The notes under the pieces: generated by a model
Told to the model about the DNA's origin: nothing
The model's database searches: none
Seen by the model: only the letters and a program-made list of their open reading frames with translations
Shown here: in pieces, positions 1 through 64,000 of the stretch
Numbering within the stretch: position 1 is the first letter of the stretch
Layout of the letters: every line of letters starts with the position of its first letter
Made by a program: the position numbers and the translations under genes
Virus record (IMG/VR): IMGVR_UViG_3300006793_000024
Span: 1 to 64,000 of that record
Strand: one strand, 5' to 3'
From: a virus
Length of the DNA stretch: 64,000 nt

Positions 1-1011
1 CACGCTCTGGATCCGAAATATACGGATTACATTTATCAATCGGATGACTTCATCACAGTTTTGAGTGGAACCACTCAATCCTCTCAGTATTGGGCCAGGG
101 GAACCACTTGGTGTACTTCTTATCTTAAAGGAAATAAGTTTGCAAATTATGCTTCAAAAAATATTTACCTTTATTACGTAATAACAAAGCAAGATTCGGA
201 ATTTTTTGAGAAATCAAATCCGATGAGAAAAATATCTATTGGATTTACCAAAAGAGATGGAAAGCCGCAGCTTTTAACGAATCAAAATGCTACAGTCAAT
301 ACAGATAATCGTGATTTAAGCTTGAACCAAATTCAAGAATATTTGGGATCCGAAGCGGATTCGATAATTTCGGCTATCTATGCGGATATAGGCAGAAGAG
401 AAGATACGAAATTCAATAAAATAATAGCAGAAACAACTCCGGAGGAATTGGAACTCCAGATTGCAGCAATCAATGATGATTCTCAGATAGCAAGCATTTT
501 GCTGCAATTTACGCAAAATAATGCGGCAAGAGCGGATACGAAAAAGGTTGCCGCAAAGAATTTGGCAGAGAAAAGTCCTGAAGAGTTCTTTGGTTATGGC
601 CTGCACAAGACTCCTGAATACGCAGAGTTTAAAATACCTGCCGCAAAGAATTGCGCAGAGAAAGATCCTATATGCTTCTTTCATTACGACCTACATGAGA
701 TTCCTGAATACGCAGAGTTTGGAATACCTGCCGCAAAGAATTTGGTAGAGAAAAAGCCTAAACGCTTCTTTTCTTATGGCCTACATAAGCTTCGTGAATA
801 CGTAGAGTTTGGAATACCTACCGCAAAGTATTGGGCAGAGAAAGATCCTGAAGAGTTCTTTTATTACGGCCTACATAATATTCCTGAATACGCACATCTT
901 AACCCAAAGAACAAAGCTCCCGAAGAAAACAAACTCCAACCTCTTGAAGCGTGGCTCCGCACCAACGGCTTCAGAAAAGAGGCAAAAGAGCTGTCCGCAT
1001 TACTCTGTTAA
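1..1011 (+). CDS. Repeat protein with WCTS motif and C-terminal helix tag, 5' partial
   Basis: The frame is open from base 1, so the gene starts outside the window; a TTG at 61 is a possible but unnecessary start. At least 336 residues are visible. The N-terminal part carries GTTWCTS followed by an aromatic-rich strand (YLYYVI), resembling a domain of large-phage proteins built around a Trp-Cys-Thr/Ser motif whose role I do not know. Residues from about 184 on form four 30-residue repeats with invariant AAK, AEK, FF and EY positions, probably a helical solenoid. The last 25 residues (LEAWLRTNGFRKEA core) match a motif in neighbouring proteins. A frameshifted relative with the same repeats lies at 62051-62349. 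No catalytic site is recognisable. The repeats suggest protein binding, which is inference. Confidence 0.8.
   Translation, partial: HALDPKYTDYIYQSDDFITVLSGTTQSSQYWARGTTWCTSYLKGNKFANYASKNIYLYYVITKQDSEFFEKSNPMRKISIGFTKRDGKPQLLTNQNATVNTDNRDLSLNQIQEYLGSEADSIISAIYADIGRREDTKFNKIIAETTPEELELQIAAINDDSQIASILLQFTQNNAARADTKKVAAKNLAEKSPEEFFGYGLHKTPEYAEFKIPAAKNCAEKDPICFFHYDLHEIPEYAEFGIPAAKNLVEKKPKRFFSYGLHKLREYVEFGIPTAKYWAEKDPEEFFYYGLHNIPEYAHLNPKNKAPEENKLQPLEAWLRTNGFRKEAKELSALLC
550..909 (+). repeat. Four tandem 90-bp coding repeats
   Basis: The block beginning gccgcaaag recurs at 550, 640 and 730, with a one-base variant at 820, giving an exact 90-bp period. Each unit encodes a 30-residue repeat (AAKNLAEK..EEFF.YGL then PEYAEF.IP). 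Units are very alike at the DNA level, so copy number could change by unequal recombination or slippage. Confidence 0.9.
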
Positions 1012-1182
1012 TATTCTGGAGCGAACATTAAATCCCCCAATTACTAGTAAATCACTAGATGCCTACGTTAAATGTGCGTTGATATCTCCTGTAATATTCT
1101 TGCCCTGTACGCTGTCCATAGTTCAGCGCCTTAATAGCGTTAACATTCCCCTGTAGCTACTAATTTTCCATAATCTTTTGTA
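1012..1182. other. Intergenic gap with possible decayed minus-strand coding
   Basis: This 171-base gap has no intact gene and no clear ribosome binding site before the next start. On the minus strand, about 1147-1014, short runs read like degenerate repeat-type protein: NVNAIKALNYGQ, then after a +1 shift NITGDINAHLT, a stop, then DLLVIGGFNV. This could be the remains of a gene broken by frameshift and stop, or chance. I saw no promoter or terminator I would defend. Confidence 0.3.
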
Positions 1183-1971
1183 ATGAACAGAAGATTAAAG
1201 AAGCTTGTCGCATTGTCAGGTTGGCTAGCTTCTAGCGGCCTGAGGAAAGAGGCAAGGCAAGTTTTCAAATATTCTATGCCGCGCAATGAAGGCCCCCTAT
1301 GGGAGCAGCCGAGTTATGGCGCAGAATCTTATGACGAATTTTACCCAGATCTAGAAGATGAATTAGTCTCCAGAGAAAAAGAAGAGGACAACCTTTATCA
1401 TGGACGCAATGTAATCTGGATAGGCACTACCGGCAAAATGGTAAGAGCGGACTCCCATTACGTTTATCCGATCCAAGGGAATGTCTTCTATGACGAAAAG
1501 ATTTCTCAATTAACTGATAAGATTAATTCATCTCCAGAAAAAGTAATCCTTTACGCTCCCTATGGCGAGATGTCAAAGGTTGGGGTTTCCGAAATTGAAG
1601 AGTCAATAAAATATCAAGAAGATTATGGCCATGCTCCGCTTACAACTGGCGATGAAGAGCTTGACCAGTACCTTGCGGATAAAAAAGAGTGGTTGAGTAA
1701 TAACTCTGATTATGATGATAATTACAACATTGTTGAAGAATCATATGATGAGCTCAAGAAAGATATGGAGCTTCAGTTAACAGAGGCGGAAGAGAATAGA
1801 TCCGGAGACTTTGGTGAGTTTATATTCCAAATTAGAGACGGAAATCATAGAGCTTTTGCTGCGATAAATGCTGGTGAAAAATATATTTGGTTAAAGATCT
1901 CTGACAATCAAGTGCAGGACATAGAAAGTGGGAGAGAATGGCTTAAGGGATATGGGGATATTCTAGAATGA
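1183..1971 (+). CDS. Acidic protein with N-terminal helix tag and ParB-like C-terminal motif
   Basis: 262 residues, strongly acidic in the middle. The N-terminus (MNRRLKKLVALSGWLASSGL) followed by KEA is the same amphipathic motif found at the C-termini of the genes at 1-1011 and 1968-3275. Near the C-terminus, IRDGNHRAFAAINAG resembles the DGxHRxxAA signature of ParB/sulfiredoxin-fold proteins, followed by two strands. The upstream ParB box that normally carries other active-site residues is not obvious, so enzymatic activity is uncertain. No good Shine-Dalgarno precedes the ATG at 1183. The stop overlaps the next start as ATGA, so the two genes are probably translationally coupled. Confidence 0.65.
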   Translation: MNRRLKKLVALSGWLASSGLRKEARQVFKYSMPRNEGPLWEQPSYGAESYDEFYPDLEDELVSREKEEDNLYHGRNVIWIGTTGKMVRADSHYVYPIQGNVFYDEKISQLTDKINSSPEKVILYAPYGEMSKVGVSEIEESIKYQEDYGHAPLTTGDEELDQYLADKKEWLSNNSDYDDNYNIVEESYDELKKDMELQLTEAEENRSGDFGEFIFQIRDGNHRAFAAINAGEKYIWLKISDNQVQDIESGREWLKGYGDILE

Positions 1972-3275
1972 ATCGTTTCAATAAGCTATTAGCGCTTAAT
2001 AAGTTTGCGGCTTCTGCTCAGCAAATTGTAAACCTCGGATATCCAGAGGTTATTGCGAAAGTATTTATTGAAAGATTTGGAAAAAATGCATTTATAATTG
2101 CAAAATGGATGAATGAATATCATTTGTGGGGAGTAAATAAGATCCCGATGGACTGGATTAGAAACGTTGGAAGACTCAGGGGAGAAGGGTTGCTTGCTAA
2201 TTTACTGCAGATGCTAGATGCCGCTCTCAAGGGAGAAGACGCATATGATAAGTGGTCTAAGGAGAATGGCTATAGTGGAATCGAAAGTTATGATCCCTAT
2301 TCGCAAGAAACAAGAAGGATAGACCTAGAGGAGCACATTCCACTTATAAAGAAAGAAATCAAAGAGATCTTCTTGAAAGACATTTTCTTTGATAGAGATT
2401 TGATTAGAGATATCGTATCTGGAGAAGTAAATAATTTAAATCAATATAAGAAGCTTTCTTACAAAGAAGCTGCAGAGATTTATGCAGATAAAAAAATCTC
2501 TTTAGAGATGCCGACCATTAAGCAATATGTAAATGGTTATCGCTGGATTGACTCTGGAAAGAAGTGTGATATTCTTGGCCAAAAAATGAAAAACTGTGGC
2601 TCAGTTGGCGCTATGGGCATAGACGAAGACAGAACGATGCTAATTCTGCTCGACAAGAACCAGAACCCACATATAGTCGCGACATATCATCCAAATGAAA
2701 AGAGAATTTCCAGCATTGAAGGAGCTGGGAGCTCTCCTGCAAAGGCGGACTATCACAAATATATTATAGACCTGATTGAAGATCTGGGAGTTAACTATGA
2801 AGACCGAGGCTCTCCTAAATCTAAGCTATTAAAGCTCAAGTATGATCTGAAAGATCTTAAGCCTGATATCTTAAAGATTCCAGTGGATAGTTTGTTCGAT
2901 GAATATTTTATAGTAAAGATAAACGATGAAATTTATTACACAAATGGCGCGATCTTTCTTTCGGAAGCAGACGCTAAGCTCATAGAAAAAAGCTTAAGAG
3001 AAAATCAGAAATATATTGAAAATAAATTAAATTTTTCTGACAAAGAAAATCCATCAGAGCTTGTTTTTGAGGACTTTTTGGGAGGAATCTTTCCGAGTGA
3101 TAGATTCAAAAGAAAAGACTTATATGATGAATTAGGAGTTGCTCCGGCCTTCCTAAATAAAGCAAAAAGCGGACTGTCCGAAAAGCTCAAGACTTTGGAG
3201 AGCTGGGCCTTGTCTAATGGATTAAAGAAAGAGTCTTTGGCAATATCGAAGTTATATCATTCAAAGGGACTCTAG
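1968..3275 (+). CDS. PcfJ-like domain protein with C-terminal helix tag
   Basis: 435 residues. The central region, about 190-285, reads YRWIDSGKKCDILGQKMKNCG, then a strand pair around TMLILLDKNQNPHIVATYH and an IEGAGSSPA loop. This follows the PcfJ-like pattern of an M.(N/H)C motif, a strand with a p..T/A strand partner, and a G..N/S..P loop. PcfJ-like proteins are common on conjugative elements and phages and have no established activity. The N-terminus (MNRFNKLLALNKFAA) resembles that of the preceding gene. The C-terminus (LKTLESWALSNGLKKES) is another copy of the terminal helix motif. The last 15 bases overlap the convergent gene on the other strand. Confidence 0.7.
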   Translation: MNRFNKLLALNKFAASAQQIVNLGYPEVIAKVFIERFGKNAFIIAKWMNEYHLWGVNKIPMDWIRNVGRLRGEGLLANLLQMLDAALKGEDAYDKWSKENGYSGIESYDPYSQETRRIDLEEHIPLIKKEIKEIFLKDIFFDRDLIRDIVSGEVNNLNQYKKLSYKEAAEIYADKKISLEMPTIKQYVNGYRWIDSGKKCDILGQKMKNCGSVGAMGIDEDRTMLILLDKNQNPHIVATYHPNEKRISSIEGAGSSPAKADYHKYIIDLIEDLGVNYEDRGSPKSKLLKLKYDLKDLKPDILKIPVDSLFDEYFIVKINDEIYYTNGAIFLSEADAKLIEKSLRENQKYIENKLNFSDKENPSELVFEDFLGGIFPSDRFKRKDLYDELGVAPAFLNKAKSGLSEKLKTLESWALSNGLKKESLAISKLYHSKGL

Positions 3276-3938
3276 GCCCTCCAGATCCTCTCTCTCCTCC
3301 TCCATATCTTTTATTACATCATGATATAGTCTAATCTTAAAAAGCCTTAATTGCTTTGGCGACCACTCTTTGAGGGCTTTAGGCTTATTTGGATGCTTAT
3401 TCCACACCTCTGTATCTTTGAGCATTTTTAAGATATATTCAGGCTCATATTTGTTTCGCATAATGTCAGAGAAGCCAGCAGAATAGGCATCAAATTCATA
3501 AGGGCGCTTGAAATATGGGAGATCATCCCTTTGGTCGAGGTCTGGGTCATATAGCTTTGGATCAATAATATGTGTTATCTCATGAACCATGGCATGCTGA
3601 ATGAATTTCCATCCTCGTTCCGACTTTGTATATTTAAATAAGATGTCTGTATTTAGCCAAATTGTGTTTGAGCTGGTATCCGCATATGCATAGTAGTTTT
3701 CGTCCCATCCTTTTGCGATAAAAGTTTCTTTTGACACAACATTTACTTGGACCTCAACCTCTTTTTTGTCATATGGTCGAGTGAGTTTGATCTTATCCCT
3801 AATATATATTGGACTATAATGACCTGCTCTAGCAGAGAAATATTTATTTTTTATGCTTCTAATCAAACCTTCTCTGTTTTTGCTGAGCCAGTGATATAGC
3901 TCTTCTGGCGTTTCTATATTTTTAGAAATTTTTAGCAT
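3261..3938 (-). CDS. Putative zinc metallopeptidase (HEITH)
   Basis: 225 residues on the minus strand, the only convincing gene of that orientation in the window. AMVHEITHIID carries the HExxH zinc-binding signature of zincin peptidases. A Glu-containing segment further on (RPYEFDAYSAGF) is placed where a third ligand is often found. The region before HExxH has strand-forming sequence (NTIWLNTDILF) like the edge strand that binds substrate in zincins. The C-terminus is highly charged. The gene converges on the PcfJ-like gene with a 15-base overlap and diverges from 4025, which may share its upstream region. Substrate unknown: peptidoglycan cross-links, a host protein and a virion precursor are all possible. 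Confidence 0.75.
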   Translation of the reverse strand: MLKISKNIETPEELYHWLSKNREGLIRSIKNKYFSARAGHYSPIYIRDKIKLTRPYDKKEVEVQVNVVSKETFIAKGWDENYYAYADTSSNTIWLNTDILFKYTKSERGWKFIQHAMVHEITHIIDPKLYDPDLDQRDDLPYFKRPYEFDAYSAGFSDIMRNKYEPEYILKMLKDTEVWNKHPNKPKALKEWSPKQLRLFKIRLYHDVIKDMEEEREDLEGLESL

Positions 3939-4024
3939 TAGACGGTACCTACGATATGCTATTAATATTAATATATAAAAATAGGCCTACAAATATTGAG
4001 TAATATTTCTTTCAGGGAGGCATA
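3939..4024. promoter_or_regulatory. Divergent intergenic region, candidate promoters
   Basis: 86 bases separate two divergent starts. It is very AT-rich (attaatattaatatataaa), contains TATAAAAA at 3974-3981, and a 7-bp inverted repeat (aaatatt, loop gagt, aatattt) at 3991-4008. A strong Shine-Dalgarno (cagggaggc) sits just before the ATG at 4025. Promoters for both directions are expected here from gene arrangement. The exact boxes are inference. Confidence 0.45.
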
Positions 4025-4234
4025 ATGCGTGAACCAGAAAATTGCGAAATAAAGTATTGCGGATTCTCTAGGCCAACGAGCCCTGTTGAAATTGACTTCG
4101 AAATATTGGGCCTTGAGAACCTGATAAAGAGAGCTGAAGAACGGATCTCAGCACTCAAACAAACCTCTTTTCTTGCTCGCTTGGCCATAGATACTGAGTC
4201 AGAAAGTTTGCAGGAGTTCTTTGAGAAAGAATAA
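4025..4234 (+). CDS. Small hypothetical protein
   Basis: 69 residues preceded by a strong Shine-Dalgarno (aggga ggcata ATG), one of the best in the left block. It has two cysteines near the N-terminus (NCEIKYCGF) and a helical, charged C-terminal half (ENLIKRAEERISALK). It ends one base before the ATG of the metallopeptidase-like gene, so the two are probably one operon. No family recognised. It might be an accessory or inhibitor of its neighbour, which is only suggested by position. Confidence 0.65.
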   Translation: MREPENCEIKYCGFSRPTSPVEIDFEILGLENLIKRAEERISALKQTSFLARLAIDTESESLQEFFEKE

Positions 4235-4235
4235 C

Positions 4236-4742
4236 ATGTTTACTATTTTTGCAAAAAAGAAATCAGAAAATAAGCTGATGAAGCAGATGAGGCTTCTAGC
4301 AGACATCAGGACCACCATGATGAATGATGAAGTTGCTAAAGAAATTTGCAGAGAAGAAGGCGTAGACGAATGGCTTCTTGTTTCTGTTCCGATTCTCTTT
4401 GAGGACTTAGAGGTTGCTGCAAAAACTACAGATGGGAGCATTAGCTTGAGCACAAAGCTTCTAGATAAGCCTCCAGAGATTAGAATGAGATATGTTATTC
4501 ATGAGTTAGTTCATGCGATCCAGCACATAAAAGATTTTGGTAAGCCTAAAAGCGACGAAGCACATAATTATCTTGATGAACCAGATGAAGTAGCTGCATT
4601 TCAAAAGCAAATAAAATATCACTCAAAAGAGCTTGGAAAAGAAGATGCAGAAGAATATGTTGATGACCTTCTTGACCACCATAATGTTCCTGGCGAGGAT
4701 AAAAAAGACAAGCGCGAGGAACTTTTAGAAGAGGCTGTTTAA
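4236..4742 (+). CDS. Putative zinc metallopeptidase (HELVH)
   Basis: 168 residues from ATG 4236; TTG at 4221 is an alternative that has aggag four bases upstream and would overlap the previous gene. YVIHELVHAIQHI carries HExxH, followed about 25 residues later by YLDEPDEVAAF, where a Glu could be the third zinc ligand. This layout resembles small phage and host metallopeptidases with an HExxH helix and an acidic downstream helix. The C-terminal 40 residues are very acidic and basic in alternation, probably disordered or coiled. With the minus-strand HEITH gene at 3261-3938 it makes a divergent pair of unrelated-looking HExxH proteins. Confidence 0.75.
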   Translation: MFTIFAKKKSENKLMKQMRLLADIRTTMMNDEVAKEICREEGVDEWLLVSVPILFEDLEVAAKTTDGSISLSTKLLDKPPEIRMRYVIHELVHAIQHIKDFGKPKSDEAHNYLDEPDEVAAFQKQIKYHSKELGKEDAEEYVDDLLDHHNVPGEDKKDKREELLEEAV

Positions 4743-4749
4743 CAGAACT

Positions 4750-4785
4750 CCTCTACTAATAGGCCTCGATATCTAAGAGGCACTT
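4750..4785 (+). promoter_or_regulatory. Shine-Dalgarno in a small hairpin before the Ig-like protein gene
   Basis: The Shine-Dalgarno aagagg (4775-4780) of the gene at 4786 overlaps the 3' arm of a 5-bp GC stem, gcctc (4763-4767) with gaggc (4777-4781). A second complementary segment, cctct (4750-4754), can pair with agagg (4776-4780). Either pairing could limit initiation. The stems are short and this may be chance. Confidence 0.3.
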
Positions 4786-6771
4786 ATGTTAACTTTATCT
4801 GGAAAATCGCCCAATGAAGGCGACAACTCCATCTCTTTAAACTCTTTGATTGAGTTTAGCATTTTAGATGATGGAACCGGACTAAATCTATCATCATTGG
4901 TTGTTGAAATAAGCGGGAGTAGGGCCTTTCAAGGCCTAGATTTCACGGACCCCTTTGATGGAATCTTTTCCGAGATAACCAGTGATGCATCTGGAGCACA
5001 TCTTGTTATAGATTCTATAAATGACTTTGGCGAAGGACAGGTTGTTTTTGTAAAAGTTCAAATCCAGAATTTAGAAGATAAATTTTATAATTTCGAATAT
5101 GCTTTTAAGACAATTCCGTCTGAGCCAGAACTTGAAATAAGCTCTCCGACTTCTGGAGACCTTGTTCAATCAGATCAGGTGCTTTTTCTGCAGTTCAAAG
5201 ATGAAATCGATGATATCGATGAAGATTCTATAAATATATATATCAATAACTCTCCTGCCGTATTGGGAGGAGTTTTTCAGACGCTATACGCAGGCAATTC
5301 CTCTGTTATAACAAAGACAGAAGATAGAGCATCAGCAAGGATAGAGCCTACGGAACCTTTTCGCAATGGAGCGTATACCGTAAAGTATGATGCAGCAGAC
5401 TTAAGCGGGAATGTATTAAGTGGTAGCTTTTCTTATTCTGTAGATCTCCCTGCGGTTGTTCTTCCCTCAGTTTTTCCTCAGGTAAAATTTCTTGGCTATG
5501 CCCAAGGCATTAAAAAGCTTACGAATATGGGCAGAGGAGACATGTTGCGTGTAAGCTGGAATAAAACTGTTTCAAGGTCTTATAAGGGTGACTCTTTTGC
5601 TCTAATATATGAAGACGAATCTAGACTAGATATCTTTGACTCTACTCCTAAATATATTGCCGACGACACCGTAACTCATTACGACGTATCTGGCCTGACC
5701 CCAGGGCTAACCCTTTCTTACGCAGTAAGAGCTCTTGAGGCTTTTAGCGGAAATCTCCAGTTAAGCGGAATGACAGAGAAATCTGCAGGAGTTTATGAGA
5801 TTCCCGCAGATATCACGATCGCCTCTCAGGTTTTGTCTAGCGATACGATTATTAATGTAAGTTCCACAGAGGGATATCCATCCGCTGGAATTTTAATATT
5901 AGACGACTCTGAAGTTATAAGATATACCGGCAAGACCGACACCTCTTTTCTTCTCCCGACGAACGGCAGAGGGCTAAACGGCACAAGCAAGGGGATTTTC
6001 ATTGAAGGTGATTCTGTAAAAATGTTTTTTGCATGCCAAGATAAGAATACCTCAATAGTCATGGGAACGCCAACCTACGTCGATGGATATTCTAGTGGAC
6101 GTGAAATTAACGGAACAGGCCTTGTTGTAACTGATTATTCTGATAATGACAGAAAGTTTTTCCAAGGATTTGACTTCTGCGGATATCACAAGGCTATACC
6201 TCAACAGATTTTGCAAGGAACGAATGATTGTGGAAGTTATTTAGGAGGAGAATTTAACGGATTTAGAGGAATGAATTTATTCGACAGAATGCTGAATAGA
6301 GAAGAGGTTCTGCTTGATCAAGTTGGCGAACCAACAATTCTTCTAAAAAGAATTTGGGACGGAGAAACATGCAGCTGTTCAGACCCCAGAAGAATGCACC
6401 CTAAGGTTAAGGGGTGCAAGCTTTGTTATGGTACGGGATATGATGGAGGCTATCAGCAATATGACTATAGAAGAAGGTCGGATGGTCGAGTCATGATTCA
6501 ATTCGGAGATACCCAAGAAGACCTGAAGCTTGGAGCTCAAAGTCATCTGGAGCAAATGTATGAGCCCAGCTGCTGGACTCTTCCTAGTCCGGCTATAAAA
6601 GATCGAGATCTTGTAGTTAGATTTGACTTTAACAATGACGTTGAATTTGTTTATGAAGTTTTAAATACAACTAAAGATAAGCTGTTTTTCAGACATTATA
6701 CAAGGCAGCGCTTGGCCTTAAAGAGATTAGATAAGACGGATCTGGTCTACACGTTTCCGTTTGTCCTGTAA
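4786..6771 (+). CDS. Virion structural protein with Ig/FN3-like domains and Cys cluster
   Basis: 661 residues. The first two thirds are beta-rich with repeated Ig-like or FN3-like patterns, for example SEPELEISSPTSGDLVQSDQ (about 111-130) and an FN3-like YDVSGLTPGLTLSYAVRAL (about 301-320). A Gly-rich segment follows around 445-500. Residues about 525-555 carry a cysteine cluster, CSCSDPRRMHP then KGCKLCYGTGYDGGY, which resembles a small zinc-binding knuckle seen in large-phage neck or virion proteins. No signal peptide or membrane segment. Its place upstream of the adhesins and tail genes fits a neck, head-tail or decoration role, but the exact location is inference. It is followed by a hairpin and T-rich run. 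Confidence 0.7.
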   Translation: MLTLSGKSPNEGDNSISLNSLIEFSILDDGTGLNLSSLVVEISGSRAFQGLDFTDPFDGIFSEITSDASGAHLVIDSINDFGEGQVVFVKVQIQNLEDKFYNFEYAFKTIPSEPELEISSPTSGDLVQSDQVLFLQFKDEIDDIDEDSINIYINNSPAVLGGVFQTLYAGNSSVITKTEDRASARIEPTEPFRNGAYTVKYDAADLSGNVLSGSFSYSVDLPAVVLPSVFPQVKFLGYAQGIKKLTNMGRGDMLRVSWNKTVSRSYKGDSFALIYEDESRLDIFDSTPKYIADDTVTHYDVSGLTPGLTLSYAVRALEAFSGNLQLSGMTEKSAGVYEIPADITIASQVLSSDTIINVSSTEGYPSAGILILDDSEVIRYTGKTDTSFLLPTNGRGLNGTSKGIFIEGDSVKMFFACQDKNTSIVMGTPTYVDGYSSGREINGTGLVVTDYSDNDRKFFQGFDFCGYHKAIPQQILQGTNDCGSYLGGEFNGFRGMNLFDRMLNREEVLLDQVGEPTILLKRIWDGETCSCSDPRRMHPKVKGCKLCYGTGYDGGYQQYDYRRRSDGRVMIQFGDTQEDLKLGAQSHLEQMYEPSCWTLPSPAIKDRDLVVRFDFNNDVEFVYEVLNTTKDKLFFRHYTRQRLALKRLDKTDLVYTFPFVL

Positions 6772-6793
6772 AAAAGTTACGTTATAGAAGGTT

Positions 6794-6821
6794 GGCCTTG
6801 TTATATGGCAAGGTCTTATTT
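6794..6821 (+). terminator. Possible terminator after the Ig-like protein gene
   Basis: A 7-bp stem (ggccttg with caaggtc, one G-T pair) closes an 8-base loop and is followed by ttattt. The stem is modest and the T run is broken, so termination would be partial. Confidence 0.4.
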
Positions 6822-6867
6822 CAAACTAAATTTTAGTTTGACAACTTTTATAAATTTTAAATTTATA
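6822..6867. promoter_or_regulatory. Two adjacent perfect 9-1-9 palindromes, candidate operators
   Basis: caaactaaa-t-tttagtttg (6822-6840) and tataaattt-t-aaatttata (6849-6867) are both perfect 19-base palindromes, eight bases apart, just before the membrane-protein cassette. The second contains TATAAATT. They could be operator sites for dimeric regulators or AT-rich promoter elements. The Shine-Dalgarno aaggag follows at 6871-6876. Confidence 0.45.
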
Positions 6868-6884
6868 ACCAAGGAGATAATATC

Positions 6885-7145
6885 ATGCTTTGGATAAAAA
6901 ATACATCAGGCAAGAAGGATGCAATGTTAACCTTTGCTTTTTTTGCATTTCTAGTAGTTACTCTTAACATTTTACTGGCTACATTCGGAAATATAACGTA
7001 TAATTCTTTTGAGATAAAGTTTGCATCTATGGAGGCCGCAACTATGACTGCTTATTTGGCAGCAACCTTCACTGCATATGTAACAAGGCGCTGGACAGAT
7101 AAGAAGTTTGTTACAGAGGAAAAGAAAGAAGGCAAAGATGAGTAA
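6885..7145 (+). CDS. Small two-TM membrane protein, holin-like candidate
   Basis: 86 residues with a strong Shine-Dalgarno (aaggagataatatc ATG). Two hydrophobic segments are visible: about 14-34 (MLTFAFFAFLVVTLNILLAT) and about 50-65 (AATMTAYLAATFTAYV). A charged C-terminal tail (EEKKEGKDE) follows. Size, two membrane spans and charged tail fit phage holins, and the next genes look like membrane-anchored coiled coils, so a lysis role is plausible. Holins are too diverse to assign by eye. It overlaps the next gene by 8 bases. Confidence 0.6.
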   Translation: MLWIKNTSGKKDAMLTFAFFAFLVVTLNILLATFGNITYNSFEIKFASMEAATMTAYLAATFTAYVTRRWTDKKFVTEEKKEGKDE

Positions 7146-7500
7146 GAAAAAAGCCCCAAACCCTGTTTTTGAATGGTTTAAAAATCTTGGACTAAAAATT
7201 AAGATATTCTTTGGAGCATTATTTGGAATACTTGGAGCTATTTTATTTTTTGTTTTTAGCAAAAAAGCTAATACAAAGGGCATCTTAGAAGTAGAGCTGA
7301 AAAAGGTACGTAAGGAAATTGAGATTGAAAAAGCTGCAAGTGAAGTTAAAAAAAACAGTGAAAAACTTCTAAGTCTGAAAGAGAAAGCTGACAGAATAAA
7401 AAAGGAGATAGCCGAAATTTCCGAAGCCGAAAGGGAGGAGGCTCCAAAAGAAGTTTCGAATGAAGAGCTTGACGAATTTTTCGATAGCAGAGGACTTTGA
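7138..7500 (+). CDS. Membrane-anchored coiled-coil protein (Rz-like candidate)
   Basis: 120 residues from ATG 7138, chosen because gaagg lies upstream and it overlaps the previous stop (ATGAGTAA); a TTG at 7108 is less likely. Basic N-terminus, one membrane span at about 20-42 (IKIFFGALFGILGAILFFVF), then a long charged helix predicted to be a coiled coil (VELKKVRKEIEIEKAASEVK onward), ending acidic. Cytoplasmic basic tail, single span and coiled coil resemble inner-membrane spanins. The C-terminal ELDEFFDSRG end is unlike a typical spanin tip, so this stays a candidate. Confidence 0.6.
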   Translation: MSKKKAPNPVFEWFKNLGLKIKIFFGALFGILGAILFFVFSKKANTKGILEVELKKVRKEIEIEKAASEVKKNSEKLLSLKEKADRIKKEIAEISEAEREEAPKEVSNEELDEFFDSRGL

Positions 7501-7691
7501 TGATAGATAAAATAACTTTTTTAATAGATTATGCTAAAGACGGAGAGATTAAAGATCGATTAATCGCCTTAGCGGGAAGTATTCGCTCGAAAGATCATTT
7601 GCTGATTGATATCAAAGAGTTTTCGGGCCTAATTGATCCGGAGCTAGTCGAAGAAGGCCCATTTCTTGGAGACATTGAAATTCAGTTATGA
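7500..7691 (+). CDS. Small acidic hypothetical protein
   Basis: 63 residues from ATG 7500, overlapping the previous stop by one base (TGATG), which suggests coupled translation. Sequence is acidic and soluble (IDPELVEEGPFLGDIEI). It ends in an ATGA overlap with the next gene. No family recognised; the tight overlaps on both sides support it being real and part of the membrane cassette. Confidence 0.55.
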   Translation: MIDKITFLIDYAKDGEIKDRLIALAGSIRSKDHLLIDIKEFSGLIDPELVEEGPFLGDIEIQL

Positions 7692-8152
7692 TAAAAAAGC
7701 TTCCTTTATTTTGCTGCATAATTTTTTTCGCATTTTTATCTCTTGCTAATAACAGCTATGCCGGAGACATTCGTCCAGCAGGAGCAGTGCTGGAAGAGGA
7801 GTCTTATGTTTTTACGATTGCTGAGGCAACCAACCTAAAGAAACAAATTGAAGACTTAGAGAAAGATTTAGCCGCAGCCTCCAAAGAGCTCAACAAGTAC
7901 AAGGAGCTTGAAGAGGTTAGGCTACAGCAAATTGATTTTTACGTATTAAATGAAGGATTTTACCTAAGTCAAATTAGCAGATATAAAGATCTTCAACTTT
8001 TAGATCGAAATCTTCTTGATAAATATAGAAAGAGAGATCGGCTGCAAACTGTAGAAAATATAGGATTTTTATCTTTAGGAGTTGCTCTAACTATTGGGTC
8101 TTTCCTTCTGGCGGATGGCGCTACAGACCTCGCTATATCTACATCGCCATAA
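7688..8152 (+). CDS. Exported coiled-coil protein with C-terminal hydrophobic helix
   Basis: 154 residues. The N-terminus (MIKKLPLFCCIIFFAFLSLA then NNSYAGD) is a signal peptide, probably cut after the SYA-type site near residue 25. A cysteine pair lies inside the hydrophobic core but no clear lipobox follows. Residues about 45-75 form a charged coiled coil (LKKQIEDLEKDLAAASKELN). A hydrophobic stretch at about 124-142 (IGFLSLGVALTIGSFLLA) could be a second membrane span. Export plus coiled coil next to an Rz-like protein suggests a role in envelope disruption, as inference. Confidence 0.6.
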   Translation: MIKKLPLFCCIIFFAFLSLANNSYAGDIRPAGAVLEEESYVFTIAEATNLKKQIEDLEKDLAAASKELNKYKELEEVRLQQIDFYVLNEGFYLSQISRYKDLQLLDRNLLDKYRKRDRLQTVENIGFLSLGVALTIGSFLLADGATDLAISTSP

Positions 8153-8162
8153 TATTACTAAT

Positions 8163-8191
8163 TAAACTTAATTACATGAAGTAATTATAAT
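8163..8191 (+). promoter_or_regulatory. Candidate promoter before the adhesin pair
   Basis: A perfect TATAAT lies at 8186-8191, about 20 bases before the ATG at 8213. The -35 region is weak (taaact or ttaaac). A 7-bp inverted repeat (taattac, loop atgaa, gtaatta; 8169-8187) overlaps the box. A transcript starting here would leave a leader of about 15 bases. Confidence 0.35.
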
Positions 8192-8212
8192 GGAATCAAG
8201 TGGATTAAATTA

Positions 8213-11200
8213 ATGGCGAAATCAAACTATCCAAATAAACTGGACACATCAATAGAAATCCCTGCCGTTAGAGATAACATCATAGAGATCGGATCCGATG
8301 TGCTTAATAGTCTTCGTTCTGCTATATTTCAGATAGAAAGGACATTAGGCATAAATCCGCAGGGCGCTGCAGGAAATTCCGTAGCCGGAAGGCTGGAGAA
8401 GGCTCTAGATGGAAATGGAAACATTTTATCCGAGGCGTTAGATAAGGCTGGCCTATTATCTGGGCCTATTTCTAACGAGGATGTATCGAAGGCAGCTGCT
8501 ATTGCAGAGTCCAAATTACGCTTAAACTTTCCCACTAAATTATTGCAAGATGAGATTTCTCAGCTAGACTTGCAGTTGGGCTTGCTAGAGTCTGTAATAG
8601 ATGAGCTAAGCGCTTTATATGCCACTCACGTCCACCCTTCAGCTACGAATAGGCATAAGGGCAAGGCAATAGTTGTCGAAGAGATACTAAGCGCTCCATC
8701 AGATATCGGAATAACAACTTCAAAAGAAGTTACTGCGCAAGAAGCTTTTCAACAGCTGTATGATTCGCACATTAATTATAGCGGTACAGATATAACCTCG
8801 GCAAACAGGTCCCATACAAGTTCGCAGCTATACTTTGATAATGAAAATGTTTCTGCTTCTATTAGCGGAGATGACGTTCAAGAGGTAATAGAGGAAATTG
8901 TTGACTTGGTCGAAGGACAGGTCGATAATCATCAGAATCTATATCATGCAAATTCAGTATTAAGATCAAATGTCTTATCAGATGTTTCAACCCCTACAAA
9001 GGGAATCCTCCTTCTGGGCGAAGAAGATGTTTCATACCAGAAATCAAATACTGATGCAGATAGCTTCATTTCTAATGTACTACTTCTAGACTCTCCTGAT
9101 GCCCCAAGTCTATCCATAGAGGCTTCTGATATTTTAGAAATTACTATTTCCGGAGAAACTTCTTCTTTCCAAATTTTAAGAGCGAACTTATCTATTGACG
9201 GAAAAACTCTGGAAAGCATTGACATCTACGGATCTTTCTCTGCCTCTTCTGAAACTGGAACTACCGCTAAAGTCTACCGAAATAGGAACAGAGAGTCCGA
9301 GCCAGTTGGGCTCCTACTTGCCGCAAGAGAATACCAGTCTTCTGGGCTTATCTCTTATAGTAATGCAGATGTTATTCAGATTTCAAACCCAAATTCTGCA
9401 AACGTAATTACTAACGGAATTCGTCCAGCAGAAATCAGTCTAACGAACAGATATCTTAAGATATCTTTAGATGGTGCATCGAGCGTAGAAGTGGACCTCT
9501 ATGATGGAGCTCTTGCTCTGACTGGAGATAGCCAGTCTATTGATTCTATTGCTAAAGCTTTTAACGCTCAATTTGCAGAAAACAGAATGAGTGTAACGGC
9601 TTATCGAGTAGACTTTGACGCAGGTAGGGCATCAGAAATTGCGTTAATTCACTCCATTCCAAGCTCCACAACGGAAGAGCATACAATAAAGATCTCAAAG
9701 GGCTCCGATGACGCAATAGGATCCATTGGCCTCTCTGGCGTTGAGGGCCTAACGGTAACTTCGGAAATAGGAACCCAATATTCAATTCAAGGAAAAGACT
9801 TTACAGGCTTGAGCACAAAGCTTTCTGCCTTCGGATTAGTTCTTTTGTCTGGAACCGCATCTGTATCCTCTAGCTCTATAGACTTCGAGGCAATAGGCGT
9901 TAGAAATGGAGATATTCTTGTAATATCAGAATCAGCTGGTGATGACGGAACTTATGTAATATTAGATGTAAGCACTTCTTCTTTCGCTGTAGATAGAACT
10001 CAGCTTCCAAGCAATCAGTGGTCAAGCGTAACCAGTAATGATACATTATTTACGATTTATAGAAACTCAGTCTCTTTGAACGAAATGGCGTTTAAGGTCT
10101 TGCCGGGAGGCGATTCCTCTGCGTCTATCGTAGATGTCCTTATGGATAGAGATAGCCGCTCAATTTTCTATAAAGAAAGGCTGTCATATGGGTATCAGAC
10201 ATACCTTGGATCTGAGAATCTAGTTGCAATTGCAGATTTCTCAGGAGACATAACTCCGTACGCCAAATCAACTCCCGGTGAACTTTCTATTCAGAAGATC
10301 TCGGCTGATCCAAGTGATTTAGAGATAGGATTGAGTCTAGATTCCGGAGAAGTATTTAAGTTTACAAATATTAAATCAGAATATGTAACTATACACTCCG
10401 GAAAGTATAACTTATCCTTATCTATTTTTATCAAAGATTCTGACTCAATAGCCTCAAAGATTATTGCGGATGCATCTGATTTCACCATAAGCCTTTATGG
10501 CTATTCCGGACTAAATGAAGAAGAGAACCTCTTGCTTGGAAGGGTTTTGTATGAAGCTGGAAACTCAAGAATTACCGGAGCCGGAGGAGATTATCCTCGT
10601 CCATTTGGAAAGCTAAGAAAGGGATCAATCGGAACTAAAGATATAGGAACGGATGTACTCCATAAGCTTTATCAAGAGCCGCTATCTGAAACTAGATCCA
10701 ATGGAGTCATCAGGGGCCTGGAAGTAACTCAGGTTACAGACAATGGAACAACATATACCGTATCTATATCTTCTGGCGTATGCTATGTTAGAGGGAAGCG
10801 TTTTGAGTTAGATGAGATATCTGATTATATCACAGACGTTGAGACTGGTGGGCCACCTGTATCTGTAGATAAGTTTTATGTTGGAATAAACCAATGGGGA
10901 GAAGTCACCTTCAGAGCTCCAGATCCAGCATCTTGTGACTGTCCGTTCTCTCCATATGATTATTCAATTTTGGCTTCTGCAGAAAATGATGGATCAGATA
11001 TTGACATCATCGACTTCAGGCTATTTATTGATAATTTAGACTTAAGAATCTTAAATTCGATTACGGTCAGCCCCCAAGCGGGGATGGGCCACTTCTCCGA
11101 CATAAATAAGGCGCTAAAGTACGCTAAGCGGTTCTCTCAGGCGTTCCCGAAGGCCGGCATTCCAACGGTCCATCTGAAGTCCGGAACGCATCAGGTGGTC

Positions 11201-13456
11201 ACAGAGATGGATCTCGCGCTGGCTGACTATACGCCCCGCGAAGCAGCAGACGTTCAACCAGCTTATGATGGAGGAATCTGGCTGAACTTTCCTGTAAATA
11301 TAGTCGGGGAGGGAGAGTCGACTGTTCTGGACTTAGTTAGAACATTTGCTAATGCAGACATAGCTGACGATGATCGAGATCGTATTGACGCTGAATCAGT
11401 TATGAACAACTGGATGTATATTGCCGGTGCAGGACTGGACTCATCAGCTCCGGATGGAGACTCGGATACATTGATTTCTGGCGTAATCAATATTCGTGAT
11501 CTAAAATTCAATCATTCTGGCATCTTAATTTTCGATCCAACAATTGAAGATGGAGGGTCAAAGCTTAATTTCTCAATTAATATTGAGAACGTAATTTTTG
11601 ATAGAGCTAATCGAGCTATATTTGATCAATATAACTATGGGATATTAGTGCAGGGGCTAGATACATCATCTGGTGTTAAAGCTGGAAATATAAGTATTTC
11701 TAATTGTGAATTTTTAAATACACATATTAAAACAAATTCTTATGATTCAGCCGACCACTGTAATATAAGCATTACGAACAATAATTTTAGAGGATCGGGA
11801 GACGGAGTCGTTGATGGCGAAGATCATTACGCAATATTTGTATCTGGTTCTGGCCATATTTTTGATTTTGAGGATTCTCCGTCTGAAAATAATATAGAAT
11901 TTCGCGGAAATACTGCTTCAGATAGTACGGGAAACTCGTCTTCGCCAACTCCAGACGCCGCAGGAACCCATCTTTGGGGAGATAGAATAAGCAGAAATCT
12001 GTCTGCTGGCAAAAAAATTGGAATTGGTGCCGCCGTTGAGCCTCATCACCCCAACCTCTTGATCCACAGAGGAGGGCCCTCAGATACAACGTCTATTTTA
12101 CACGCAGGAGATACTCCTGCTACAGCCTCTATAGTTTCGTTTGACTCTAGCGTTATAGAGGACGCCTTCCTGTCTGTTGGCGCAAATGCAAATTCTAACA
12201 CAGTTATTGGACGATTTCGCGCATTAGATGATGGCTCTAATTCCAAAGTTACAATTGGCACAATTACGAATCATAAACTTGAACTTAATACAAATAATAA
12301 TCTCGCTATTGTCATTGATGAGAGCCAGCGTGTTGGAGTTGGAACAGATACCCCATTCGGCTTATTAACAGTTCAATCTGCAGCAGCGGCATATGATGCA
12401 TCTGATGCTTCCGGTTATGCTATTTCAGATTATCACACTATAATATCTCAATATGGAAACGATACAGGAAGCGAAATAGGAATTGGATTTAGAATTTCTG
12501 CTTCACAAGATGTGACCGATCGAGTCGGAGCATCTATAACCCACGAAAGAGTTGGAGGTCACTCGCAAGGAAAGCTTCACTTTAAAACCAAAGCTTCAAC
12601 GACTGACTCTGGCTATGCGCAGACTCGCATGACAATTGGAGAGGACGGAAACGTTGGACTTGAGAATTCCAGCCCAAGAGCTAAGCTTACAGTGATACAG
12701 AATGTTCCCAGCCCTTCTTTGGCGACAGGCGGAGAAAGTGGTAGAGGAATAGAGCTTGCAGCCCACTCTGGTAATCAAACTGAAGCTTGTGCTATATATT
12801 ATACTGCTGCTGCCGATCCAATCGGGGCCCCTACTGGGCTTTATTTCGACTTTACAACAAATGGAGTTAATTACCCTACAAAGGCGTACGTTAGCTCTAC
12901 TGCTACGCCTGGAGAGCTTGATTTTACAGGACAGCATCGCTCTGATTCTGACCCAGCATTAAAAAATGTAGAAAATATAGGGCTAATCGTTTCTTCTTTA
13001 GGAGAGTATATAAATCTCGATCTATCTGTCAAGGCAGAGATAAATGAAGCACTTCCAACTGTTGGTCTTGCTTCAAAAAGAAAAGATAAAAAGGCTTATG
13101 GAGTTATCTCTAACATTGAAGATTCAGGAGAAAGAAGAGAGTATGCTTCAGGATCTTTTGTGTCGGTTCTTAGCAAGAAGGACGATAGGCTAATTATTAA
13201 TGCGCTTGGAGAGGGCGGCATTTGGGTTTGCAATATTAATGGAGATTTTGAAAATGGAGATTACATAACTACATGCGAAATTCCAGGATATGGAATGCTT
13301 CAAGATGATGATCTTCTCCATAATTATACTGTTGCAAAAATAACCTGTGATTGTACTTTTGATTTAGATAGCGAAACGTATGATTGTTTAGAGTTTGAGC
13401 ATGATGGCCAAACTTATAGAAAAGCATTTGTTGGATGCACATATCACTGCGGATAG
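8213..13456 (+). CDS. Tail fibre/adhesin with beta-helix domain (paralogue 1)
   Basis: 1747 residues. The N-terminal module (MAKSNYPNKLDTSIEIPAVR onward, about 1-170) is closely matched by the next gene and probably attaches both to the virion. From about 950 the pattern GHFSDINKALKYAKRF with TVHLKSGTHQVV begins a right-handed beta-helix like pectate-lyase-fold tailspikes. Fibre repeats follow (VGVGTDTPFGLLTV at about 1370, SPRAKLTVIQ at about 1488). The C-terminal 120 residues (YGVISNIED, NALGEGGIWV, NGDYITT, PGYG, CTYHCG) match a terminal domain I know from phage structural proteins that may act in trimerisation or self-cleavage. A GC-rich patch lies at 11070-11240 inside the beta-helix start. 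Function: host surface binding or glycan cleavage. Confidence 0.8.
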   Translation: MAKSNYPNKLDTSIEIPAVRDNIIEIGSDVLNSLRSAIFQIERTLGINPQGAAGNSVAGRLEKALDGNGNILSEALDKAGLLSGPISNEDVSKAAAIAESKLRLNFPTKLLQDEISQLDLQLGLLESVIDELSALYATHVHPSATNRHKGKAIVVEEILSAPSDIGITTSKEVTAQEAFQQLYDSHINYSGTDITSANRSHTSSQLYFDNENVSASISGDDVQEVIEEIVDLVEGQVDNHQNLYHANSVLRSNVLSDVSTPTKGILLLGEEDVSYQKSNTDADSFISNVLLLDSPDAPSLSIEASDILEITISGETSSFQILRANLSIDGKTLESIDIYGSFSASSETGTTAKVYRNRNRESEPVGLLLAAREYQSSGLISYSNADVIQISNPNSANVITNGIRPAEISLTNRYLKISLDGASSVEVDLYDGALALTGDSQSIDSIAKAFNAQFAENRMSVTAYRVDFDAGRASEIALIHSIPSSTTEEHTIKISKGSDDAIGSIGLSGVEGLTVTSEIGTQYSIQGKDFTGLSTKLSAFGLVLLSGTASVSSSSIDFEAIGVRNGDILVISESAGDDGTYVILDVSTSSFAVDRTQLPSNQWSSVTSNDTLFTIYRNSVSLNEMAFKVLPGGDSSASIVDVLMDRDSRSIFYKERLSYGYQTYLGSENLVAIADFSGDITPYAKSTPGELSIQKISADPSDLEIGLSLDSGEVFKFTNIKSEYVTIHSGKYNLSLSIFIKDSDSIASKIIADASDFTISLYGYSGLNEEENLLLGRVLYEAGNSRITGAGGDYPRPFGKLRKGSIGTKDIGTDVLHKLYQEPLSETRSNGVIRGLEVTQVTDNGTTYTVSISSGVCYVRGKRFELDEISDYITDVETGGPPVSVDKFYVGINQWGEVTFRAPDPASCDCPFSPYDYSILASAENDGSDIDIIDFRLFIDNLDLRILNSITVSPQAGMGHFSDINKALKYAKRFSQAFPKAGIPTVHLKSGTHQVVTEMDLALADYTPREAADVQPAYDGGIWLNFPVNIVGEGESTVLDLVRTFANADIADDDRDRIDAESVMNNWMYIAGAGLDSSAPDGDSDTLISGVINIRDLKFNHSGILIFDPTIEDGGSKLNFSINIENVIFDRANRAIFDQYNYGILVQGLDTSSGVKAGNISISNCEFLNTHIKTNSYDSADHCNISITNNNFRGSGDGVVDGEDHYAIFVSGSGHIFDFEDSPSENNIEFRGNTASDSTGNSSSPTPDAAGTHLWGDRISRNLSAGKKIGIGAAVEPHHPNLLIHRGGPSDTTSILHAGDTPATASIVSFDSSVIEDAFLSVGANANSNTVIGRFRALDDGSNSKVTIGTITNHKLELNTNNNLAIVIDESQRVGVGTDTPFGLLTVQSAAAAYDASDASGYAISDYHTIISQYGNDTGSEIGIGFRISASQDVTDRVGASITHERVGGHSQGKLHFKTKASTTDSGYAQTRMTIGEDGNVGLENSSPRAKLTVIQNVPSPSLATGGESGRGIELAAHSGNQTEACAIYYTAAADPIGAPTGLYFDFTTNGVNYPTKAYVSSTATPGELDFTGQHRSDSDPALKNVENIGLIVSSLGEYINLDLSVKAEINEALPTVGLASKRKDKKAYGVISNIEDSGERREYASGSFVSVLSKKDDRLIINALGEGGIWVCNINGDFENGDYITTCEIPGYGMLQDDDLLHNYTVAKITCDCTFDLDSETYDCLEFEHDGQTYRKAFVGCTYHCG

Positions 13457-13465
13457 GAATAAGAA

Positions 13466-16400
13466 ATGTCTAAATCAAATTACCCAGGAAAGCTTGATAC
13501 TTCTGTAGAAATCCCTTCTGTAAGAGATAACATAACAGAAATTGGGTCTGACGTCCTAAATAGCATTAGATCTGCTATTTTCAATATCGAACGAACATTG
13601 GGAATAAACCCGCAGGGTGCTGCGGGAAATACAGTTGCGGCAAGGCTGGGTAATTTAATTGATGATAATGGAAACATCATTGAGTCGGCTCTAGATCGAG
13701 CAGGAATTTTGTCCGGGCCAATAACAAATGAAGATGTTTCGAAAGTAGCCGCCATAGACGAATCCAAGTTAAGGCTAAATTTTCCTACTCATCTGCTGCA
13801 AGATGAAATTTCTATCCTTGATAATAAGATAGAGCTCTTTATAGCCGCTCTAGATGAGCTTAATAAGATTCTAAGCGCCCACATACATCCTGAAGCAACA
13901 AATAGGCATAAAGCAAAAGCGATTACCGCAACAGAGGCTGAATCTGTAGCTTCGGCAATTGCAACCTTGTCGCTCAGCTCTGGAACAGTTCAGGCTGCGC
14001 TAGAAGCTCTTTATGATGCCCATATAAACTTTACTGGCGAAAACTTAACTGCTTCAAATAATTCTCACAAGGCCTTGCAGCTATACTACGATAACAGTGA
14101 GACCTCTGATATTATCCCATCTGATGATGTCCAAGGAGCTATAGATGACCTTGTTAACTTAGAGGGCGTCGGACTAAGAAAATCTATTCTAAATCTAAAT
14201 TCCAATGGAATAGTAAGAACAGGCGATGCTATAGACGCCTATGAAAAGATTGATTCTGGATCAATACTGGTTGCATCATCGGAAATATCCTTTCCCGTTC
14301 CAACAGGTGGGTCAAAAACTATTATCTCATTTACGAATAGTCCTTCTGTTATTTCTGAAATAAAGGAGTTTGACGTATTGGAGATACTAAATGCAACAGT
14401 AGATTCGGACAATACAGATTATCTCATATCTTCAGTAACCCTAGACGCCTCTGGAGACCTCAGTCAGGTAGAGGTTTACGGTGGCCCAAAAAATGCTTTA
14501 ACGACGGGAACTACTGCTAGAGTTAAGAAGAGCGTCTATACAACATATAATGAAAATGCACTTAACTGTGCTGTTAGACCGAGGTTGGGATTCAGCAATA
14601 CTCCCACAATTCAGGTCTGCCTTCCAAACTCTGCAACTATTATTTCTTCTGGCGCTAGGCCGGAGAATATAGTAAGTGGAACCTCAGACACCTTAGCCAT
14701 AGAAGTTGATGAAGAAACAACTTACGAAATTGATATAAGCAACTCTAATTACACCGTTCAAACCCTCGATATTGTCATCGCAACAATAAATCAATATTGT
14801 GCAGAAAATAAGTTAAACTTTTTTGCCTATAAGTTAAAGGCTCTAAATTGTTATGAGCTAGCATTGTCTCATAATATTCCAAATCATGCCGATGACGTTC
14901 GAATAAGAAGTCTAAAAATAGTTGACGCATCATCGAACGATGCATCGGCAGCTATGGGGCTGTCCTATATAAAGGATCGCTTGACAAAGGGAGCTTTCGG
15001 AAATTCTGTTCATATCAATGGCATGCTTATTGATGATTTCGGAAAAGTAATTACCCATAATTCTGAATCTATATCTATTGGAACAGGAACGCTTGAATTA
15101 AACGCAAAAGGAGCAACGGATTTTCTTGCTAGCGGAATAAGAGTCGGAGACTTAGTTGTAATAGATGGATCCTCTGACTCTGATGATGACGGGTCTTACT
15201 CTATAAAAACGGTTGAGGCAACAAGGATAACTCCGGATTTCACATCTACGCTGCAAGGCTCTCTTTCAGAGACATCTGCAGTTTTTATTCTTAGATCTGG
15301 AGCTCCAATTTCAGAGCTAAACTTCATAGAGCTTGACGGACTGATGATGCTCGATATATTTGCCGATGATAATGCAAATATACACTTTAAAAAACGACTA
15401 GATATTGTCGGACATATGTCTTTGTCCAATTTTTATGCAACAGTAAAAGACGTAACTCAAGGGTTTATAACTAGTGACCAAGAATATACTCTAAAAGTAG
15501 ATACGTCTGGCATGGCCACCCTGAAGCAAGAGCCCTCCGGAACAGAGGGTCCAGAAGTTTTTGTTGGAAGCACAGGAGAGTACAAGGTTTTATCAAATGA
15601 TGGAATGAATTATGTAGTTTTAAGTGTTTTTGTTCCCAATGAGTCAATCGCAGCGATTGGAGCAAGTGATTTAACCTCATCTATCTTTGGATTCGATGAA
15701 CTTCCCTCTTCCACTCTTCATCTCTGCAGAACTATATTTTCTCCAGAATTTGGAGTTGTCATTGAAGAACCTGATGCTGGCTTAGGAGGAAAGGGGGCAC
15801 TCAGCACTACTGACAAAAGGACGACCGGAACTGCTGATGATACGATCATTTCCTCATCTTTTATAGAAAGATACATACAGGGTCCAAGAAATGAGCTTCG
15901 AGGAAGCGGACTTATCAGGGGTATAAGCGTAAAATCTATTGTTGACAATGGAGATGGAACTTCTACTCTAAATATTGACCCAGGAGTTGGAGTCGTAAAC
16001 GGAATAAGAATTGAGTACTTAGGAGATGCAGCTCTAACATATCGGCATACTAATGGCGCTACAGATAACTTCTACGTAGGATTAAACGGAGAGGGATGTA
16101 TAGTAATAGGTAATGAAGTCGATCCAAATGCAGGAACAGACTATATCTCTCCATTTTACACGCAAAATGTTGCACATTTGGCCTACATAGATCTTGCATC
16201 CCTAGAGATTACAGACTTAAGGCTATTTGTTGACCACCTTGATTATAAGTTAGTAGCGGATATAACCGTATCAAATGATACAAGATTTGGACACTTTGCC
16301 AGTCTTCAGAGTGCAGTTAAATATGCAGAAATGTTCTCAAAAATGTTTCCTGACGTAGGAACTCCGAGCATATTTGTAAAAGAAGGAACTTATGAATTAA

Positions 16401-17020
16401 CAGAGAAGCTTACTTTGAATTTCGATGTAAAAATACACGGAACAGGTCCAACTTCTATAATCAAGAGAGCCTCTACCTTCCCCCTTAGCAACTTCAGCAT
16501 CCTTGCTCAAGGTCATGAGATGGTTCTGATAGGAGCAGATACAGGCTCTAGCTCGATACAGTATGGAGTAGATATAAGCAACTTGACATTTGAGGGAATC
16601 ACAGGTCAGCCAACCAGTAAGTCTGGAACCGTTTTCAGGGTAACAAATAACATAACAAACACAGGAGCAACAAAGGCTCGTTTTAAATTTGACGGCCTTC
16701 GCTTTATTGCTGCGGCAGACTACTCATCATCCGCTGCATATACTGGCGCAGAAAATGAAATGCCCTTTCACATAGGAAACGACAGTGGTGGCACTTATCA
16801 AAATATAATTATTCAGAATTGCTATTTTGATGGAGTTGGCTACCAGCAATGTGTGGCATACTTAAATCAGGGCAATACGTTTAAAAATATCTTAATCACA
16901 GATAACATCAGCCAAAGATCAATTGATGTAGCGGGAGGATATACTCTTCTGCAAGAAAATTCAGCAACAAATACCCTCTCTGGTATCTTAGAGGTCAACA
17001 ATATTATCGAGGCGCTATAA
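13466..17020 (+). CDS. Tail fibre/adhesin with beta-helix domain (paralogue 2)
   Basis: 1184 residues, 9 bases after paralogue 1, with aggaa before the ATG. The N-terminus (MSKSNYPGKLDTSVEIPSVR) and long stretches after it follow paralogue 1 nearly residue for residue (GINPQGAAGN, AHIHPEATNRHKAKAI). The beta-helix start (FGHFASLQSAVKYAEMF) is at about 935, the same place as in paralogue 1, with IFVKEGTYELTEKL and IHGTGPTSII typical of pectate-lyase-fold proteins. It ends after about 250 residues of helix and lacks the fibre repeats and terminal domain. It is a duplicated and shortened, or alternatively un-extended, version of the same protein, perhaps with different receptor specificity. Confidence 0.8.
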   Translation: MSKSNYPGKLDTSVEIPSVRDNITEIGSDVLNSIRSAIFNIERTLGINPQGAAGNTVAARLGNLIDDNGNIIESALDRAGILSGPITNEDVSKVAAIDESKLRLNFPTHLLQDEISILDNKIELFIAALDELNKILSAHIHPEATNRHKAKAITATEAESVASAIATLSLSSGTVQAALEALYDAHINFTGENLTASNNSHKALQLYYDNSETSDIIPSDDVQGAIDDLVNLEGVGLRKSILNLNSNGIVRTGDAIDAYEKIDSGSILVASSEISFPVPTGGSKTIISFTNSPSVISEIKEFDVLEILNATVDSDNTDYLISSVTLDASGDLSQVEVYGGPKNALTTGTTARVKKSVYTTYNENALNCAVRPRLGFSNTPTIQVCLPNSATIISSGARPENIVSGTSDTLAIEVDEETTYEIDISNSNYTVQTLDIVIATINQYCAENKLNFFAYKLKALNCYELALSHNIPNHADDVRIRSLKIVDASSNDASAAMGLSYIKDRLTKGAFGNSVHINGMLIDDFGKVITHNSESISIGTGTLELNAKGATDFLASGIRVGDLVVIDGSSDSDDDGSYSIKTVEATRITPDFTSTLQGSLSETSAVFILRSGAPISELNFIELDGLMMLDIFADDNANIHFKKRLDIVGHMSLSNFYATVKDVTQGFITSDQEYTLKVDTSGMATLKQEPSGTEGPEVFVGSTGEYKVLSNDGMNYVVLSVFVPNESIAAIGASDLTSSIFGFDELPSSTLHLCRTIFSPEFGVVIEEPDAGLGGKGALSTTDKRTTGTADDTIISSSFIERYIQGPRNELRGSGLIRGISVKSIVDNGDGTSTLNIDPGVGVVNGIRIEYLGDAALTYRHTNGATDNFYVGLNGEGCIVIGNEVDPNAGTDYISPFYTQNVAHLAYIDLASLEITDLRLFVDHLDYKLVADITVSNDTRFGHFASLQSAVKYAEMFSKMFPDVGTPSIFVKEGTYELTEKLTLNFDVKIHGTGPTSIIKRASTFPLSNFSILAQGHEMVLIGADTGSSSIQYGVDISNLTFEGITGQPTSKSGTVFRVTNNITNTGATKARFKFDGLRFIAAADYSSSAAYTGAENEMPFHIGNDSGGTYQNIIIQNCYFDGVGYQQCVAYLNQGNTFKNILITDNISQRSIDVAGGYTLLQENSATNTLSGILEVNNIIEAL

Positions 17021-17021
17021 T

Positions 17022-17516
17022 ATGTCGGACAAAAAAGAAATCTCAGCAATCGATGCTATCTACGAAATCCTTGACAGGATCGACCTAATGGACAAGCGCC
17101 TACAGGTCATAGACGATAACGTAAAGATCCTTAGCAATAAGTTCTCGAAGTTCCAGCGACTTGAGACCTCAGCTGCAGCAGCGGAACCATCGTCCCGTGT
17201 AGTTGCACCGGTTGTTAAGAGTAATAGCCCTCAAAATTCTGCTAGTCAACAAAAAGTTAAAAAACTTCTTCTGGGAAATATCCGGGTATTCGGATACATC
17301 GTCAATAAAGAGAAGCGACCCTTGAACGAGGTATCCGTAAAGATTTATGATGATAAGAACGAAATCGTGAAGGATCACCTTACTAATCCAGATGGGTTTT
17401 GGGAGGTAAGGCTGCCTAAGGGGAGATACGGAGTAGAATATATACATAAGAATTTTAAGCCAATAAATAGGACTATTGAGCTTAAAGGTGCGGATCGTGA
17501 ATATGAGGTTAAATAA
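17022..17516 (+). CDS. Coiled-coil plus CnaB/carboxypeptidase-regulatory-like domain protein
   Basis: 164 residues. The N-terminal 45 residues are helical and likely a coiled coil (EILDRIDLMDKRLQVIDDNV). A low-complexity Ala/Ser/Pro linker follows (about 49-75). Residues about 84-160 form a small beta-sandwich of the CnaB or carboxypeptidase-regulatory type: IRVFGYIVNKEKRPLNEVSV, then TNPDGFWEVRLPKGRYGVEY. Such domains serve as stalks or binding modules. Placed between the adhesins and the tail-terminator-like gene, it could oligomerise through its coiled coil and connect or decorate adhesins. gaggcgc precedes the ATG. Confidence 0.7.
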   Translation: MSDKKEISAIDAIYEILDRIDLMDKRLQVIDDNVKILSNKFSKFQRLETSAAAAEPSSRVVAPVVKSNSPQNSASQQKVKKLLLGNIRVFGYIVNKEKRPLNEVSVKIYDDKNEIVKDHLTNPDGFWEVRLPKGRYGVEYIHKNFKPINRTIELKGADREYEVK

Positions 17517-17858
17517 GTGCTTGTTATTAAATTTGTAAATAATAAAATTAAAGAAAACAATATTCTTGGGAAAATGATTCAGAACCTATCAGGCATTCTG
17601 AAAAAGGATGGGCGCTCGGAGCTTTCTCTAGTAAGAGATAAGAACTCTGTTGAAATGGTTTCTGGTAATTTATCTAGTAATAATGATAATGACGATGATA
17701 TTATCGTAGAGCTAACAATTAAAAAGCAGATCTCCTTAAAGGAACATGAGCTGCTCGACAGAGAAAGGCTCGACAAGTTAGTTAAAGAAATCGCTCATTT
17801 TTGCGAACAATCAGCTGAAATTAAAGAATTAAAATATCTTCCGATTAACTTCAGATAA
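17517..17858 (+). CDS. Small hypothetical protein
   Basis: 113 residues from a GTG immediately after the previous stop (TAAGTG), with gagg about 10 bases upstream. The middle holds an Asn/Asp-rich loop (SSNNDNDDD) between two beta-strand-like segments, and the C-terminal half is helical (LDRERLDKLVKEIAHF). No family recognised. Its position directly before the tail-terminator-like gene in a tight operon suggests a neck or tail-completion accessory. Confidence 0.6.
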   Translation: MLVIKFVNNKIKENNILGKMIQNLSGILKKDGRSELSLVRDKNSVEMVSGNLSSNNDNDDDIIVELTIKKQISLKEHELLDRERLDKLVKEIAHFCEQSAEIKELKYLPINFR

Positions 17859-17872
17859 TCGCAGGCTCTTAT

Positions 17873-18682
17873 ATGATAGATGAACAGAATTTATCAGGAA
17901 CAGGTTTGAATGGCGATCATATCGTATATTCAAGCTTCTTCTCTGATCATAATGTTGTTCAGCAGTCTGCCGTAGTTCATCCGAAATCTCTTCTTATAGA
18001 TGGTCTGAGAAAGATCTTTAAGAATGATAGCATTTTTACATATAGAGCAGATGAATACGGGTACCCTCTTACCCCAGACCATACTGGTATAGATATAGAT
18101 TCCGCCCTCACTACAAAGATCTTAATTAGTGACACATATCGTTATGAGGTCAAATTTTTTCCGGCAATTGTAATTAAGTCGAACGGAGGCTCATATAAGC
18201 CTATATCCTTTAATCAGAATATGACCTATAAGTATAGGACTGATCTACTCGAAACAGATTATGGCGCAAGAAGGATGATTAGCACCCCTACTCACAGAGT
18301 GTATGCTGGAAGGTGGGATCTCAGATTTGACGTTGGAATTTACTCAGAGAGCCAAGCGGAGCTTCAGGAGCTAACAGATATTGTATCTTTAGCCCTTCAG
18401 TATTTTCTATGGAATGAGCTAAGGGCAAATGGCTTATTTATTCATCAGCTTTCAATAGGCGCTGAAAATGCAGAGCCTTATGCTAATGACTATGTGTATA
18501 GTACAACACTATCATTGTCCACTTACTCGGAGTGGAGAGTGGAAGTGCCCATTGAAAATATAGTTGAGAAGATAGTCTTTACTATGGAGCCCACTTGGCA
18601 CCCTGTTCCAGGCGAAAAAACACAGGCAGATCTCCTCGAAAGAAGATTTGATGACATAATTGATTTAACAGAAATAGATTAA
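17873..18682 (+). CDS. Putative tail terminator/completion protein
   Basis: 269 residues. The core reads like a tail-completion or neck protein: HRVYAGRWDLRFDVGIYSES, then a helix (QAELQELTDIVSLALQYFLW) and a strand rich in aromatic residues (DYVYSTTLSLSTYSEWRV). This strand-helix-strand order and the place directly before the sheath gene match the tail terminators of contractile-tailed phages, which cap tube and sheath below the neck. No motif is decisive, so the function is inference from order. A 59-base gap with a strong Shine-Dalgarno separates it from the sheath. Confidence 0.6.
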   Translation: MIDEQNLSGTGLNGDHIVYSSFFSDHNVVQQSAVVHPKSLLIDGLRKIFKNDSIFTYRADEYGYPLTPDHTGIDIDSALTTKILISDTYRYEVKFFPAIVIKSNGGSYKPISFNQNMTYKYRTDLLETDYGARRMISTPTHRVYAGRWDLRFDVGIYSESQAELQELTDIVSLALQYFLWNELRANGLFIHQLSIGAENAEPYANDYVYSTTLSLSTYSEWRVEVPIENIVEKIVFTMEPTWHPVPGEKTQADLLERRFDDIIDLTEID

Positions 18683-18741
18683 AAATGAAACTACTAATAA
18701 TAAATAATTTGATGAGTTATTGCTAAAACGGAGGATCTTAG

Positions 18742-21700
18742 ATGGCTAACATACCAGGAATTTCGGGTTTTATACAGCCTGGAGCATTTGCAAGAGATAG
18801 AGTTGTATCTCGCAGCGTCTCTATTCCAGGCGGAATAAGAGTCGTTTCCGTATTGGGCGAAGGCCTGAGAGAAGAAACCATTGTTCAGTCTGCTGCAGGC
18901 GGCGGCGCGGATGGAGAGTCAAGCTGGAGCCCGACAGGCTCTGGTGATGGCCGGTTTTTTGAGCTATCCAATGTTCCCGTAATAAGTGGCAGAACAGAGC
19001 TTAGGCTAAATGGAACTCTTCTTTTTGGAAAGCAAGAGGTCATTGATTCATCAGGAGTTAGCTCCCCGTTTGATTATAGGCTAGATATTTCCAATGGTCG
19101 CATCGAGCTGCGTGGAGCCTCAATTGGAGATCAAGACGGAAAGGGATATTCCGCAGGCTCTGGAAACGTAGGAACCGGCATTTTAGTAGATAATGATAGC
19201 TGCGATCCTCTCTTAACTCTAGATATTCTCGATGATTCAGCCCCTAGTGAGCGCTGGACAATAAGATGTGTAAGTGTCGTAAGGGATTCTAACGGAGATC
19301 CTATTCCCGGTCTAGCCACATTTACTGCGACTGGAGATACTTCTGGTCAGCTTTATGATAGCTTTGGAAATCCCCTTACATTCTCAAGTGCTTATTTTAC
19401 AAGTACAGCCGGAGCTGTATCAGGAAATCTGTCCGAATGTGATGACGGAGTTGTCGTTGCGAGTGGAAGTGTTTCCGTTACAGACTTCCCCCGTGGCAGC
19501 GTCGTCCTAAGGGACGGAGATGACACGCTAGCTACGAGTGACACATTCATGGTTTCCGGTGCTGACTTGGTCAGCCAAGGTCAGGCTTTGCCGGGAGACT
19601 TCCTGTGTCTTGACGGATATGTTGGTCACGAGATTGAGACCATAACATATGATGGAACTGACACTACAATTACCGTAACTACAGATAGCTTAGGCCCGGC
19701 TTCACCGGTTTGGGACGAAGCAGACTTATATGATTGGGACATTAGGGCGACTAACATATTGATCGATGATCCGTCCGTTACACATAATGGCCTAACCGGA
19801 GCGCCTGCCTCTGAGGGTAACTTCTCAAGCGCAGATGTAGGAAAGACGGTATTGATCTGTAACGGAGGAGCTTTCGATGGAGGCCTCTTTACAATCAGCA
19901 AGGTTACCTCTACAAGACGTGTACGCCTTCACAGCCTTGACGATGCAACGGTAGGGTTCCAAGACTTAGAAGAAGCTTCAGGTGCCTCTGTGACCGGCCT
20001 AGCGGCTGAAGGTCTAACATTCCACCTCCTAGAGAACAACGGAGTTCTGTTGCTCGGCATCCAAGAGGGCGCAACAAGCTTTGAGGTTGGCGATAAGTTT
20101 TTTGTAGACATTAGCTCCCGTGCTCTTGGGCGTGGAGATACTCTTGAGGCTAAATATATAGCGACTATAGATCTGAATGATCCAGAGTTTTTCGTTGAAG
20201 CATCTGACCTGTTCAGAAAGCACGGCCTTCCCAGCGTAGAGAATACTTTGTCTCTAGGAACTCAGATCGCCCTTGAGAATGGAGCGCCTGGAATCTTAGC
20301 CCTACAGTGCAAACCGCCTGTTCCGCGCAGAACTTCTGTAACTCTTCTTGAGGAAAGGAATTCTCTTGGAGAAGGTGGATTCTCCGCTTGTTATGATTCC
20401 GGAACCTTATCTGCTGATGCATGTGAGGTTGATGATCTCAGGTTCACTATTCCAAGGCCTTTAACTGGACTTAGAAATGGTCGTCCTGACCCCGACACAA
20501 GGGTAAACATTTTCGTAATAAGAGATGGAGAAGAAACACAGGTCTTCCCAAATAAGTCTGCATTTTATAATTCTCAACTGACAACTGACATTCAGCAAGG
20601 TCAATGGATCGATAGCTCAGACAGCGCATTCTCATATACTGTTGTTGATGCTGTACTGGAAGTGGTCGGAAATGGAGATGAGGGAAGCCTAGATGTCGAG
20701 TCTGGCTCAGAATACTTTACAACTCCAGAGATAGACTTCGACGGAGATAACGTTGGACACGTAATCGTTATATCTAGCATGGAAGATTCCGACACAGGTA
20801 TAGTACACACCTCTGTAGAAGATATCTCGATGGAGCTATTCGGAGTCGCCCTAGGGACTCCCTCTGTAGAGTTGGTAATTGACTCGGTAACTGATGACTC
20901 ACTGGTTCTGGTATCAGCTGAGAATGGCTCTCCTCTGGACCTGCAAGGCTCTTACTCTGATATTCAATTCTTCATCAAGGATCCGGAAGATTCAAACGCA
21001 GATGATGCGCTCCTTCTCCTACACAGTGATTTAGTATCCAGCGGAGTAATAAAGGAAGGCGATGGGCTCAGGATCTCCTACATTGACGAGAATGATGCAG
21101 ACTTTTTTGATACAAATTGGTTTGATGCACTTGAGGCAATGGAGGCTGCAGAGGCTCAAATAATTGTCCCTCTTCCGAATCAGGCGATCTCTTCAATCTT
21201 TAGGGCAACTGTAAATCACTGTGAGAACATGAGTTCTGTTGCAAACCGCAAAGAAAGAATGGCCTTCATTGGCGCGCAGATAGGAGTAACTCCTGCTGCC
21301 CTCATTGGAACAAGAGAGATTGCGATAGAAGATATCGGAATAATCGAAGGTATCCAGGGAGATGACGCGGAAGAGATTCTTGATGGAAACGTAGAGGATC
21401 TAGTTAACTTCAAGTTAAGTGATAACTACACTAGCAACAGGTCCGTTTACCTCTTCCCCGATAGTATTGTTAGAAACGTAAACGGAACTAATGTAAATCT
21501 TCACGGTTTCTACCAGGGAGCTGCGGCAGCCGGATTCTTATCGGCTAAGCAGAACGTGGCAATTCCGCTTACAGACAAGCCTCTATCAGGATTTAGCATC
21601 ACAAGAGATAAGGTTTATAGCCCAACAATTCTGAATCAGCTTGGTGGAGTCGGCGCAACAGTGCTGCAGCCAATAACAGGAGGCGGAAGAGTCTTGGCAG

Positions 21701-22023
21701 GAAGGACTACCAGCACATCTGGCTTTATTGAGGATGAAGAGATTTCTATCATCTTCATCAGAGATTCAGTTAAGCGGACCCTTCGTAGTTCTCTAAGGCC
21801 CTTTATTGGTGGAGTCCAAAACGCAGATACGAATATCCTTATGGGTGGCAGGGTAAGGACTATTATGAATGGCTTAATCGGCCAAGGTTTGGTTACAAGC
21901 TTTAAAAACATTAGAGTAGAGCAGGACAAGGTAGATCCGAGACAGATCAACGTCTTTTTGCAATTTGCTCCAGCTTACCCCATTAACTATGTCTTCATAG
22001 ACATCGAAGTTGGCGTCATTTAA
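18742..22023 (+). CDS. Tail sheath protein
   Basis: 1093 residues, much longer than the roughly 480-660 usual for sheaths. The Shine-Dalgarno (acggaggatcttag ATG) is strong, as expected for an abundant protein. The N-terminus (GISGFIQPGAFARDRVVSRS) and the C-terminal 200 residues (GFLSAKQNVAIPLTDKPLSG, TSGFIEDEEISIIFIRDSVK, LRPFIGGVQN, and the strands near NYVFIDIEVGV) are typical of the sheath core, which contracts to drive the tube through the envelope. The extra length lies in the middle, roughly 30-780, as beta-rich insertions probably exposed on the outside. The segment 19440-20140 has higher GC than its flanks. The tube gene follows 12 bases later. Confidence 0.9.
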   Translation: MANIPGISGFIQPGAFARDRVVSRSVSIPGGIRVVSVLGEGLREETIVQSAAGGGADGESSWSPTGSGDGRFFELSNVPVISGRTELRLNGTLLFGKQEVIDSSGVSSPFDYRLDISNGRIELRGASIGDQDGKGYSAGSGNVGTGILVDNDSCDPLLTLDILDDSAPSERWTIRCVSVVRDSNGDPIPGLATFTATGDTSGQLYDSFGNPLTFSSAYFTSTAGAVSGNLSECDDGVVVASGSVSVTDFPRGSVVLRDGDDTLATSDTFMVSGADLVSQGQALPGDFLCLDGYVGHEIETITYDGTDTTITVTTDSLGPASPVWDEADLYDWDIRATNILIDDPSVTHNGLTGAPASEGNFSSADVGKTVLICNGGAFDGGLFTISKVTSTRRVRLHSLDDATVGFQDLEEASGASVTGLAAEGLTFHLLENNGVLLLGIQEGATSFEVGDKFFVDISSRALGRGDTLEAKYIATIDLNDPEFFVEASDLFRKHGLPSVENTLSLGTQIALENGAPGILALQCKPPVPRRTSVTLLEERNSLGEGGFSACYDSGTLSADACEVDDLRFTIPRPLTGLRNGRPDPDTRVNIFVIRDGEETQVFPNKSAFYNSQLTTDIQQGQWIDSSDSAFSYTVVDAVLEVVGNGDEGSLDVESGSEYFTTPEIDFDGDNVGHVIVISSMEDSDTGIVHTSVEDISMELFGVALGTPSVELVIDSVTDDSLVLVSAENGSPLDLQGSYSDIQFFIKDPEDSNADDALLLLHSDLVSSGVIKEGDGLRISYIDENDADFFDTNWFDALEAMEAAEAQIIVPLPNQAISSIFRATVNHCENMSSVANRKERMAFIGAQIGVTPAALIGTREIAIEDIGIIEGIQGDDAEEILDGNVEDLVNFKLSDNYTSNRSVYLFPDSIVRNVNGTNVNLHGFYQGAAAAGFLSAKQNVAIPLTDKPLSGFSITRDKVYSPTILNQLGGVGATVLQPITGGGRVLAGRTTSTSGFIEDEEISIIFIRDSVKRTLRSSLRPFIGGVQNADTNILMGGRVRTIMNGLIGQGLVTSFKNIRVEQDKVDPRQINVFLQFAPAYPINYVFIDIEVGVI

Positions 22024-22035
22024 TAGGAGAAAGTA

Positions 22036-22668
22036 ATGGCAGATTACCCTAGCACAGGAACTCTTTTCGACGGAAGCCCGCCGCCAGAAACAGGCGGTCG
22101 GACTCGCGCCGGACTATCAACACAGATCATTGTTTATGTTAACAATGAGCCTGTTGGTGCAATTCAGAGCTTCCAAGAGGCCCAAACAAGGCCTCTCAAG
22201 TCCATGTCAGAAGTAGGAACAGATGGGCTAATTGAAATTGTTCCTCAGGGACCTTCTACGTTTAATTTAACTATTCAGAGGATAGTTTTCGATGGGCTAT
22301 CTCTTCCTGAGGCGTTCTCAAGAGGATTTAGAAATATTCAGTCTCAAAGGATGCCTTTTGATATTGTTGTGATTGATAAGTTTACTGGAGATGGAAATAA
22401 TGCTGTGGTAACGACTTACCACAACTGCTGGTTTACCTCTCTTGGAAAGAGCTATACTTCTAGTGATTATACTATTACAGAAAGTGCAACTGTACACTGC
22501 GAGCATATCTCTACAACGAGAGCCGGTGAGGCCATCGCCCTAAGCCAAGGCACACAAGGCTCCAGAGAGATCCCGGGCAGAAATATTGATAGTATTGAGA
22601 CCGCAGCCGACTCTGGCGAGCGCAGAGGCTCTCTTGACTTCCCTGGGCTGATTTCTGCCGCTTACTAA
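22036..22668 (+). CDS. Tail tube protein
   Basis: 210 residues, preceded by aggag. Its place right after the sheath is the standard one for the tube. The sequence fits the tube fold: a strand around GLSTQIIVYVNNEPVGAIQS, a helix-loop (LSLPEAFSRGF), and a strand pair HNCWFTSLGKSYTSSDYTIT ending in SATVHCEHIS. The N- and C-terminal 20-30 residues are Gly/Pro/Ser rich and flexible. It forms the inner tube around the tape measure and is released by sheath contraction. A strong terminator follows. Confidence 0.85.
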   Translation: MADYPSTGTLFDGSPPPETGGRTRAGLSTQIIVYVNNEPVGAIQSFQEAQTRPLKSMSEVGTDGLIEIVPQGPSTFNLTIQRIVFDGLSLPEAFSRGFRNIQSQRMPFDIVVIDKFTGDGNNAVVTTYHNCWFTSLGKSYTSSDYTITESATVHCEHISTTRAGEAIALSQGTQGSREIPGRNIDSIETAADSGERRGSLDFPGLISAAY

Positions 22669-22685
22669 AGATAATTAAATCTATG

Positions 22686-22722
22686 CAAAAATGCCGCTCT
22701 TTTTGGGCGGCATTTTTGTTTT
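22686..22722 (+). terminator. Strong intrinsic terminator after the tube gene
   Basis: A perfect 12-bp stem (caaaaatgccgc with gcggcatttttg, 22686-22697 and 22707-22718) closes a 9-base loop and runs into tttt. The A/T ends also make it usable from the opposite strand. It would end the sheath-tube transcript and keep these abundant messages apart from the chaperone and tape measure genes. Confidence 0.85.
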
Positions 22723-22778
22723 AGTGGGAAAGTTTTTAAAGAAAAAACGTACAATATCTTTATAAATGGAGTTAAAAT

Positions 22779-23267
22779 ATGCCTAAGAGACCCGGAAAAG
22801 TATTGAGCAATGAATCAGATAGCGTGAATATCGAAGAAATGGAGAGGTTGGCGCAGAATCTTCCAGATGAAGAAGAAGATTCTTCTGAAAAGATAAGTCT
22901 TGCTTCGCTTAAGGACTTGATCTTCTTAGGTAAATTGACGAAAAAAGAAAAGATTAATGGCTTTGTATTCGAGGTATCTACTCTAAGCATAGGCGAGCAA
23001 AAGCAGATTATGCAAACGATTATGAAGTCTGGCGAGACTGATAGGCTTCTGGAAATTAAGCCTTTAACTGTATCGTATTCTCTTCGAACAATTAACGGCG
23101 TACCTCTTGAGGATCTCAATGAGAATGAGGATCTCTCGGTGGAAGAGAGAAGGCTGGCTGTTGTTCTCAATATGCAGATAGCCCTGGTAGAAAGACTCCA
23201 CAGAGTCCATGAGAGCCTGATTGAAGGCTCGAATAAAGAGGTCGGGTTAGAAGACATAAAAAAATAG
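22779..23267 (+). CDS. Tail assembly chaperone, first frame (gpG-like)
   Basis: 162 residues with ggag upstream. It lies between tube and tape measure, where tail assembly chaperones are found. Features include an acidic N-terminus (DEEEDSSEKISL), a core (FVFEVSTLSIGEQKQIMQTI) and IKPLTVSYSLRTINGV, resembling the 'measure the tube fold, then helix' chaperones of other myophages. The gene ends AAA AAA TAG, where a slippery heptamer and hairpin allow a -1 shift into the next frame. The unshifted product would be the abundant G-like chaperone, the shifted one the rarer G-T fusion. Confidence 0.8.
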   Translation: MPKRPGKVLSNESDSVNIEEMERLAQNLPDEEEDSSEKISLASLKDLIFLGKLTKKEKINGFVFEVSTLSIGEQKQIMQTIMKSGETDRLLEIKPLTVSYSLRTINGVPLEDLNENEDLSVEERRLAVVLNMQIALVERLHRVHESLIEGSNKEVGLEDIKK

Positions 23268-23295
23268 CATCGGAGCCTATGAGTAGGCTCCGATG
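23258..23295 (+). promoter_or_regulatory. -1 ribosomal frameshift signal (A_AAA_AAA plus hairpin)
   Basis: Seven A's at 23258-23264 form A_AAA_AAA in the zero frame, directly before TAG (23265-23267). Three bases later a perfect 11-bp stem, catcggagcct (23268-23278) with aggctccgatg (23285-23295), closes a 6-base loop. The -1 frame from the slip leads without a stop into the reading frame that ends at 23704. This is the classic arrangement for gpG/gpGT-type tail chaperones. The 3-base spacer is shorter than the usual 5-9. Confidence 0.85.
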
Positions 23296-23704
23296 GAAAC
23301 TCTGCAAAATTTGGAACTGCAGCTCTGATGATCCGAGATTTCTTGATATAACAGGAGATCAGTGGTCTTGGTACGCTCAAATGTTTTATCAGGATGAAAA
23401 AGATCAATACGATTATGACTTGAGCATAACCGAGTATCTTGCTTCGTTCTGGAATGCCGAAGCTGTTAAGAAGATTCGGGACTCAAGAGAATCTATCGAA
23501 GATCCCAGGTTTATGGACGATGCTGAGTTTGAGGCTCAGATTCTAAATAGAGCATTCAAGGACGATCATATAGTCCAGGCAATCAAGGATAAATATAAAA
23601 ATACTAATTTATATGGTAATGAAAGAGCTAAAGACGCTCGAAATGTTCGTCTGCCGAAAAACTTGGCTGGCCTTCTTAATATTGCAAAAGAAAATATAGA
23701 TTAA
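23264..23704 (+). CDS. Tail assembly chaperone, frameshift extension (gpT-like)
   Basis: The -1 frame runs from the slip at 23264 to the stop at 23702-23704 and adds 146 residues, giving a fusion of about 308. An ATG at 23279 sits in the hairpin loop with ggag only 3 bases upstream, so independent initiation looks poor. The extension is rich in aromatic and acidic residues (DPRFLDITGDQWSWYAQMFY, DPRFMDDAEFEAQIL). In lambda-type systems the T segment binds tube protein and the G segment binds the tape measure. The tape measure gene starts 3 bases after the stop, which supports this assignment. Confidence 0.8.
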   Translation: MASEPMSRLRWKLCKIWNCSSDDPRFLDITGDQWSWYAQMFYQDEKDQYDYDLSITEYLASFWNAEAVKKIRDSRESIEDPRFMDDAEFEAQILNRAFKDDHIVQAIKDKYKNTNLYGNERAKDARNVRLPKNLAGLLNIAKENID

Positions 23705-23707
23705 ATT

Positions 23708-25627
23708 ATGTCCGATACGATCGAAAAGCTAGACGAATATTCTGGCAAAGCAAAGAAGGCTACCGATAGTATAAACGCCGCTGCTGACGCAATAAGTCGC
23801 TTATCCAACTTAGGCTCTAGATCACAAGGCAAAGTGGGCGGTATGACGACTGCTTTTGACGATTTAGCGAAATCTGCAATAAACGTTACAAGTGCAATAG
23901 GCGGAACCGCAGAGGCTTCCGCCAAGCTGCTTAGCATGAGAGGTTTGGAAGATGTCTTTGCGACTCTAGGCTCTGGAGCAAATATCCTAAAGTTTTCTAT
24001 GAAAAGCCTTGTAGGCGTATCCAAAGATGTTGCTGAGACTACTTTTAATTTATTTGATGCTCCATCAAGAGATATCAGACGATTTGCCAGTGAAGTCTTT
24101 ACTCTAAACAAACGATTCGGCGGAACAATAGATCAGGCCTTTGAGTTTTCAGATACACTTAAGGAAGAAACGTTTAGTCAATTTTCTAGAGGCCTTAATT
24201 TAACTTTCGATGAAATGATGACCTTTGCCCGGGCAACTGGCAATTCCAACATGTCCCTGGATCAATTGAATAAAACTGTAGAAACTGGAATAGGAAAGAC
24301 AAATCTGCTAACGGCGGCTATGGCATTATCGAAGGCGACAAGCCTTACGACAACCGAGGGCGTCAATCTTTTGAATATCGCTTTAAACAAACAGGGAAAA
24401 GGGGCTCAAGATGCAATTGATATGATGGGCCTTTTCAGCGGAGTGTCGAAAGAGACCGGCTTAAGCGTAGATAGCGTTTCTAGCACCTTAAACGGTGCTG
24501 CTGATAGATTCACAAAGCTTGGTATTTCTGCAGATTTTGGCGTCCCTCTTCTGCAGGGGTTCGCGAGAGTGATGACGGATATGGGCCTTGGAATAGAAAA
24601 CGCAAAAGATCTAACGTCTTCTCTGTCAGGCGCTCTTGTTGATCTGACAACAAATTATGCAAATGCTTATATAATGTTCCAGCGCGGAGGATTGGAGATG
24701 AGTGGTAGCGCTGGAGGCGGGGCCTTGGGCGCGTCTATTGGCCTGCAGGCAGAGGTTCTGAAGGCAGACAGAACAGGTGATCAATCTGAGCTTGCAACAC
24801 AGCTTGCAAAAGGGATGAGAGATACTTTGGCTTCATTTACTGGGGGAGAGATAGTTACGGTAGAGCAGGCTGCTGAGAGCCCGGAGTTACAGACACAATT
24901 TTATACTCAGCAACAATTATTACAAAATCAGTTTGGAGTAAGCGATGCAGCTTCAGCAAATAGAGTGTTAGACCTCTTATCTAAGATAGATGAGGCTACT
25001 AAGGCTGGAGATCTTACTGCGAAAAGCTCGCTAGAGAAACAGCTAACTCAAGAGAAAGAGGGAAGAGACAAAACTCTGGACGAATGGGAAAAGGCAAATA
25101 GGCATCTTGCAGCACAATCGAACTTGCTGGCAATAATAGCTCGCCCAATTTTTATGAAGCAAAGAGACGGAGGCCGAGCTCTTAGGGAAAACGTCTTGGA
25201 TCCGGCAGTTGCAAAGGCCAAGGAGAGCGCTGAGGCGGGGCTGAATGCATATGGAAAGCTGATGAAAAGACTGCTTGGTGCCGCAGGAATTGGAGCTGAC
25301 GACGACTTGCCGGATTTAGATGAAAGCCCTTCTCATCCGCAAAATACAGATCTTCCTGAAAAAGATAGAGGCAAAAATCCAAATGCAGATTCTTTAAGCA
25401 AAAATACAGATATGGTAGTGATGGCTGCAGAGGCTGCTGCAGCAGCGGCAAGTACTGCAGCAATTAATGAGGCAGGCTTTGTAAATAAAGATGATTTTGT
25501 TACAGCATTGGCCGCAGCAATAACACAGAGCCTAAACGATAATCTGTCTATAAACGTTTCTCTTTCAGAGGGAACGAAGGGCCATCTTGAGGTTGCTGCC
25601 AGCTTGGGCAAGCAAGTCTCAAGGTAA
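23708..25627 (+). CDS. Tape measure protein
   Basis: 639 residues, mostly helical and rich in Ala, Leu, Ser and Thr, right after the tail assembly chaperones. Many heptad-like segments are visible (DSINAAADAISRLSNL, ANRVLDLLSKIDEATKAGDL). A Gly-rich stretch (GSAGGGALGASIGL, about 335-350) and an Ala-rich one (MAAEAAAAAASTAAINEA, about 577-595) flank it. I see no strong membrane span, unlike many tape measures. At about 0.15 nm per residue it would set a tail of roughly 95 nm, short for so large a baseplate. No peptidase or lysozyme domain is evident. Confidence 0.75.
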   Translation: MSDTIEKLDEYSGKAKKATDSINAAADAISRLSNLGSRSQGKVGGMTTAFDDLAKSAINVTSAIGGTAEASAKLLSMRGLEDVFATLGSGANILKFSMKSLVGVSKDVAETTFNLFDAPSRDIRRFASEVFTLNKRFGGTIDQAFEFSDTLKEETFSQFSRGLNLTFDEMMTFARATGNSNMSLDQLNKTVETGIGKTNLLTAAMALSKATSLTTTEGVNLLNIALNKQGKGAQDAIDMMGLFSGVSKETGLSVDSVSSTLNGAADRFTKLGISADFGVPLLQGFARVMTDMGLGIENAKDLTSSLSGALVDLTTNYANAYIMFQRGGLEMSGSAGGGALGASIGLQAEVLKADRTGDQSELATQLAKGMRDTLASFTGGEIVTVEQAAESPELQTQFYTQQQLLQNQFGVSDAASANRVLDLLSKIDEATKAGDLTAKSSLEKQLTQEKEGRDKTLDEWEKANRHLAAQSNLLAIIARPIFMKQRDGGRALRENVLDPAVAKAKESAEAGLNAYGKLMKRLLGAAGIGADDDLPDLDESPSHPQNTDLPEKDRGKNPNADSLSKNTDMVVMAAEAAAAAASTAAINEAGFVNKDDFVTALAAAITQSLNDNLSINVSLSEGTKGHLEVAASLGKQVSR

Positions 25628-25641
25628 TAACGGGAGGTAAA

Positions 25642-26727
25642 ATGCCAGATCAGCATAGAATAGGAAGGCAAACCATTATATTCTTTCTTCCGTTAGAAAT
25701 GGAAGCTTTTACAAATGACCAAAGCCCTTACTCTTCTTCCGATAATGGAGAAGTTTTTTGGGATAAAAGACAAATGTATATCAACCCTCAATCTTTTGCC
25801 ATCAGTGAAAAGAAGCTCGTTAAAGCAGACTTGACGAAAGGAGGATACGTTGTTCAGTATTGGGGAGAAGATCTGCCTACCATTCAGGTCAATGGAACAA
25901 CAGGCTCTGCAGGAATAGAGGGCATCAATATTCTAAGGTCTATTTATAGACATGAGCAAACACAGTTCAGAAGAGTCTTGATGAAGCGTCAAAGGGCAAT
26001 GGCAGAGGCTGCAGCTCAAGACGCAAAAGATGCGGCCAATAATTTATTGAAAAGAAAGGAGAATATGGATTATATTATTTCCTACAAAAGAGATAGCGGC
26101 CAACGGTTTACGGATCCTGAAACTGTAATGAATGCGGTAGATGACGCCTTTGGAAGCTTCTCAAATGTATCTGACCTATTAACGGGAGGTGCATTTTCTC
26201 AAGTTGTAAATGGAGTTTCTAACTCCATAGACTTAATATTCGGATCCAATATTGGATCTAGGCTTGGAGGTCCGGCAGCATTTAAGAGTACCCCTACGCT
26301 TGCAGCCTTTGCTACAAATATTGATCTATACTATCAGGGAGAATTTTTCCGAGGATACTTTACAAGCTTTACGACTACAGAGTCGGCTACACAAGCTGGC
26401 TTATTTGACTATAATTTTGGATTCACAGTTACAAGAAGAACAGGAAAGAGGACCAACTTTATGCCTTGGCACAGAAATCCACTTAGTCATGACGGAGAGG
26501 CAAAAATAAGTATGAGCACCACTGAGGCAAAAGGTCAGGGCGACGGCATCGAAGAGCTGTCTTTTCCTCCTATAAACTCTGGGAATAACATAGGAAGCGG
26601 AAGGCTAGCTTCTGATGAAAGAAACTCCGTGGGCCCAACAGGATTTACTTCTTCTAAGTTTGAAGACGCTCCGGAGGCCGAACAGGACCCCAATTCTGTT
26701 CCAATAAAAAGAAGAGGCTCTTTTTAG
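25642..26727 (+). CDS. Baseplate/tail-tube junction structural protein
   Basis: 361 residues with a very strong Shine-Dalgarno (cgggaggtaaa ATG). Early on, MYINPQSFAISEKKLVKADL and GGYVVQYWGEDLPTIQVNGT form a beta-domain found in hub-proximal tail proteins of large phages. A helical insert (about 108-150, Ala- and Lys-rich) and a second beta-domain (FRGYFTSFTTTESATQAGLF, then FTVTRRTG) follow. The C-terminal 90 residues are charged and Gly/Ser/Pro rich, probably flexible. Position between tape measure and hub suggests a tube initiator or hub-tube connector, comparable in place to T4 gp48/gp54. This is inference. Confidence 0.6.
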   Translation: MPDQHRIGRQTIIFFLPLEMEAFTNDQSPYSSSDNGEVFWDKRQMYINPQSFAISEKKLVKADLTKGGYVVQYWGEDLPTIQVNGTTGSAGIEGINILRSIYRHEQTQFRRVLMKRQRAMAEAAAQDAKDAANNLLKRKENMDYIISYKRDSGQRFTDPETVMNAVDDAFGSFSNVSDLLTGGAFSQVVNGVSNSIDLIFGSNIGSRLGGPAAFKSTPTLAAFATNIDLYYQGEFFRGYFTSFTTTESATQAGLFDYNFGFTVTRRTGKRTNFMPWHRNPLSHDGEAKISMSTTEAKGQGDGIEELSFPPINSGNNIGSGRLASDERNSVGPTGFTSSKFEDAPEAEQDPNSVPIKRRGSF

Positions 26728-26749
26728 GTCCAGAAAGTAAAATAGCGTT

Positions 26750-29700
26750 ATGGCTTATAAGACATTAAAGGCAAATATATCTCATACTCTGCAGAAGGCC
26801 GCTTCTGATATAATGGGAGGCTCTCATCCTGCTTATATAAATTTGGATGATGGAAATCAGCCGTCTTTAACAAACACTGGTGCAGCTATATTTTTTGATC
26901 AAGATCATTCTGCGTCAGTAACTCCTGATACAAGAAACATAGTGTCAATGTCTCCAGACGCATCTATCTTGGTTAAGAAGAAGGTCTTTTCCTCATTTGG
27001 CAGTATTAATGACACTAGATATATTGACAAAACAGAGAAAATGCTCCTTAGGGCGACTAAGGCTCTTTTTGCATACAAGGTTCAGCAGATCAGGGCGTAT
27101 GAAAGCCTAACTAAATTTGAAAACTTCTTTTCGAAGAATCAAATGTACAGCTTGAATTTGCTGTCCTCACTTTTAAAAGAAGGGTCTTTTATAGATTTGA
27201 GCAAGCTCGGAAAGACTAAGGAGGAGTTTGTCTCAGAAAGACTTAAGGCTTGGCTTGGCCAGGATATGTCTGCCGTATCTTTCGATACTAGCACTCAAAA
27301 CTTTGAAGATTTTTCGAATGGCAATAGTTCTTCTGCATCATTCGATATTCCCACCAGATCTTTCGTCACAAATGCAGACAACAGAAGAACTATTACGAAT
27401 GGAGAATATCTGAAAAATATTCCTTCTTCTCAGGCTCGTGCAATTCTAACGAACAAGCGGGCAGAATTTGGAGCAGAGTATGACGGAGTATCTGCAGCTC
27501 CATCTGCAGCTGATAGTGCAAACGATGCTTTTCGAGCTTCTCTCAGTTCGAACAGTGGATTGTCAGCGAACTCTTTTGAAGAGCTTTTTGTTGACTTAGG
27601 TGACCTTATCTCTTACGGCTCAGCCGCAGAGAATCATGATCAGCTAAATGAAGATATTGCCTCTGTACTGAAAAGGAATGCGTTCTCGACAGATAATCAA
27701 CTAACTACGTGGATAGTTGATCCAAATAGTCCAGAGAACTATACTCTTGGCCCAGGAACTGGAGTTATCGAGCTTGCTATATTCAATAGTTTTAATACCA
27801 ATACTAATTATGATTCAAACCCATCAAGTGCGAGTTTTAATCTCGCATATCCATATCGAATTGGAACGATTCTCGAGAAAGATATAGAAGATGCTGTTCA
27901 GGAGGCTTTGTACGGCTCTTTGGGAGTTTTGTCGGAACTTCTAAGTGGAGGCCTTGGTGCAGGAGAGGCATCCAGAGACCCCTCTCAACTCGATGCATCT
28001 TCCGCAATATCCTCCGCCCTAGAGATTGGCGGCGCGGGGTTTGTAGATGCGTCACTTGACACCGATTATATAAGAGAGAGGCTCAGAACTTTTTATCTGG
28101 GCAAAAATTTCATTAATGCATCAGACCCAGTTCATTTTTACATAAGAGGAAATCGCACGTTCTCTGACTTTACAGATTCTGGCTCGGTCTATCCCGAAGA
28201 GGCCAGCGAATCTCCATTTGACAAAGAGTATCTAACTATAGATGATTCCATCTTAAGGGCGGAGTACATTCTGTATACAAACCAGAAGATGAGCATAGAG
28301 CAGTATCGAGATCTTAGGCGGAGACAGGATAATTCTTTTGGAATGGTTCACGTTTTTGGCGGATTTATAACGTCTATAACAGAAAATTACTCTGGAGGTT
28401 TTCACAATCTGAGCGTATCTTGTACGGATAATATGTCTTGGCTAAAATGGAGTCAATTTGCGGTTCAGCCAGCACTAAGCGATCCAAAGGGAATTCTGGA
28501 AGATCCTCTAACTCCATATGATTTCTCCCGAGATGAGCAGGGAGTTGTAATTCCCGGAACAAGAGAGCTTTTGTATGAAAACAAACAGCTTTTGCAGACC
28601 GGCCTGCTAAGTTACGACTCTGGGCTATTTGCGGGCCAAAATGCTTCGGAAGGAAACTTGCTACAGGGGCAATATAACGGAATAGGATCTCTGCGTGGCA
28701 AGAAGGTGATGCAACATCCGAGTGGATTTATTTACAGATGGAAGACTGGAATCATAACAGCTACTGCAGGGTTCCAGGCGGCAGACTCTACAGGAGAGTT
28801 ACAAGATAATATTTATTCTAGTCAACGCTATCAGGTAACTGTTACAAATAACGTTTTGAACAACTTAGATATACCAAATATTTTAAGCATTCTGATCGTA
28901 GGCCAGCCTTATAACATAGAGAGCTTTATAGAGCAGGCGTTGGCTGCTCATAATAAGCTAGATAAGTCCACAAGGCTCAATCCGTTAGACCCGCTAACAG
29001 GTGTTTTGGATACGGTTAGAAAGCAAAATAACTATTATGGCAATTTTCAGCCTTACAGAATGCTGACTATGAACTCTGCTTCAACAGAACAAATGCTAAA
29101 TAATGCTAGCCGCAGAGATGTAGCAAACAATAACATAAAAAGCTTGCAAGCCAGAAAGAAGCTTCTTAGAAGAAAGATTTCAGATATAGAAAAAAGCTCT
29201 GGGCCGACCCTCCAGGGCGGGATCTTTGCGTCCACTCTTTCTTCGGAAATACAGGCAATAGATGAAGCCATTAGAGAACAGATTAAGATTGGCACGACAT
29301 CTACAAACGCTCTAACTTCTGAGGAGCAAATCGGCATCCAGATAAGCCTATCTGGTGCCGCAAACTTGCCGATATCAGGAGATCAAGAAGAGAATAACGA
29401 TGTAACTAGAGCCATGATGTTAGTGGGAGCTCAAAGGAAGATCGAAGATGTAAGGCTAAATAGAGACAGGAATCTCTTTATGGTCTCTGATCAGTATGAC
29501 TCTGCAGACATCCGTCCATTCATCTTAAGTCTAAATCGTAGTGGATGGAAGCTGTTTGATGGTCTCTTCAAAGATTCTTGGCAGCTATGTAATGAGGCGT
29601 CTAATTATTTAGACTTAGAATTCTTTTGCAATTCTCAGGGACATTTGGAATTTAGGCCTCCGCTCTGGAACAGAGTGCCTCTCAGCATTCTAAGGGAGGC

Positions 29701-31873
29701 TATAAGAAGACAAACTAATGAGAATAAGAATATTATTCCTCGATTTGTAACTGATCTATTTCAAACAAGAATCGAGGGAATCTATCTTCAGGTTCATGCT
29801 CTAAACATAAAGATTGCTTTAATTGCCCTTTTGCTAGGGAAGTATCCAGATAGAAATCTGATTCCAAACATGAGCTTTGGAGGCGCTTCCTCTCTTCCTT
29901 TCTTTGGGGTTCATATACATAAAGATAATAGCTCCTATTACAACGAGCCAGGGCCAAACGAATTCAAAGGAGGATCATCTGACGTAAAGAATCTTTCTCT
30001 CTTTAAGACAAATCATCCAATTAGCACTAGAAGGCCCGGGGATAATGGCCTGGACTTATCTGCCAGCTTTCAGCAGAAGGGCGATGTCTTAGGAGGAAAT
30101 ACGGACAAGCTCCTGGGAACATTTGATCCCATCGTTCAGGAGCAGATGAGTTTGGTAAATGACTCCCAAACTCAAGTTGGGGGCAATTCTGGATATCCGG
30201 CTGTTCATTTTTCGGCATCTGATTTAAATAATATTAGAAATTCATTTAAAAAACAATTCGGAAGAGATCCAGCCTCAGGCCTTATCGGCTCAGGAGATTC
30301 TTTCGATGATAAGCACTTCTCTTATTTTACAAATGTCACCTCTGAGGAGGGCGATCCATTCTTTTCTGAAGAGGATTTGCTAGGAAAGCTGAAGCAGGCC
30401 ATCTCCAACAGGGACTCATTTGTTTCTATGCTTCAGGCAAACTTAGTCAAGCAAAAAGAATTGAGCGAAATAGAAACATTCCTGCAAACTGGAGAAGGCT
30501 CTGACATAGAGCTGGATATTAACGATAAGGTTGTAGATTTTCTGGAAAAAAGCGCAAATGCACTCCAGACTGGATCGGATATTTTAACCGGGAAAATGTC
30601 TGAGGGCGCTGTATATGATCACTTGATTGAAGATGACACCAGAAATCTTTTAGGATATGGCTCCGGAAAAAGATTCATTCTAAAAGATGAGTTTATAATA
30701 AGTTCAACTTTTTCCGAAAACCCTCCTGAGTTTACTAGGCTTGATATAAGTGGTAATGCTCCACTTATTGGAGACGGATTAAACAGAGGCTTTGAAGGGC
30801 TATACTTTTGGGCTGGAGCTACAGACTTCGATTTATGGAGACAGTATGGATATAAACCTGCCAAACAATCTATTCCTTTTATAAGCGATACAGAAGGACA
30901 GGCAAAACCCTATGCGATATTAAAGCTTGGAATGCAAAAGTTTGCCGTAAATATGGGGTCTGTTACTATTTCTGGAAATGAGTTCTATCAGCCCGGAGAT
31001 ACCGTCTTCATTCCAAGCAAAGGGCTTCTCTATTACGTAAAGAGTGTCTCTCATACTTTCAGCTTTGGAAGCTCTTATACGACAAAGCTAGACTTAGAAT
31101 ACGGCCATCCGGCTGGAGACTATATTCCTGGCCCATTGGATATTATTGGTCAACAAATGGTCTCTAATTTCATTGAGGATCCATCCTTGATATACAGATC
31201 GAGTGAGACTGATGATAATTATCGTCCATTGAGCCCAGACTCTGCGATAGTCTTTCCGTCTAGCGCTGTAAAGCCCGCCAAATTATTGGCATTTAATGAT
31301 AACCAAATAAGATTTACAAATATGATGCTGGATTTAATGGGCGGCTTGTCTGGAGACAGATACGTTCTGATTAGAGGGTTTGCTCTTAACGAAGATGATG
31401 AAAGCGGGATCGAAGAGGCTAAAAAGAAGATGGCAGCCATAAGGTCTCTGCTAGAATCTCCGTCTCAAGTTGCCCAAAGCAATCCATTTTCTGGAGGAGA
31501 TGATCTGATTCCGGAAACGAGATCACTGAAGCCTATGCGTCTACCTAATAGCATTCCTGTTTCAAAAATACCTGCAAAGAAGATTATTGAGCAAGTCTCC
31601 TTCTTTAAGAAGACAGACGAAAATTCAGTTGGACAGATTCAATGTTTGGACAGGACCCTCTTGGCCGCAATTAAGCACGATGAACAATTAGATGGCTTGT
31701 CTGAAGAGCAGATAACAGGAATTTTTCCAAAGGGAGGGCCAAGTCAAGGAGGATGGGCTGACATTCGAGAAGAAGTAACTGCCTTTAGCTTTACAAAAGA
31801 ATACAAGGCCAGCATAGTAGAAGTCGGGATTATAAATATTCCCTCTGGAATGTTGGATAGGAAAGTCGTGTAA
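26750..31873 (+). CDS. Large baseplate hub protein
   Basis: 1707 residues. A helical N-terminal third includes KMLLRATKALFAYKVQQIRA. At about 530-565, GMVHVFGGFITSITENYSGG and LSVSCTDNMSWLKW look like the beta-barrel of gp27/gpD-type hubs. A second hub-like barrel sits at about 1400-1450: NMGSVTISGNEFYQPGDTVF, LLYYVKSVSHTF, TTKLDLEYG. The long middle (about 770-900) is helical, with a charged linker. Hubs connect tube to spike, and the next gene is the spike, which fits. It is far longer than T4 gp27 (391 residues), so it may combine several hub proteins. Confidence 0.7.
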   Translation: MAYKTLKANISHTLQKAASDIMGGSHPAYINLDDGNQPSLTNTGAAIFFDQDHSASVTPDTRNIVSMSPDASILVKKKVFSSFGSINDTRYIDKTEKMLLRATKALFAYKVQQIRAYESLTKFENFFSKNQMYSLNLLSSLLKEGSFIDLSKLGKTKEEFVSERLKAWLGQDMSAVSFDTSTQNFEDFSNGNSSSASFDIPTRSFVTNADNRRTITNGEYLKNIPSSQARAILTNKRAEFGAEYDGVSAAPSAADSANDAFRASLSSNSGLSANSFEELFVDLGDLISYGSAAENHDQLNEDIASVLKRNAFSTDNQLTTWIVDPNSPENYTLGPGTGVIELAIFNSFNTNTNYDSNPSSASFNLAYPYRIGTILEKDIEDAVQEALYGSLGVLSELLSGGLGAGEASRDPSQLDASSAISSALEIGGAGFVDASLDTDYIRERLRTFYLGKNFINASDPVHFYIRGNRTFSDFTDSGSVYPEEASESPFDKEYLTIDDSILRAEYILYTNQKMSIEQYRDLRRRQDNSFGMVHVFGGFITSITENYSGGFHNLSVSCTDNMSWLKWSQFAVQPALSDPKGILEDPLTPYDFSRDEQGVVIPGTRELLYENKQLLQTGLLSYDSGLFAGQNASEGNLLQGQYNGIGSLRGKKVMQHPSGFIYRWKTGIITATAGFQAADSTGELQDNIYSSQRYQVTVTNNVLNNLDIPNILSILIVGQPYNIESFIEQALAAHNKLDKSTRLNPLDPLTGVLDTVRKQNNYYGNFQPYRMLTMNSASTEQMLNNASRRDVANNNIKSLQARKKLLRRKISDIEKSSGPTLQGGIFASTLSSEIQAIDEAIREQIKIGTTSTNALTSEEQIGIQISLSGAANLPISGDQEENNDVTRAMMLVGAQRKIEDVRLNRDRNLFMVSDQYDSADIRPFILSLNRSGWKLFDGLFKDSWQLCNEASNYLDLEFFCNSQGHLEFRPPLWNRVPLSILREAIRRQTNENKNIIPRFVTDLFQTRIEGIYLQVHALNIKIALIALLLGKYPDRNLIPNMSFGGASSLPFFGVHIHKDNSSYYNEPGPNEFKGGSSDVKNLSLFKTNHPISTRRPGDNGLDLSASFQQKGDVLGGNTDKLLGTFDPIVQEQMSLVNDSQTQVGGNSGYPAVHFSASDLNNIRNSFKKQFGRDPASGLIGSGDSFDDKHFSYFTNVTSEEGDPFFSEEDLLGKLKQAISNRDSFVSMLQANLVKQKELSEIETFLQTGEGSDIELDINDKVVDFLEKSANALQTGSDILTGKMSEGAVYDHLIEDDTRNLLGYGSGKRFILKDEFIISSTFSENPPEFTRLDISGNAPLIGDGLNRGFEGLYFWAGATDFDLWRQYGYKPAKQSIPFISDTEGQAKPYAILKLGMQKFAVNMGSVTISGNEFYQPGDTVFIPSKGLLYYVKSVSHTFSFGSSYTTKLDLEYGHPAGDYIPGPLDIIGQQMVSNFIEDPSLIYRSSETDDNYRPLSPDSAIVFPSSAVKPAKLLAFNDNQIRFTNMMLDLMGGLSGDRYVLIRGFALNEDDESGIEEAKKKMAAIRSLLESPSQVAQSNPFSGGDDLIPETRSLKPMRLPNSIPVSKIPAKKIIEQVSFFKKTDENSVGQIQCLDRTLLAAIKHDEQLDGLSEEQITGIFPKGGPSQGGWADIREEVTAFSFTKEYKASIVEVGIINIPSGMLDRKVV

Positions 31874-31875
31874 GT

Positions 31876-34272
31876 ATGTCGATTTCCCCAGAAGAAGTAG
31901 AGGGTCAGCTTTCAAGCTTTAAGGTATTTGAGGCTCTTATCAAGGATATAGACTTGGTAACTGGTGACCTTATAATAAGTACAGATCCAACTGACAACGA
32001 TGATCCTTATGTTATTCCTCCAGTTTATTACGGAGGAGTTGGCGACGCAGGCATTTATCAGCATCCGGAAATTGGGGATACAGTTATATGCACAAGAGTA
32101 TACCCTGGCGGGAAAGGCATTGTGCAGGCGATTAGAATTGTCCCCAAAACAGATAGGGGGAGCGAAGCCGGAGGAACGCCATCTGAGAATGCTCTCGCCG
32201 GAAGGTCTGAGTATCCCATAAAGAACATGAAATCTGGAGAGGTAAAGGTCTTTGGAGGCGGTGGCTCTGAGTTATATCTCTCTGGGTCTGGAGGAGCTGG
32301 AACGGGAATCTTCCTGGGGAATGAGCTTAGCAATGGAATCTTTATTGAAAAAACAAATTCCACTAAAACAAACCTTTCTGTCGTTTCAGACTCTGTCCAG
32401 ATGGTTAGTTCTGCACATAGAATCTCTTCGAGAGAAGTCGTTAGAATTCCAAGCGGCTTTACCCAAAAGAGCGGAGTTGCAGATGTAGGAAATGATCTTT
32501 TAACTTATAATTTAGACTACGGAATTACAAGAGGTATTTTCCCCGGATTTAAGGCAGCCCCCGTAAGCTTGTTCGGAGGAAAAAGAAATCCTGCGCTATC
32601 TGAGTATAGGCTTGTTGTAAATGAGATATCTGAGGCAGACTATTTTAGAGGGTGGGACCAAGAGGCTTCTCTGGTAAGGACTAATAGTACTTCTAAATTT
32701 TCAACAAAAAAAGAAGTAAGAGCCATTTCTCAAGAAAATGCCCTACACCTTGCTCCGCATCAGCTTGTTGAAGTAATTGCAGGAAACGTTGTAAATTCAA
32801 GAGGAGAGGTGCTTGATTCAAATTATGGCAGAGTATCGATAGGAGATTCCCTGGGTCATCCTTCTGGCACAGATCTCATCTTAGGATACGAAGAAGGGAG
32901 ACTAAAGTCCAGAAGAGGCATCGGTTATCACTTTCAGGTTTCTACGAATAGCTTGTCAAGCAAGACTTCGAATAGCAGAGACAACTTCGTTTTGTCCATT
33001 GATAAAGAGGGGGCTTTGAAGGCAAATATTCCAGCTACATCAAATACTGGAAATATTCCTTATCCTAATTTCGCAGAATTTTATTCTGAAAAAACAGATA
33101 AAATTGAAACCACATATGGCTTTAGAAAAAAGGAAAAGATTCCGATTACATTGCGAGATGCAGAGAGCGGAGTGTTGTTTCCAGCTAGTTCTGCAGTGGA
33201 CGCCATTCAGGAGGAGGAAAGCGGAGCTACTCGTTTTACCGGAATTAGGTATTCGAATGATGACAATTATTTCGAAGGCCTTGGATCTGAGACTGCTGCA
33301 GACTCAGAGAGTATTCGAGTAAATCCAACTAAACATCACAATATATATGCTGCAGCAGAAATGCTTATTGCGAATACAATAAATAACGTTTTGATTCCAT
33401 TTCAAAATGCAAAATGCACAGGCTATATTCCCGGCAATTCGATCAATAAATCTTTTGAGAGAGCATCGGAAACTTTTGGATTAGACGGAGAAGATTCAGC
33501 ACAAGTTAATTATATGGCGGCAGTGAGTGTTTATCCCGGCCCTCCCGCTATAGACCCCGGAGGAGGCGTGCTTGTCGCGGGACAAGATTTCACACAGGAG
33601 TTTAATGAAAATGAAGACAGAGTTAATATTCAGTATTCTAATTCATTTGCTGTAAGTAAAAGTGAGCAGGGCGATTTAATCTCTACGAATATCGACAAGT
33701 CAAAAGAGGCCAGAAAAGCTCCGGGTGGCAAGAGCGCCAATCTAAACTTCGAAGGATCGATAGAAGCATCTGTGGGGTCAGATAATAACGATCAAAAAAG
33801 CATTATATTAGATGCAGCAGGCAGTATGATCGCATGGTTTGGCAAAGATAAAAACAATAGAAGCTTAGTCGTACAGACTGATGGTGATACGTTGTTTAAT
33901 ATCGGAGGAACTAATGGCGATCAATTTAATGAAGGAAGATTCGAATTAAGGGTAAATGTTAATCATAAAGGGTTCCTCGGAGAAGAGGTCGATAGCGTAA
34001 ATGCTTCTGATTATATCATATCTATAAGCAAGAATGGCTTGGTTATTGCAGGAATGAATCCCGGAAGCCCTATGGTGATTAGAAATGATGGAGATATTGC
34101 GCTAGAAAGCACGTCTAAGCTAATTCTTGCGGGACAAAGCGTTGAAGTTAGAGAGGGGAATAGGCCTCCGAGAAAAACTTATAAGGATCCTGTATCTACG
34201 GATACACCAGATGCCACGATTGAGGGAGTTCCGGACCAAATCAAATGCCTGCTGGATTCTGTTGGTGAGTAA
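31876..34272 (+). CDS. Central spike protein (gp5/VgrG-like)
   Basis: 798 residues, starting 2 bases after the hub stop. Residues about 20-90 form an OB-fold-like barrel: DLVTGDLIIST, VYYGGVGDAGIYQHPEIGDT, IVQAIRI. This is the pattern of gp5, gpV and VgrG spikes. The middle is beta-rich with Ser/Thr/Gly (SGSGGAGTGIFLGNELSNGI). The last 150 residues, about 630-770 (IEASVGSDNNDQKSIILDAA, VVQTDGDTLFNIGG, MVIRNDGDIALES), match the repetitive beta-helix needle of such spikes. No lysozyme domain is visible. The PAAR-type tip, if used, would be encoded elsewhere or be the C-terminus itself. Confidence 0.75.
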   Translation: MSISPEEVEGQLSSFKVFEALIKDIDLVTGDLIISTDPTDNDDPYVIPPVYYGGVGDAGIYQHPEIGDTVICTRVYPGGKGIVQAIRIVPKTDRGSEAGGTPSENALAGRSEYPIKNMKSGEVKVFGGGGSELYLSGSGGAGTGIFLGNELSNGIFIEKTNSTKTNLSVVSDSVQMVSSAHRISSREVVRIPSGFTQKSGVADVGNDLLTYNLDYGITRGIFPGFKAAPVSLFGGKRNPALSEYRLVVNEISEADYFRGWDQEASLVRTNSTSKFSTKKEVRAISQENALHLAPHQLVEVIAGNVVNSRGEVLDSNYGRVSIGDSLGHPSGTDLILGYEEGRLKSRRGIGYHFQVSTNSLSSKTSNSRDNFVLSIDKEGALKANIPATSNTGNIPYPNFAEFYSEKTDKIETTYGFRKKEKIPITLRDAESGVLFPASSAVDAIQEEESGATRFTGIRYSNDDNYFEGLGSETAADSESIRVNPTKHHNIYAAAEMLIANTINNVLIPFQNAKCTGYIPGNSINKSFERASETFGLDGEDSAQVNYMAAVSVYPGPPAIDPGGGVLVAGQDFTQEFNENEDRVNIQYSNSFAVSKSEQGDLISTNIDKSKEARKAPGGKSANLNFEGSIEASVGSDNNDQKSIILDAAGSMIAWFGKDKNNRSLVVQTDGDTLFNIGGTNGDQFNEGRFELRVNVNHKGFLGEEVDSVNASDYIISISKNGLVIAGMNPGSPMVIRNDGDIALESTSKLILAGQSVEVREGNRPPRKTYKDPVSTDTPDATIEGVPDQIKCLLDSVGE

Positions 34273-34308
34273 ATATATTATTACAAGTAATATAAGCTTA
34301 GGATTATA

Positions 34309-37300
34309 ATGGCTAGTTCTTCAAAAATTTTATTAGATTTAATCGGCCCAATATCTCAGTCTGAAGACTTTTCTAAAATAAGCATAAATTGCTCAGAAGA
34401 AGATGAGTTTGTAAGTAGCGCTGGATTGGAAGGCGCTAAATATGAGGTATTATTTCCGAAAGCTTCTTCCGAAGAAGATGTAGTGCCTCTTATCGGTGGA
34501 GCCATTATGAAGCTATCGCTCGGAAACGAGCTAAAGCCTCTTGGTCCGCTGAAGTCAAGCAGATATGATGCACCAGTTAAGGCTCTGGAGAAATATATTT
34601 CTTCGACCGGAATTGGCTCAGTAAAAGCTGGCAGTGGAGAGCAGAGGCTTTCTGTCTTAACTGCCGCTAGAGTTGCAATAAACAAAGCTCTTCAAAATAT
34701 GCCCAACATAACGACCGGGCTTAATTCTAATCAGATCCCAACTGTTTATCTTAGCAGCCTAAGGGGCTCTTATAGTGGTGTTTCTGATGTAAATAATTCT
34801 ATTTCAGAAAGTGGAAAGTCTCGCCTCTCTTCTATGTCCAAAATTGGTGGATTAAAGTTTATTCCATTTGATAAAGTTAAGACCATATTAGAGGCTCTCA
34901 CTTTTGATCCTGAAGATTTTGAAAATGAAGATTATGGTCTAAGCAATTACGTTGGATTATCTGGCAAAACGTTTAGGGAACTAAGAATACAGAGTAAGAG
35001 TCAGGAGCTAAGCTCTAATCCTGATGAAATTGCTCAAATTCTGTTAGATTTATTCCCTATTTTTCATATTGAAGAAAAATTCCTAGAAGGAAAAAGATCG
35101 AAGGATATTGTCGGTTATTGCACTGCAATAGACAACGATATATACATAAAAACTCCAGATATATCCGGAAGAAATAGCTCTGGCATTACAAACTTAGAAG
35201 TTGAAGACGAAGAAGACTCCTTGTTCTTTTGCTTAGAGCTGGCAAACAAGCAGACTAAGGACTATAAGGCGCTAGCGTTTGAGTATGCCGCTCCTCCTGA
35301 TATTAAAATAGAAGACGGAGAAAAAGGCTACCCTCTAAACAAGGCTCCTGTTTCTATCTCTATTTTTGCCGATGGACATGATTCTTCTTTTAAGTATTTT
35401 CTATCCCCAATCATTTCCCCCAAGCAAAGTCCTTCTCTTCCAAAAGAATTCGTAAAGATTTCGGGCGCAGTAGAAATGTTCACTGCCCCAGTTATATCTC
35501 TTCCATATTTCGACCCAGAAAATAAGGATCTAAAGCCTATCATTAGCTTTGATGATAGCGAGCACGGAACAAGCGTAGAGAGCATCTTTAGCGACCTAAG
35601 TGCATATCTACTGTCTTCTGGATCACCTATCATTACAAATCCTTCTTCTTATTACGCTCAGAAGTCTCTTGGATTACCGTTGTCTGTATCTTTGAATGCA
35701 ATTGGGGTGCCGAATATTACAAGTTTGTTAGGAGAGCTAAATAGGCCTGATATGCTAATGGGTTCCAGGGACTTTTCGAAAGAGACTTACATTAAGAATG
35801 ATAGAAAGTGGTTTAATCAAAAGATCTGCTCAGCAAAAAGCCTTATGGTGTCTGTCTGTCCAAATATTCTTACCGATATAAGCCAAGTTCCCGCTAACTG
35901 GATCCGCCTTGAGCCTAAGGCTTCAGGCGAATATATCGATTTAAGCGTTCCCTATGATCATGACGGATTGAGCAAGAGAGGCTTGAGCGGATATAGCCCA
36001 AGCGTGACGCATCAGTTCGCCCTCTATGCCATGGACGAATATGGGCAGATAGTTCGCGTGCCTGGGGAGAATATCTCAATTTCTCCTCAGGTCAGCATAA
36101 TAGAGGGCGTTACTCCAGACGGGTTCGCTGGCGGCTTGCTATTGGGCTCGGATGTCACAAGCATGACCCTATCCCTTGATAGGGAGGTCACAGATGCTTC
36201 TGTTAGAATATTTTCTGATCTAAATACATCTGAGGAAATAAATGTTAGCGATATAGCAATAAGCTCTCAAGGTTCAGGCATAATTATCTCTTCTTCTGAA
36301 CCGCTAGTTGAATCTTTGTTTGAAAATAAAACTGGGATTTATTATATCCAAGTAGTTTCGGAAGATGGGTCAGCTAGCGATAATCTTGGGCCAATAGCAA
36401 TTTTTCCTGACTTTACAGATCTCCCCGCAAGACCTGAGGACAAGATCGAATTTAAAGTTCTAGATGGACTGACAGCGCCGCGATTTGGGAAAGAAATAGA
36501 CTCAATTCCATTGCTAATGGACGGAGAGGCAAGCGCAGAGATTATATTAAAATACAGCAGACCTGTATTCAGAGAGGGTCTGCCTCTATATGGATATATC
36601 GGAATACTAAATGATTCTGAAAGAAATAATCTCTCCATTTTAAAAGAGGACATCGGCTGGACAGCAGATAACCCCTCCTCCTCTCCTCTGGCTTTGACAA
36701 CCCTATCGAGTACGCCCCTTATTGTTCCGACAAAAATGGAGTATGTGTTTGGAACCGATGATTTTTCTAGGATCAACAACCATAAGGTAAAGCTTAAGTT
36801 TCCAGGGCCTGGAGCAAAGCTCAACATAAGCAGGTTTAATGAATTGGTTGGAGAGGATCGAGGAGAGGGAGATCTAGAATTTCTAGAATACCCCAGAGCT
36901 TATATTATTCTTTCTAACAAACGAATTCACGACAAGATCTCTCTTGGGGCTTCTGATTTTGCTATGATTCCGATTGGTTCAACTGGCAAAAATGGAGAGA
37001 AGCCTGCTTTTATAAACCCTCCCTATGTAAACGCTTTGGCAATGAAGCTGTCAAACGTAGGAATAGGCAATAGTAAATCATTTTCAAATGTTACTAGGTC
37101 TTCTCTTGAGCCGTATCGAGATTATATAAGCGGAATAAATATTGATGAGCTTGAAGATGAAAGCGAACTAAGAACAAACAATAAGATCGCCAGATTATCA
37201 GTCCTTTTCGAAGGGTATAGTGACGAGCCCAGAATATCCAGATCTTACAAAGTTTCTATAGGATCTGGGGCTAACGTAAAGAAGATACGAGGCAAAAGAC

Positions 37301-40300
37301 TTGGCCTTATTAGGGGCGAAAAAAATAAGCTCATTGCAAACTATATAGACATAAGAGGGGTGAGCGATACAGGCTTTCTTGATATTATTGTAACAAAGAA
37401 GGATAGACGCTTTAATGTTACCTATGATTCCGTTGTTCGAAAGAGGCTTACTGTTGATTTTGAAGATACAGAGGAAGATTCTGAAATAATAGACGAATCC
37501 ATCGTTAAGTCGAGACTCTTCTCTTCTGAAGATAATATTTTGGCGAAAGAAGCGAATAAGCTTATTCCTAAGATTATTGAAAAAGATGATGGGACTAATC
37601 GATTCGTTCCATTTCCAAATATTTTTCCGGCTAGTTTAAATCTTTCTCCAATCCCTTTAAGAACAGGTTCATACATTGGGAACGATGACGCTTCTAACGT
37701 AAATTCTTATCTAAACTTTCCAAATCCAATAAAGATATTTCCAAGTGTAGATTTAGTCTTTGGAGCAGAAGAGCCTAAGATAGAAGGTGGCGAAGAAAAG
37801 ATAGCTTACGGAATGCTTCTCTCAGATATAACAATAGGTCCCGAAAGAGATAAGGCATTTGGAGAGATTGTAAAAATAAATACAAGTGGCTCTTCAGAGG
37901 TTCTCTTGTCGCTATCTGATGTAAGCGCTGGAATAGAAAGGATAAGAGAGCAGGGAAGCGCTCAGCTGAAGGACTTAAATGCAGAGAAGGAAGCCCTTAA
38001 GGCAAGTAAGGATGACCCGGAGGGTCTTCTTTCTGATGAGAAGATTCAGGAGATTGACGGAAAGATTCAGGCTATCGAAGAGAAAGAAGCAGCATATAAT
38101 TCTGCGTTAACAGCAGCCGACGCTGCCGTGCCCGGAACGTCTGAGGTATCCGCAGACGACAGCGCAGCCTCTACGTTGGCCGCTGGAGCCGCAGGCGCTG
38201 CGGAGGCCACAGGAGCCGTCGTAGGGGCCGCAAACGATGCCCTAGGATTGCTTGAGGACGGACTTGCGCTGATCCAGACGTTGACTGACAAGCTATCAAG
38301 CTTAACCGGGCTCGCAGGACAGATAAGCGAAGGATTAGAGCAAAGCGCTTCTGCTATGGGGCCGAGAGAAAGCGACTTTAGTCGAGTTAATATTAAGAAT
38401 ATTTTTATAGACAAAGAATCATCTATTCCAACTTCGTTTATCGACATGAGCGACGATGCTACGAAGGCAAAGCTTGTTTTGGATTTCCGCTTTGGGCAAA
38501 CATCTGCAATTAAATTTAATGTTCCAGAGATAATTAGGATTATTGGAGATGGTGGCGATGAATATGTTCCAGACCATTTAGCCGGAGGAAGTGGGGATAA
38601 GCCCTTCTCTAAATTCGTATTAAAATCAGGACAAGTATTCTACATAGTAGCAGAGGGGGCTACCAGAAATACAAAGATAGAGCTGGGCGGAAGGCGTATC
38701 AAGATCCTTGAGATTACTCCAGAAAGTATATATCTAAAGTTTAAAGTTAAGGCCCCGAATTTGTCAAAAACCTCTGCCTTTGGTGGGGATGACTGCATTA
38801 CATTGGCGTTAACAAACTCTAGCGAGAAGCACATACAGGTTGCCCGCCAAATAGGTAACGATATTGCAATAGATTTAGATAAGAAGATTGGAGACAGCAT
38901 TGATGGAGGGTCAAGAAACAAGCGCGGCTTACCAACGGATTTAAAGGAGAAGCTGTCTGATAGGCCGCTGAAGTTTACGTCTGTAATCTTAGACAAGGCG
39001 AATGTTCCTAAGGAGTTCATTCAAAGCTTTTGCGATATGTCGTTTCACTTAACTGGAGAGTTGGCTCTGCAGTTAAGAAATTTCAAGGTCTTGCTTGTTC
39101 CGATTAAAGTTATATTCTGCATCATAGACGTTATCTGTGCTCTGCTTAATCCGATAGCTCTTGTTTTCGCCATAATCAGATTATTCTTGTGCTTGTATGA
39201 TTTGATTCTATTGCTTCCGCAACTATCAGTCCCGGCAATGTTATTGGCGCTCGTTCTTCACGTTATCGAATTGCTTCTTTGCATCATCCTGAAGGTCTTG
39301 AGTACTGTTAACGCAATTAATGAAATATCCACTGCAATTAAAAACGCAGTAGAGCAGAGGAACTACCCTGCTATAATAGCTCTTGAGGAAACGATTAGTG
39401 AGCATCTTGCGAGCCTAGAGGCCGATCTTACTGTTTTGGATCCAATTCTTAATATCCTGGCCTTATTCTTAGAGCTACTAAGTTTAACCTTCGCATTCCC
39501 ATGTCAGATTAAAACAGACGCCGATGAAGAGGCCTGTATAGATCCATCTCAATTGGCCGGATTAATCATGAGCAAGGTTGTTCCGGCCGGAAGAATAGTT
39601 CCGGATGCGCTTCTTCCTATGGCTCAAACGTACACTACTCTTCCGGTTGATGACGTAGGTTCGGCAGGGAATACCCCTCCAGCAATTTTTGATCTTGGAA
39701 GTATCTTATCGGAAGTATCAGAGCAAGGTTCCGGTGTTGAAATTGTATCTGACAATACCGGATTTGGCGGAAGGCCTTTGCCCGGGATAAGGAGCAGTCT
39801 GACGGGAGACAATATTTTAATTGAAGAGGGAGGCTTTTTCGAGGGAGACTTAGATGGAAACGGAGAGCATGATAACGTTAATTACCAAAGCCTAAGGTTT
39901 AATGGAGGAGACTTTGAGGGAACTTTTGGACTTTCATTTTCAAGATCAATAAAGGAGTTCGCAATCTTCACAGGACCTGACCCGAGAATGGTTTGGTTTG
40001 AATTTAATGAGAGTGGGAAAACTGCTCCACATGCCTTTATTCCATTTTTCGCTCCATTTTTCGACAAAAAGACTATAGATAATTTACAAACATTGGATTC
40101 TCCTCCTAGCTTTTTGAAGCCAGACGGCAACTCTCTGAAGATAGCAGGAGATATGGATGACATAGGCTTTGTCTCTCCAATTGATGGGGCGTCCGACAAA
40201 GATGCAACTGGAGGATTCTTTTTAGAACGAGGGGCCGATTTAAATGGAGCTAGAACCTACCAGCCTAAGCCGCTAACTGTAACATTTGAACTTCAAGAGC

Positions 40301-41907
40301 CTGGAGTAAACCCTGATACTTTATCTGCCGAATTTACTCCGGTTGAAGTGACCAAGACATTCGGATCAATCCCAATGATCGCCTTGATAGATGACGAGTT
40401 TAATATCTATTTTGTCGAAGCGCCCGGTACTGGTCAGGGGGGAATTATAGTTGAGGATGTGAACGGAGTTCCTGCAATAACTGCTATTCACGCCAAAATG
40501 ATGAACTTTCCAACTGCGCCCAAGAAAGCCTTTACGGTAGAGGGCCGAGAAATATACCTGTCATTTGCAGAGCTGAATCCCGATCCCGCCTCAACCCAGG
40601 CTGCCTCTCTTGAGGCTCTTGAGAATGATCATGAAATTAATGCTGGAGAGATACTAATTTGGCAGCAAGCCAATTATAATGCAATTGCAGGCAGTGCTGA
40701 TCAGCCTTTCGAATTTTTTGCAGATGGAACTGCTGTAGGTGACTACGATTATGTTGGAGGTTCACCAGCGGACATTGACGCCATAACAAGGGCTGCCAAT
40801 ACGATTAATGTCTTTGACTTCCCCAGGCTTTATGTGGTGGATATGCGTCAGTTATCTGGAGATATTGCAGCAGCATGTGGTGCGTCTGGCCCAACGGAAC
40901 TTCTTCTCGATCTTCCTGGCTTTACAGAGCCTGACAAGATAGAGGATAGCATCGGAACCCTTACAGATTGTCTTGAGGCCTTTTTAAGCTTCTTTCATAG
41001 TGAAGAAGAGGACTCCGAGGGAATTCCAATTGGGATAATTCCAAAGATAAGGAATTCGTTAGAACTCGGAAAGATTCCCAGTCAGATTTCCGTTCAAGAT
41101 GTAGTTGCTCAGTACAACACACTTAAAGAATGTTATGAAGATGAGGTAGACAATATTTGCGGATTTGTAATAAATCCATTGAATACTTCTTTTAAGATTG
41201 AGAATGATGATGATGAAACTGCTCTTGCAGAATTTGTGAACCCAGAGCAGGAGGATCTTGCAACACTAGCTGGTTTCGATATAGTTGATGAGCTAGAGTT
41301 CGATGAAGAGCTTGCAGGGTTTCCTCAAATAACAGGGGCTATGGAGTATGCTTCCGGAATAGGTGATTCGGCAACAGTAGCGGTAGGGAGTAAGGCCATC
41401 GTCAAGATAATTCCAAGAGATTGTTATGATGAAGTTTTGGCTCCAGCGCTTGACCTCACAGACTCTATCAAAATTGACTTTCTAAAGGATGAGACGGGAG
41501 GGGCAGAGCTAGTCGCTGCAACTTCCGAAGATTCTTCTGTTATTTTCGAAAAAGAAGGTGGAGAGTATACCTTCGCGGTTACTGCTCCTGCAGCAGGAAA
41601 AGTTCAAATAAGAGCCACAATATGCTCAACCGTTGTCCAGGCGGTTACCGACCGAGGAATAGTGGATCCAAGAGTGGAGGCTGCAGAGGTAGAGGTTGAT
41701 TGTGTGGATGATTCTACAATTACTGTCGCAGAAGCAAGTGAGGAATTTGCCCCCGGAGCTTTATCGAAAGTCGACAGAATCTTAACAGTTCTCTTTGTCC
41801 CGGCAGTAAGCACTTCTGGAGTCGGCTATGGAGATGAGGACAGAGAAAATAGCGCGAAGTCATCTAAGCCATCGCCTCAAACATTCGGAACGAAATTAGA
41901 GAATTAA
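34309..41907 (+). CDS. 2532-residue baseplate protein with internal hydrophobic helix cluster
   Basis: Begins with agga upstream of ATG 34309. Residues 1-1200 are beta-rich structural sequence with Ig-like stretches. At about 1208-1268 a charged coiled coil (EKEALKASKDD, IDGKIQAIEEKEAAYN) leads into an Ala/Gly-rich GC-rich segment (about 1270-1310) and an amphipathic helix. Residues about 1590-1670 hold several long hydrophobic stretches (VPIKVIFCIIDVICALLNPI, ALVFAIIRLFLCLYDLILLL, MLLALVLHVIELLLCIILKV), and another is near 1715-1734. These look like transmembrane helices. An Ig-like domain is near 2365-2440. Located between the spike and wedge genes, it is probably a baseplate protein. The helix cluster could insert into the host membrane after contraction. 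Confidence 0.65.
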   Translation: MASSSKILLDLIGPISQSEDFSKISINCSEEDEFVSSAGLEGAKYEVLFPKASSEEDVVPLIGGAIMKLSLGNELKPLGPLKSSRYDAPVKALEKYISSTGIGSVKAGSGEQRLSVLTAARVAINKALQNMPNITTGLNSNQIPTVYLSSLRGSYSGVSDVNNSISESGKSRLSSMSKIGGLKFIPFDKVKTILEALTFDPEDFENEDYGLSNYVGLSGKTFRELRIQSKSQELSSNPDEIAQILLDLFPIFHIEEKFLEGKRSKDIVGYCTAIDNDIYIKTPDISGRNSSGITNLEVEDEEDSLFFCLELANKQTKDYKALAFEYAAPPDIKIEDGEKGYPLNKAPVSISIFADGHDSSFKYFLSPIISPKQSPSLPKEFVKISGAVEMFTAPVISLPYFDPENKDLKPIISFDDSEHGTSVESIFSDLSAYLLSSGSPIITNPSSYYAQKSLGLPLSVSLNAIGVPNITSLLGELNRPDMLMGSRDFSKETYIKNDRKWFNQKICSAKSLMVSVCPNILTDISQVPANWIRLEPKASGEYIDLSVPYDHDGLSKRGLSGYSPSVTHQFALYAMDEYGQIVRVPGENISISPQVSIIEGVTPDGFAGGLLLGSDVTSMTLSLDREVTDASVRIFSDLNTSEEINVSDIAISSQGSGIIISSSEPLVESLFENKTGIYYIQVVSEDGSASDNLGPIAIFPDFTDLPARPEDKIEFKVLDGLTAPRFGKEIDSIPLLMDGEASAEIILKYSRPVFREGLPLYGYIGILNDSERNNLSILKEDIGWTADNPSSSPLALTTLSSTPLIVPTKMEYVFGTDDFSRINNHKVKLKFPGPGAKLNISRFNELVGEDRGEGDLEFLEYPRAYIILSNKRIHDKISLGASDFAMIPIGSTGKNGEKPAFINPPYVNALAMKLSNVGIGNSKSFSNVTRSSLEPYRDYISGINIDELEDESELRTNNKIARLSVLFEGYSDEPRISRSYKVSIGSGANVKKIRGKRLGLIRGEKNKLIANYIDIRGVSDTGFLDIIVTKKDRRFNVTYDSVVRKRLTVDFEDTEEDSEIIDESIVKSRLFSSEDNILAKEANKLIPKIIEKDDGTNRFVPFPNIFPASLNLSPIPLRTGSYIGNDDASNVNSYLNFPNPIKIFPSVDLVFGAEEPKIEGGEEKIAYGMLLSDITIGPERDKAFGEIVKINTSGSSEVLLSLSDVSAGIERIREQGSAQLKDLNAEKEALKASKDDPEGLLSDEKIQEIDGKIQAIEEKEAAYNSALTAADAAVPGTSEVSADDSAASTLAAGAAGAAEATGAVVGAANDALGLLEDGLALIQTLTDKLSSLTGLAGQISEGLEQSASAMGPRESDFSRVNIKNIFIDKESSIPTSFIDMSDDATKAKLVLDFRFGQTSAIKFNVPEIIRIIGDGGDEYVPDHLAGGSGDKPFSKFVLKSGQVFYIVAEGATRNTKIELGGRRIKILEITPESIYLKFKVKAPNLSKTSAFGGDDCITLALTNSSEKHIQVARQIGNDIAIDLDKKIGDSIDGGSRNKRGLPTDLKEKLSDRPLKFTSVILDKANVPKEFIQSFCDMSFHLTGELALQLRNFKVLLVPIKVIFCIIDVICALLNPIALVFAIIRLFLCLYDLILLLPQLSVPAMLLALVLHVIELLLCIILKVLSTVNAINEISTAIKNAVEQRNYPAIIALEETISEHLASLEADLTVLDPILNILALFLELLSLTFAFPCQIKTDADEEACIDPSQLAGLIMSKVVPAGRIVPDALLPMAQTYTTLPVDDVGSAGNTPPAIFDLGSILSEVSEQGSGVEIVSDNTGFGGRPLPGIRSSLTGDNILIEEGGFFEGDLDGNGEHDNVNYQSLRFNGGDFEGTFGLSFSRSIKEFAIFTGPDPRMVWFEFNESGKTAPHAFIPFFAPFFDKKTIDNLQTLDSPPSFLKPDGNSLKIAGDMDDIGFVSPIDGASDKDATGGFFLERGADLNGARTYQPKPLTVTFELQEPGVNPDTLSAEFTPVEVTKTFGSIPMIALIDDEFNIYFVEAPGTGQGGIIVEDVNGVPAITAIHAKMMNFPTAPKKAFTVEGREIYLSFAELNPDPASTQAASLEALENDHEINAGEILIWQQANYNAIAGSADQPFEFFADGTAVGDYDYVGGSPADIDAITRAANTINVFDFPRLYVVDMRQLSGDIAAACGASGPTELLLDLPGFTEPDKIEDSIGTLTDCLEAFLSFFHSEEEDSEGIPIGIIPKIRNSLELGKIPSQISVQDVVAQYNTLKECYEDEVDNICGFVINPLNTSFKIENDDDETALAEFVNPEQEDLATLAGFDIVDELEFDEELAGFPQITGAMEYASGIGDSATVAVGSKAIVKIIPRDCYDEVLAPALDLTDSIKIDFLKDETGGAELVAATSEDSSVIFEKEGGEYTFAVTAPAAGKVQIRATICSTVVQAVTDRGIVDPRVEAAEVEVDCVDDSTITVAEASEEFAPGALSKVDRILTVLFVPAVSTSGVGYGDEDRENSAKSSKPSPQTFGTKLEN

Positions 41908-41908
41908 A

Positions 41909-43891
41909 ATGGCAGATATTCTAAATACGATAGGAGAACTTATTGGGCTGGCATCTTCGACCGGAAATGTGAGCGAAGAGACATTTCTTGGAACTGCATT
42001 GCAAGAAGCAATTGGGGCTTTAGAGGGAAGATATAATGTAGATCCGTTTCTGCATGAGTCCAAGGGCGATGAATACGAGAAGATGTTTTCAGAGATAGGC
42101 GAAAACTTTGGAACATTATTTGCAGAGCTGAATAAAATTAGATCATCATTTTTGCCCTTTGAATTAGCGAAAGAAGTTCCGACTGTAGAAGGAGAGAATC
42201 TTAACTTCAATGAGATTGTAAATTCAGAGTCGGTCTTAGAATCATATGAGAATGCTTTCTTCAGGATGCTGGGAATGCCGTCCTCGGCAAATATTCAGGA
42301 TAACGTTCGACTTACTTATGTAACTGCTAGCGGCGCGAAGAAAAAGACCGGGTTAAACAAAGAGCAGTATACTGCCGGAAGGCTTGATGTAAGGCAGCTT
42401 GGAAAGAATAGTCGTCCAGAAGTTCTTGGAGATGAGATATATAGCCTTAGCAAGGCTAGCGATCCGTTTTCCAAGCTGTCCGATTTGGGCCTACAGCAAC
42501 TTGACTTGTTAAGAGAAATTCTTTTGGATCTAAAAAATCTAAAAAATATAAAGAATAAAGCGACAAAAGATGCAGGAGAGCTTTCAAGAGGAATATATAC
42601 AAAAACGGTAGAAGCGACAAAGGAAGAGTCTGATTTGACAGAGCGGAGCAAAGAGAGCCTTAAGTCGTGGACTGAGCACTTTGGGGAAGGCTCGACTCTT
42701 TCTGAAGATGAAGTAAATGAGCTTGCAGTGCCGATGATCTTAAGGAATATATTTATCGAGACTCTAAGGCTTTTGGAGCCAACTATTCGCGTACCTGCAG
42801 AGATTATTTCCGAAATAATCTTTGACAGCGAAGTTTTGGGGAAAAAAGACATTAGCGTTAGAAGGCTTGACTTATCCGAGAATTTTTGGAAATATCACTA
42901 TTTACTCTTTCCGCCTATACAAGATGAGAGAATTGAAAAATGCATCAATGAAAGCGAGAAGATAGTCGCTGAACCTTTTCTGCCTAAAGCACTAAGGGTT
43001 ATAAATAGTAAGAAGATGAAGCCTACTCTGTTGGAAGCCGTTATAAGAATAAGGTTAGACGTAATCTCTGGAACACATGTAACTTATCCGCGAAATGGAT
43101 CTCAGGCCCCTACTTCGATTGGCCTTGCGTCTAAGAGCATGACCTATGAGGGTACGAGAGATCAGCTCGGTCTGTTAGAAGCCTTGTTGATTACTAGATT
43201 ATTCTCTTCTTTATATGGAATGGCCCTTGACATTAAGAGCAAAGTTAAGTCTATGCATGTTGTGCAGGTCAAAACTGGAAGAAAGACTAAAGACGAAAAG
43301 AAGAGTGATGCTCAGGCCAACGCTCACGTCGATGGTAACGTAAAAAGTGAAGAGCAAAGACAATTTGAATTGATCAAAACTATTGAAGACTCAATTTTTT
43401 TGCTATTAGGTGAAAATGCTTCTCCAGAAGTTTTGGACTTACAAGCTGGCACGGTAAGATCCTCGGCTATAAAGGAAGCACATCTTATGAGCGCTGTTTT
43501 GGCGGCAATAGACGTTCCTAGGCGATGGGCTGTTTCTAAAATAGACAATATAAACTCAAGGAACATTAGGGCTGCAGATAAGGCGGATAAGGCTAGAGAA
43601 GGCATTGGCAGCAAGCTGGGGGTTTCTAAGGGCATTGGGTCTATAGATGTTTTGGTTTTTATAATAGCCTTTTTCTCTGTCCCTGTTGACGTTCTGATCT
43701 CGTTATTAAACCAGCAGCAATTTGCCTATATGAAGTCGGAATTTCCCAAAGGGTTTTTCGACGGCTTCCAGCTAGAGCTGAACATGGGAGACGCCGTTCA
43801 AAAGATTTCCGACGCCGCATTTGACGGATATGAGCTAGTAAGGTTTATCATTTCCAGTGAGGGCGTGGAGCTATTTGTCTATAACGATTAG
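41909..43891 (+). CDS. Baseplate structural protein with C-terminal hydrophobic segment
   Basis: 660 residues, one base after the previous stop. Mostly helical and charged (FSKLSDLGLQQLDLLREILL, LKNLKNIKNKATKDAG). A strongly hydrophobic segment at about 575-600 (IDVLVFIIAFFSVPVDVLIS) resembles a membrane span. No family recognised. Its place between the 2532-residue protein and the gp25-like wedge gene suggests a baseplate component. A 74-base gap follows, with ggga about 14 bases before the next start. Confidence 0.6.
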   Translation: MADILNTIGELIGLASSTGNVSEETFLGTALQEAIGALEGRYNVDPFLHESKGDEYEKMFSEIGENFGTLFAELNKIRSSFLPFELAKEVPTVEGENLNFNEIVNSESVLESYENAFFRMLGMPSSANIQDNVRLTYVTASGAKKKTGLNKEQYTAGRLDVRQLGKNSRPEVLGDEIYSLSKASDPFSKLSDLGLQQLDLLREILLDLKNLKNIKNKATKDAGELSRGIYTKTVEATKEESDLTERSKESLKSWTEHFGEGSTLSEDEVNELAVPMILRNIFIETLRLLEPTIRVPAEIISEIIFDSEVLGKKDISVRRLDLSENFWKYHYLLFPPIQDERIEKCINESEKIVAEPFLPKALRVINSKKMKPTLLEAVIRIRLDVISGTHVTYPRNGSQAPTSIGLASKSMTYEGTRDQLGLLEALLITRLFSSLYGMALDIKSKVKSMHVVQVKTGRKTKDEKKSDAQANAHVDGNVKSEEQRQFELIKTIEDSIFLLLGENASPEVLDLQAGTVRSSAIKEAHLMSAVLAAIDVPRRWAVSKIDNINSRNIRAADKADKAREGIGSKLGVSKGIGSIDVLVFIIAFFSVPVDVLISLLNQQQFAYMKSEFPKGFFDGFQLELNMGDAVQKISDAAFDGYELVRFIISSEGVELFVYND

Positions 43892-43965
43892 AGCCTCCTT
43901 CTGAGCCTTGCTTTCGTGACATTTCTATTATTTTTATAACAAAATAGGGAGTCTAAGTAGATAAT

Positions 43966-44397
43966 ATGTCTTTTGATCTAAGAATAGAAAATGGAGATTT
44001 GAAAATAAATGCTGATGGCACGTTATCTACCGTAGCTGGCAACTCGAAGCTGAGGCAAGATATTTTAAAAATCTTGCTTACAAGTTTGGGTGATAATAAA
44101 TTTCATCCGAAATATGGAAGCCACGTTGGAAAGCTCCAGATAGGAAGCTATGTTGACGAGAGGATTATATCTTTAGATATAGAGTCATCTGCAAGAACTG
44201 CACTCAGAAATTTAATGTCTCTTCAGCGGTCACAGTCTAGAAGACAATCGCTATCTCCTGGAGAAACTATTGTAGATATCTTGGGCTTAGAAGTTACGAG
44301 AGACAAAGCTGATCCGAGATTGTATAACATATTTATTTCAGTAGCAACTCAATCATTAGATAAGATAGAAAGCTCTATAACAGTAAGAATAGCTTAG
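43966..44397 (+). CDS. Baseplate wedge protein, gp25/gpW family
   Basis: 143 residues, a usual length. The sequence follows the gp25 pattern: an N-terminal strand pair (FDLRIENGDLKINADGTLST), a helix (SKLRQDILKILLTSLGD), the F.PKYGS loop (FHPKYGSHVGKLQIG) and a C-terminal strand (LYNIFISVATQS). gp25 proteins form the inner baseplate and nucleate the sheath. Directly followed by the baseplate J gene, which is the conserved order in myophages and contractile injection systems. Confidence 0.85.
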   Translation: MSFDLRIENGDLKINADGTLSTVAGNSKLRQDILKILLTSLGDNKFHPKYGSHVGKLQIGSYVDERIISLDIESSARTALRNLMSLQRSQSRRQSLSPGETIVDILGLEVTRDKADPRLYNIFISVATQSLDKIESSITVRIA

Positions 44398-44405
44398 GGG
44401 AAAAG

Positions 44406-47400
44406 ATGGCTACGTTTAGATCATTTAGCGAAATAGTATCTACAATGCTGCAGAGGTTAAGGCTCTCTCAGCCGAGCCTAGATACAAAGCCCGGTTCTGT
44501 CTCTAGAGATCTCTTCGTAGATCTTCCTGCAGATGAGCTGTCAAGGCTATATTCTGCTCTAAACCTAGTCTCAGAGAAACAATCCCTAGCGTCCTCCATA
44601 GGAAGAGATTTGGAGCGCTTAGGAGCTAACTTCGGAGTCTTCAAAAACTCTGGAACATTGGCTAGCGGAATTCTTATTTTTGCAACCAACAGTCTTACCT
44701 CAGATATCTCCATCCCTAGCGGAACTACAGGGACTTCAAGAGGGGGAATCAGCTTTCGAACAGTAGGTAATTATGTAATGTCTTCGGCGGATAAAAATCG
44801 CTTGGCAGCGAATGCCTCAAGGCTCAGAAAGTCACTGAACATTGCAGGGCTTAATAGCGCTTACGCCATAGAGGTTCCAATAAGAGCCATTAGGCCTGGG
44901 TCGGCAGGTAACGTGGGTTCGCTACAAATAATAAACTCTAACCTTCAAGGTGCTGCCTCAGTCGTGAATTTAACTCCGACTACTGGCGGAACAAACCAAG
45001 AGAGCGATGACTCTTTTCGTGCCAGAATTTTAGCCATATTCAGCGGAGCAAACACGGGAACTTCTGCTGGGTACAGAAACTCAGTATTAGGAGTTTCTGG
45101 CGTCCTAGATGCGCTAGTCGTTGAACCCGGTAACTCTCTTATGCTTAGAGACGGTACGGAATCAATAGAGCTTGATGACGGGACTAGTAGAATTTTAAGC
45201 TCAGGAACAGGCGGAAAGGTAGACATATATATATTGGGAAGAAAGATAGAGGCTATTTCTGAATCATATGTATTCACAGACCTATCTGGCTCTGGGAATA
45301 TTTTCGATGAAAGAAACGACTATATACTAGGCCAGTCAAATCAAGACCTCACTAGGACTTCAGAGGAAAGGCGAGTCCAGGCTTTCAAAGAAGGCCTTTT
45401 GCCAGCGCAACCCGTAGATTCCATGGTCTCTGTAGTTGGAAGTTCCTCTGGAGCTTTGACCGAAGCATTTTTGGATCAAAATGGAGTTAAGCGCGGAAAC
45501 TTTGAGCTTCAAAAAGATCTTAATCCAGAAACGGGAGGAAGCCCGTTTGGCTTTGATAAGATTCACTTTATTTCAAATAAAAAAGAAGTAGAAGCAGAGC
45601 CTGTAGCGAAAGGAGAGTCTTATGGATTAGACTCATTGGAGTTTTCAGATCTCGAAAGTCTTAGCGGAGTATATGTAGACTCTAACGAAACATCTGAAAA
45701 TTCAGACGTAAGTACTGCCGGATCAGAATTTATTAAATTGCGCCAAACACCTATCGTCAGAGTCTCTAGGGTCCAAAATAAGACTACAGGAGAAGTATAT
45801 TCCGTTGTAAACCAAAATCTAGGTGAAGACGGCCTAAACAGAGACGGAATAATAAAGATTTCCGGACGATCACTTCCGACTTCTGCAGATATTTTAAGTG
45901 TAAATTATACTTGGAGAAAGTTTTTCGATAAACACATCGACTTCTCCGGAGGAAACCAGTTTCAGTTTAAGACTCCATTCGCAGTAGATGTAATTGATTG
46001 GGCTCAAAGCGGTGGAGTTTCTGGGGAAAAGTCAATCATTGAGAAGACAGATGATGGCCTAAACTTTCAAGTAACTCTAGATTACGATATAAGCAGGGCT
46101 ATCTCTGTATATTCGAGAACTGAAGCAACTGCTATCGTAGCAACTGTTGACGCATCTGGAGCAATTGGAGTAACTCTTTCTGCTGCAAGCGAAGCGGTTA
46201 GCGAGGGAATTTTATCAATAAAAAGAGACAGTGATCTTCTGGAGGTTTATAACACGGAAGAAGGAGATGGATCCTTTAGATCTAGGGTTATCTACTTCCC
46301 GTCAGATACTTCTGCAGAGATAGGCGATACCGTTACAGTTATTTATAATAAGAAAGAATTATTTGATATAAAAGACTCAGACGGCTCTATATATAATAAT
46401 GTCATTATTCTTCCATCAGAAGGTATTTTGACAGAAAATGGTCTGTTCTCTCTAGTCGAAGATGCTTTCTTCTCAGAGGAAGATATTTATGTCGATTATG
46501 TATTAAGTACTAGAACCGTATATCCCAAGATAAATCTATCCAACCTTCCTATAACAGAAGCGGCTTTATCAAATAGGCTGACCTCATCAAGCGGTACTGG
46601 CTCAAGCAGTTCAAATCAGCCAATATTCTATGACTATAAAGCTGATTCTAGCTTAACGCCAATTATTAAATTTTCTCCAACGCCAGTCGCCGTCGAGGTT
46701 TCTGGAATAACTAGCTCCGGAAAAATAAAGCTAACAGGAATAACTATTAATCGCTATACTTTAGATGTAAAAGTAGGCAACTCAGTAAGCGGTCAAATTT
46801 TTAATTTGGAAGCTGATTTAAAATCAGTTCTGGGACTAACATCTTTGCCTACGAATATTGGAATCGCCAGAGTAGATGCAGTAAGCCTTTTGGATGAAGA
46901 TGGAGAAGTAGAAGCTTCTTTCGATATCCTTGGCTCCTCGCTAGAGGACGTGACCTATTCCGTTGGGACAGCCGCTGAGGATTCTTCTCTGAGTAATTAT
47001 ACGTTCGTCATTCCTTCTACTCCAGATAATAACTCAATCTCCCTATCTGCTGGAGATATAATCAGAGTTGAGCTGCTAGTTTATGATTCTAATGGTGCTG
47101 AAGAGATATTCTTCTCAGGGTCTTCCAAGAAGACTACTAAAAATAGATTTGGCCATATAGAGAGGGTATCTGTATCATCTGGATTTAGATCTAGCACAGG
47201 CAATCTGGTTGGCTCTATTGAGTTAAGCGCAGACAATCAACCAGATATTGGGGATACCTATAGCGTTGATTATAACTTTTTTGCGCCAAAAGAAGGAGAA
47301 CGAATCAGTATATCGTATAATGTAAATAAGCTCATTATTGACTCTACCATAGAAGCGGAAAGAGTAAGGCCTGTAACTGCGGACATTTTGATAAAAGAAG

Positions 47401-47723
47401 CTGAGGACATACCCGTAGACGTTCAGGGCACATTGCTTATAAATGATAATGCTTTGAATAATTCTAATAAAATCGTTGAAACTGTAATAAATGCTATATC
47501 GAATGCTCTGAATACCTCTGTATTGGGAGGAACTGTTGACTATTCCGATATAATTGCAACGGCAGCTGCAGTAGATGGAGTTGACTCTGTTAATATTTCT
47601 ATCTTTAACGAGAATGGCAAAACAGGAAGAATCCCGTTCATTAGAGCTCTCGATAATCAGTTTGTTTCTCCTGGCGAAATATTATTTGAAGCTGTTTCGA
47701 GGAATAAGTTTAGAATCAACTAG
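44406..47723 (+). CDS. Baseplate J-like wedge protein
   Basis: 1105 residues, aggggaaaag before ATG. Residues about 5-260 fit baseplate J / gp6: LDTKPGSVSRDLFVD, then DISIPSGTTGTSRGGISFRT, AIRPGSAGNVGSLQI, GGTNQESDDSFRARIL and SVLGVSGVLDALVVEPG. The rest (about 300-1105) is beta-rich repeated structural sequence, extending the protein well beyond the usual 300-660 residues. The J/gp6 ring joins wedges around the hub. The tail-protein-I-like giant follows by 8 bases, the conserved order. Confidence 0.85.
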   Translation: MATFRSFSEIVSTMLQRLRLSQPSLDTKPGSVSRDLFVDLPADELSRLYSALNLVSEKQSLASSIGRDLERLGANFGVFKNSGTLASGILIFATNSLTSDISIPSGTTGTSRGGISFRTVGNYVMSSADKNRLAANASRLRKSLNIAGLNSAYAIEVPIRAIRPGSAGNVGSLQIINSNLQGAASVVNLTPTTGGTNQESDDSFRARILAIFSGANTGTSAGYRNSVLGVSGVLDALVVEPGNSLMLRDGTESIELDDGTSRILSSGTGGKVDIYILGRKIEAISESYVFTDLSGSGNIFDERNDYILGQSNQDLTRTSEERRVQAFKEGLLPAQPVDSMVSVVGSSSGALTEAFLDQNGVKRGNFELQKDLNPETGGSPFGFDKIHFISNKKEVEAEPVAKGESYGLDSLEFSDLESLSGVYVDSNETSENSDVSTAGSEFIKLRQTPIVRVSRVQNKTTGEVYSVVNQNLGEDGLNRDGIIKISGRSLPTSADILSVNYTWRKFFDKHIDFSGGNQFQFKTPFAVDVIDWAQSGGVSGEKSIIEKTDDGLNFQVTLDYDISRAISVYSRTEATAIVATVDASGAIGVTLSAASEAVSEGILSIKRDSDLLEVYNTEEGDGSFRSRVIYFPSDTSAEIGDTVTVIYNKKELFDIKDSDGSIYNNVIILPSEGILTENGLFSLVEDAFFSEEDIYVDYVLSTRTVYPKINLSNLPITEAALSNRLTSSSGTGSSSSNQPIFYDYKADSSLTPIIKFSPTPVAVEVSGITSSGKIKLTGITINRYTLDVKVGNSVSGQIFNLEADLKSVLGLTSLPTNIGIARVDAVSLLDEDGEVEASFDILGSSLEDVTYSVGTAAEDSSLSNYTFVIPSTPDNNSISLSAGDIIRVELLVYDSNGAEEIFFSGSSKKTTKNRFGHIERVSVSSGFRSSTGNLVGSIELSADNQPDIGDTYSVDYNFFAPKEGERISISYNVNKLIIDSTIEAERVRPVTADILIKEAEDIPVDVQGTLLINDNALNNSNKIVETVINAISNALNTSVLGGTVDYSDIIATAAAVDGVDSVNISIFNENGKTGRIPFIRALDNQFVSPGEILFEAVSRNKFRIN

Positions 47724-47731
47724 GTAAAGGC

Positions 47732-50700
47732 ATGCTTCGACCAACATTATTTTCAATACCGTCCAGTACAGAGCTAAAGGTAACATTTAATAAGAATTTA
47801 TCTGAAAGCTTAAGTGCTGAAAACTTTAAGATAACTTCTGTAAGCGGAAATGTAAGCGATTTAGAGGTTACGAAAGTAGCGGTATCAGAAAAACAGGTTG
47901 TAATAACCACGAAGCCGCAGGTTGCGGGCAATTATTACATTCTAAGCCTGAAGGATGCCACGGGGGCAGACTTTACTTCCTTGGACGGTGTTGCTCTAAT
48001 AAATGACGATTCTAGTCGAGATCTGTATTTTCTAGGACTAAAAAATTATAATCCTGTTAGAGATAGGCTTGTTCAAAATATACCATCTCTCTATAAATTA
48101 GAAAATTCAAATCTAACAAGCCTCATCGATAATCAGGCAGAAGAGCTGTTTCGAGCGCAAAAGCATATAGGAGAGCTTTTAAGCGATAATTACATATCAG
48201 AGACAGTTGTAGATGAAAGAAGAGTTCGAAGCTCTGGAGCAACAGACAGACTGTCTAATGAAAACGCATTTATCATTGACAGAGTATCCTCTGAGCCTAC
48301 AGGGGGGCTGTCTATTTTTAGGAGCCTTGATTATAGCGCAGAATCCAGTATTTCTAGACACTCTTCTTTTCCTAGCTATCCAGTCTCTACTCAGGAGATG
48401 GCAGTAACTGCCGAGGAAATTACCCTGGGGACAGAGGGGGCCTCATTCGATGGCTTTCTGGTCAATCTTTCAAAGAAGAATGTAATCAAGCTAACTAAGC
48501 TTATTCTTGTTAAGTCCGGGGAAGTCGAAGATTGCGATGGAAATCTTGGGACAGAATATAGTCTATCGACTTACAAATATTCAATTCTAGACAACAGGTA
48601 TGACGAAGAGCTTGCCTTCAGCAATAGTTCTCTCTTGTCTAATCAGGTCTTGTTGTCCGAATTTGGAAATATAGATAAGCCAAAAGTTGGAGATAAGATT
48701 ATTGCATCCTACTTGTATCGAGATGCGGGAATCAGGCTTAACGAAGGTTCTTTGGAGATTTTCAACTTGAAGGCCATTCCTCAAGAATCGCTTCCAGCAA
48801 ATAGCAGCCGATTCTTTCTCAACAAGGCCCCCATAGTAGATTCGAATAATCTTATTCCAGAAAGAGGAGGCATATCCTTTTCATACGGGCAGGCTTCTCC
48901 CGGAATTCCTGCAGAATTTAGAAGAGAACTTGTTTATAACGCGTCAAAACTACCTTCTAAGTTAGGAGAGTACACCGTCAATTATAATACAGGAGAGGTA
49001 ATTGTCGTTGGGTCAGAGAGAATAGGAGAAGGAACTGGCAATCGTGCAATTATCGCCTCCTATACTTACAGAAATTCTTTTGTAGAAAACCTAGATTATT
49101 ACGTCAACAATAATGAAATTGTAGCCTCTAAGACAAGGAGTCTTAAGGGCTCCCAAGTTACTGTCGAATTTACTTATGAGAAAATCTTCCTAGATGGAGT
49201 TGACTATGCGGCTCCATGTCACACAGAGATCCTCAATGAGCCAGTTGAAAATAATTTCTCCACGTCCTTCTCTATAAGTCCTAAAAATACTCCTGTTACG
49301 GACGTTTTTAGGATTTTTAACCAAACTACTGGAGAGGTATACTCGCCTCTATATTATACAGATGACGAAATCTTTTTCTCAGGAAGAAAATCTCCTGAGT
49401 TTAAGACATCTGGGTTGGAAAGTGCTAATTTTGATCTGATTGAACTAGAGGAGCTTGCGGCGGTAGGAGAGTTCGTATGTCCGGCTTTCACTATAGAGAT
49501 TAGAACAGCTCTATCTAACTCTAATATTCGTTTTTCACCAGGAATTCCTTCTGAGTTAATCAACTTAAATTCTCAGGATTATCTGATCAGAAGTACGGGC
49601 TTAACCGGCGGAGGTGATCCCGAGGATATTCAGATAAGGTTTTTTGGAGAGCCTGATTCAAACGGATTGATTCATTCATTTGGAATATCGCTAACGGCAC
49701 AGGCTCCATCGCTTGGAGAGTCTGTGACGCTGGGACCATTGGGCTACGTCTTTAGCTTAGAAAAAGCTCAGGTTATTAGCAAAACACAAGATTCAGTTGG
49801 ATCATTTTCTAATACTTCTGCTATTTTCTCTGATGATTCGGTATTCGTCAATGAAAAATACTTTAGGCCCTCGCCCTTATCTCCTTCTCTTAGTTTTCCC
49901 GAAAAAGGATCTTTACAGAGTGTGTTCGTATCGGAGAAGGCAGACGTAACCGTAGAAAACGTTTCACGCTTAAGAAAGCCTGGAGACTATTGTATTGATT
50001 ATGACCATGGAAAAGTTTACTTGGCAGTAAGTAAAGAGCAAGAGTATGAGGCGGGATTTGTCAGCTATAGGCATGGATCATCTATTTCTAGAAATCCAAA
50101 CATTATAGCCGTCTCTAGAGCATCAAAGCAGATTCTTCCATCTAATTCTGTTTTTGATTCTGCAATTAATTATAACTCTATACTTAATACAAATAATGCT
50201 ATAAAGATTAATGATTTAGAAACAAGTCTTTTGAGAAATACTGGAGCATCTGCCGCAGACCTCAGCGGAAATATAGAGGAAACGAACAAAATTCTTGCGG
50301 ATTACACAATTATCGTTGAGCATAAGATCTCCTCGATAAATACCATTCTTGACGAAAAATATCTTTATGGCTCTGGCCTAAACTTTGCAGAGCTTTCAAA
50401 GCGGATCCCAGATTCTGCTGCATCAGAGGCGATCCTTCCATTTTCAGATGGCGGAACAAATCTTTATGATTCTTCCTACGTAACTTTTGAAGAGAATGTT
50501 ATAGATTTAAAAAAGGTATCTAAAACACGAGTCGTCAAGAAAGATGGAAGCTTCACGATTAGAATTTCTGACTCTGATCTTGAGTCAATTTTCGAGATAA
50601 AGAACAACTCTACGGGCGAAGCCATTACTGATGGAGTAGTTACTCTTAGCTCAACTGGAGCTGTCATTATAATCCCAGATAGTGCTGCCATATCCTCTCT

Positions 50701-53700
50701 AGACTTAGTTGAGGTCAGCTATATAACAGATGGAGTTCCATCTGTTGGCACAAAGGTGGCTGTAGATTATAGATATGGCAGGATCCACTTTGATTACACC
50801 TATTCTTATGATAATGTTTTTGTCTCTTATGAGTATGGAGACAATCAAATTGATTGGTCTATTGGAAGCGCCATAGGCGAAGGAGAAGAGTATTACGTTT
50901 CTTATAAGTATGGGGCGCTGAGGGCTGCTCTGAAGAAGAATTTCGGAATCTTAACTAAAATTCCATTTTTCCAAAACTTTGGACTGAATATTGATAGGGA
51001 GCTGTATCGTAATGCGCTTCAAGGTGCAATGCAGGCCTTTACTAACGGGCCTAAAAAATCTTCCTTTGGCACTTTGGTAAAATCCTTTACAGATATAGAG
51101 CCGGATATAACGGAGTCCGCATTTGGCAGCTGGATCTTAGGAAGAGACCTTCTTCAGCCAGAAGAAATAGAGGTTTCTGGCCCTATTAGTTTTTCAAATT
51201 CAAAATTCAAAGAAGGCTTGGATGTAAAAGATGGAACGATCGTTTCCGTTCCCTCTGTTTCAAATATCAATCTTGATGAAGGCACATTTTCCGCTTGGGT
51301 AACTCCACATTGGTCTGGAATTGATAATGATGCAGAGATTACAATTGAAATAGACAATATAGGTCTTCAGTCATATAAATATGTTCTTGGAACAGATGTT
51401 TTTAATTATGATAACAAATTTAGCCTATTTCCCAGCGACAATAGGATTGGAGGAGTAGATAGTTCTATTCCAAGCATCACACTTCACAATGGAAGGACTG
51501 TACTTATAGATGAAGAAGAAGTTCTTCAGATTGGAGTAAGTGCTCTAGCTAAGAGGGAGCCTTCTCTGACCCGAGCCACCAAGCTAGAACTTGGTATTTC
51601 AATTAAGATTGACAACTTCAGTATTCCAGAAAAAATCTCTGGAACCTCCGACTCACCTCCTGCTTTAAAGAATGGCGTCCTGGGGCTATACGAGTCTACG
51701 CACAATGTTCCAGGCTATTTGTCGGCGTCTACTCCTTCTCAGTCTTCGATAGGCTATGGGAGTCCCGGCTTTATTTCAATAGGAGATGATAATAAGCTTT
51801 TGTTCTTACAGCTTGCGCTGCGGCCCGTAACTAATGCATCTGATGGAAGCGTGTTTTACGTGGAGATAGATGATGATGATCTTTCGACAAATGACTTTCC
51901 CAAGTATGATAGACTTCATCCGACTACTAGCTGCAAGTGTACCGTAACAGATACCGTTTCTATTCTTTCTGGATTTAGAGACAGGGAAGTTCAGACTGTC
52001 AAGGCTGAATTCGATTCAGCTGTCGATATATCTCACATTCGAAGCCTCAATGCTGTTCTAACCGATGGGCCATCCGCTTTTAAGGTAACAGATTCTCGCG
52101 GAGCAATATATGAGGTATACGGGTATATTGATGAAGATGGAGAGGAAGCCTCTGGGGCATTCCCCGATAAAATTACAGGCTTTTTGCTTAACAAGATCCC
52201 TCAAAACCATGAAGAAATTACGGCTAAAGGTTCGGAATTTTTGAATGACTTCAATCCTCTCGGAGAGTTATTCTTAAGCTATCAGATTGTATCTGTATTA
52301 ACGGAGTCTGATACCGACTCCGAAAAGGTTTTGGGATATGAGGAAAAGGCTTTTGTTGCAGATTGGAGTACAGAATGCCTGGATATCTCCATTCTTAGAG
52401 ATCCTAGGAAAAATCTAGTTACAATAGATCTTCTCTCTAAGACATTCTCGGAGAAAAAGACGGTCAGCCTTTTCTATACAGATCTGATCAATACTTCGGA
52501 TGAAAATTATATTTTTTCAAGATTTAGCCTTGATGATCTAGCTGATTTGCCCGCAGAAAGCAGCGATAGACTAAAGGATAAGATATCAGTAGGAACTTTG
52601 GACAAAAGCTGTAGGGCGATAATAAATATTAATAAGCTTGATTATAAAATTACCAACAGATTTAGCCTAAGCGATATATACATTGGAAAGTTCGGAAGAA
52701 ATCCAAAACGAAATCCATTTTCAATTAGCAAAAATGATTCGCCAAACACCTCTGTCGGAGTTCCTCTTAATTACGAAACTTCAGAGGGAGTATTTATAGG
52801 GTTTGATAATCTTTGTGAGAGTAGCCTTTCGGATGACGCTGGGCAATGGGTATTCAGAACTCGTGCTGCAGAAACTATATCTCTGCCAACATCGGTAGCA
52901 ATAAGCGGCTCTGATTATGAGCTAGAGTCATCAGATATCACAGTAGAGCACACTTTTGACGGAAGAATTCTAACTGACGGAGAGTTTTCCTCTGTCACTA
53001 GATCCTATCGAAAAGAAGATGATGATTCTTGTGCTATGGGCCTAGTCTGCTCTGCTCACTACAGGTACTGCGGAGAGGATCTTCTGGAGAATGCGGGCTG
53101 GAGAAAGATTAACGAAACTGATTCTTCCATTATAAACCTTCTGCTGGGTGGCTCAGAAAACGATGTTGGATTTTGGACAAAATCTGGTAGCTTTAACACC
53201 TCTGCAGATGGAGGGGTTTATCGTATTGGACCGTCAACTTCTGTTGTCGATCCAGAGAGCGGAGATCTAGTGAATAGGAATACCCTATTCGGAAGAATAC
53301 CCTGTTCGGATGGGGATTGGACTTCAACAATTAATTTCAGAGTTTTGGAGTCGGACTTCAATATAGAGGGATCTGCTTTGGCCAGATTTGTGGGCGCAGT
53401 TTCTGGAAACTTAACAGGAATTTCGCCGCTGCATATTTTTGATGGAAAGATAAACATAAAATTATTACTAGGTATCTCCGACGCCTCTCAGCCGGTCCTA
53501 TTAACGATGGACGGGCATTCTGGCGATATATTGGACATATCATTTTTTGACTGGAGCGATGGAGAGTATAAAGAACTGATTATTAAAAATGAAAATGATA
53601 TAATTTCCGTAGAAACTGACTCTGAAGTTTTGAGCGTTATCTCTGCAGGAGACTTTGAGGATGCATCTGTTGATTCTTGCGATCTATTAAGCGAACCATT

Positions 53701-56700
53701 TATAGCAAGCCACTTATTCGATGGTTCAATTATAGATTCTACGGCTTTTCATCAGGCCTTCACTGGAAGTATTGTTGATATATCACTAATAGAGTATGAA
53801 GGTAGAAGAGAAGAGGGCCTAGGCCTCCTTGAGAGTGATGATGTCTTCATATCGACTGATTCAAAAATAGAGTTTTCTTTCGTCACTACGGATTCGACAG
53901 TTGATGGCTATTCTGACGGATATTCCGATGGATATGACGATGGATATGACGGATATGTCTCTGAGGTAGTATATGACGTTGACGAAATAACTTTTACATC
54001 AGATAAATTGCGGTATTTGCTTGACACAGGAGAAGGTGAGTCTAAAAATCGAATATCTATATTTAAAGACGGAAAGGGATTTCTAAACTTTAGAATATTT
54101 GGCAGCTCCACAGAGAATGGCTCAAACGCCTATAATATAGCTACAAATATCAAGCATTTTAAGGCCAACGAGCTCCATCACATTGGAGCAAGCTGGAGGC
54201 TAAACACTGTTTACGAAAAAGACGAAATGCACTTATTTGTTGATGGGCTAGAGGCTCCTAATTTGTTCCGCTTCGGAGGAAGCGCAAAAGCCCGTGTTAA
54301 TGATAAGTTTTCAGACGTTGGCAAAGAAGTCCTCCAAGGGTTTGTCGAAGAGAAGATCGTATATTACGAAGATCATACGGATGGAACCATTTTGGCCGGA
54401 TCCTCCACGTTCTCCTCGGAAAGTTTAGCCCCGGGAGCCGAATTACTTGGCCGCTCTTTAATCTTCAAGGATTCTGATATAGCAGAGGCATATATCGGAG
54501 GAGGATTCATAATAGGGCCAGTGGTTGGCTCGGGAGTTACGATTCTTGATTCGATAACTCTTGATCCTATTGTATTCAATACTTCTGCTTCAGATATAAC
54601 CTTCTCTCTAGCTCCTACGGCTGGAATCTCAGAGTCATTAGCAGCCGATATTAAGAACGGAGCTTACTCGGTCTTCAGGACAGATTGCAATGGACAGACA
54701 GAAGAGCTGGGCGGGCTAGAATATTCAACAAGTGGTAGTTCAATTACTCTGATAAATCACGGGCAAGCAATAAAGCCGGCTTTTAGAGCCAATGTCTCAT
54801 CTAAGATAATAGAATTTATTGGAGAAGACGACGACTGTAATATGACATCTAGCGTAAGCTTTTCTGATTTAGATATTCATCTGAAAACATTTGGATTGCT
54901 CTTTAGAAAGGTCAAGACGGATATTGCTCTATCTAGCTCATCATATGACGACTCTAGAAAAGATGAGCTTAAGAGCGCATTATTCTCGCACGGAGTTGAG
55001 CCTGTATCTCTTTCTGATGTTTCGGTAAAAAGAATAATAAAAACAAAATACATTCCAGAATTCGATGAAATAGATCCTGTTGATGATTTTTACCTCGGAA
55101 CTTTTGAGACCTCTCTTGAAAATTCTATCGGAACATTCAAAGTAAGCTCTGAATCTGGGCAGCTAGACAAAGAGAACAAGGGGCGACAGCTATCCGTGGT
55201 TATAGATTCAGATAATATCAAGTTCTGTAAAGAAATTACAGATGGATATGCAGACTCTTTGGTGAGCAAAATAACTATCTCTGGGAAAACAACAGATGGC
55301 TCTAATTCTGAAGAATTTTATATAACTGGAAATGGGCTTTTAGATGGAGAAAAATTCTTTACATCTGTAGAGTCAATTTCTGGAGAATTAATCGTTGCAG
55401 ACACATCATATGAGTCCTGCGTTTTAGAGGTTATTGAAAAAGATCCTGTAACAGTTGGCAATAATGATGGAGAATATGCAGAGATCACTAGATATATAAA
55501 TGGAGCGCTTACGCTAAAGACTTCTGGGTCCGATTCTCCATTTGAGCTTCATCCCGGAAGTTATAGAGTGGAGTTTCCTGCATTTTTAAACATTAAAATA
55601 CCACAGGTCGGACCTAAGCTTTACCTAGGCTCAGATATGAATGGAAAGGGCCAATTTAATGGAATTTTAGATGAGTGTAAAATCATTACAGAAATGTCTA
55701 ATGATACAAGGCCTACAGCTCTTACTACTTCCGGTACACGAAGTATAACGGAAGAATATTTAAATCCAAATCCAAGCTGTCCAGATGATCAGACGATTTT
55801 ACTATCTCACTTTGATAACCCAATAAAACTGCAGTCCAGAAGGCTTCGTCAAAAGGTTTTTTTGAACACAGATCATAACTACAGGTTTAAGCTGGATCAC
55901 TCAGACAGAGAGGTCCTTCTTGCGTCCATAAATGACAGAGAGGCTTTTGAGTCAAAAATGATTAGAATGGGCTTTTCGAAAGATCAAGCCGTCAGAACTT
56001 TCTTCGAATGTCATAAGGCTCAGGGCGGTCCGGTCTTTAATGAAGCAAAACTGCTTAGGTCGGACGATATGCTTGTAAGCTTTGGAAGCGTAAACAGCCA
56101 TTTCGGTCAAGCTGCAAAGTTTTTTGAAACAGCGCCATTAGTTATTCAAAATAATCTTTCATTCTTTAGAAAAGACAAGGGAAGCATTGAGTTCTGGGTA
56201 TCGCCACTTCTCAATACTTATAATGACCCAACAAAGCGGACCTACGTAGAGATATCTTCTGTGGATAGAAAGCGGGTCGAATCGACCTCTCCAACAAGCC
56301 TGAGGCTTCCCGCTGCTGCCAAGAAAATTCTTGGAATTAAGCTTATAGAAAATAAAGAAGAGTTTTCTTCCTTTTACTCTCAAACAGAAGTTGATAACAT
56401 TATATTTGATGAAATCTACAGAAGCGAAATAACCGGCAGACTGGCCGGAGGAACTGGGGTAAAAAAGGACTTTTCTCGCGGATCTACCTTAAGCCCTAAC
56501 GGTAGGGATATTGCCCTGAAAGATGCTCTTCCTGGCTCTGAAGTGGATGTGATTGTTACATATATTCCAAGAGATTCGGCTGGTGATATCGTTTCTATAT
56601 ACAAGGATGCGGATAGTCAAATTGTTTTTTCAATAAAGACAAATGACGAAGAGCACAAGCTTGTTGGCGCCGTAGATTGGGAGAGGAATTCTTGGCATAG

Positions 56701-57280
56701 AATTCGATGCGACTACAAAACTGGATCTTCTAGCGATATGATGCGCTTATTTATAGACGGAGAGGATCAGGCAGGCTTTGTCTACGGAGAAGATAGCTCT
56801 ATTTATAATGAAACAGACTCAGATATTACGCTTCCAAGCATTAACTCGCTAAAGACAAAGAAGATTAAGTTATCTGATGATTTTAGATTGATACTGATAG
56901 GAGGCGAATCTAACGCTAATAACTCAGCATTGGCAAGAATGGACAATATTCGCTTTAGCCGGGCAATAAGAGAAGAGGTTAGCGATCCAAATGGAAACAA
57001 GGTCGATCTAAACTATTCTTCTAATATAAATACAATTCTTCCTGTTATAAAGGATAGTATAACGACTTTGCTGCTTAATTTTGACCAAGAAAATACCGAG
57101 GAAAAATATGCAACAATAATCGATCCTGAAAATGGAATATTCAATTTCGACATTGATGTAATTGATGATTTTGGTAAAATCAACAAAGACGAAATAGAAG
57201 ACCTCATAACTGAGCTCGTAAATACGCTGAAGCCATCACATACGAACGCTTTAGTTAAATTTCCAAGAGAATCATGCTAA
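47732..57280 (+). CDS. 3182-residue tail protein I-like giant with LamG-like domains
   Basis: Residues 1-100 form an Ig-like domain (SSTELKVTFNKNLSESLSAE). About 110-155, YNPVRDRLVQNIPSLYKLEN then AEELFRAQKHIGELL, resembles the tail protein I core that binds baseplate J. LamG/concanavalin-type domains appear near 1178 (LDEGTFSAWVTPHWSG), 2150 (IGASWRLNTVYEKDEMHLFV) and 2813-3070 (KGSIEFWVSPL, SWHRIRCDYKTG, MMRLFIDGEDQ, LILIGGESN). These fit carbohydrate binding. A DGY-rich tandem repeat lies at 2058-2075. The gene joins a baseplate attachment core to long receptor-binding extensions, which in smaller phages are separate proteins. Confidence 0.75.
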   Translation: MLRPTLFSIPSSTELKVTFNKNLSESLSAENFKITSVSGNVSDLEVTKVAVSEKQVVITTKPQVAGNYYILSLKDATGADFTSLDGVALINDDSSRDLYFLGLKNYNPVRDRLVQNIPSLYKLENSNLTSLIDNQAEELFRAQKHIGELLSDNYISETVVDERRVRSSGATDRLSNENAFIIDRVSSEPTGGLSIFRSLDYSAESSISRHSSFPSYPVSTQEMAVTAEEITLGTEGASFDGFLVNLSKKNVIKLTKLILVKSGEVEDCDGNLGTEYSLSTYKYSILDNRYDEELAFSNSSLLSNQVLLSEFGNIDKPKVGDKIIASYLYRDAGIRLNEGSLEIFNLKAIPQESLPANSSRFFLNKAPIVDSNNLIPERGGISFSYGQASPGIPAEFRRELVYNASKLPSKLGEYTVNYNTGEVIVVGSERIGEGTGNRAIIASYTYRNSFVENLDYYVNNNEIVASKTRSLKGSQVTVEFTYEKIFLDGVDYAAPCHTEILNEPVENNFSTSFSISPKNTPVTDVFRIFNQTTGEVYSPLYYTDDEIFFSGRKSPEFKTSGLESANFDLIELEELAAVGEFVCPAFTIEIRTALSNSNIRFSPGIPSELINLNSQDYLIRSTGLTGGGDPEDIQIRFFGEPDSNGLIHSFGISLTAQAPSLGESVTLGPLGYVFSLEKAQVISKTQDSVGSFSNTSAIFSDDSVFVNEKYFRPSPLSPSLSFPEKGSLQSVFVSEKADVTVENVSRLRKPGDYCIDYDHGKVYLAVSKEQEYEAGFVSYRHGSSISRNPNIIAVSRASKQILPSNSVFDSAINYNSILNTNNAIKINDLETSLLRNTGASAADLSGNIEETNKILADYTIIVEHKISSINTILDEKYLYGSGLNFAELSKRIPDSAASEAILPFSDGGTNLYDSSYVTFEENVIDLKKVSKTRVVKKDGSFTIRISDSDLESIFEIKNNSTGEAITDGVVTLSSTGAVIIIPDSAAISSLDLVEVSYITDGVPSVGTKVAVDYRYGRIHFDYTYSYDNVFVSYEYGDNQIDWSIGSAIGEGEEYYVSYKYGALRAALKKNFGILTKIPFFQNFGLNIDRELYRNALQGAMQAFTNGPKKSSFGTLVKSFTDIEPDITESAFGSWILGRDLLQPEEIEVSGPISFSNSKFKEGLDVKDGTIVSVPSVSNINLDEGTFSAWVTPHWSGIDNDAEITIEIDNIGLQSYKYVLGTDVFNYDNKFSLFPSDNRIGGVDSSIPSITLHNGRTVLIDEEEVLQIGVSALAKREPSLTRATKLELGISIKIDNFSIPEKISGTSDSPPALKNGVLGLYESTHNVPGYLSASTPSQSSIGYGSPGFISIGDDNKLLFLQLALRPVTNASDGSVFYVEIDDDDLSTNDFPKYDRLHPTTSCKCTVTDTVSILSGFRDREVQTVKAEFDSAVDISHIRSLNAVLTDGPSAFKVTDSRGAIYEVYGYIDEDGEEASGAFPDKITGFLLNKIPQNHEEITAKGSEFLNDFNPLGELFLSYQIVSVLTESDTDSEKVLGYEEKAFVADWSTECLDISILRDPRKNLVTIDLLSKTFSEKKTVSLFYTDLINTSDENYIFSRFSLDDLADLPAESSDRLKDKISVGTLDKSCRAIININKLDYKITNRFSLSDIYIGKFGRNPKRNPFSISKNDSPNTSVGVPLNYETSEGVFIGFDNLCESSLSDDAGQWVFRTRAAETISLPTSVAISGSDYELESSDITVEHTFDGRILTDGEFSSVTRSYRKEDDDSCAMGLVCSAHYRYCGEDLLENAGWRKINETDSSIINLLLGGSENDVGFWTKSGSFNTSADGGVYRIGPSTSVVDPESGDLVNRNTLFGRIPCSDGDWTSTINFRVLESDFNIEGSALARFVGAVSGNLTGISPLHIFDGKINIKLLLGISDASQPVLLTMDGHSGDILDISFFDWSDGEYKELIIKNENDIISVETDSEVLSVISAGDFEDASVDSCDLLSEPFIASHLFDGSIIDSTAFHQAFTGSIVDISLIEYEGRREEGLGLLESDDVFISTDSKIEFSFVTTDSTVDGYSDGYSDGYDDGYDGYVSEVVYDVDEITFTSDKLRYLLDTGEGESKNRISIFKDGKGFLNFRIFGSSTENGSNAYNIATNIKHFKANELHHIGASWRLNTVYEKDEMHLFVDGLEAPNLFRFGGSAKARVNDKFSDVGKEVLQGFVEEKIVYYEDHTDGTILAGSSTFSSESLAPGAELLGRSLIFKDSDIAEAYIGGGFIIGPVVGSGVTILDSITLDPIVFNTSASDITFSLAPTAGISESLAADIKNGAYSVFRTDCNGQTEELGGLEYSTSGSSITLINHGQAIKPAFRANVSSKIIEFIGEDDDCNMTSSVSFSDLDIHLKTFGLLFRKVKTDIALSSSSYDDSRKDELKSALFSHGVEPVSLSDVSVKRIIKTKYIPEFDEIDPVDDFYLGTFETSLENSIGTFKVSSESGQLDKENKGRQLSVVIDSDNIKFCKEITDGYADSLVSKITISGKTTDGSNSEEFYITGNGLLDGEKFFTSVESISGELIVADTSYESCVLEVIEKDPVTVGNNDGEYAEITRYINGALTLKTSGSDSPFELHPGSYRVEFPAFLNIKIPQVGPKLYLGSDMNGKGQFNGILDECKIITEMSNDTRPTALTTSGTRSITEEYLNPNPSCPDDQTILLSHFDNPIKLQSRRLRQKVFLNTDHNYRFKLDHSDREVLLASINDREAFESKMIRMGFSKDQAVRTFFECHKAQGGPVFNEAKLLRSDDMLVSFGSVNSHFGQAAKFFETAPLVIQNNLSFFRKDKGSIEFWVSPLLNTYNDPTKRTYVEISSVDRKRVESTSPTSLRLPAAAKKILGIKLIENKEEFSSFYSQTEVDNIIFDEIYRSEITGRLAGGTGVKKDFSRGSTLSPNGRDIALKDALPGSEVDVIVTYIPRDSAGDIVSIYKDADSQIVFSIKTNDEEHKLVGAVDWERNSWHRIRCDYKTGSSSDMMRLFIDGEDQAGFVYGEDSSIYNETDSDITLPSINSLKTKKIKLSDDFRLILIGGESNANNSALARMDNIRFSRAIREEVSDPNGNKVDLNYSSNINTILPVIKDSITTLLLNFDQENTEEKYATIIDPENGIFNFDIDVIDDFGKINKDEIEDLITELVNTLKPSHTNALVKFPRESC
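53903..53956 (+). repeat. DGY-rich tandem repeat in the tail protein I-like giant
   Basis: Successive DGY units (DGYSDGYSDGYDDGYDGY) are encoded by imperfect 12-base repeats of the type gatggatatgac. It lies between domains and is probably a flexible or calcium-binding linker. A shorter version (VDGYAVDGYAD) is encoded near 60362-60391. Confidence 0.8.
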
Positions 57281-57335
57281 TAAGCTCTATTAATATTGAG
57301 GGAATATATCGAAGCATATTTTCTAGGAGATTTTA

Positions 57336-60300
57336 ATGTCAAGAGCTAATAGAACGGTTCTGCCAAGAGTTAATTTTTTTGACGGACAAAGAGTTACTGA
57401 GTCTGACTTAGACTCAGAGCAGATTCACAATAGAAGTTTGATCTCAAACTCGACATTAGATTTTCATGGGAATGGAGTTGTCAAGGATCGCCTCTTTGAG
57501 AGCAAGGTCTTACTCGATACTGCAGATCCTGGTGGGCAGGAAGATAATTTATCTGAGCTCACCATAGACTCTGGCTCTTATGACGGAAAAGCGATCTATT
57601 TGGACGTTCAGCCTGGAGATTCTGAGTTTGGAAACAGGCTTGAGATTGAGGCAGTTGATCTTGAGATCGGAGGGCGAGTTAAGGCAAAGGTCCTTATTGT
57701 AGGTCGAACCTATTCTGCTGTTAACTCTTCTGGAGAATTGATAGCCGAAGTAATCGAGTTCGATAAAAATACAACTAAACTTACCGAGTTTTATTACAAG
57801 AAGGTTCTGTGTGTATTCTTCAACAACTTCTCAGGAGGGACTGGAGCAACTCATTACGATACAAGTAAGGTTAGCCCAAATACCCTTGGCACTTCTGGGC
57901 GTATAATCTTTCGAGAGTCAGAACCCCTAAAAGTCTTCGCAAGAACGAAAACTTCCTTTCAAACAGAGTCTCCCAATGTTGCTTTGGGAAACTTCATAAC
58001 TTCAAGCCCAAGCCTTACTCTGGAGGAGGAAATCTCTGCAGGTATAGGGCCATCGAATAATTTTAATGACCTTTATTACGAACTTGACCCTTCTGGCATT
58101 TTAACCTTTTCGAAGGGATCTAGTCAGATAGCCTCCTACGGTCAGAAGTTTTTGGCTAAATCAAATAATATTCAAAAAATTGATTTGTTACTTCATGTTA
58201 TAGAGGATAGTTCCGCAGCGTTAGGAGAGGAGTTTGATTTTTCCGGAGATATTGTTGTCTCTCTGCATGAGCTTCAAACAGATACGGACTGTATTTCTGA
58301 CCCAAATCCGGAAAATTTATTAGACTTTGACCCAAACCCTGCGCCTATTGTTGAGGTTTCATATTCTCAAGATGATCTAGAAGGGCTTGGAGTAAAGCTG
58401 TCTGGTACACCACAGGTAATAGAAATTGACCTATCTTCAACCTTAATTGCAGATCCTAAGATTGAACCTTCAATTCAGATCGACAAGTACTATTCAATTT
58501 TGATCAGCAGGCGCGGCAGCAACGCTAAAGGCACAATTGCAATATCCAAGGGCTTTTATAAGCCTAAAAGAAAAAGTGACAATGGACAACAGCTCAATCC
58601 TGAGGAGAATTTTGGCCGACAGACTCAAAGATTTGTTCAATTTGATCCAATTAACTTAGTTTATGTAGATGATCCGGATTCCTCACTATGGTTTGTTGTT
58701 CACTCTGATACCGTGGAGATAACCGATGGACTTGCATATTCTCTAGACGGCCTCCCTATATCTCTTGGTAAGACGACAGACTTTGTTGGAAATACAAAGG
58801 TTCCATATTTTCTCAGAAATATTTCGTTAAAGGATGTTGCGGAAGGATCTCTCAATTATATTGCTCTAAACAGGCAGGACAATTTCATTGACCCAGGAGT
58901 TCATCCTAGGACCGGAAACTTTGTTCATAGAAAAATCGAAGATAGCCCATCTGCAACTATAATGACTGCGACAGAGCTATCAGAAGTTGATCCAGAAAAC
59001 CCTCCGATTCTTCTTGCTAGAGTTACGGATAATAACGTTCGAGATGCACAGGTAATTTCTGGAACTTTTGATAAGGCGGGACTCTTAGGTAGAGACCAAG
59101 TAGTCTTTGTGTCTCCAAGTTCAAATGTCTTAGCTTCAAACTTAATAAATAGAGTTTTTACTCCAGATATAGACTGTGAATGCAACGCTAGATACAGGAT
59201 TATTTCTGCAAACTGCTCTAAGGTATATTCTGGAGACTTTGATAATGATGGCAAGATAACAACTTCTGATTTATCTAGCTTAGTCGATATCGTTGGAAAC
59301 ACACTAATAACAGAGACTACTCAAAGAAAGATACAGGGCGGAGAGCTTGATGTTCTTGATTTCATCAAGGCAGACCTCAACGAGGATGGCACGATTGACG
59401 GATCAGATATCGAGATCATAGAAGACGCTATTGATGGTTATGTCAATTTTACAGCGGATGTATCATTTGATGTATTAACTTTAAAGTTGGAAAATATCTT
59501 AGAAGAAGACGACTACCCTGTTCTTTTTGATTCTGCGGAATCTGCCACCAACTCTGGCCTTGGAGTCTCTGTCGCCTCTTCTGATGATATAACCTTTAAG
59601 ACAGACACAGAGGAAGAGGCTTTGGCAATACGAACTGGAGATTCAATCTCTATTTCTATAGGCTTTTCTGACTCTGGAACTTATACAGTATCAGGAAAGA
59701 CTGTTGGCAGCTCTGGAACTGATGTTTCAGTTTCTGTAACTGAAGTTTCTGATGGTAGTGCAGTTTCTTTCGCCGGATCCACAGGCTTTGACGTCGAAAT
59801 TACAAGTGGAACAAAAACAAACTTATTTGCAGACAATCTCGATTTATTGAAGATCCCCTTTTCTGACCAGAATTGGAAAATAGACTATGTCGGTAGCCCC
59901 TATCAGGATTCATTTGTTGATGTCTGTGACCTCAGAAGGTTTGTAGAGACAAGCTTCATAGAAAAAGAGGAAATAACTTGTGTTTGCGCACCAGATGTGT
60001 GTCAGCAGACTCCGGCTTGCAGCCCTCAGTACAGAACTCAGAAGGTAATCGCAAATGACCTATTTATTCCGAATGGTGAAATCTATAAAGAGCCTGGAGT
60101 TCCATACCATGGCGATATAGAGTTCGCCAATGTGCTTATTCCTTTGCCGCCAGGGACAATTGATGATTGCCAGATTGATCTTTACAACAACTTTATAAAG
60201 TCTAAAGACGGTACATGCAAAACGGCTGCTGGCTATCCGGCAATGCTTTATTCCGATGGAACTTATGTTGGATGCGAAGATTCCGGATCAAATACGGATT

Positions 60301-61925
60301 TGACAAAAAATCGTATTAAAATTTCGCAATGCATAGCCAGTCTATATGTTGACGCTTTAGTAGATGGATACGCCGTAGATGGATACGCTGATGAAACCGA
60401 GGAAAGTGATGCTACAGAGCTCATCTCAGAGACTTTTGTAGACTATACATATCCTAACTCTAATGGCTTCTCAGAGTGGCTTACGTCAGAGCCTTCTGGA
60501 GGGACCTACTTCACAATAAGTACTCCTGCGGCACTAAATTCTCCGGCAACATTTATTCTTGAGACAATAGCTGCTGGAGAAAGAATTGGGCAAATACAAT
60601 ATCCTTCTGCGGCATTAATAGATCCAATTTCGGATGATTTTATTATAGACTTTGTAATGTCAAGGTCAATCTGGGGAGGAGCAAGCCTTACGACGGGCAA
60701 GGTATCATTTTATTCTGAGCTTATAATTACCAATCTGGATGGAACGGAAACGACTCTACAATTTGGATGGAGAGAAACCGCCTCAGGCTCTTTGGAGCTT
60801 TATTACAGTGGGTCTATAGAGGATACCGCAACAAGTATTATTTTAAATGATTTCGACTACTCTATCGCAGCAGTAGACGATCTAAATGATGATATAAGGT
60901 TTAGACTAAGAAGAACAGACGAAGCAGTATTTGCAATGTACTTTGATGACAGCCTAGTAGACTTGTCGGAAAATATATCTGGACAATTTGTAAAAATTGG
61001 AACAAACCTTCCTTTTCAGCCAGGAGCCGGAAGTGCAGAGCTGACCTTTAACTTGGCGCAAGAACTAAATCCTGATGCCGGAATAATTTTTGCAACCAAG
61101 GTTCGAGATCTAACAATTCGTCATACACTAGACTCTGATGATGCAGAGAGCCCTATTGCTATATCCAGAGATTCAGACTCTCTAATCAATAGGGTTACTG
61201 CAACTTTTCCGACGCAATTAACCCAAAAAACCAATATAGTATCTGCCACATTAGAAATGACTCTTGCAGCAGGAATTAGTACTACGGATTCCTTTAACTT
61301 AATTCCATACAACATATTAAATGCAGATAATCTAGGTCCAATTATTGATTATCCTATTTCAGATAATACGTCTCTTCAGTCTACATTTATTCCTGGCACA
61401 CTATCTGCTGGAGATAAGATTTCTGTAGATATAACTCCTATGGTAATTTATTTCCTAAGCCAAACTGGACATCTTCCGGGTCAACATAAGGCTGTTATAA
61501 TAGAGCCTAGCTCTTCTGCAACATCGGCATTATCTATAACTTCTGACGTCAATCTTTCGATAGGATATGAGGATGTTACGACTGGCGTTGTGTTCCAGAT
61601 AGGAGCAAGCGTAGATTCTGCCACTGGAATTGTTACCTTAAAGACTAAAAATATACTATATGATGCGTTAAATGAAGCAAGTAGGACAACGCTAGGGTTT
61701 GGAATCCATCTTAAGAAATCTGGGTTTAAGAACGCCGATGTAAAGATTGGAATTAAAGATCTTTCTAGAATTGGAATCGGAACGTGCGAAGACACTACGG
61801 TCTTCGAAGAAGATGATCTATGCTACTTTATCTCGGGCGCAACGGGCGGTGCAAATGGAACAAGCGGGGCGGCAGTCGGGACCCTTGTGCAAGGTCCATT
61901 TCCTTGCAATCTATTTTTGCCTTAG
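57336..61925 (+). CDS. Tail fibre-like protein with dockerin-like calcium loops
   Basis: 1529 residues with aggag before ATG. The N-terminus, PRVNFFDGQRVTESDLDSEQ, is a motif I know from phage tail proteins, probably for attachment. At about 632-655 and 679-703, GDFDNDGKITTSDLSSLVDI and ADLNEDGTIDGSDIEIIEDA are two F-hand calcium loops in the order and spacing of a type I dockerin. Cysteine-rich stretches are near 880-895 (CVCAPDVCQQTPAC). A DGY repeat is near 1010. The C-terminal part (about 1270-1420, INRVTATFPTQLTQKTNIVS) resembles DNRLRE-type beta-sandwich domains of surface proteins. Likely a receptor-binding or fibre protein whose calcium loops stabilise or dock another component. Confidence 0.75.
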   Translation: MSRANRTVLPRVNFFDGQRVTESDLDSEQIHNRSLISNSTLDFHGNGVVKDRLFESKVLLDTADPGGQEDNLSELTIDSGSYDGKAIYLDVQPGDSEFGNRLEIEAVDLEIGGRVKAKVLIVGRTYSAVNSSGELIAEVIEFDKNTTKLTEFYYKKVLCVFFNNFSGGTGATHYDTSKVSPNTLGTSGRIIFRESEPLKVFARTKTSFQTESPNVALGNFITSSPSLTLEEEISAGIGPSNNFNDLYYELDPSGILTFSKGSSQIASYGQKFLAKSNNIQKIDLLLHVIEDSSAALGEEFDFSGDIVVSLHELQTDTDCISDPNPENLLDFDPNPAPIVEVSYSQDDLEGLGVKLSGTPQVIEIDLSSTLIADPKIEPSIQIDKYYSILISRRGSNAKGTIAISKGFYKPKRKSDNGQQLNPEENFGRQTQRFVQFDPINLVYVDDPDSSLWFVVHSDTVEITDGLAYSLDGLPISLGKTTDFVGNTKVPYFLRNISLKDVAEGSLNYIALNRQDNFIDPGVHPRTGNFVHRKIEDSPSATIMTATELSEVDPENPPILLARVTDNNVRDAQVISGTFDKAGLLGRDQVVFVSPSSNVLASNLINRVFTPDIDCECNARYRIISANCSKVYSGDFDNDGKITTSDLSSLVDIVGNTLITETTQRKIQGGELDVLDFIKADLNEDGTIDGSDIEIIEDAIDGYVNFTADVSFDVLTLKLENILEEDDYPVLFDSAESATNSGLGVSVASSDDITFKTDTEEEALAIRTGDSISISIGFSDSGTYTVSGKTVGSSGTDVSVSVTEVSDGSAVSFAGSTGFDVEITSGTKTNLFADNLDLLKIPFSDQNWKIDYVGSPYQDSFVDVCDLRRFVETSFIEKEEITCVCAPDVCQQTPACSPQYRTQKVIANDLFIPNGEIYKEPGVPYHGDIEFANVLIPLPPGTIDDCQIDLYNNFIKSKDGTCKTAAGYPAMLYSDGTYVGCEDSGSNTDLTKNRIKISQCIASLYVDALVDGYAVDGYADETEESDATELISETFVDYTYPNSNGFSEWLTSEPSGGTYFTISTPAALNSPATFILETIAAGERIGQIQYPSAALIDPISDDFIIDFVMSRSIWGGASLTTGKVSFYSELIITNLDGTETTLQFGWRETASGSLELYYSGSIEDTATSIILNDFDYSIAAVDDLNDDIRFRLRRTDEAVFAMYFDDSLVDLSENISGQFVKIGTNLPFQPGAGSAELTFNLAQELNPDAGIIFATKVRDLTIRHTLDSDDAESPIAISRDSDSLINRVTATFPTQLTQKTNIVSATLEMTLAAGISTTDSFNLIPYNILNADNLGPIIDYPISDNTSLQSTFIPGTLSAGDKISVDITPMVIYFLSQTGHLPGQHKAVIIEPSSSATSALSITSDVNLSIGYEDVTTGVVFQIGASVDSATGIVTLKTKNILYDALNEASRTTLGFGIHLKKSGFKNADVKIGIKDLSRIGIGTCEDTTVFEEDDLCYFISGATGGANGTSGAAVGTLVQGPFPCNLFLP

Positions 61926-62035
61926 AGCCTGCTATAAAATAACACTTTATTTGTAGCTTCGCAGTATCGAATTCCTTTACGTTCTTTATAGCATATTATA
62001 CCTTTTTCTGCTATTTTGTTTATATAAATCAACAT
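61922..62035 (-). CDS. Possible 37-residue basic protein
   Basis: On the minus strand ATG at 62035 opens 37 residues (MLIYINKIAEKGIICYKERK then GIRYCEATNKVLFYSRL) ending at 61922, overlapping the end of the previous gene by 4 bases. No good Shine-Dalgarno precedes it. The composition looks coding-like but the frame is short and could be chance. Confidence 0.2.
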   Translation of the reverse strand: MLIYINKIAEKGIICYKERKGIRYCEATNKVLFYSRL

Positions 62036-62050
62036 GATTCGTGGTATTTC

Positions 62051-62349
62051 TTGTTCCGTAAGTTACGCAAAAAGTATCCAGATCTAGAGGAGTCTGCTGC
62101 AGCAAACTTTGCGAAAAAAGAATACCGAGACTTTTTTCGTTATAACATGCACAGAGATTACCCGAATATAGGGAGGGCTGCCGCCAAGAGATTGGCGGAA
62201 AAAATACTCAGAGCTTTTTCTCGTATGGCCTGAATAGAGTTTACCCAGATCTTGTAGAAATAGCAAGGCAAAATCAGAAGCTTGCAAGTCTTTTGAAATG
62301 GCTTAATAAAAATGGATACGAAGAAGAGGTGAAGAAGCTGAGGATTTAG
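62051..62349 (+). pseudogene. Frameshifted relative of the left-edge repeat protein
   Basis: From a TTG at 62051 (start uncertain) the frame encodes 60 residues with the same repeat seen at 1-1011 (AAAKRLAEK, preceded by DYPNIGR). It then leaves the expected pattern at a run of six A's (62199-62204). Adding one A restores the repeat in the other frame: FFSYGLNRVYPDLVEIARQN, then LASLLKWLNKNGYEEEVKKL and a stop at 62349. That end is the shared L..WL...G..KEA-type motif. So one base is missing by mutation, sequencing error, or is supplied by slippage. Upstream, 61926-62050, I see no gene on this strand. Confidence 0.6.
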
Positions 62350-62385
62350 CTTGCCTTCTGTCGGCTGCCGAGTACAATCTTCTAT

Positions 62386-63471
62386 ATGATTTCTAGAAGA
62401 ATAAGGGCAGAGGCTATGCTTGGCACTCACCATAGTTGGGCCGTTGTAATGCGGAGCCTTATTGGGGAGTTTTTAAAACAAGATTGTGACTTATATCTAA
62501 AGAGTATAAATGGATATGAAGACTTCCCGTTTCAATGGAGGCCGTATATTCGAGATGTTAAGAACCCGGATATATCTTTAACATATACTCTCCCAAGGAA
62601 TTTTAAAGACAGATTTAAAAAAAGAACTGGACTTAAACTGGCAATCTATAACTATGAAACCTCAATTCTGCCTGCTGCTTGGAAGGGTGCAATTAATTAT
62701 GCCGATTATGTCTTGCCTTCAAGCAATTTTTCGAAAGAAGTATTCGTAAACTCTGGTTGGCCAGAAGAAAAGTGTATCGTGATTCCTCACGGGATCCATC
62801 CTGAAGACTTTGAGAGAAAAGATAAGGTCAAAACGCTTAGAACCAAAAAGGCTTTTAAGTTTCTAAATGTATCTATACCTCATTATAGAAAAAATATAGA
62901 TGTTCTTATTGACGCTTACTACTCTGCCTTTCAAGAAAGAGATGATGTATGTCTTGTTTTGAAGTCAAAGGTGGCCAAACCGAAATATTATTTTGAATGT
63001 AATATTCTCGAACAAATCAAGGGTGTCCAAGATAAACATCGTGGAAAATCTTTGCCGCAGATAGAGATCGTTCAGGAGCGTTTTGAGAGCATTGTTCCTC
63101 TGATGAATACCTGTGACTGTCTGGTGAGCGCGGCGTCCTCAGAGGGCTTTGGGCTGCCCCTACTGGAGGGCTTGGCGGCTGGCATGGTAGTTATTGCTCC
63201 AAACTGCTCTGGACAGCTAGATTTTCTTAATTCAAAAAACTCTCTTCTTGTTGATGTGAAAGAAATTGATGCAGACAAAAAGTATCAATACTGGAAATCA
63301 AGCGATGGGGCGAAAACATGGCTGCCAAATAAAGACTCTTTGGCCGAGCAAATGCTTAACACCTATAGAAATAGAGGCTCTCTAAAAGAAGAGTTTACAA
63401 AAGAAACCTCGAATGTCCTAAGGGAATTTACATGGGAAAACGCTGCAAAGAAAATTTTGGATATTAAGTGA
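62386..63471 (+). CDS. Glycosyltransferase family 4
   Basis: 361 residues from ATG 62386; ATG 62416, with agagg upstream, is an alternative. It has the two-lobe GT-B layout. The first lobe includes HSWAVVMRSLIGEF and NYADYVLPSSNFSKEVFVNS. The second starts near 160 (FLNVSIPHYRKNIDVLIDAY) and contains the E..(7)..E region SEGFGLPLLEGLAAGMVVIA at about 250-270, which binds the sugar nucleotide. The N-terminal lobe is short and lacks a clear GGxxR-type loop, as in some phage enzymes. It probably transfers a sugar from a nucleotide donor to an unknown acceptor, maybe virion proteins or a host glycan. It overlaps the next gene by 4 bases (GTGA). Confidence 0.8.
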   Translation: MISRRIRAEAMLGTHHSWAVVMRSLIGEFLKQDCDLYLKSINGYEDFPFQWRPYIRDVKNPDISLTYTLPRNFKDRFKKRTGLKLAIYNYETSILPAAWKGAINYADYVLPSSNFSKEVFVNSGWPEEKCIVIPHGIHPEDFERKDKVKTLRTKKAFKFLNVSIPHYRKNIDVLIDAYYSAFQERDDVCLVLKSKVAKPKYYFECNILEQIKGVQDKHRGKSLPQIEIVQERFESIVPLMNTCDCLVSAASSEGFGLPLLEGLAAGMVVIAPNCSGQLDFLNSKNSLLVDVKEIDADKKYQYWKSSDGAKTWLPNKDSLAEQMLNTYRNRGSLKEEFTKETSNVLREFTWENAAKKILDIK

Positions 63472-64000
63472 GAGTTTTAGACTCAAACACGAAAGCTGCT
63501 TGGACTCTCACCAATTCCGCTAGAGTAGATGATGGGATCGTCTTAAGCTCTAACGGAAAAATTGAAGCATTAATTCCAAGTAGTGGAAGGCTATCTTTTA
63601 AAATTGTTGCAAAAAATATATCTGGAAGTGGAGGCCTAAAAGCAAGACTTATAGACGGAGATAATAATACTGTCTTATTAAAAGAGCTAAAGTTTACAAA
63701 GAAGTCATGGTCAGAGAAAGTTCTGAACCTCAGCATCTCCAGCAAGCTCAAAGGCTCAACTCTGCAAATCTTCCGGCCACAAAATTCATTCGGAAGAGTT
63801 CAAATAGGCAGAATCATTGTAGAGGGAGAGAAGGAAGCTCCCGCAAAAAAGAGAACAGAAAAGCTTTTCTCTAAAAAAATTCTATCTACAACTCAGGCCA
63901 AAAAGCGTTTGGCTGTAATAATTCCTTATGGTATATATGGTGGAGCAGAGGTCTACTTGCAAAGTATATTCTCTAATTTAGAGAATCCATTTATTACTGA
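63468..64000 (+). CDS. Second glycosyltransferase with N-terminal beta domain, 3' partial
   Basis: Starts at GTG 63468, overlapping the previous stop, and runs off the window edge after 177 codons. Residues 1-120 form a beta-sandwich-like domain (DDGIVLSSNGKIEALIPSSG, LSFKIVAKNISGSGGLKARL). A basic linker (PAKKRTEKLFSKK) leads to KKRLAVIIPYGIYGGAEVYL, the first strand and glycine loop of a GT-B glycosyltransferase. So it appears to be a fused binding or sensing domain plus transferase. The remainder, including the E..(7)..E region, would lie outside the window. Confidence 0.7.
   Translation, partial: MRVLDSNTKAAWTLTNSARVDDGIVLSSNGKIEALIPSSGRLSFKIVAKNISGSGGLKARLIDGDNNTVLLKELKFTKKSWSEKVLNLSISSKLKGSTLQIFRPQNSFGRVQIGRIIVEGEKEAPAKKRTEKLFSKKILSTTQAKKRLAVIIPYGIYGGAEVYLQSIFSNLENPFIT

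Follow-up and report, generated by a model that had tools for sequence, protein, structure and literature searches.

Type I dockerins contact cohesins via loop positions 10 and 11 together with the helices that come after the loops, and two symmetric binding modes are common. Their architecture (PF00404) is an F-hand loop followed by a helix, twice over, as in the double-dockerin Clo1313_0689 of C. thermocellum (8x39) and in Doc435 (4dh2). Published work describes dockerins in archaea (PMC9012536) and the double-dockerin (PMC12484212). For phages, it describes an E. coli phage tail protein partly modelled on a cellulosomal module entry (PMC5967307) and the lysin LysGH15 (PMC4022735), which gives calcium in a phage protein a precedent. 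An uncultured Caudovirales phage protein (A0A6J5RS54, BFVD, 1332 aa) is already annotated as 'Dockerin domain-containing protein', and the dockerin label in a phage is therefore not new; its likeness to the protein described here is a model match (E 5.3e-4, TMq 0.40). None of the papers listed by our literature searches dealt with such a module in the baseplate of a phage.

The locus compared with these systems lies in the window, i.e., the whole 64,000-nucleotide stretch analysed, which is part of a 70,589-base virus record. All features given below are on the plus strand. A tail sheath protein is encoded at 18742-22023 (PHROG tail sheath, with a Pfam score below the cut-off), followed by a sheath-initiator-like baseplate protein at 43966-44397 (Pfam score likewise below the cut-off), a Baseplate_J/baseplate wedge protein at 44406-47723, and, at 47732-57280, a tail protein of 3182 aa that contains a LamG-type domain. 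This last gene is the next one upstream of the 1529-aa ORF that carries the dockerin-fold module (57336-61925), and a relative of the LamG protein adjoined upstream in all 32 relative loci tested. A 211,453-base contig encodes a 100% identical copy of the 1529-aa protein. From the gene order, together with a structural match to a baseplate protein of phage phi812, we infer that the 1529-aa ORF is best called a baseplate protein; the phage has a contractile tail, and the gene of the dockerin-like protein lies within its block of baseplate genes.

Two further features of this region were observed. Four glycosyltransferase genes lie downstream of the baseplate genes (window 62386-63471; contig L002 3468-10321; Pfam Glycos_transf_1 and relatives), and a relative of the first was found downstream in 22 of the 32 relative loci, several of the others ending at a contig edge. 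The tripeptide DGY was strongly over-represented in the LamG and dockerin proteins of 29 relatives (window 47732-61925; relatives L024-L057), with 234 observed versus 20.0 expected occurrences in 77,454 aa when each related sequence was counted separately. Runs such as DGYSDGYSDGYDDGY were seen in the window's LamG protein, and the excess looks protein-level because the codons vary.

The structure of residues 1-1021 was predicted from a 30-sequence alignment (mean pLDDT 82.7, and 86-91 in the blocks of the module). The model contained a jelly-roll domain at residues 204-458 (57945-58709), and residues 204-568 matched 9euj_G (Z 15.0, rmsd 3.1, 157 aligned residues; VIA-align), which is ORF65, a DUF4815 domain-containing protein. 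The jelly-roll fold, which lies downstream of the DUF4815 domain, is shared with ORF65 of Staphylococcus phages K and phi812 (9euf, 9eui, and 9euj); the genes around the baseplate genes of these phages come in a similar order, and the N-terminal motif of ORF65 appears similar by eye. None of the 30 members matched DUF4815 (PF16075) at E<=1, and hhalign gave E 0.51. Whole-protein homology was rejected since neither sequence nor profile matches were significant; therefore, the likeness to the DUF4815 protein is one of fold and setting. Unlike the 1529-aa protein, the phage K DUF4815 protein gave no dockerin match at E<=0.1. The 1529-aa protein had no family in PHROGs, where its aligned relatives gave weak, scattered matches, and no match in NCBIfam. 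Conserved cysteines were also present as CEC...C ahead of the module (residues 613-627) and as CxC...C...C beyond residue 880 (in the stretch 864-895) in most long-form relatives and were missing in most short forms; they possibly represent a metal or disulfide site.

Relatives were collected by scans of IMG/VR and came from 57 distinct contigs, the longest having 395,127 bases. The DNA patterns scanned for came from parts of the gene other than the module; the confirming queries of the earlier scans (first 37 contigs) included the module, and the query of the last scan (20 further contigs) was without it. A profile of the module (residues 604-722) found it in all 37 loci of one set and all 27 loci of the other (7 contigs shared, 57 distinct). 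The alignment had one row from the window and 29 from the first 37 contigs, leaving out one with the same gene as the window (L023), two that were mutually identical (L030 and L047), three that were identical to or one difference away from kept rows (L035, L049, and L050), and two with broken genes (L054 and L020). The 20 additional contigs therefore lie outside the 30-row counts given below. Beyond these contigs, tblastn searches of the window protein and two short-form relatives against 50,697 phage records returned no match, the module of L053 had no match in named phage records, and no cellular relatives appeared in scans of genome contigs. The module alone matched 16 records of named phages weakly (best E 0.6); most of these matches were tape-measure proteins, and all were taken as chance.

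The two F-hand loops that the earlier note had read from the DNA were recovered in frame and in dockerin order, as DFDNDGKITTSD (loop 1, residues 634-645, 59235-59270) and DLNEDGTIDGSD (loop 2, residues 680-691, 59373-59408). Across the 20,207 aa of the window's ORFs, a strict loop pattern matched only these two, while composition shuffles gave a mean of 0.08 loop matches and a pair within 70 aa in 0 of 500 cases; shuffling the 1529-aa protein itself gave a loop pair in 0 of 5000. The module extends over approximately 59232-59441, in agreement with the 59230-59446 proposed earlier. Both loops have 12 residues with acidic residues at positions 1, 3, 5, and 12, the dockerin-type arrangement, with the following exceptions. 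Asp occupied positions 1 and 12 of both loops in all 30 aligned rows (only 45 of the 1021 alignment columns were invariant), position 5 was Asp in 28 of the 30 rows in loop 1 and Asp or Asn in all 30 in loop 2, and position 3 was Asp or Asn in 27 of 30 rows in each loop. Among the loci outside the alignment, L080 and L085 also lacked Asp or Asn at position 3 of loop 1, loop 2 of L075 was displaced by one, and position 12 of loop 2 was lost in the broken gene of L054/L065. The loop search pattern fitted 26 of the 27 loci, L075 being the exception. Separately, we observed the dockerin gene to be broken across more than one frame in two contigs (L054/L065 and L020/L068).

The loop starts were 46 residues apart in the window and 46-64 in most relatives. 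They were 153-156 residues apart in six loci (L073, L074, L077, L079, L082, and L084), in which an insert of approximately 110 residues separates the F-hands and both loops are kept. This insert looked beta-rich by eye; it had no Pfam match over the cut-off in any of the five inserts tested, and the single insert searched against PDB sequences matched none. These observations bear on the reading that the module is a purely structural insert with an optional metal, retained solely so that the domain around it can fold. The weak ligand sets of some members and the predicted linkage of the module to strands on both sides are in keeping with it. We nevertheless consider it quite unlikely, given that Asp 1 and 12 were invariant in all 30 aligned members and that both loops survived the large insert, which folding alone need not demand.

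Dockerin_1 (PF00404) matched residues 633-697. The score varies with the length of the protein submitted, from 21.5 bits for the whole 1529-aa protein, just below the gathering cut-off of 22.9, to 23.2 bits for residues 1-1021 and 28.7 bits for the 119-aa segment of residues 604-722, and the cut-off is passed only by trimmed input; a six-frame search gave 26.4 bits. The cut-off was passed by 6 of 16 phage records. When the module profile was searched against PDB sequences, all 20 matches at E<=0.01 were dockerins or dockerin-bearing chains (best 3e-7). A run similar to the G-x-L...AD preceding loop 2 of type I dockerins was present as well. The loop starts of the two solved dockerins are approximately 33-34 residues apart, versus 46 in the phage module; the longer linker is a variable trait and compatible with the dockerin fold.

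A second model, restricted to residues 555-870 (316 aa, mean pLDDT 90.9), was used for structural comparison of the module. According to the models, a beta strand enters the module (residues 620-631, 59193-59228), loop 1 leads into helix 1 (residues 643-650, 59262-59285), the lengthened linker holds an extra helix (residues 660-667, 59313-59336) and a helix directly before loop 2 (residues 673-679, 59352-59372), loop 2 leads into helix 3 (residues 689-699, 59400-59432), and a further strand leaves the module (residues 710-720, 59463-59495). The predicted arrangement is thus that of a dockerin, each loop being followed by a helix; the earlier note had named the absence of such paired helices as evidence against its proposal, and both are predicted here. 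The best solved matches of this model were the dockerins 8x39_A (Z 8.7, rmsd 2.2, 65 aligned residues) and 4dh2_D (Z 8.2, rmsd 2.0, 61 aligned residues), the only ones to exceed a VIA-align Z of 8, below which a match may reflect a common arrangement. Dockerins took the first 7 of the best 50 rows and approximately 15 of the 50 overall. A Foldseek search of the 316-aa model against the PDB gave no match at E<=0.001, and its top rows included dockerins at probabilities of 0.98-1.00. The claim of a dockerin-like module in a phage tail protein, more exactly a baseplate protein, is supported.

In the models the module is integral, lying mid-protein with a strand of a beta domain on either side, and would not form a free terminal docking tag. 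Short-form relatives keep it and are without the small beta-barrel-like domain at residues 733-830 (59532-59825).

EF-hands (PF13499 and PF13202) and the EF-hand-like phage lysin LysGH15 likewise have 12-residue acidic loops. EF-hand models scored below their cut-offs on the window's module (19 versus 30 bits for PF13499), position 12 was Asp in all 30 members versus the Glu of EF-hands, and the model placed a strand before loop 1, in contrast to the E helix of EF-hands. An EF-hand pair (PF13499) was rejected on account of the score and of this strand.

Many phages require Ca2+ for adsorption. Two F-hand loops with invariant Asp 1 and 12 in a baseplate protein could accordingly be read as a calcium sensor, in which the baseplate would pass from a resting to a contracting state when Ca2+ is gained or lost at the cell surface. 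There was, however, no sign of a second state, the loops resemble the stable sites of dockerins, and the model ties the module to the beta domain on both sides; we therefore regard such a switch as unlikely.

Conservation within the module was one-sided. Over 25 long-form rows, its mean entropy was 1.21 bits versus 1.44 bits for the whole protein. E696 and A698 of helix 3 and then G701 were fixed in all 25 rows, and E693, D697, and D700 were kept in 22. Helix 1 was variable, and positions 10 and 11 of loop 1 showed some of the highest entropies in the module (2.70 and 2.59 bits, respectively). We read this pattern as a single working face formed by loop 2 and helix 3, although the conservation there could reflect folding and not contact.

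The same pattern bears on the second half of the earlier proposal, namely that a cohesin-like partner sits in another tail protein or on the host. If the module were a true dockerin, it would dock in a calcium-dependent manner onto a cohesin that either belongs to another virion protein or is displayed on the host surface, serving assembly or host recognition. The fold and loops are of the dockerin type, cohesins may be too divergent for a single HMM, and the host could have one. On the other hand, no match to the cohesin model PF00963 was obtained at E<=10 in any of 22 distinct phage records, many of which are fragments, and the 211-kb relative had one dockerin match and no cohesin match. None of five approximately 110-residue inserts matched cohesin at E<=1. 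No free cohesin was among the best 50 rows listed by VIA-align for either model, a result that carries no weight against one. Because no cohesin was found in the 22 phage records, the cohesin half of the earlier idea is unsupported. Moreover, the cohesin-contacting positions 10 and 11 of loop 1 are highly variable. Receptor-binding parts are usually variable as well, whereas this module is an internal insert kept in all relatives. Its internal position between strands and the lack of a cohesin in the phages searched set it apart from type I dockerins. A true dockerin therefore appears very unlikely, and the partner of the module is most likely not a cohesin.

Taking these lines together, our preferred reading, to which we assign a probability of approximately 0.58, is that the module is a dockerin-fold docking or bracing element, putatively calcium-stabilised and integral to a jumbo-phage baseplate protein. 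It would resemble a dockerin in its predicted fold and in a probable dependence on calcium. The two loops would each bind Ca2+, and the bound ions would lock the helices together. The locked module would then brace or dock the baseplate protein through the conserved face of loop 2 and helix 3, which may contact either the rest of the same chain or an adjacent subunit of the virion. The first candidate for such a neighbour would be the LamG giant encoded next door. We hold it as a tentative and somewhat doubtful extension that this jumbo-phage baseplate family has its own calcium-locked dockerin-type joint with a non-cohesin partner, which would be another subunit of the baseplate or some structure on the host surface. 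In one branch, this joint would also carry the approximately 110-residue insert between the F-hands.

Dockerins have been studied as plug-and-socket parts of cellulosomes, and here a virus machine has the fold built in as a part that it always keeps, although no socket for it could be recognised. A 'dockerin domain' in a phage annotation need not imply cohesin binding or cellulose. If the calcium sites and the contact face are real, the module would represent a dockerin interface without a cohesin and would offer a testable account of calcium-dependent assembly or triggering of the baseplate.
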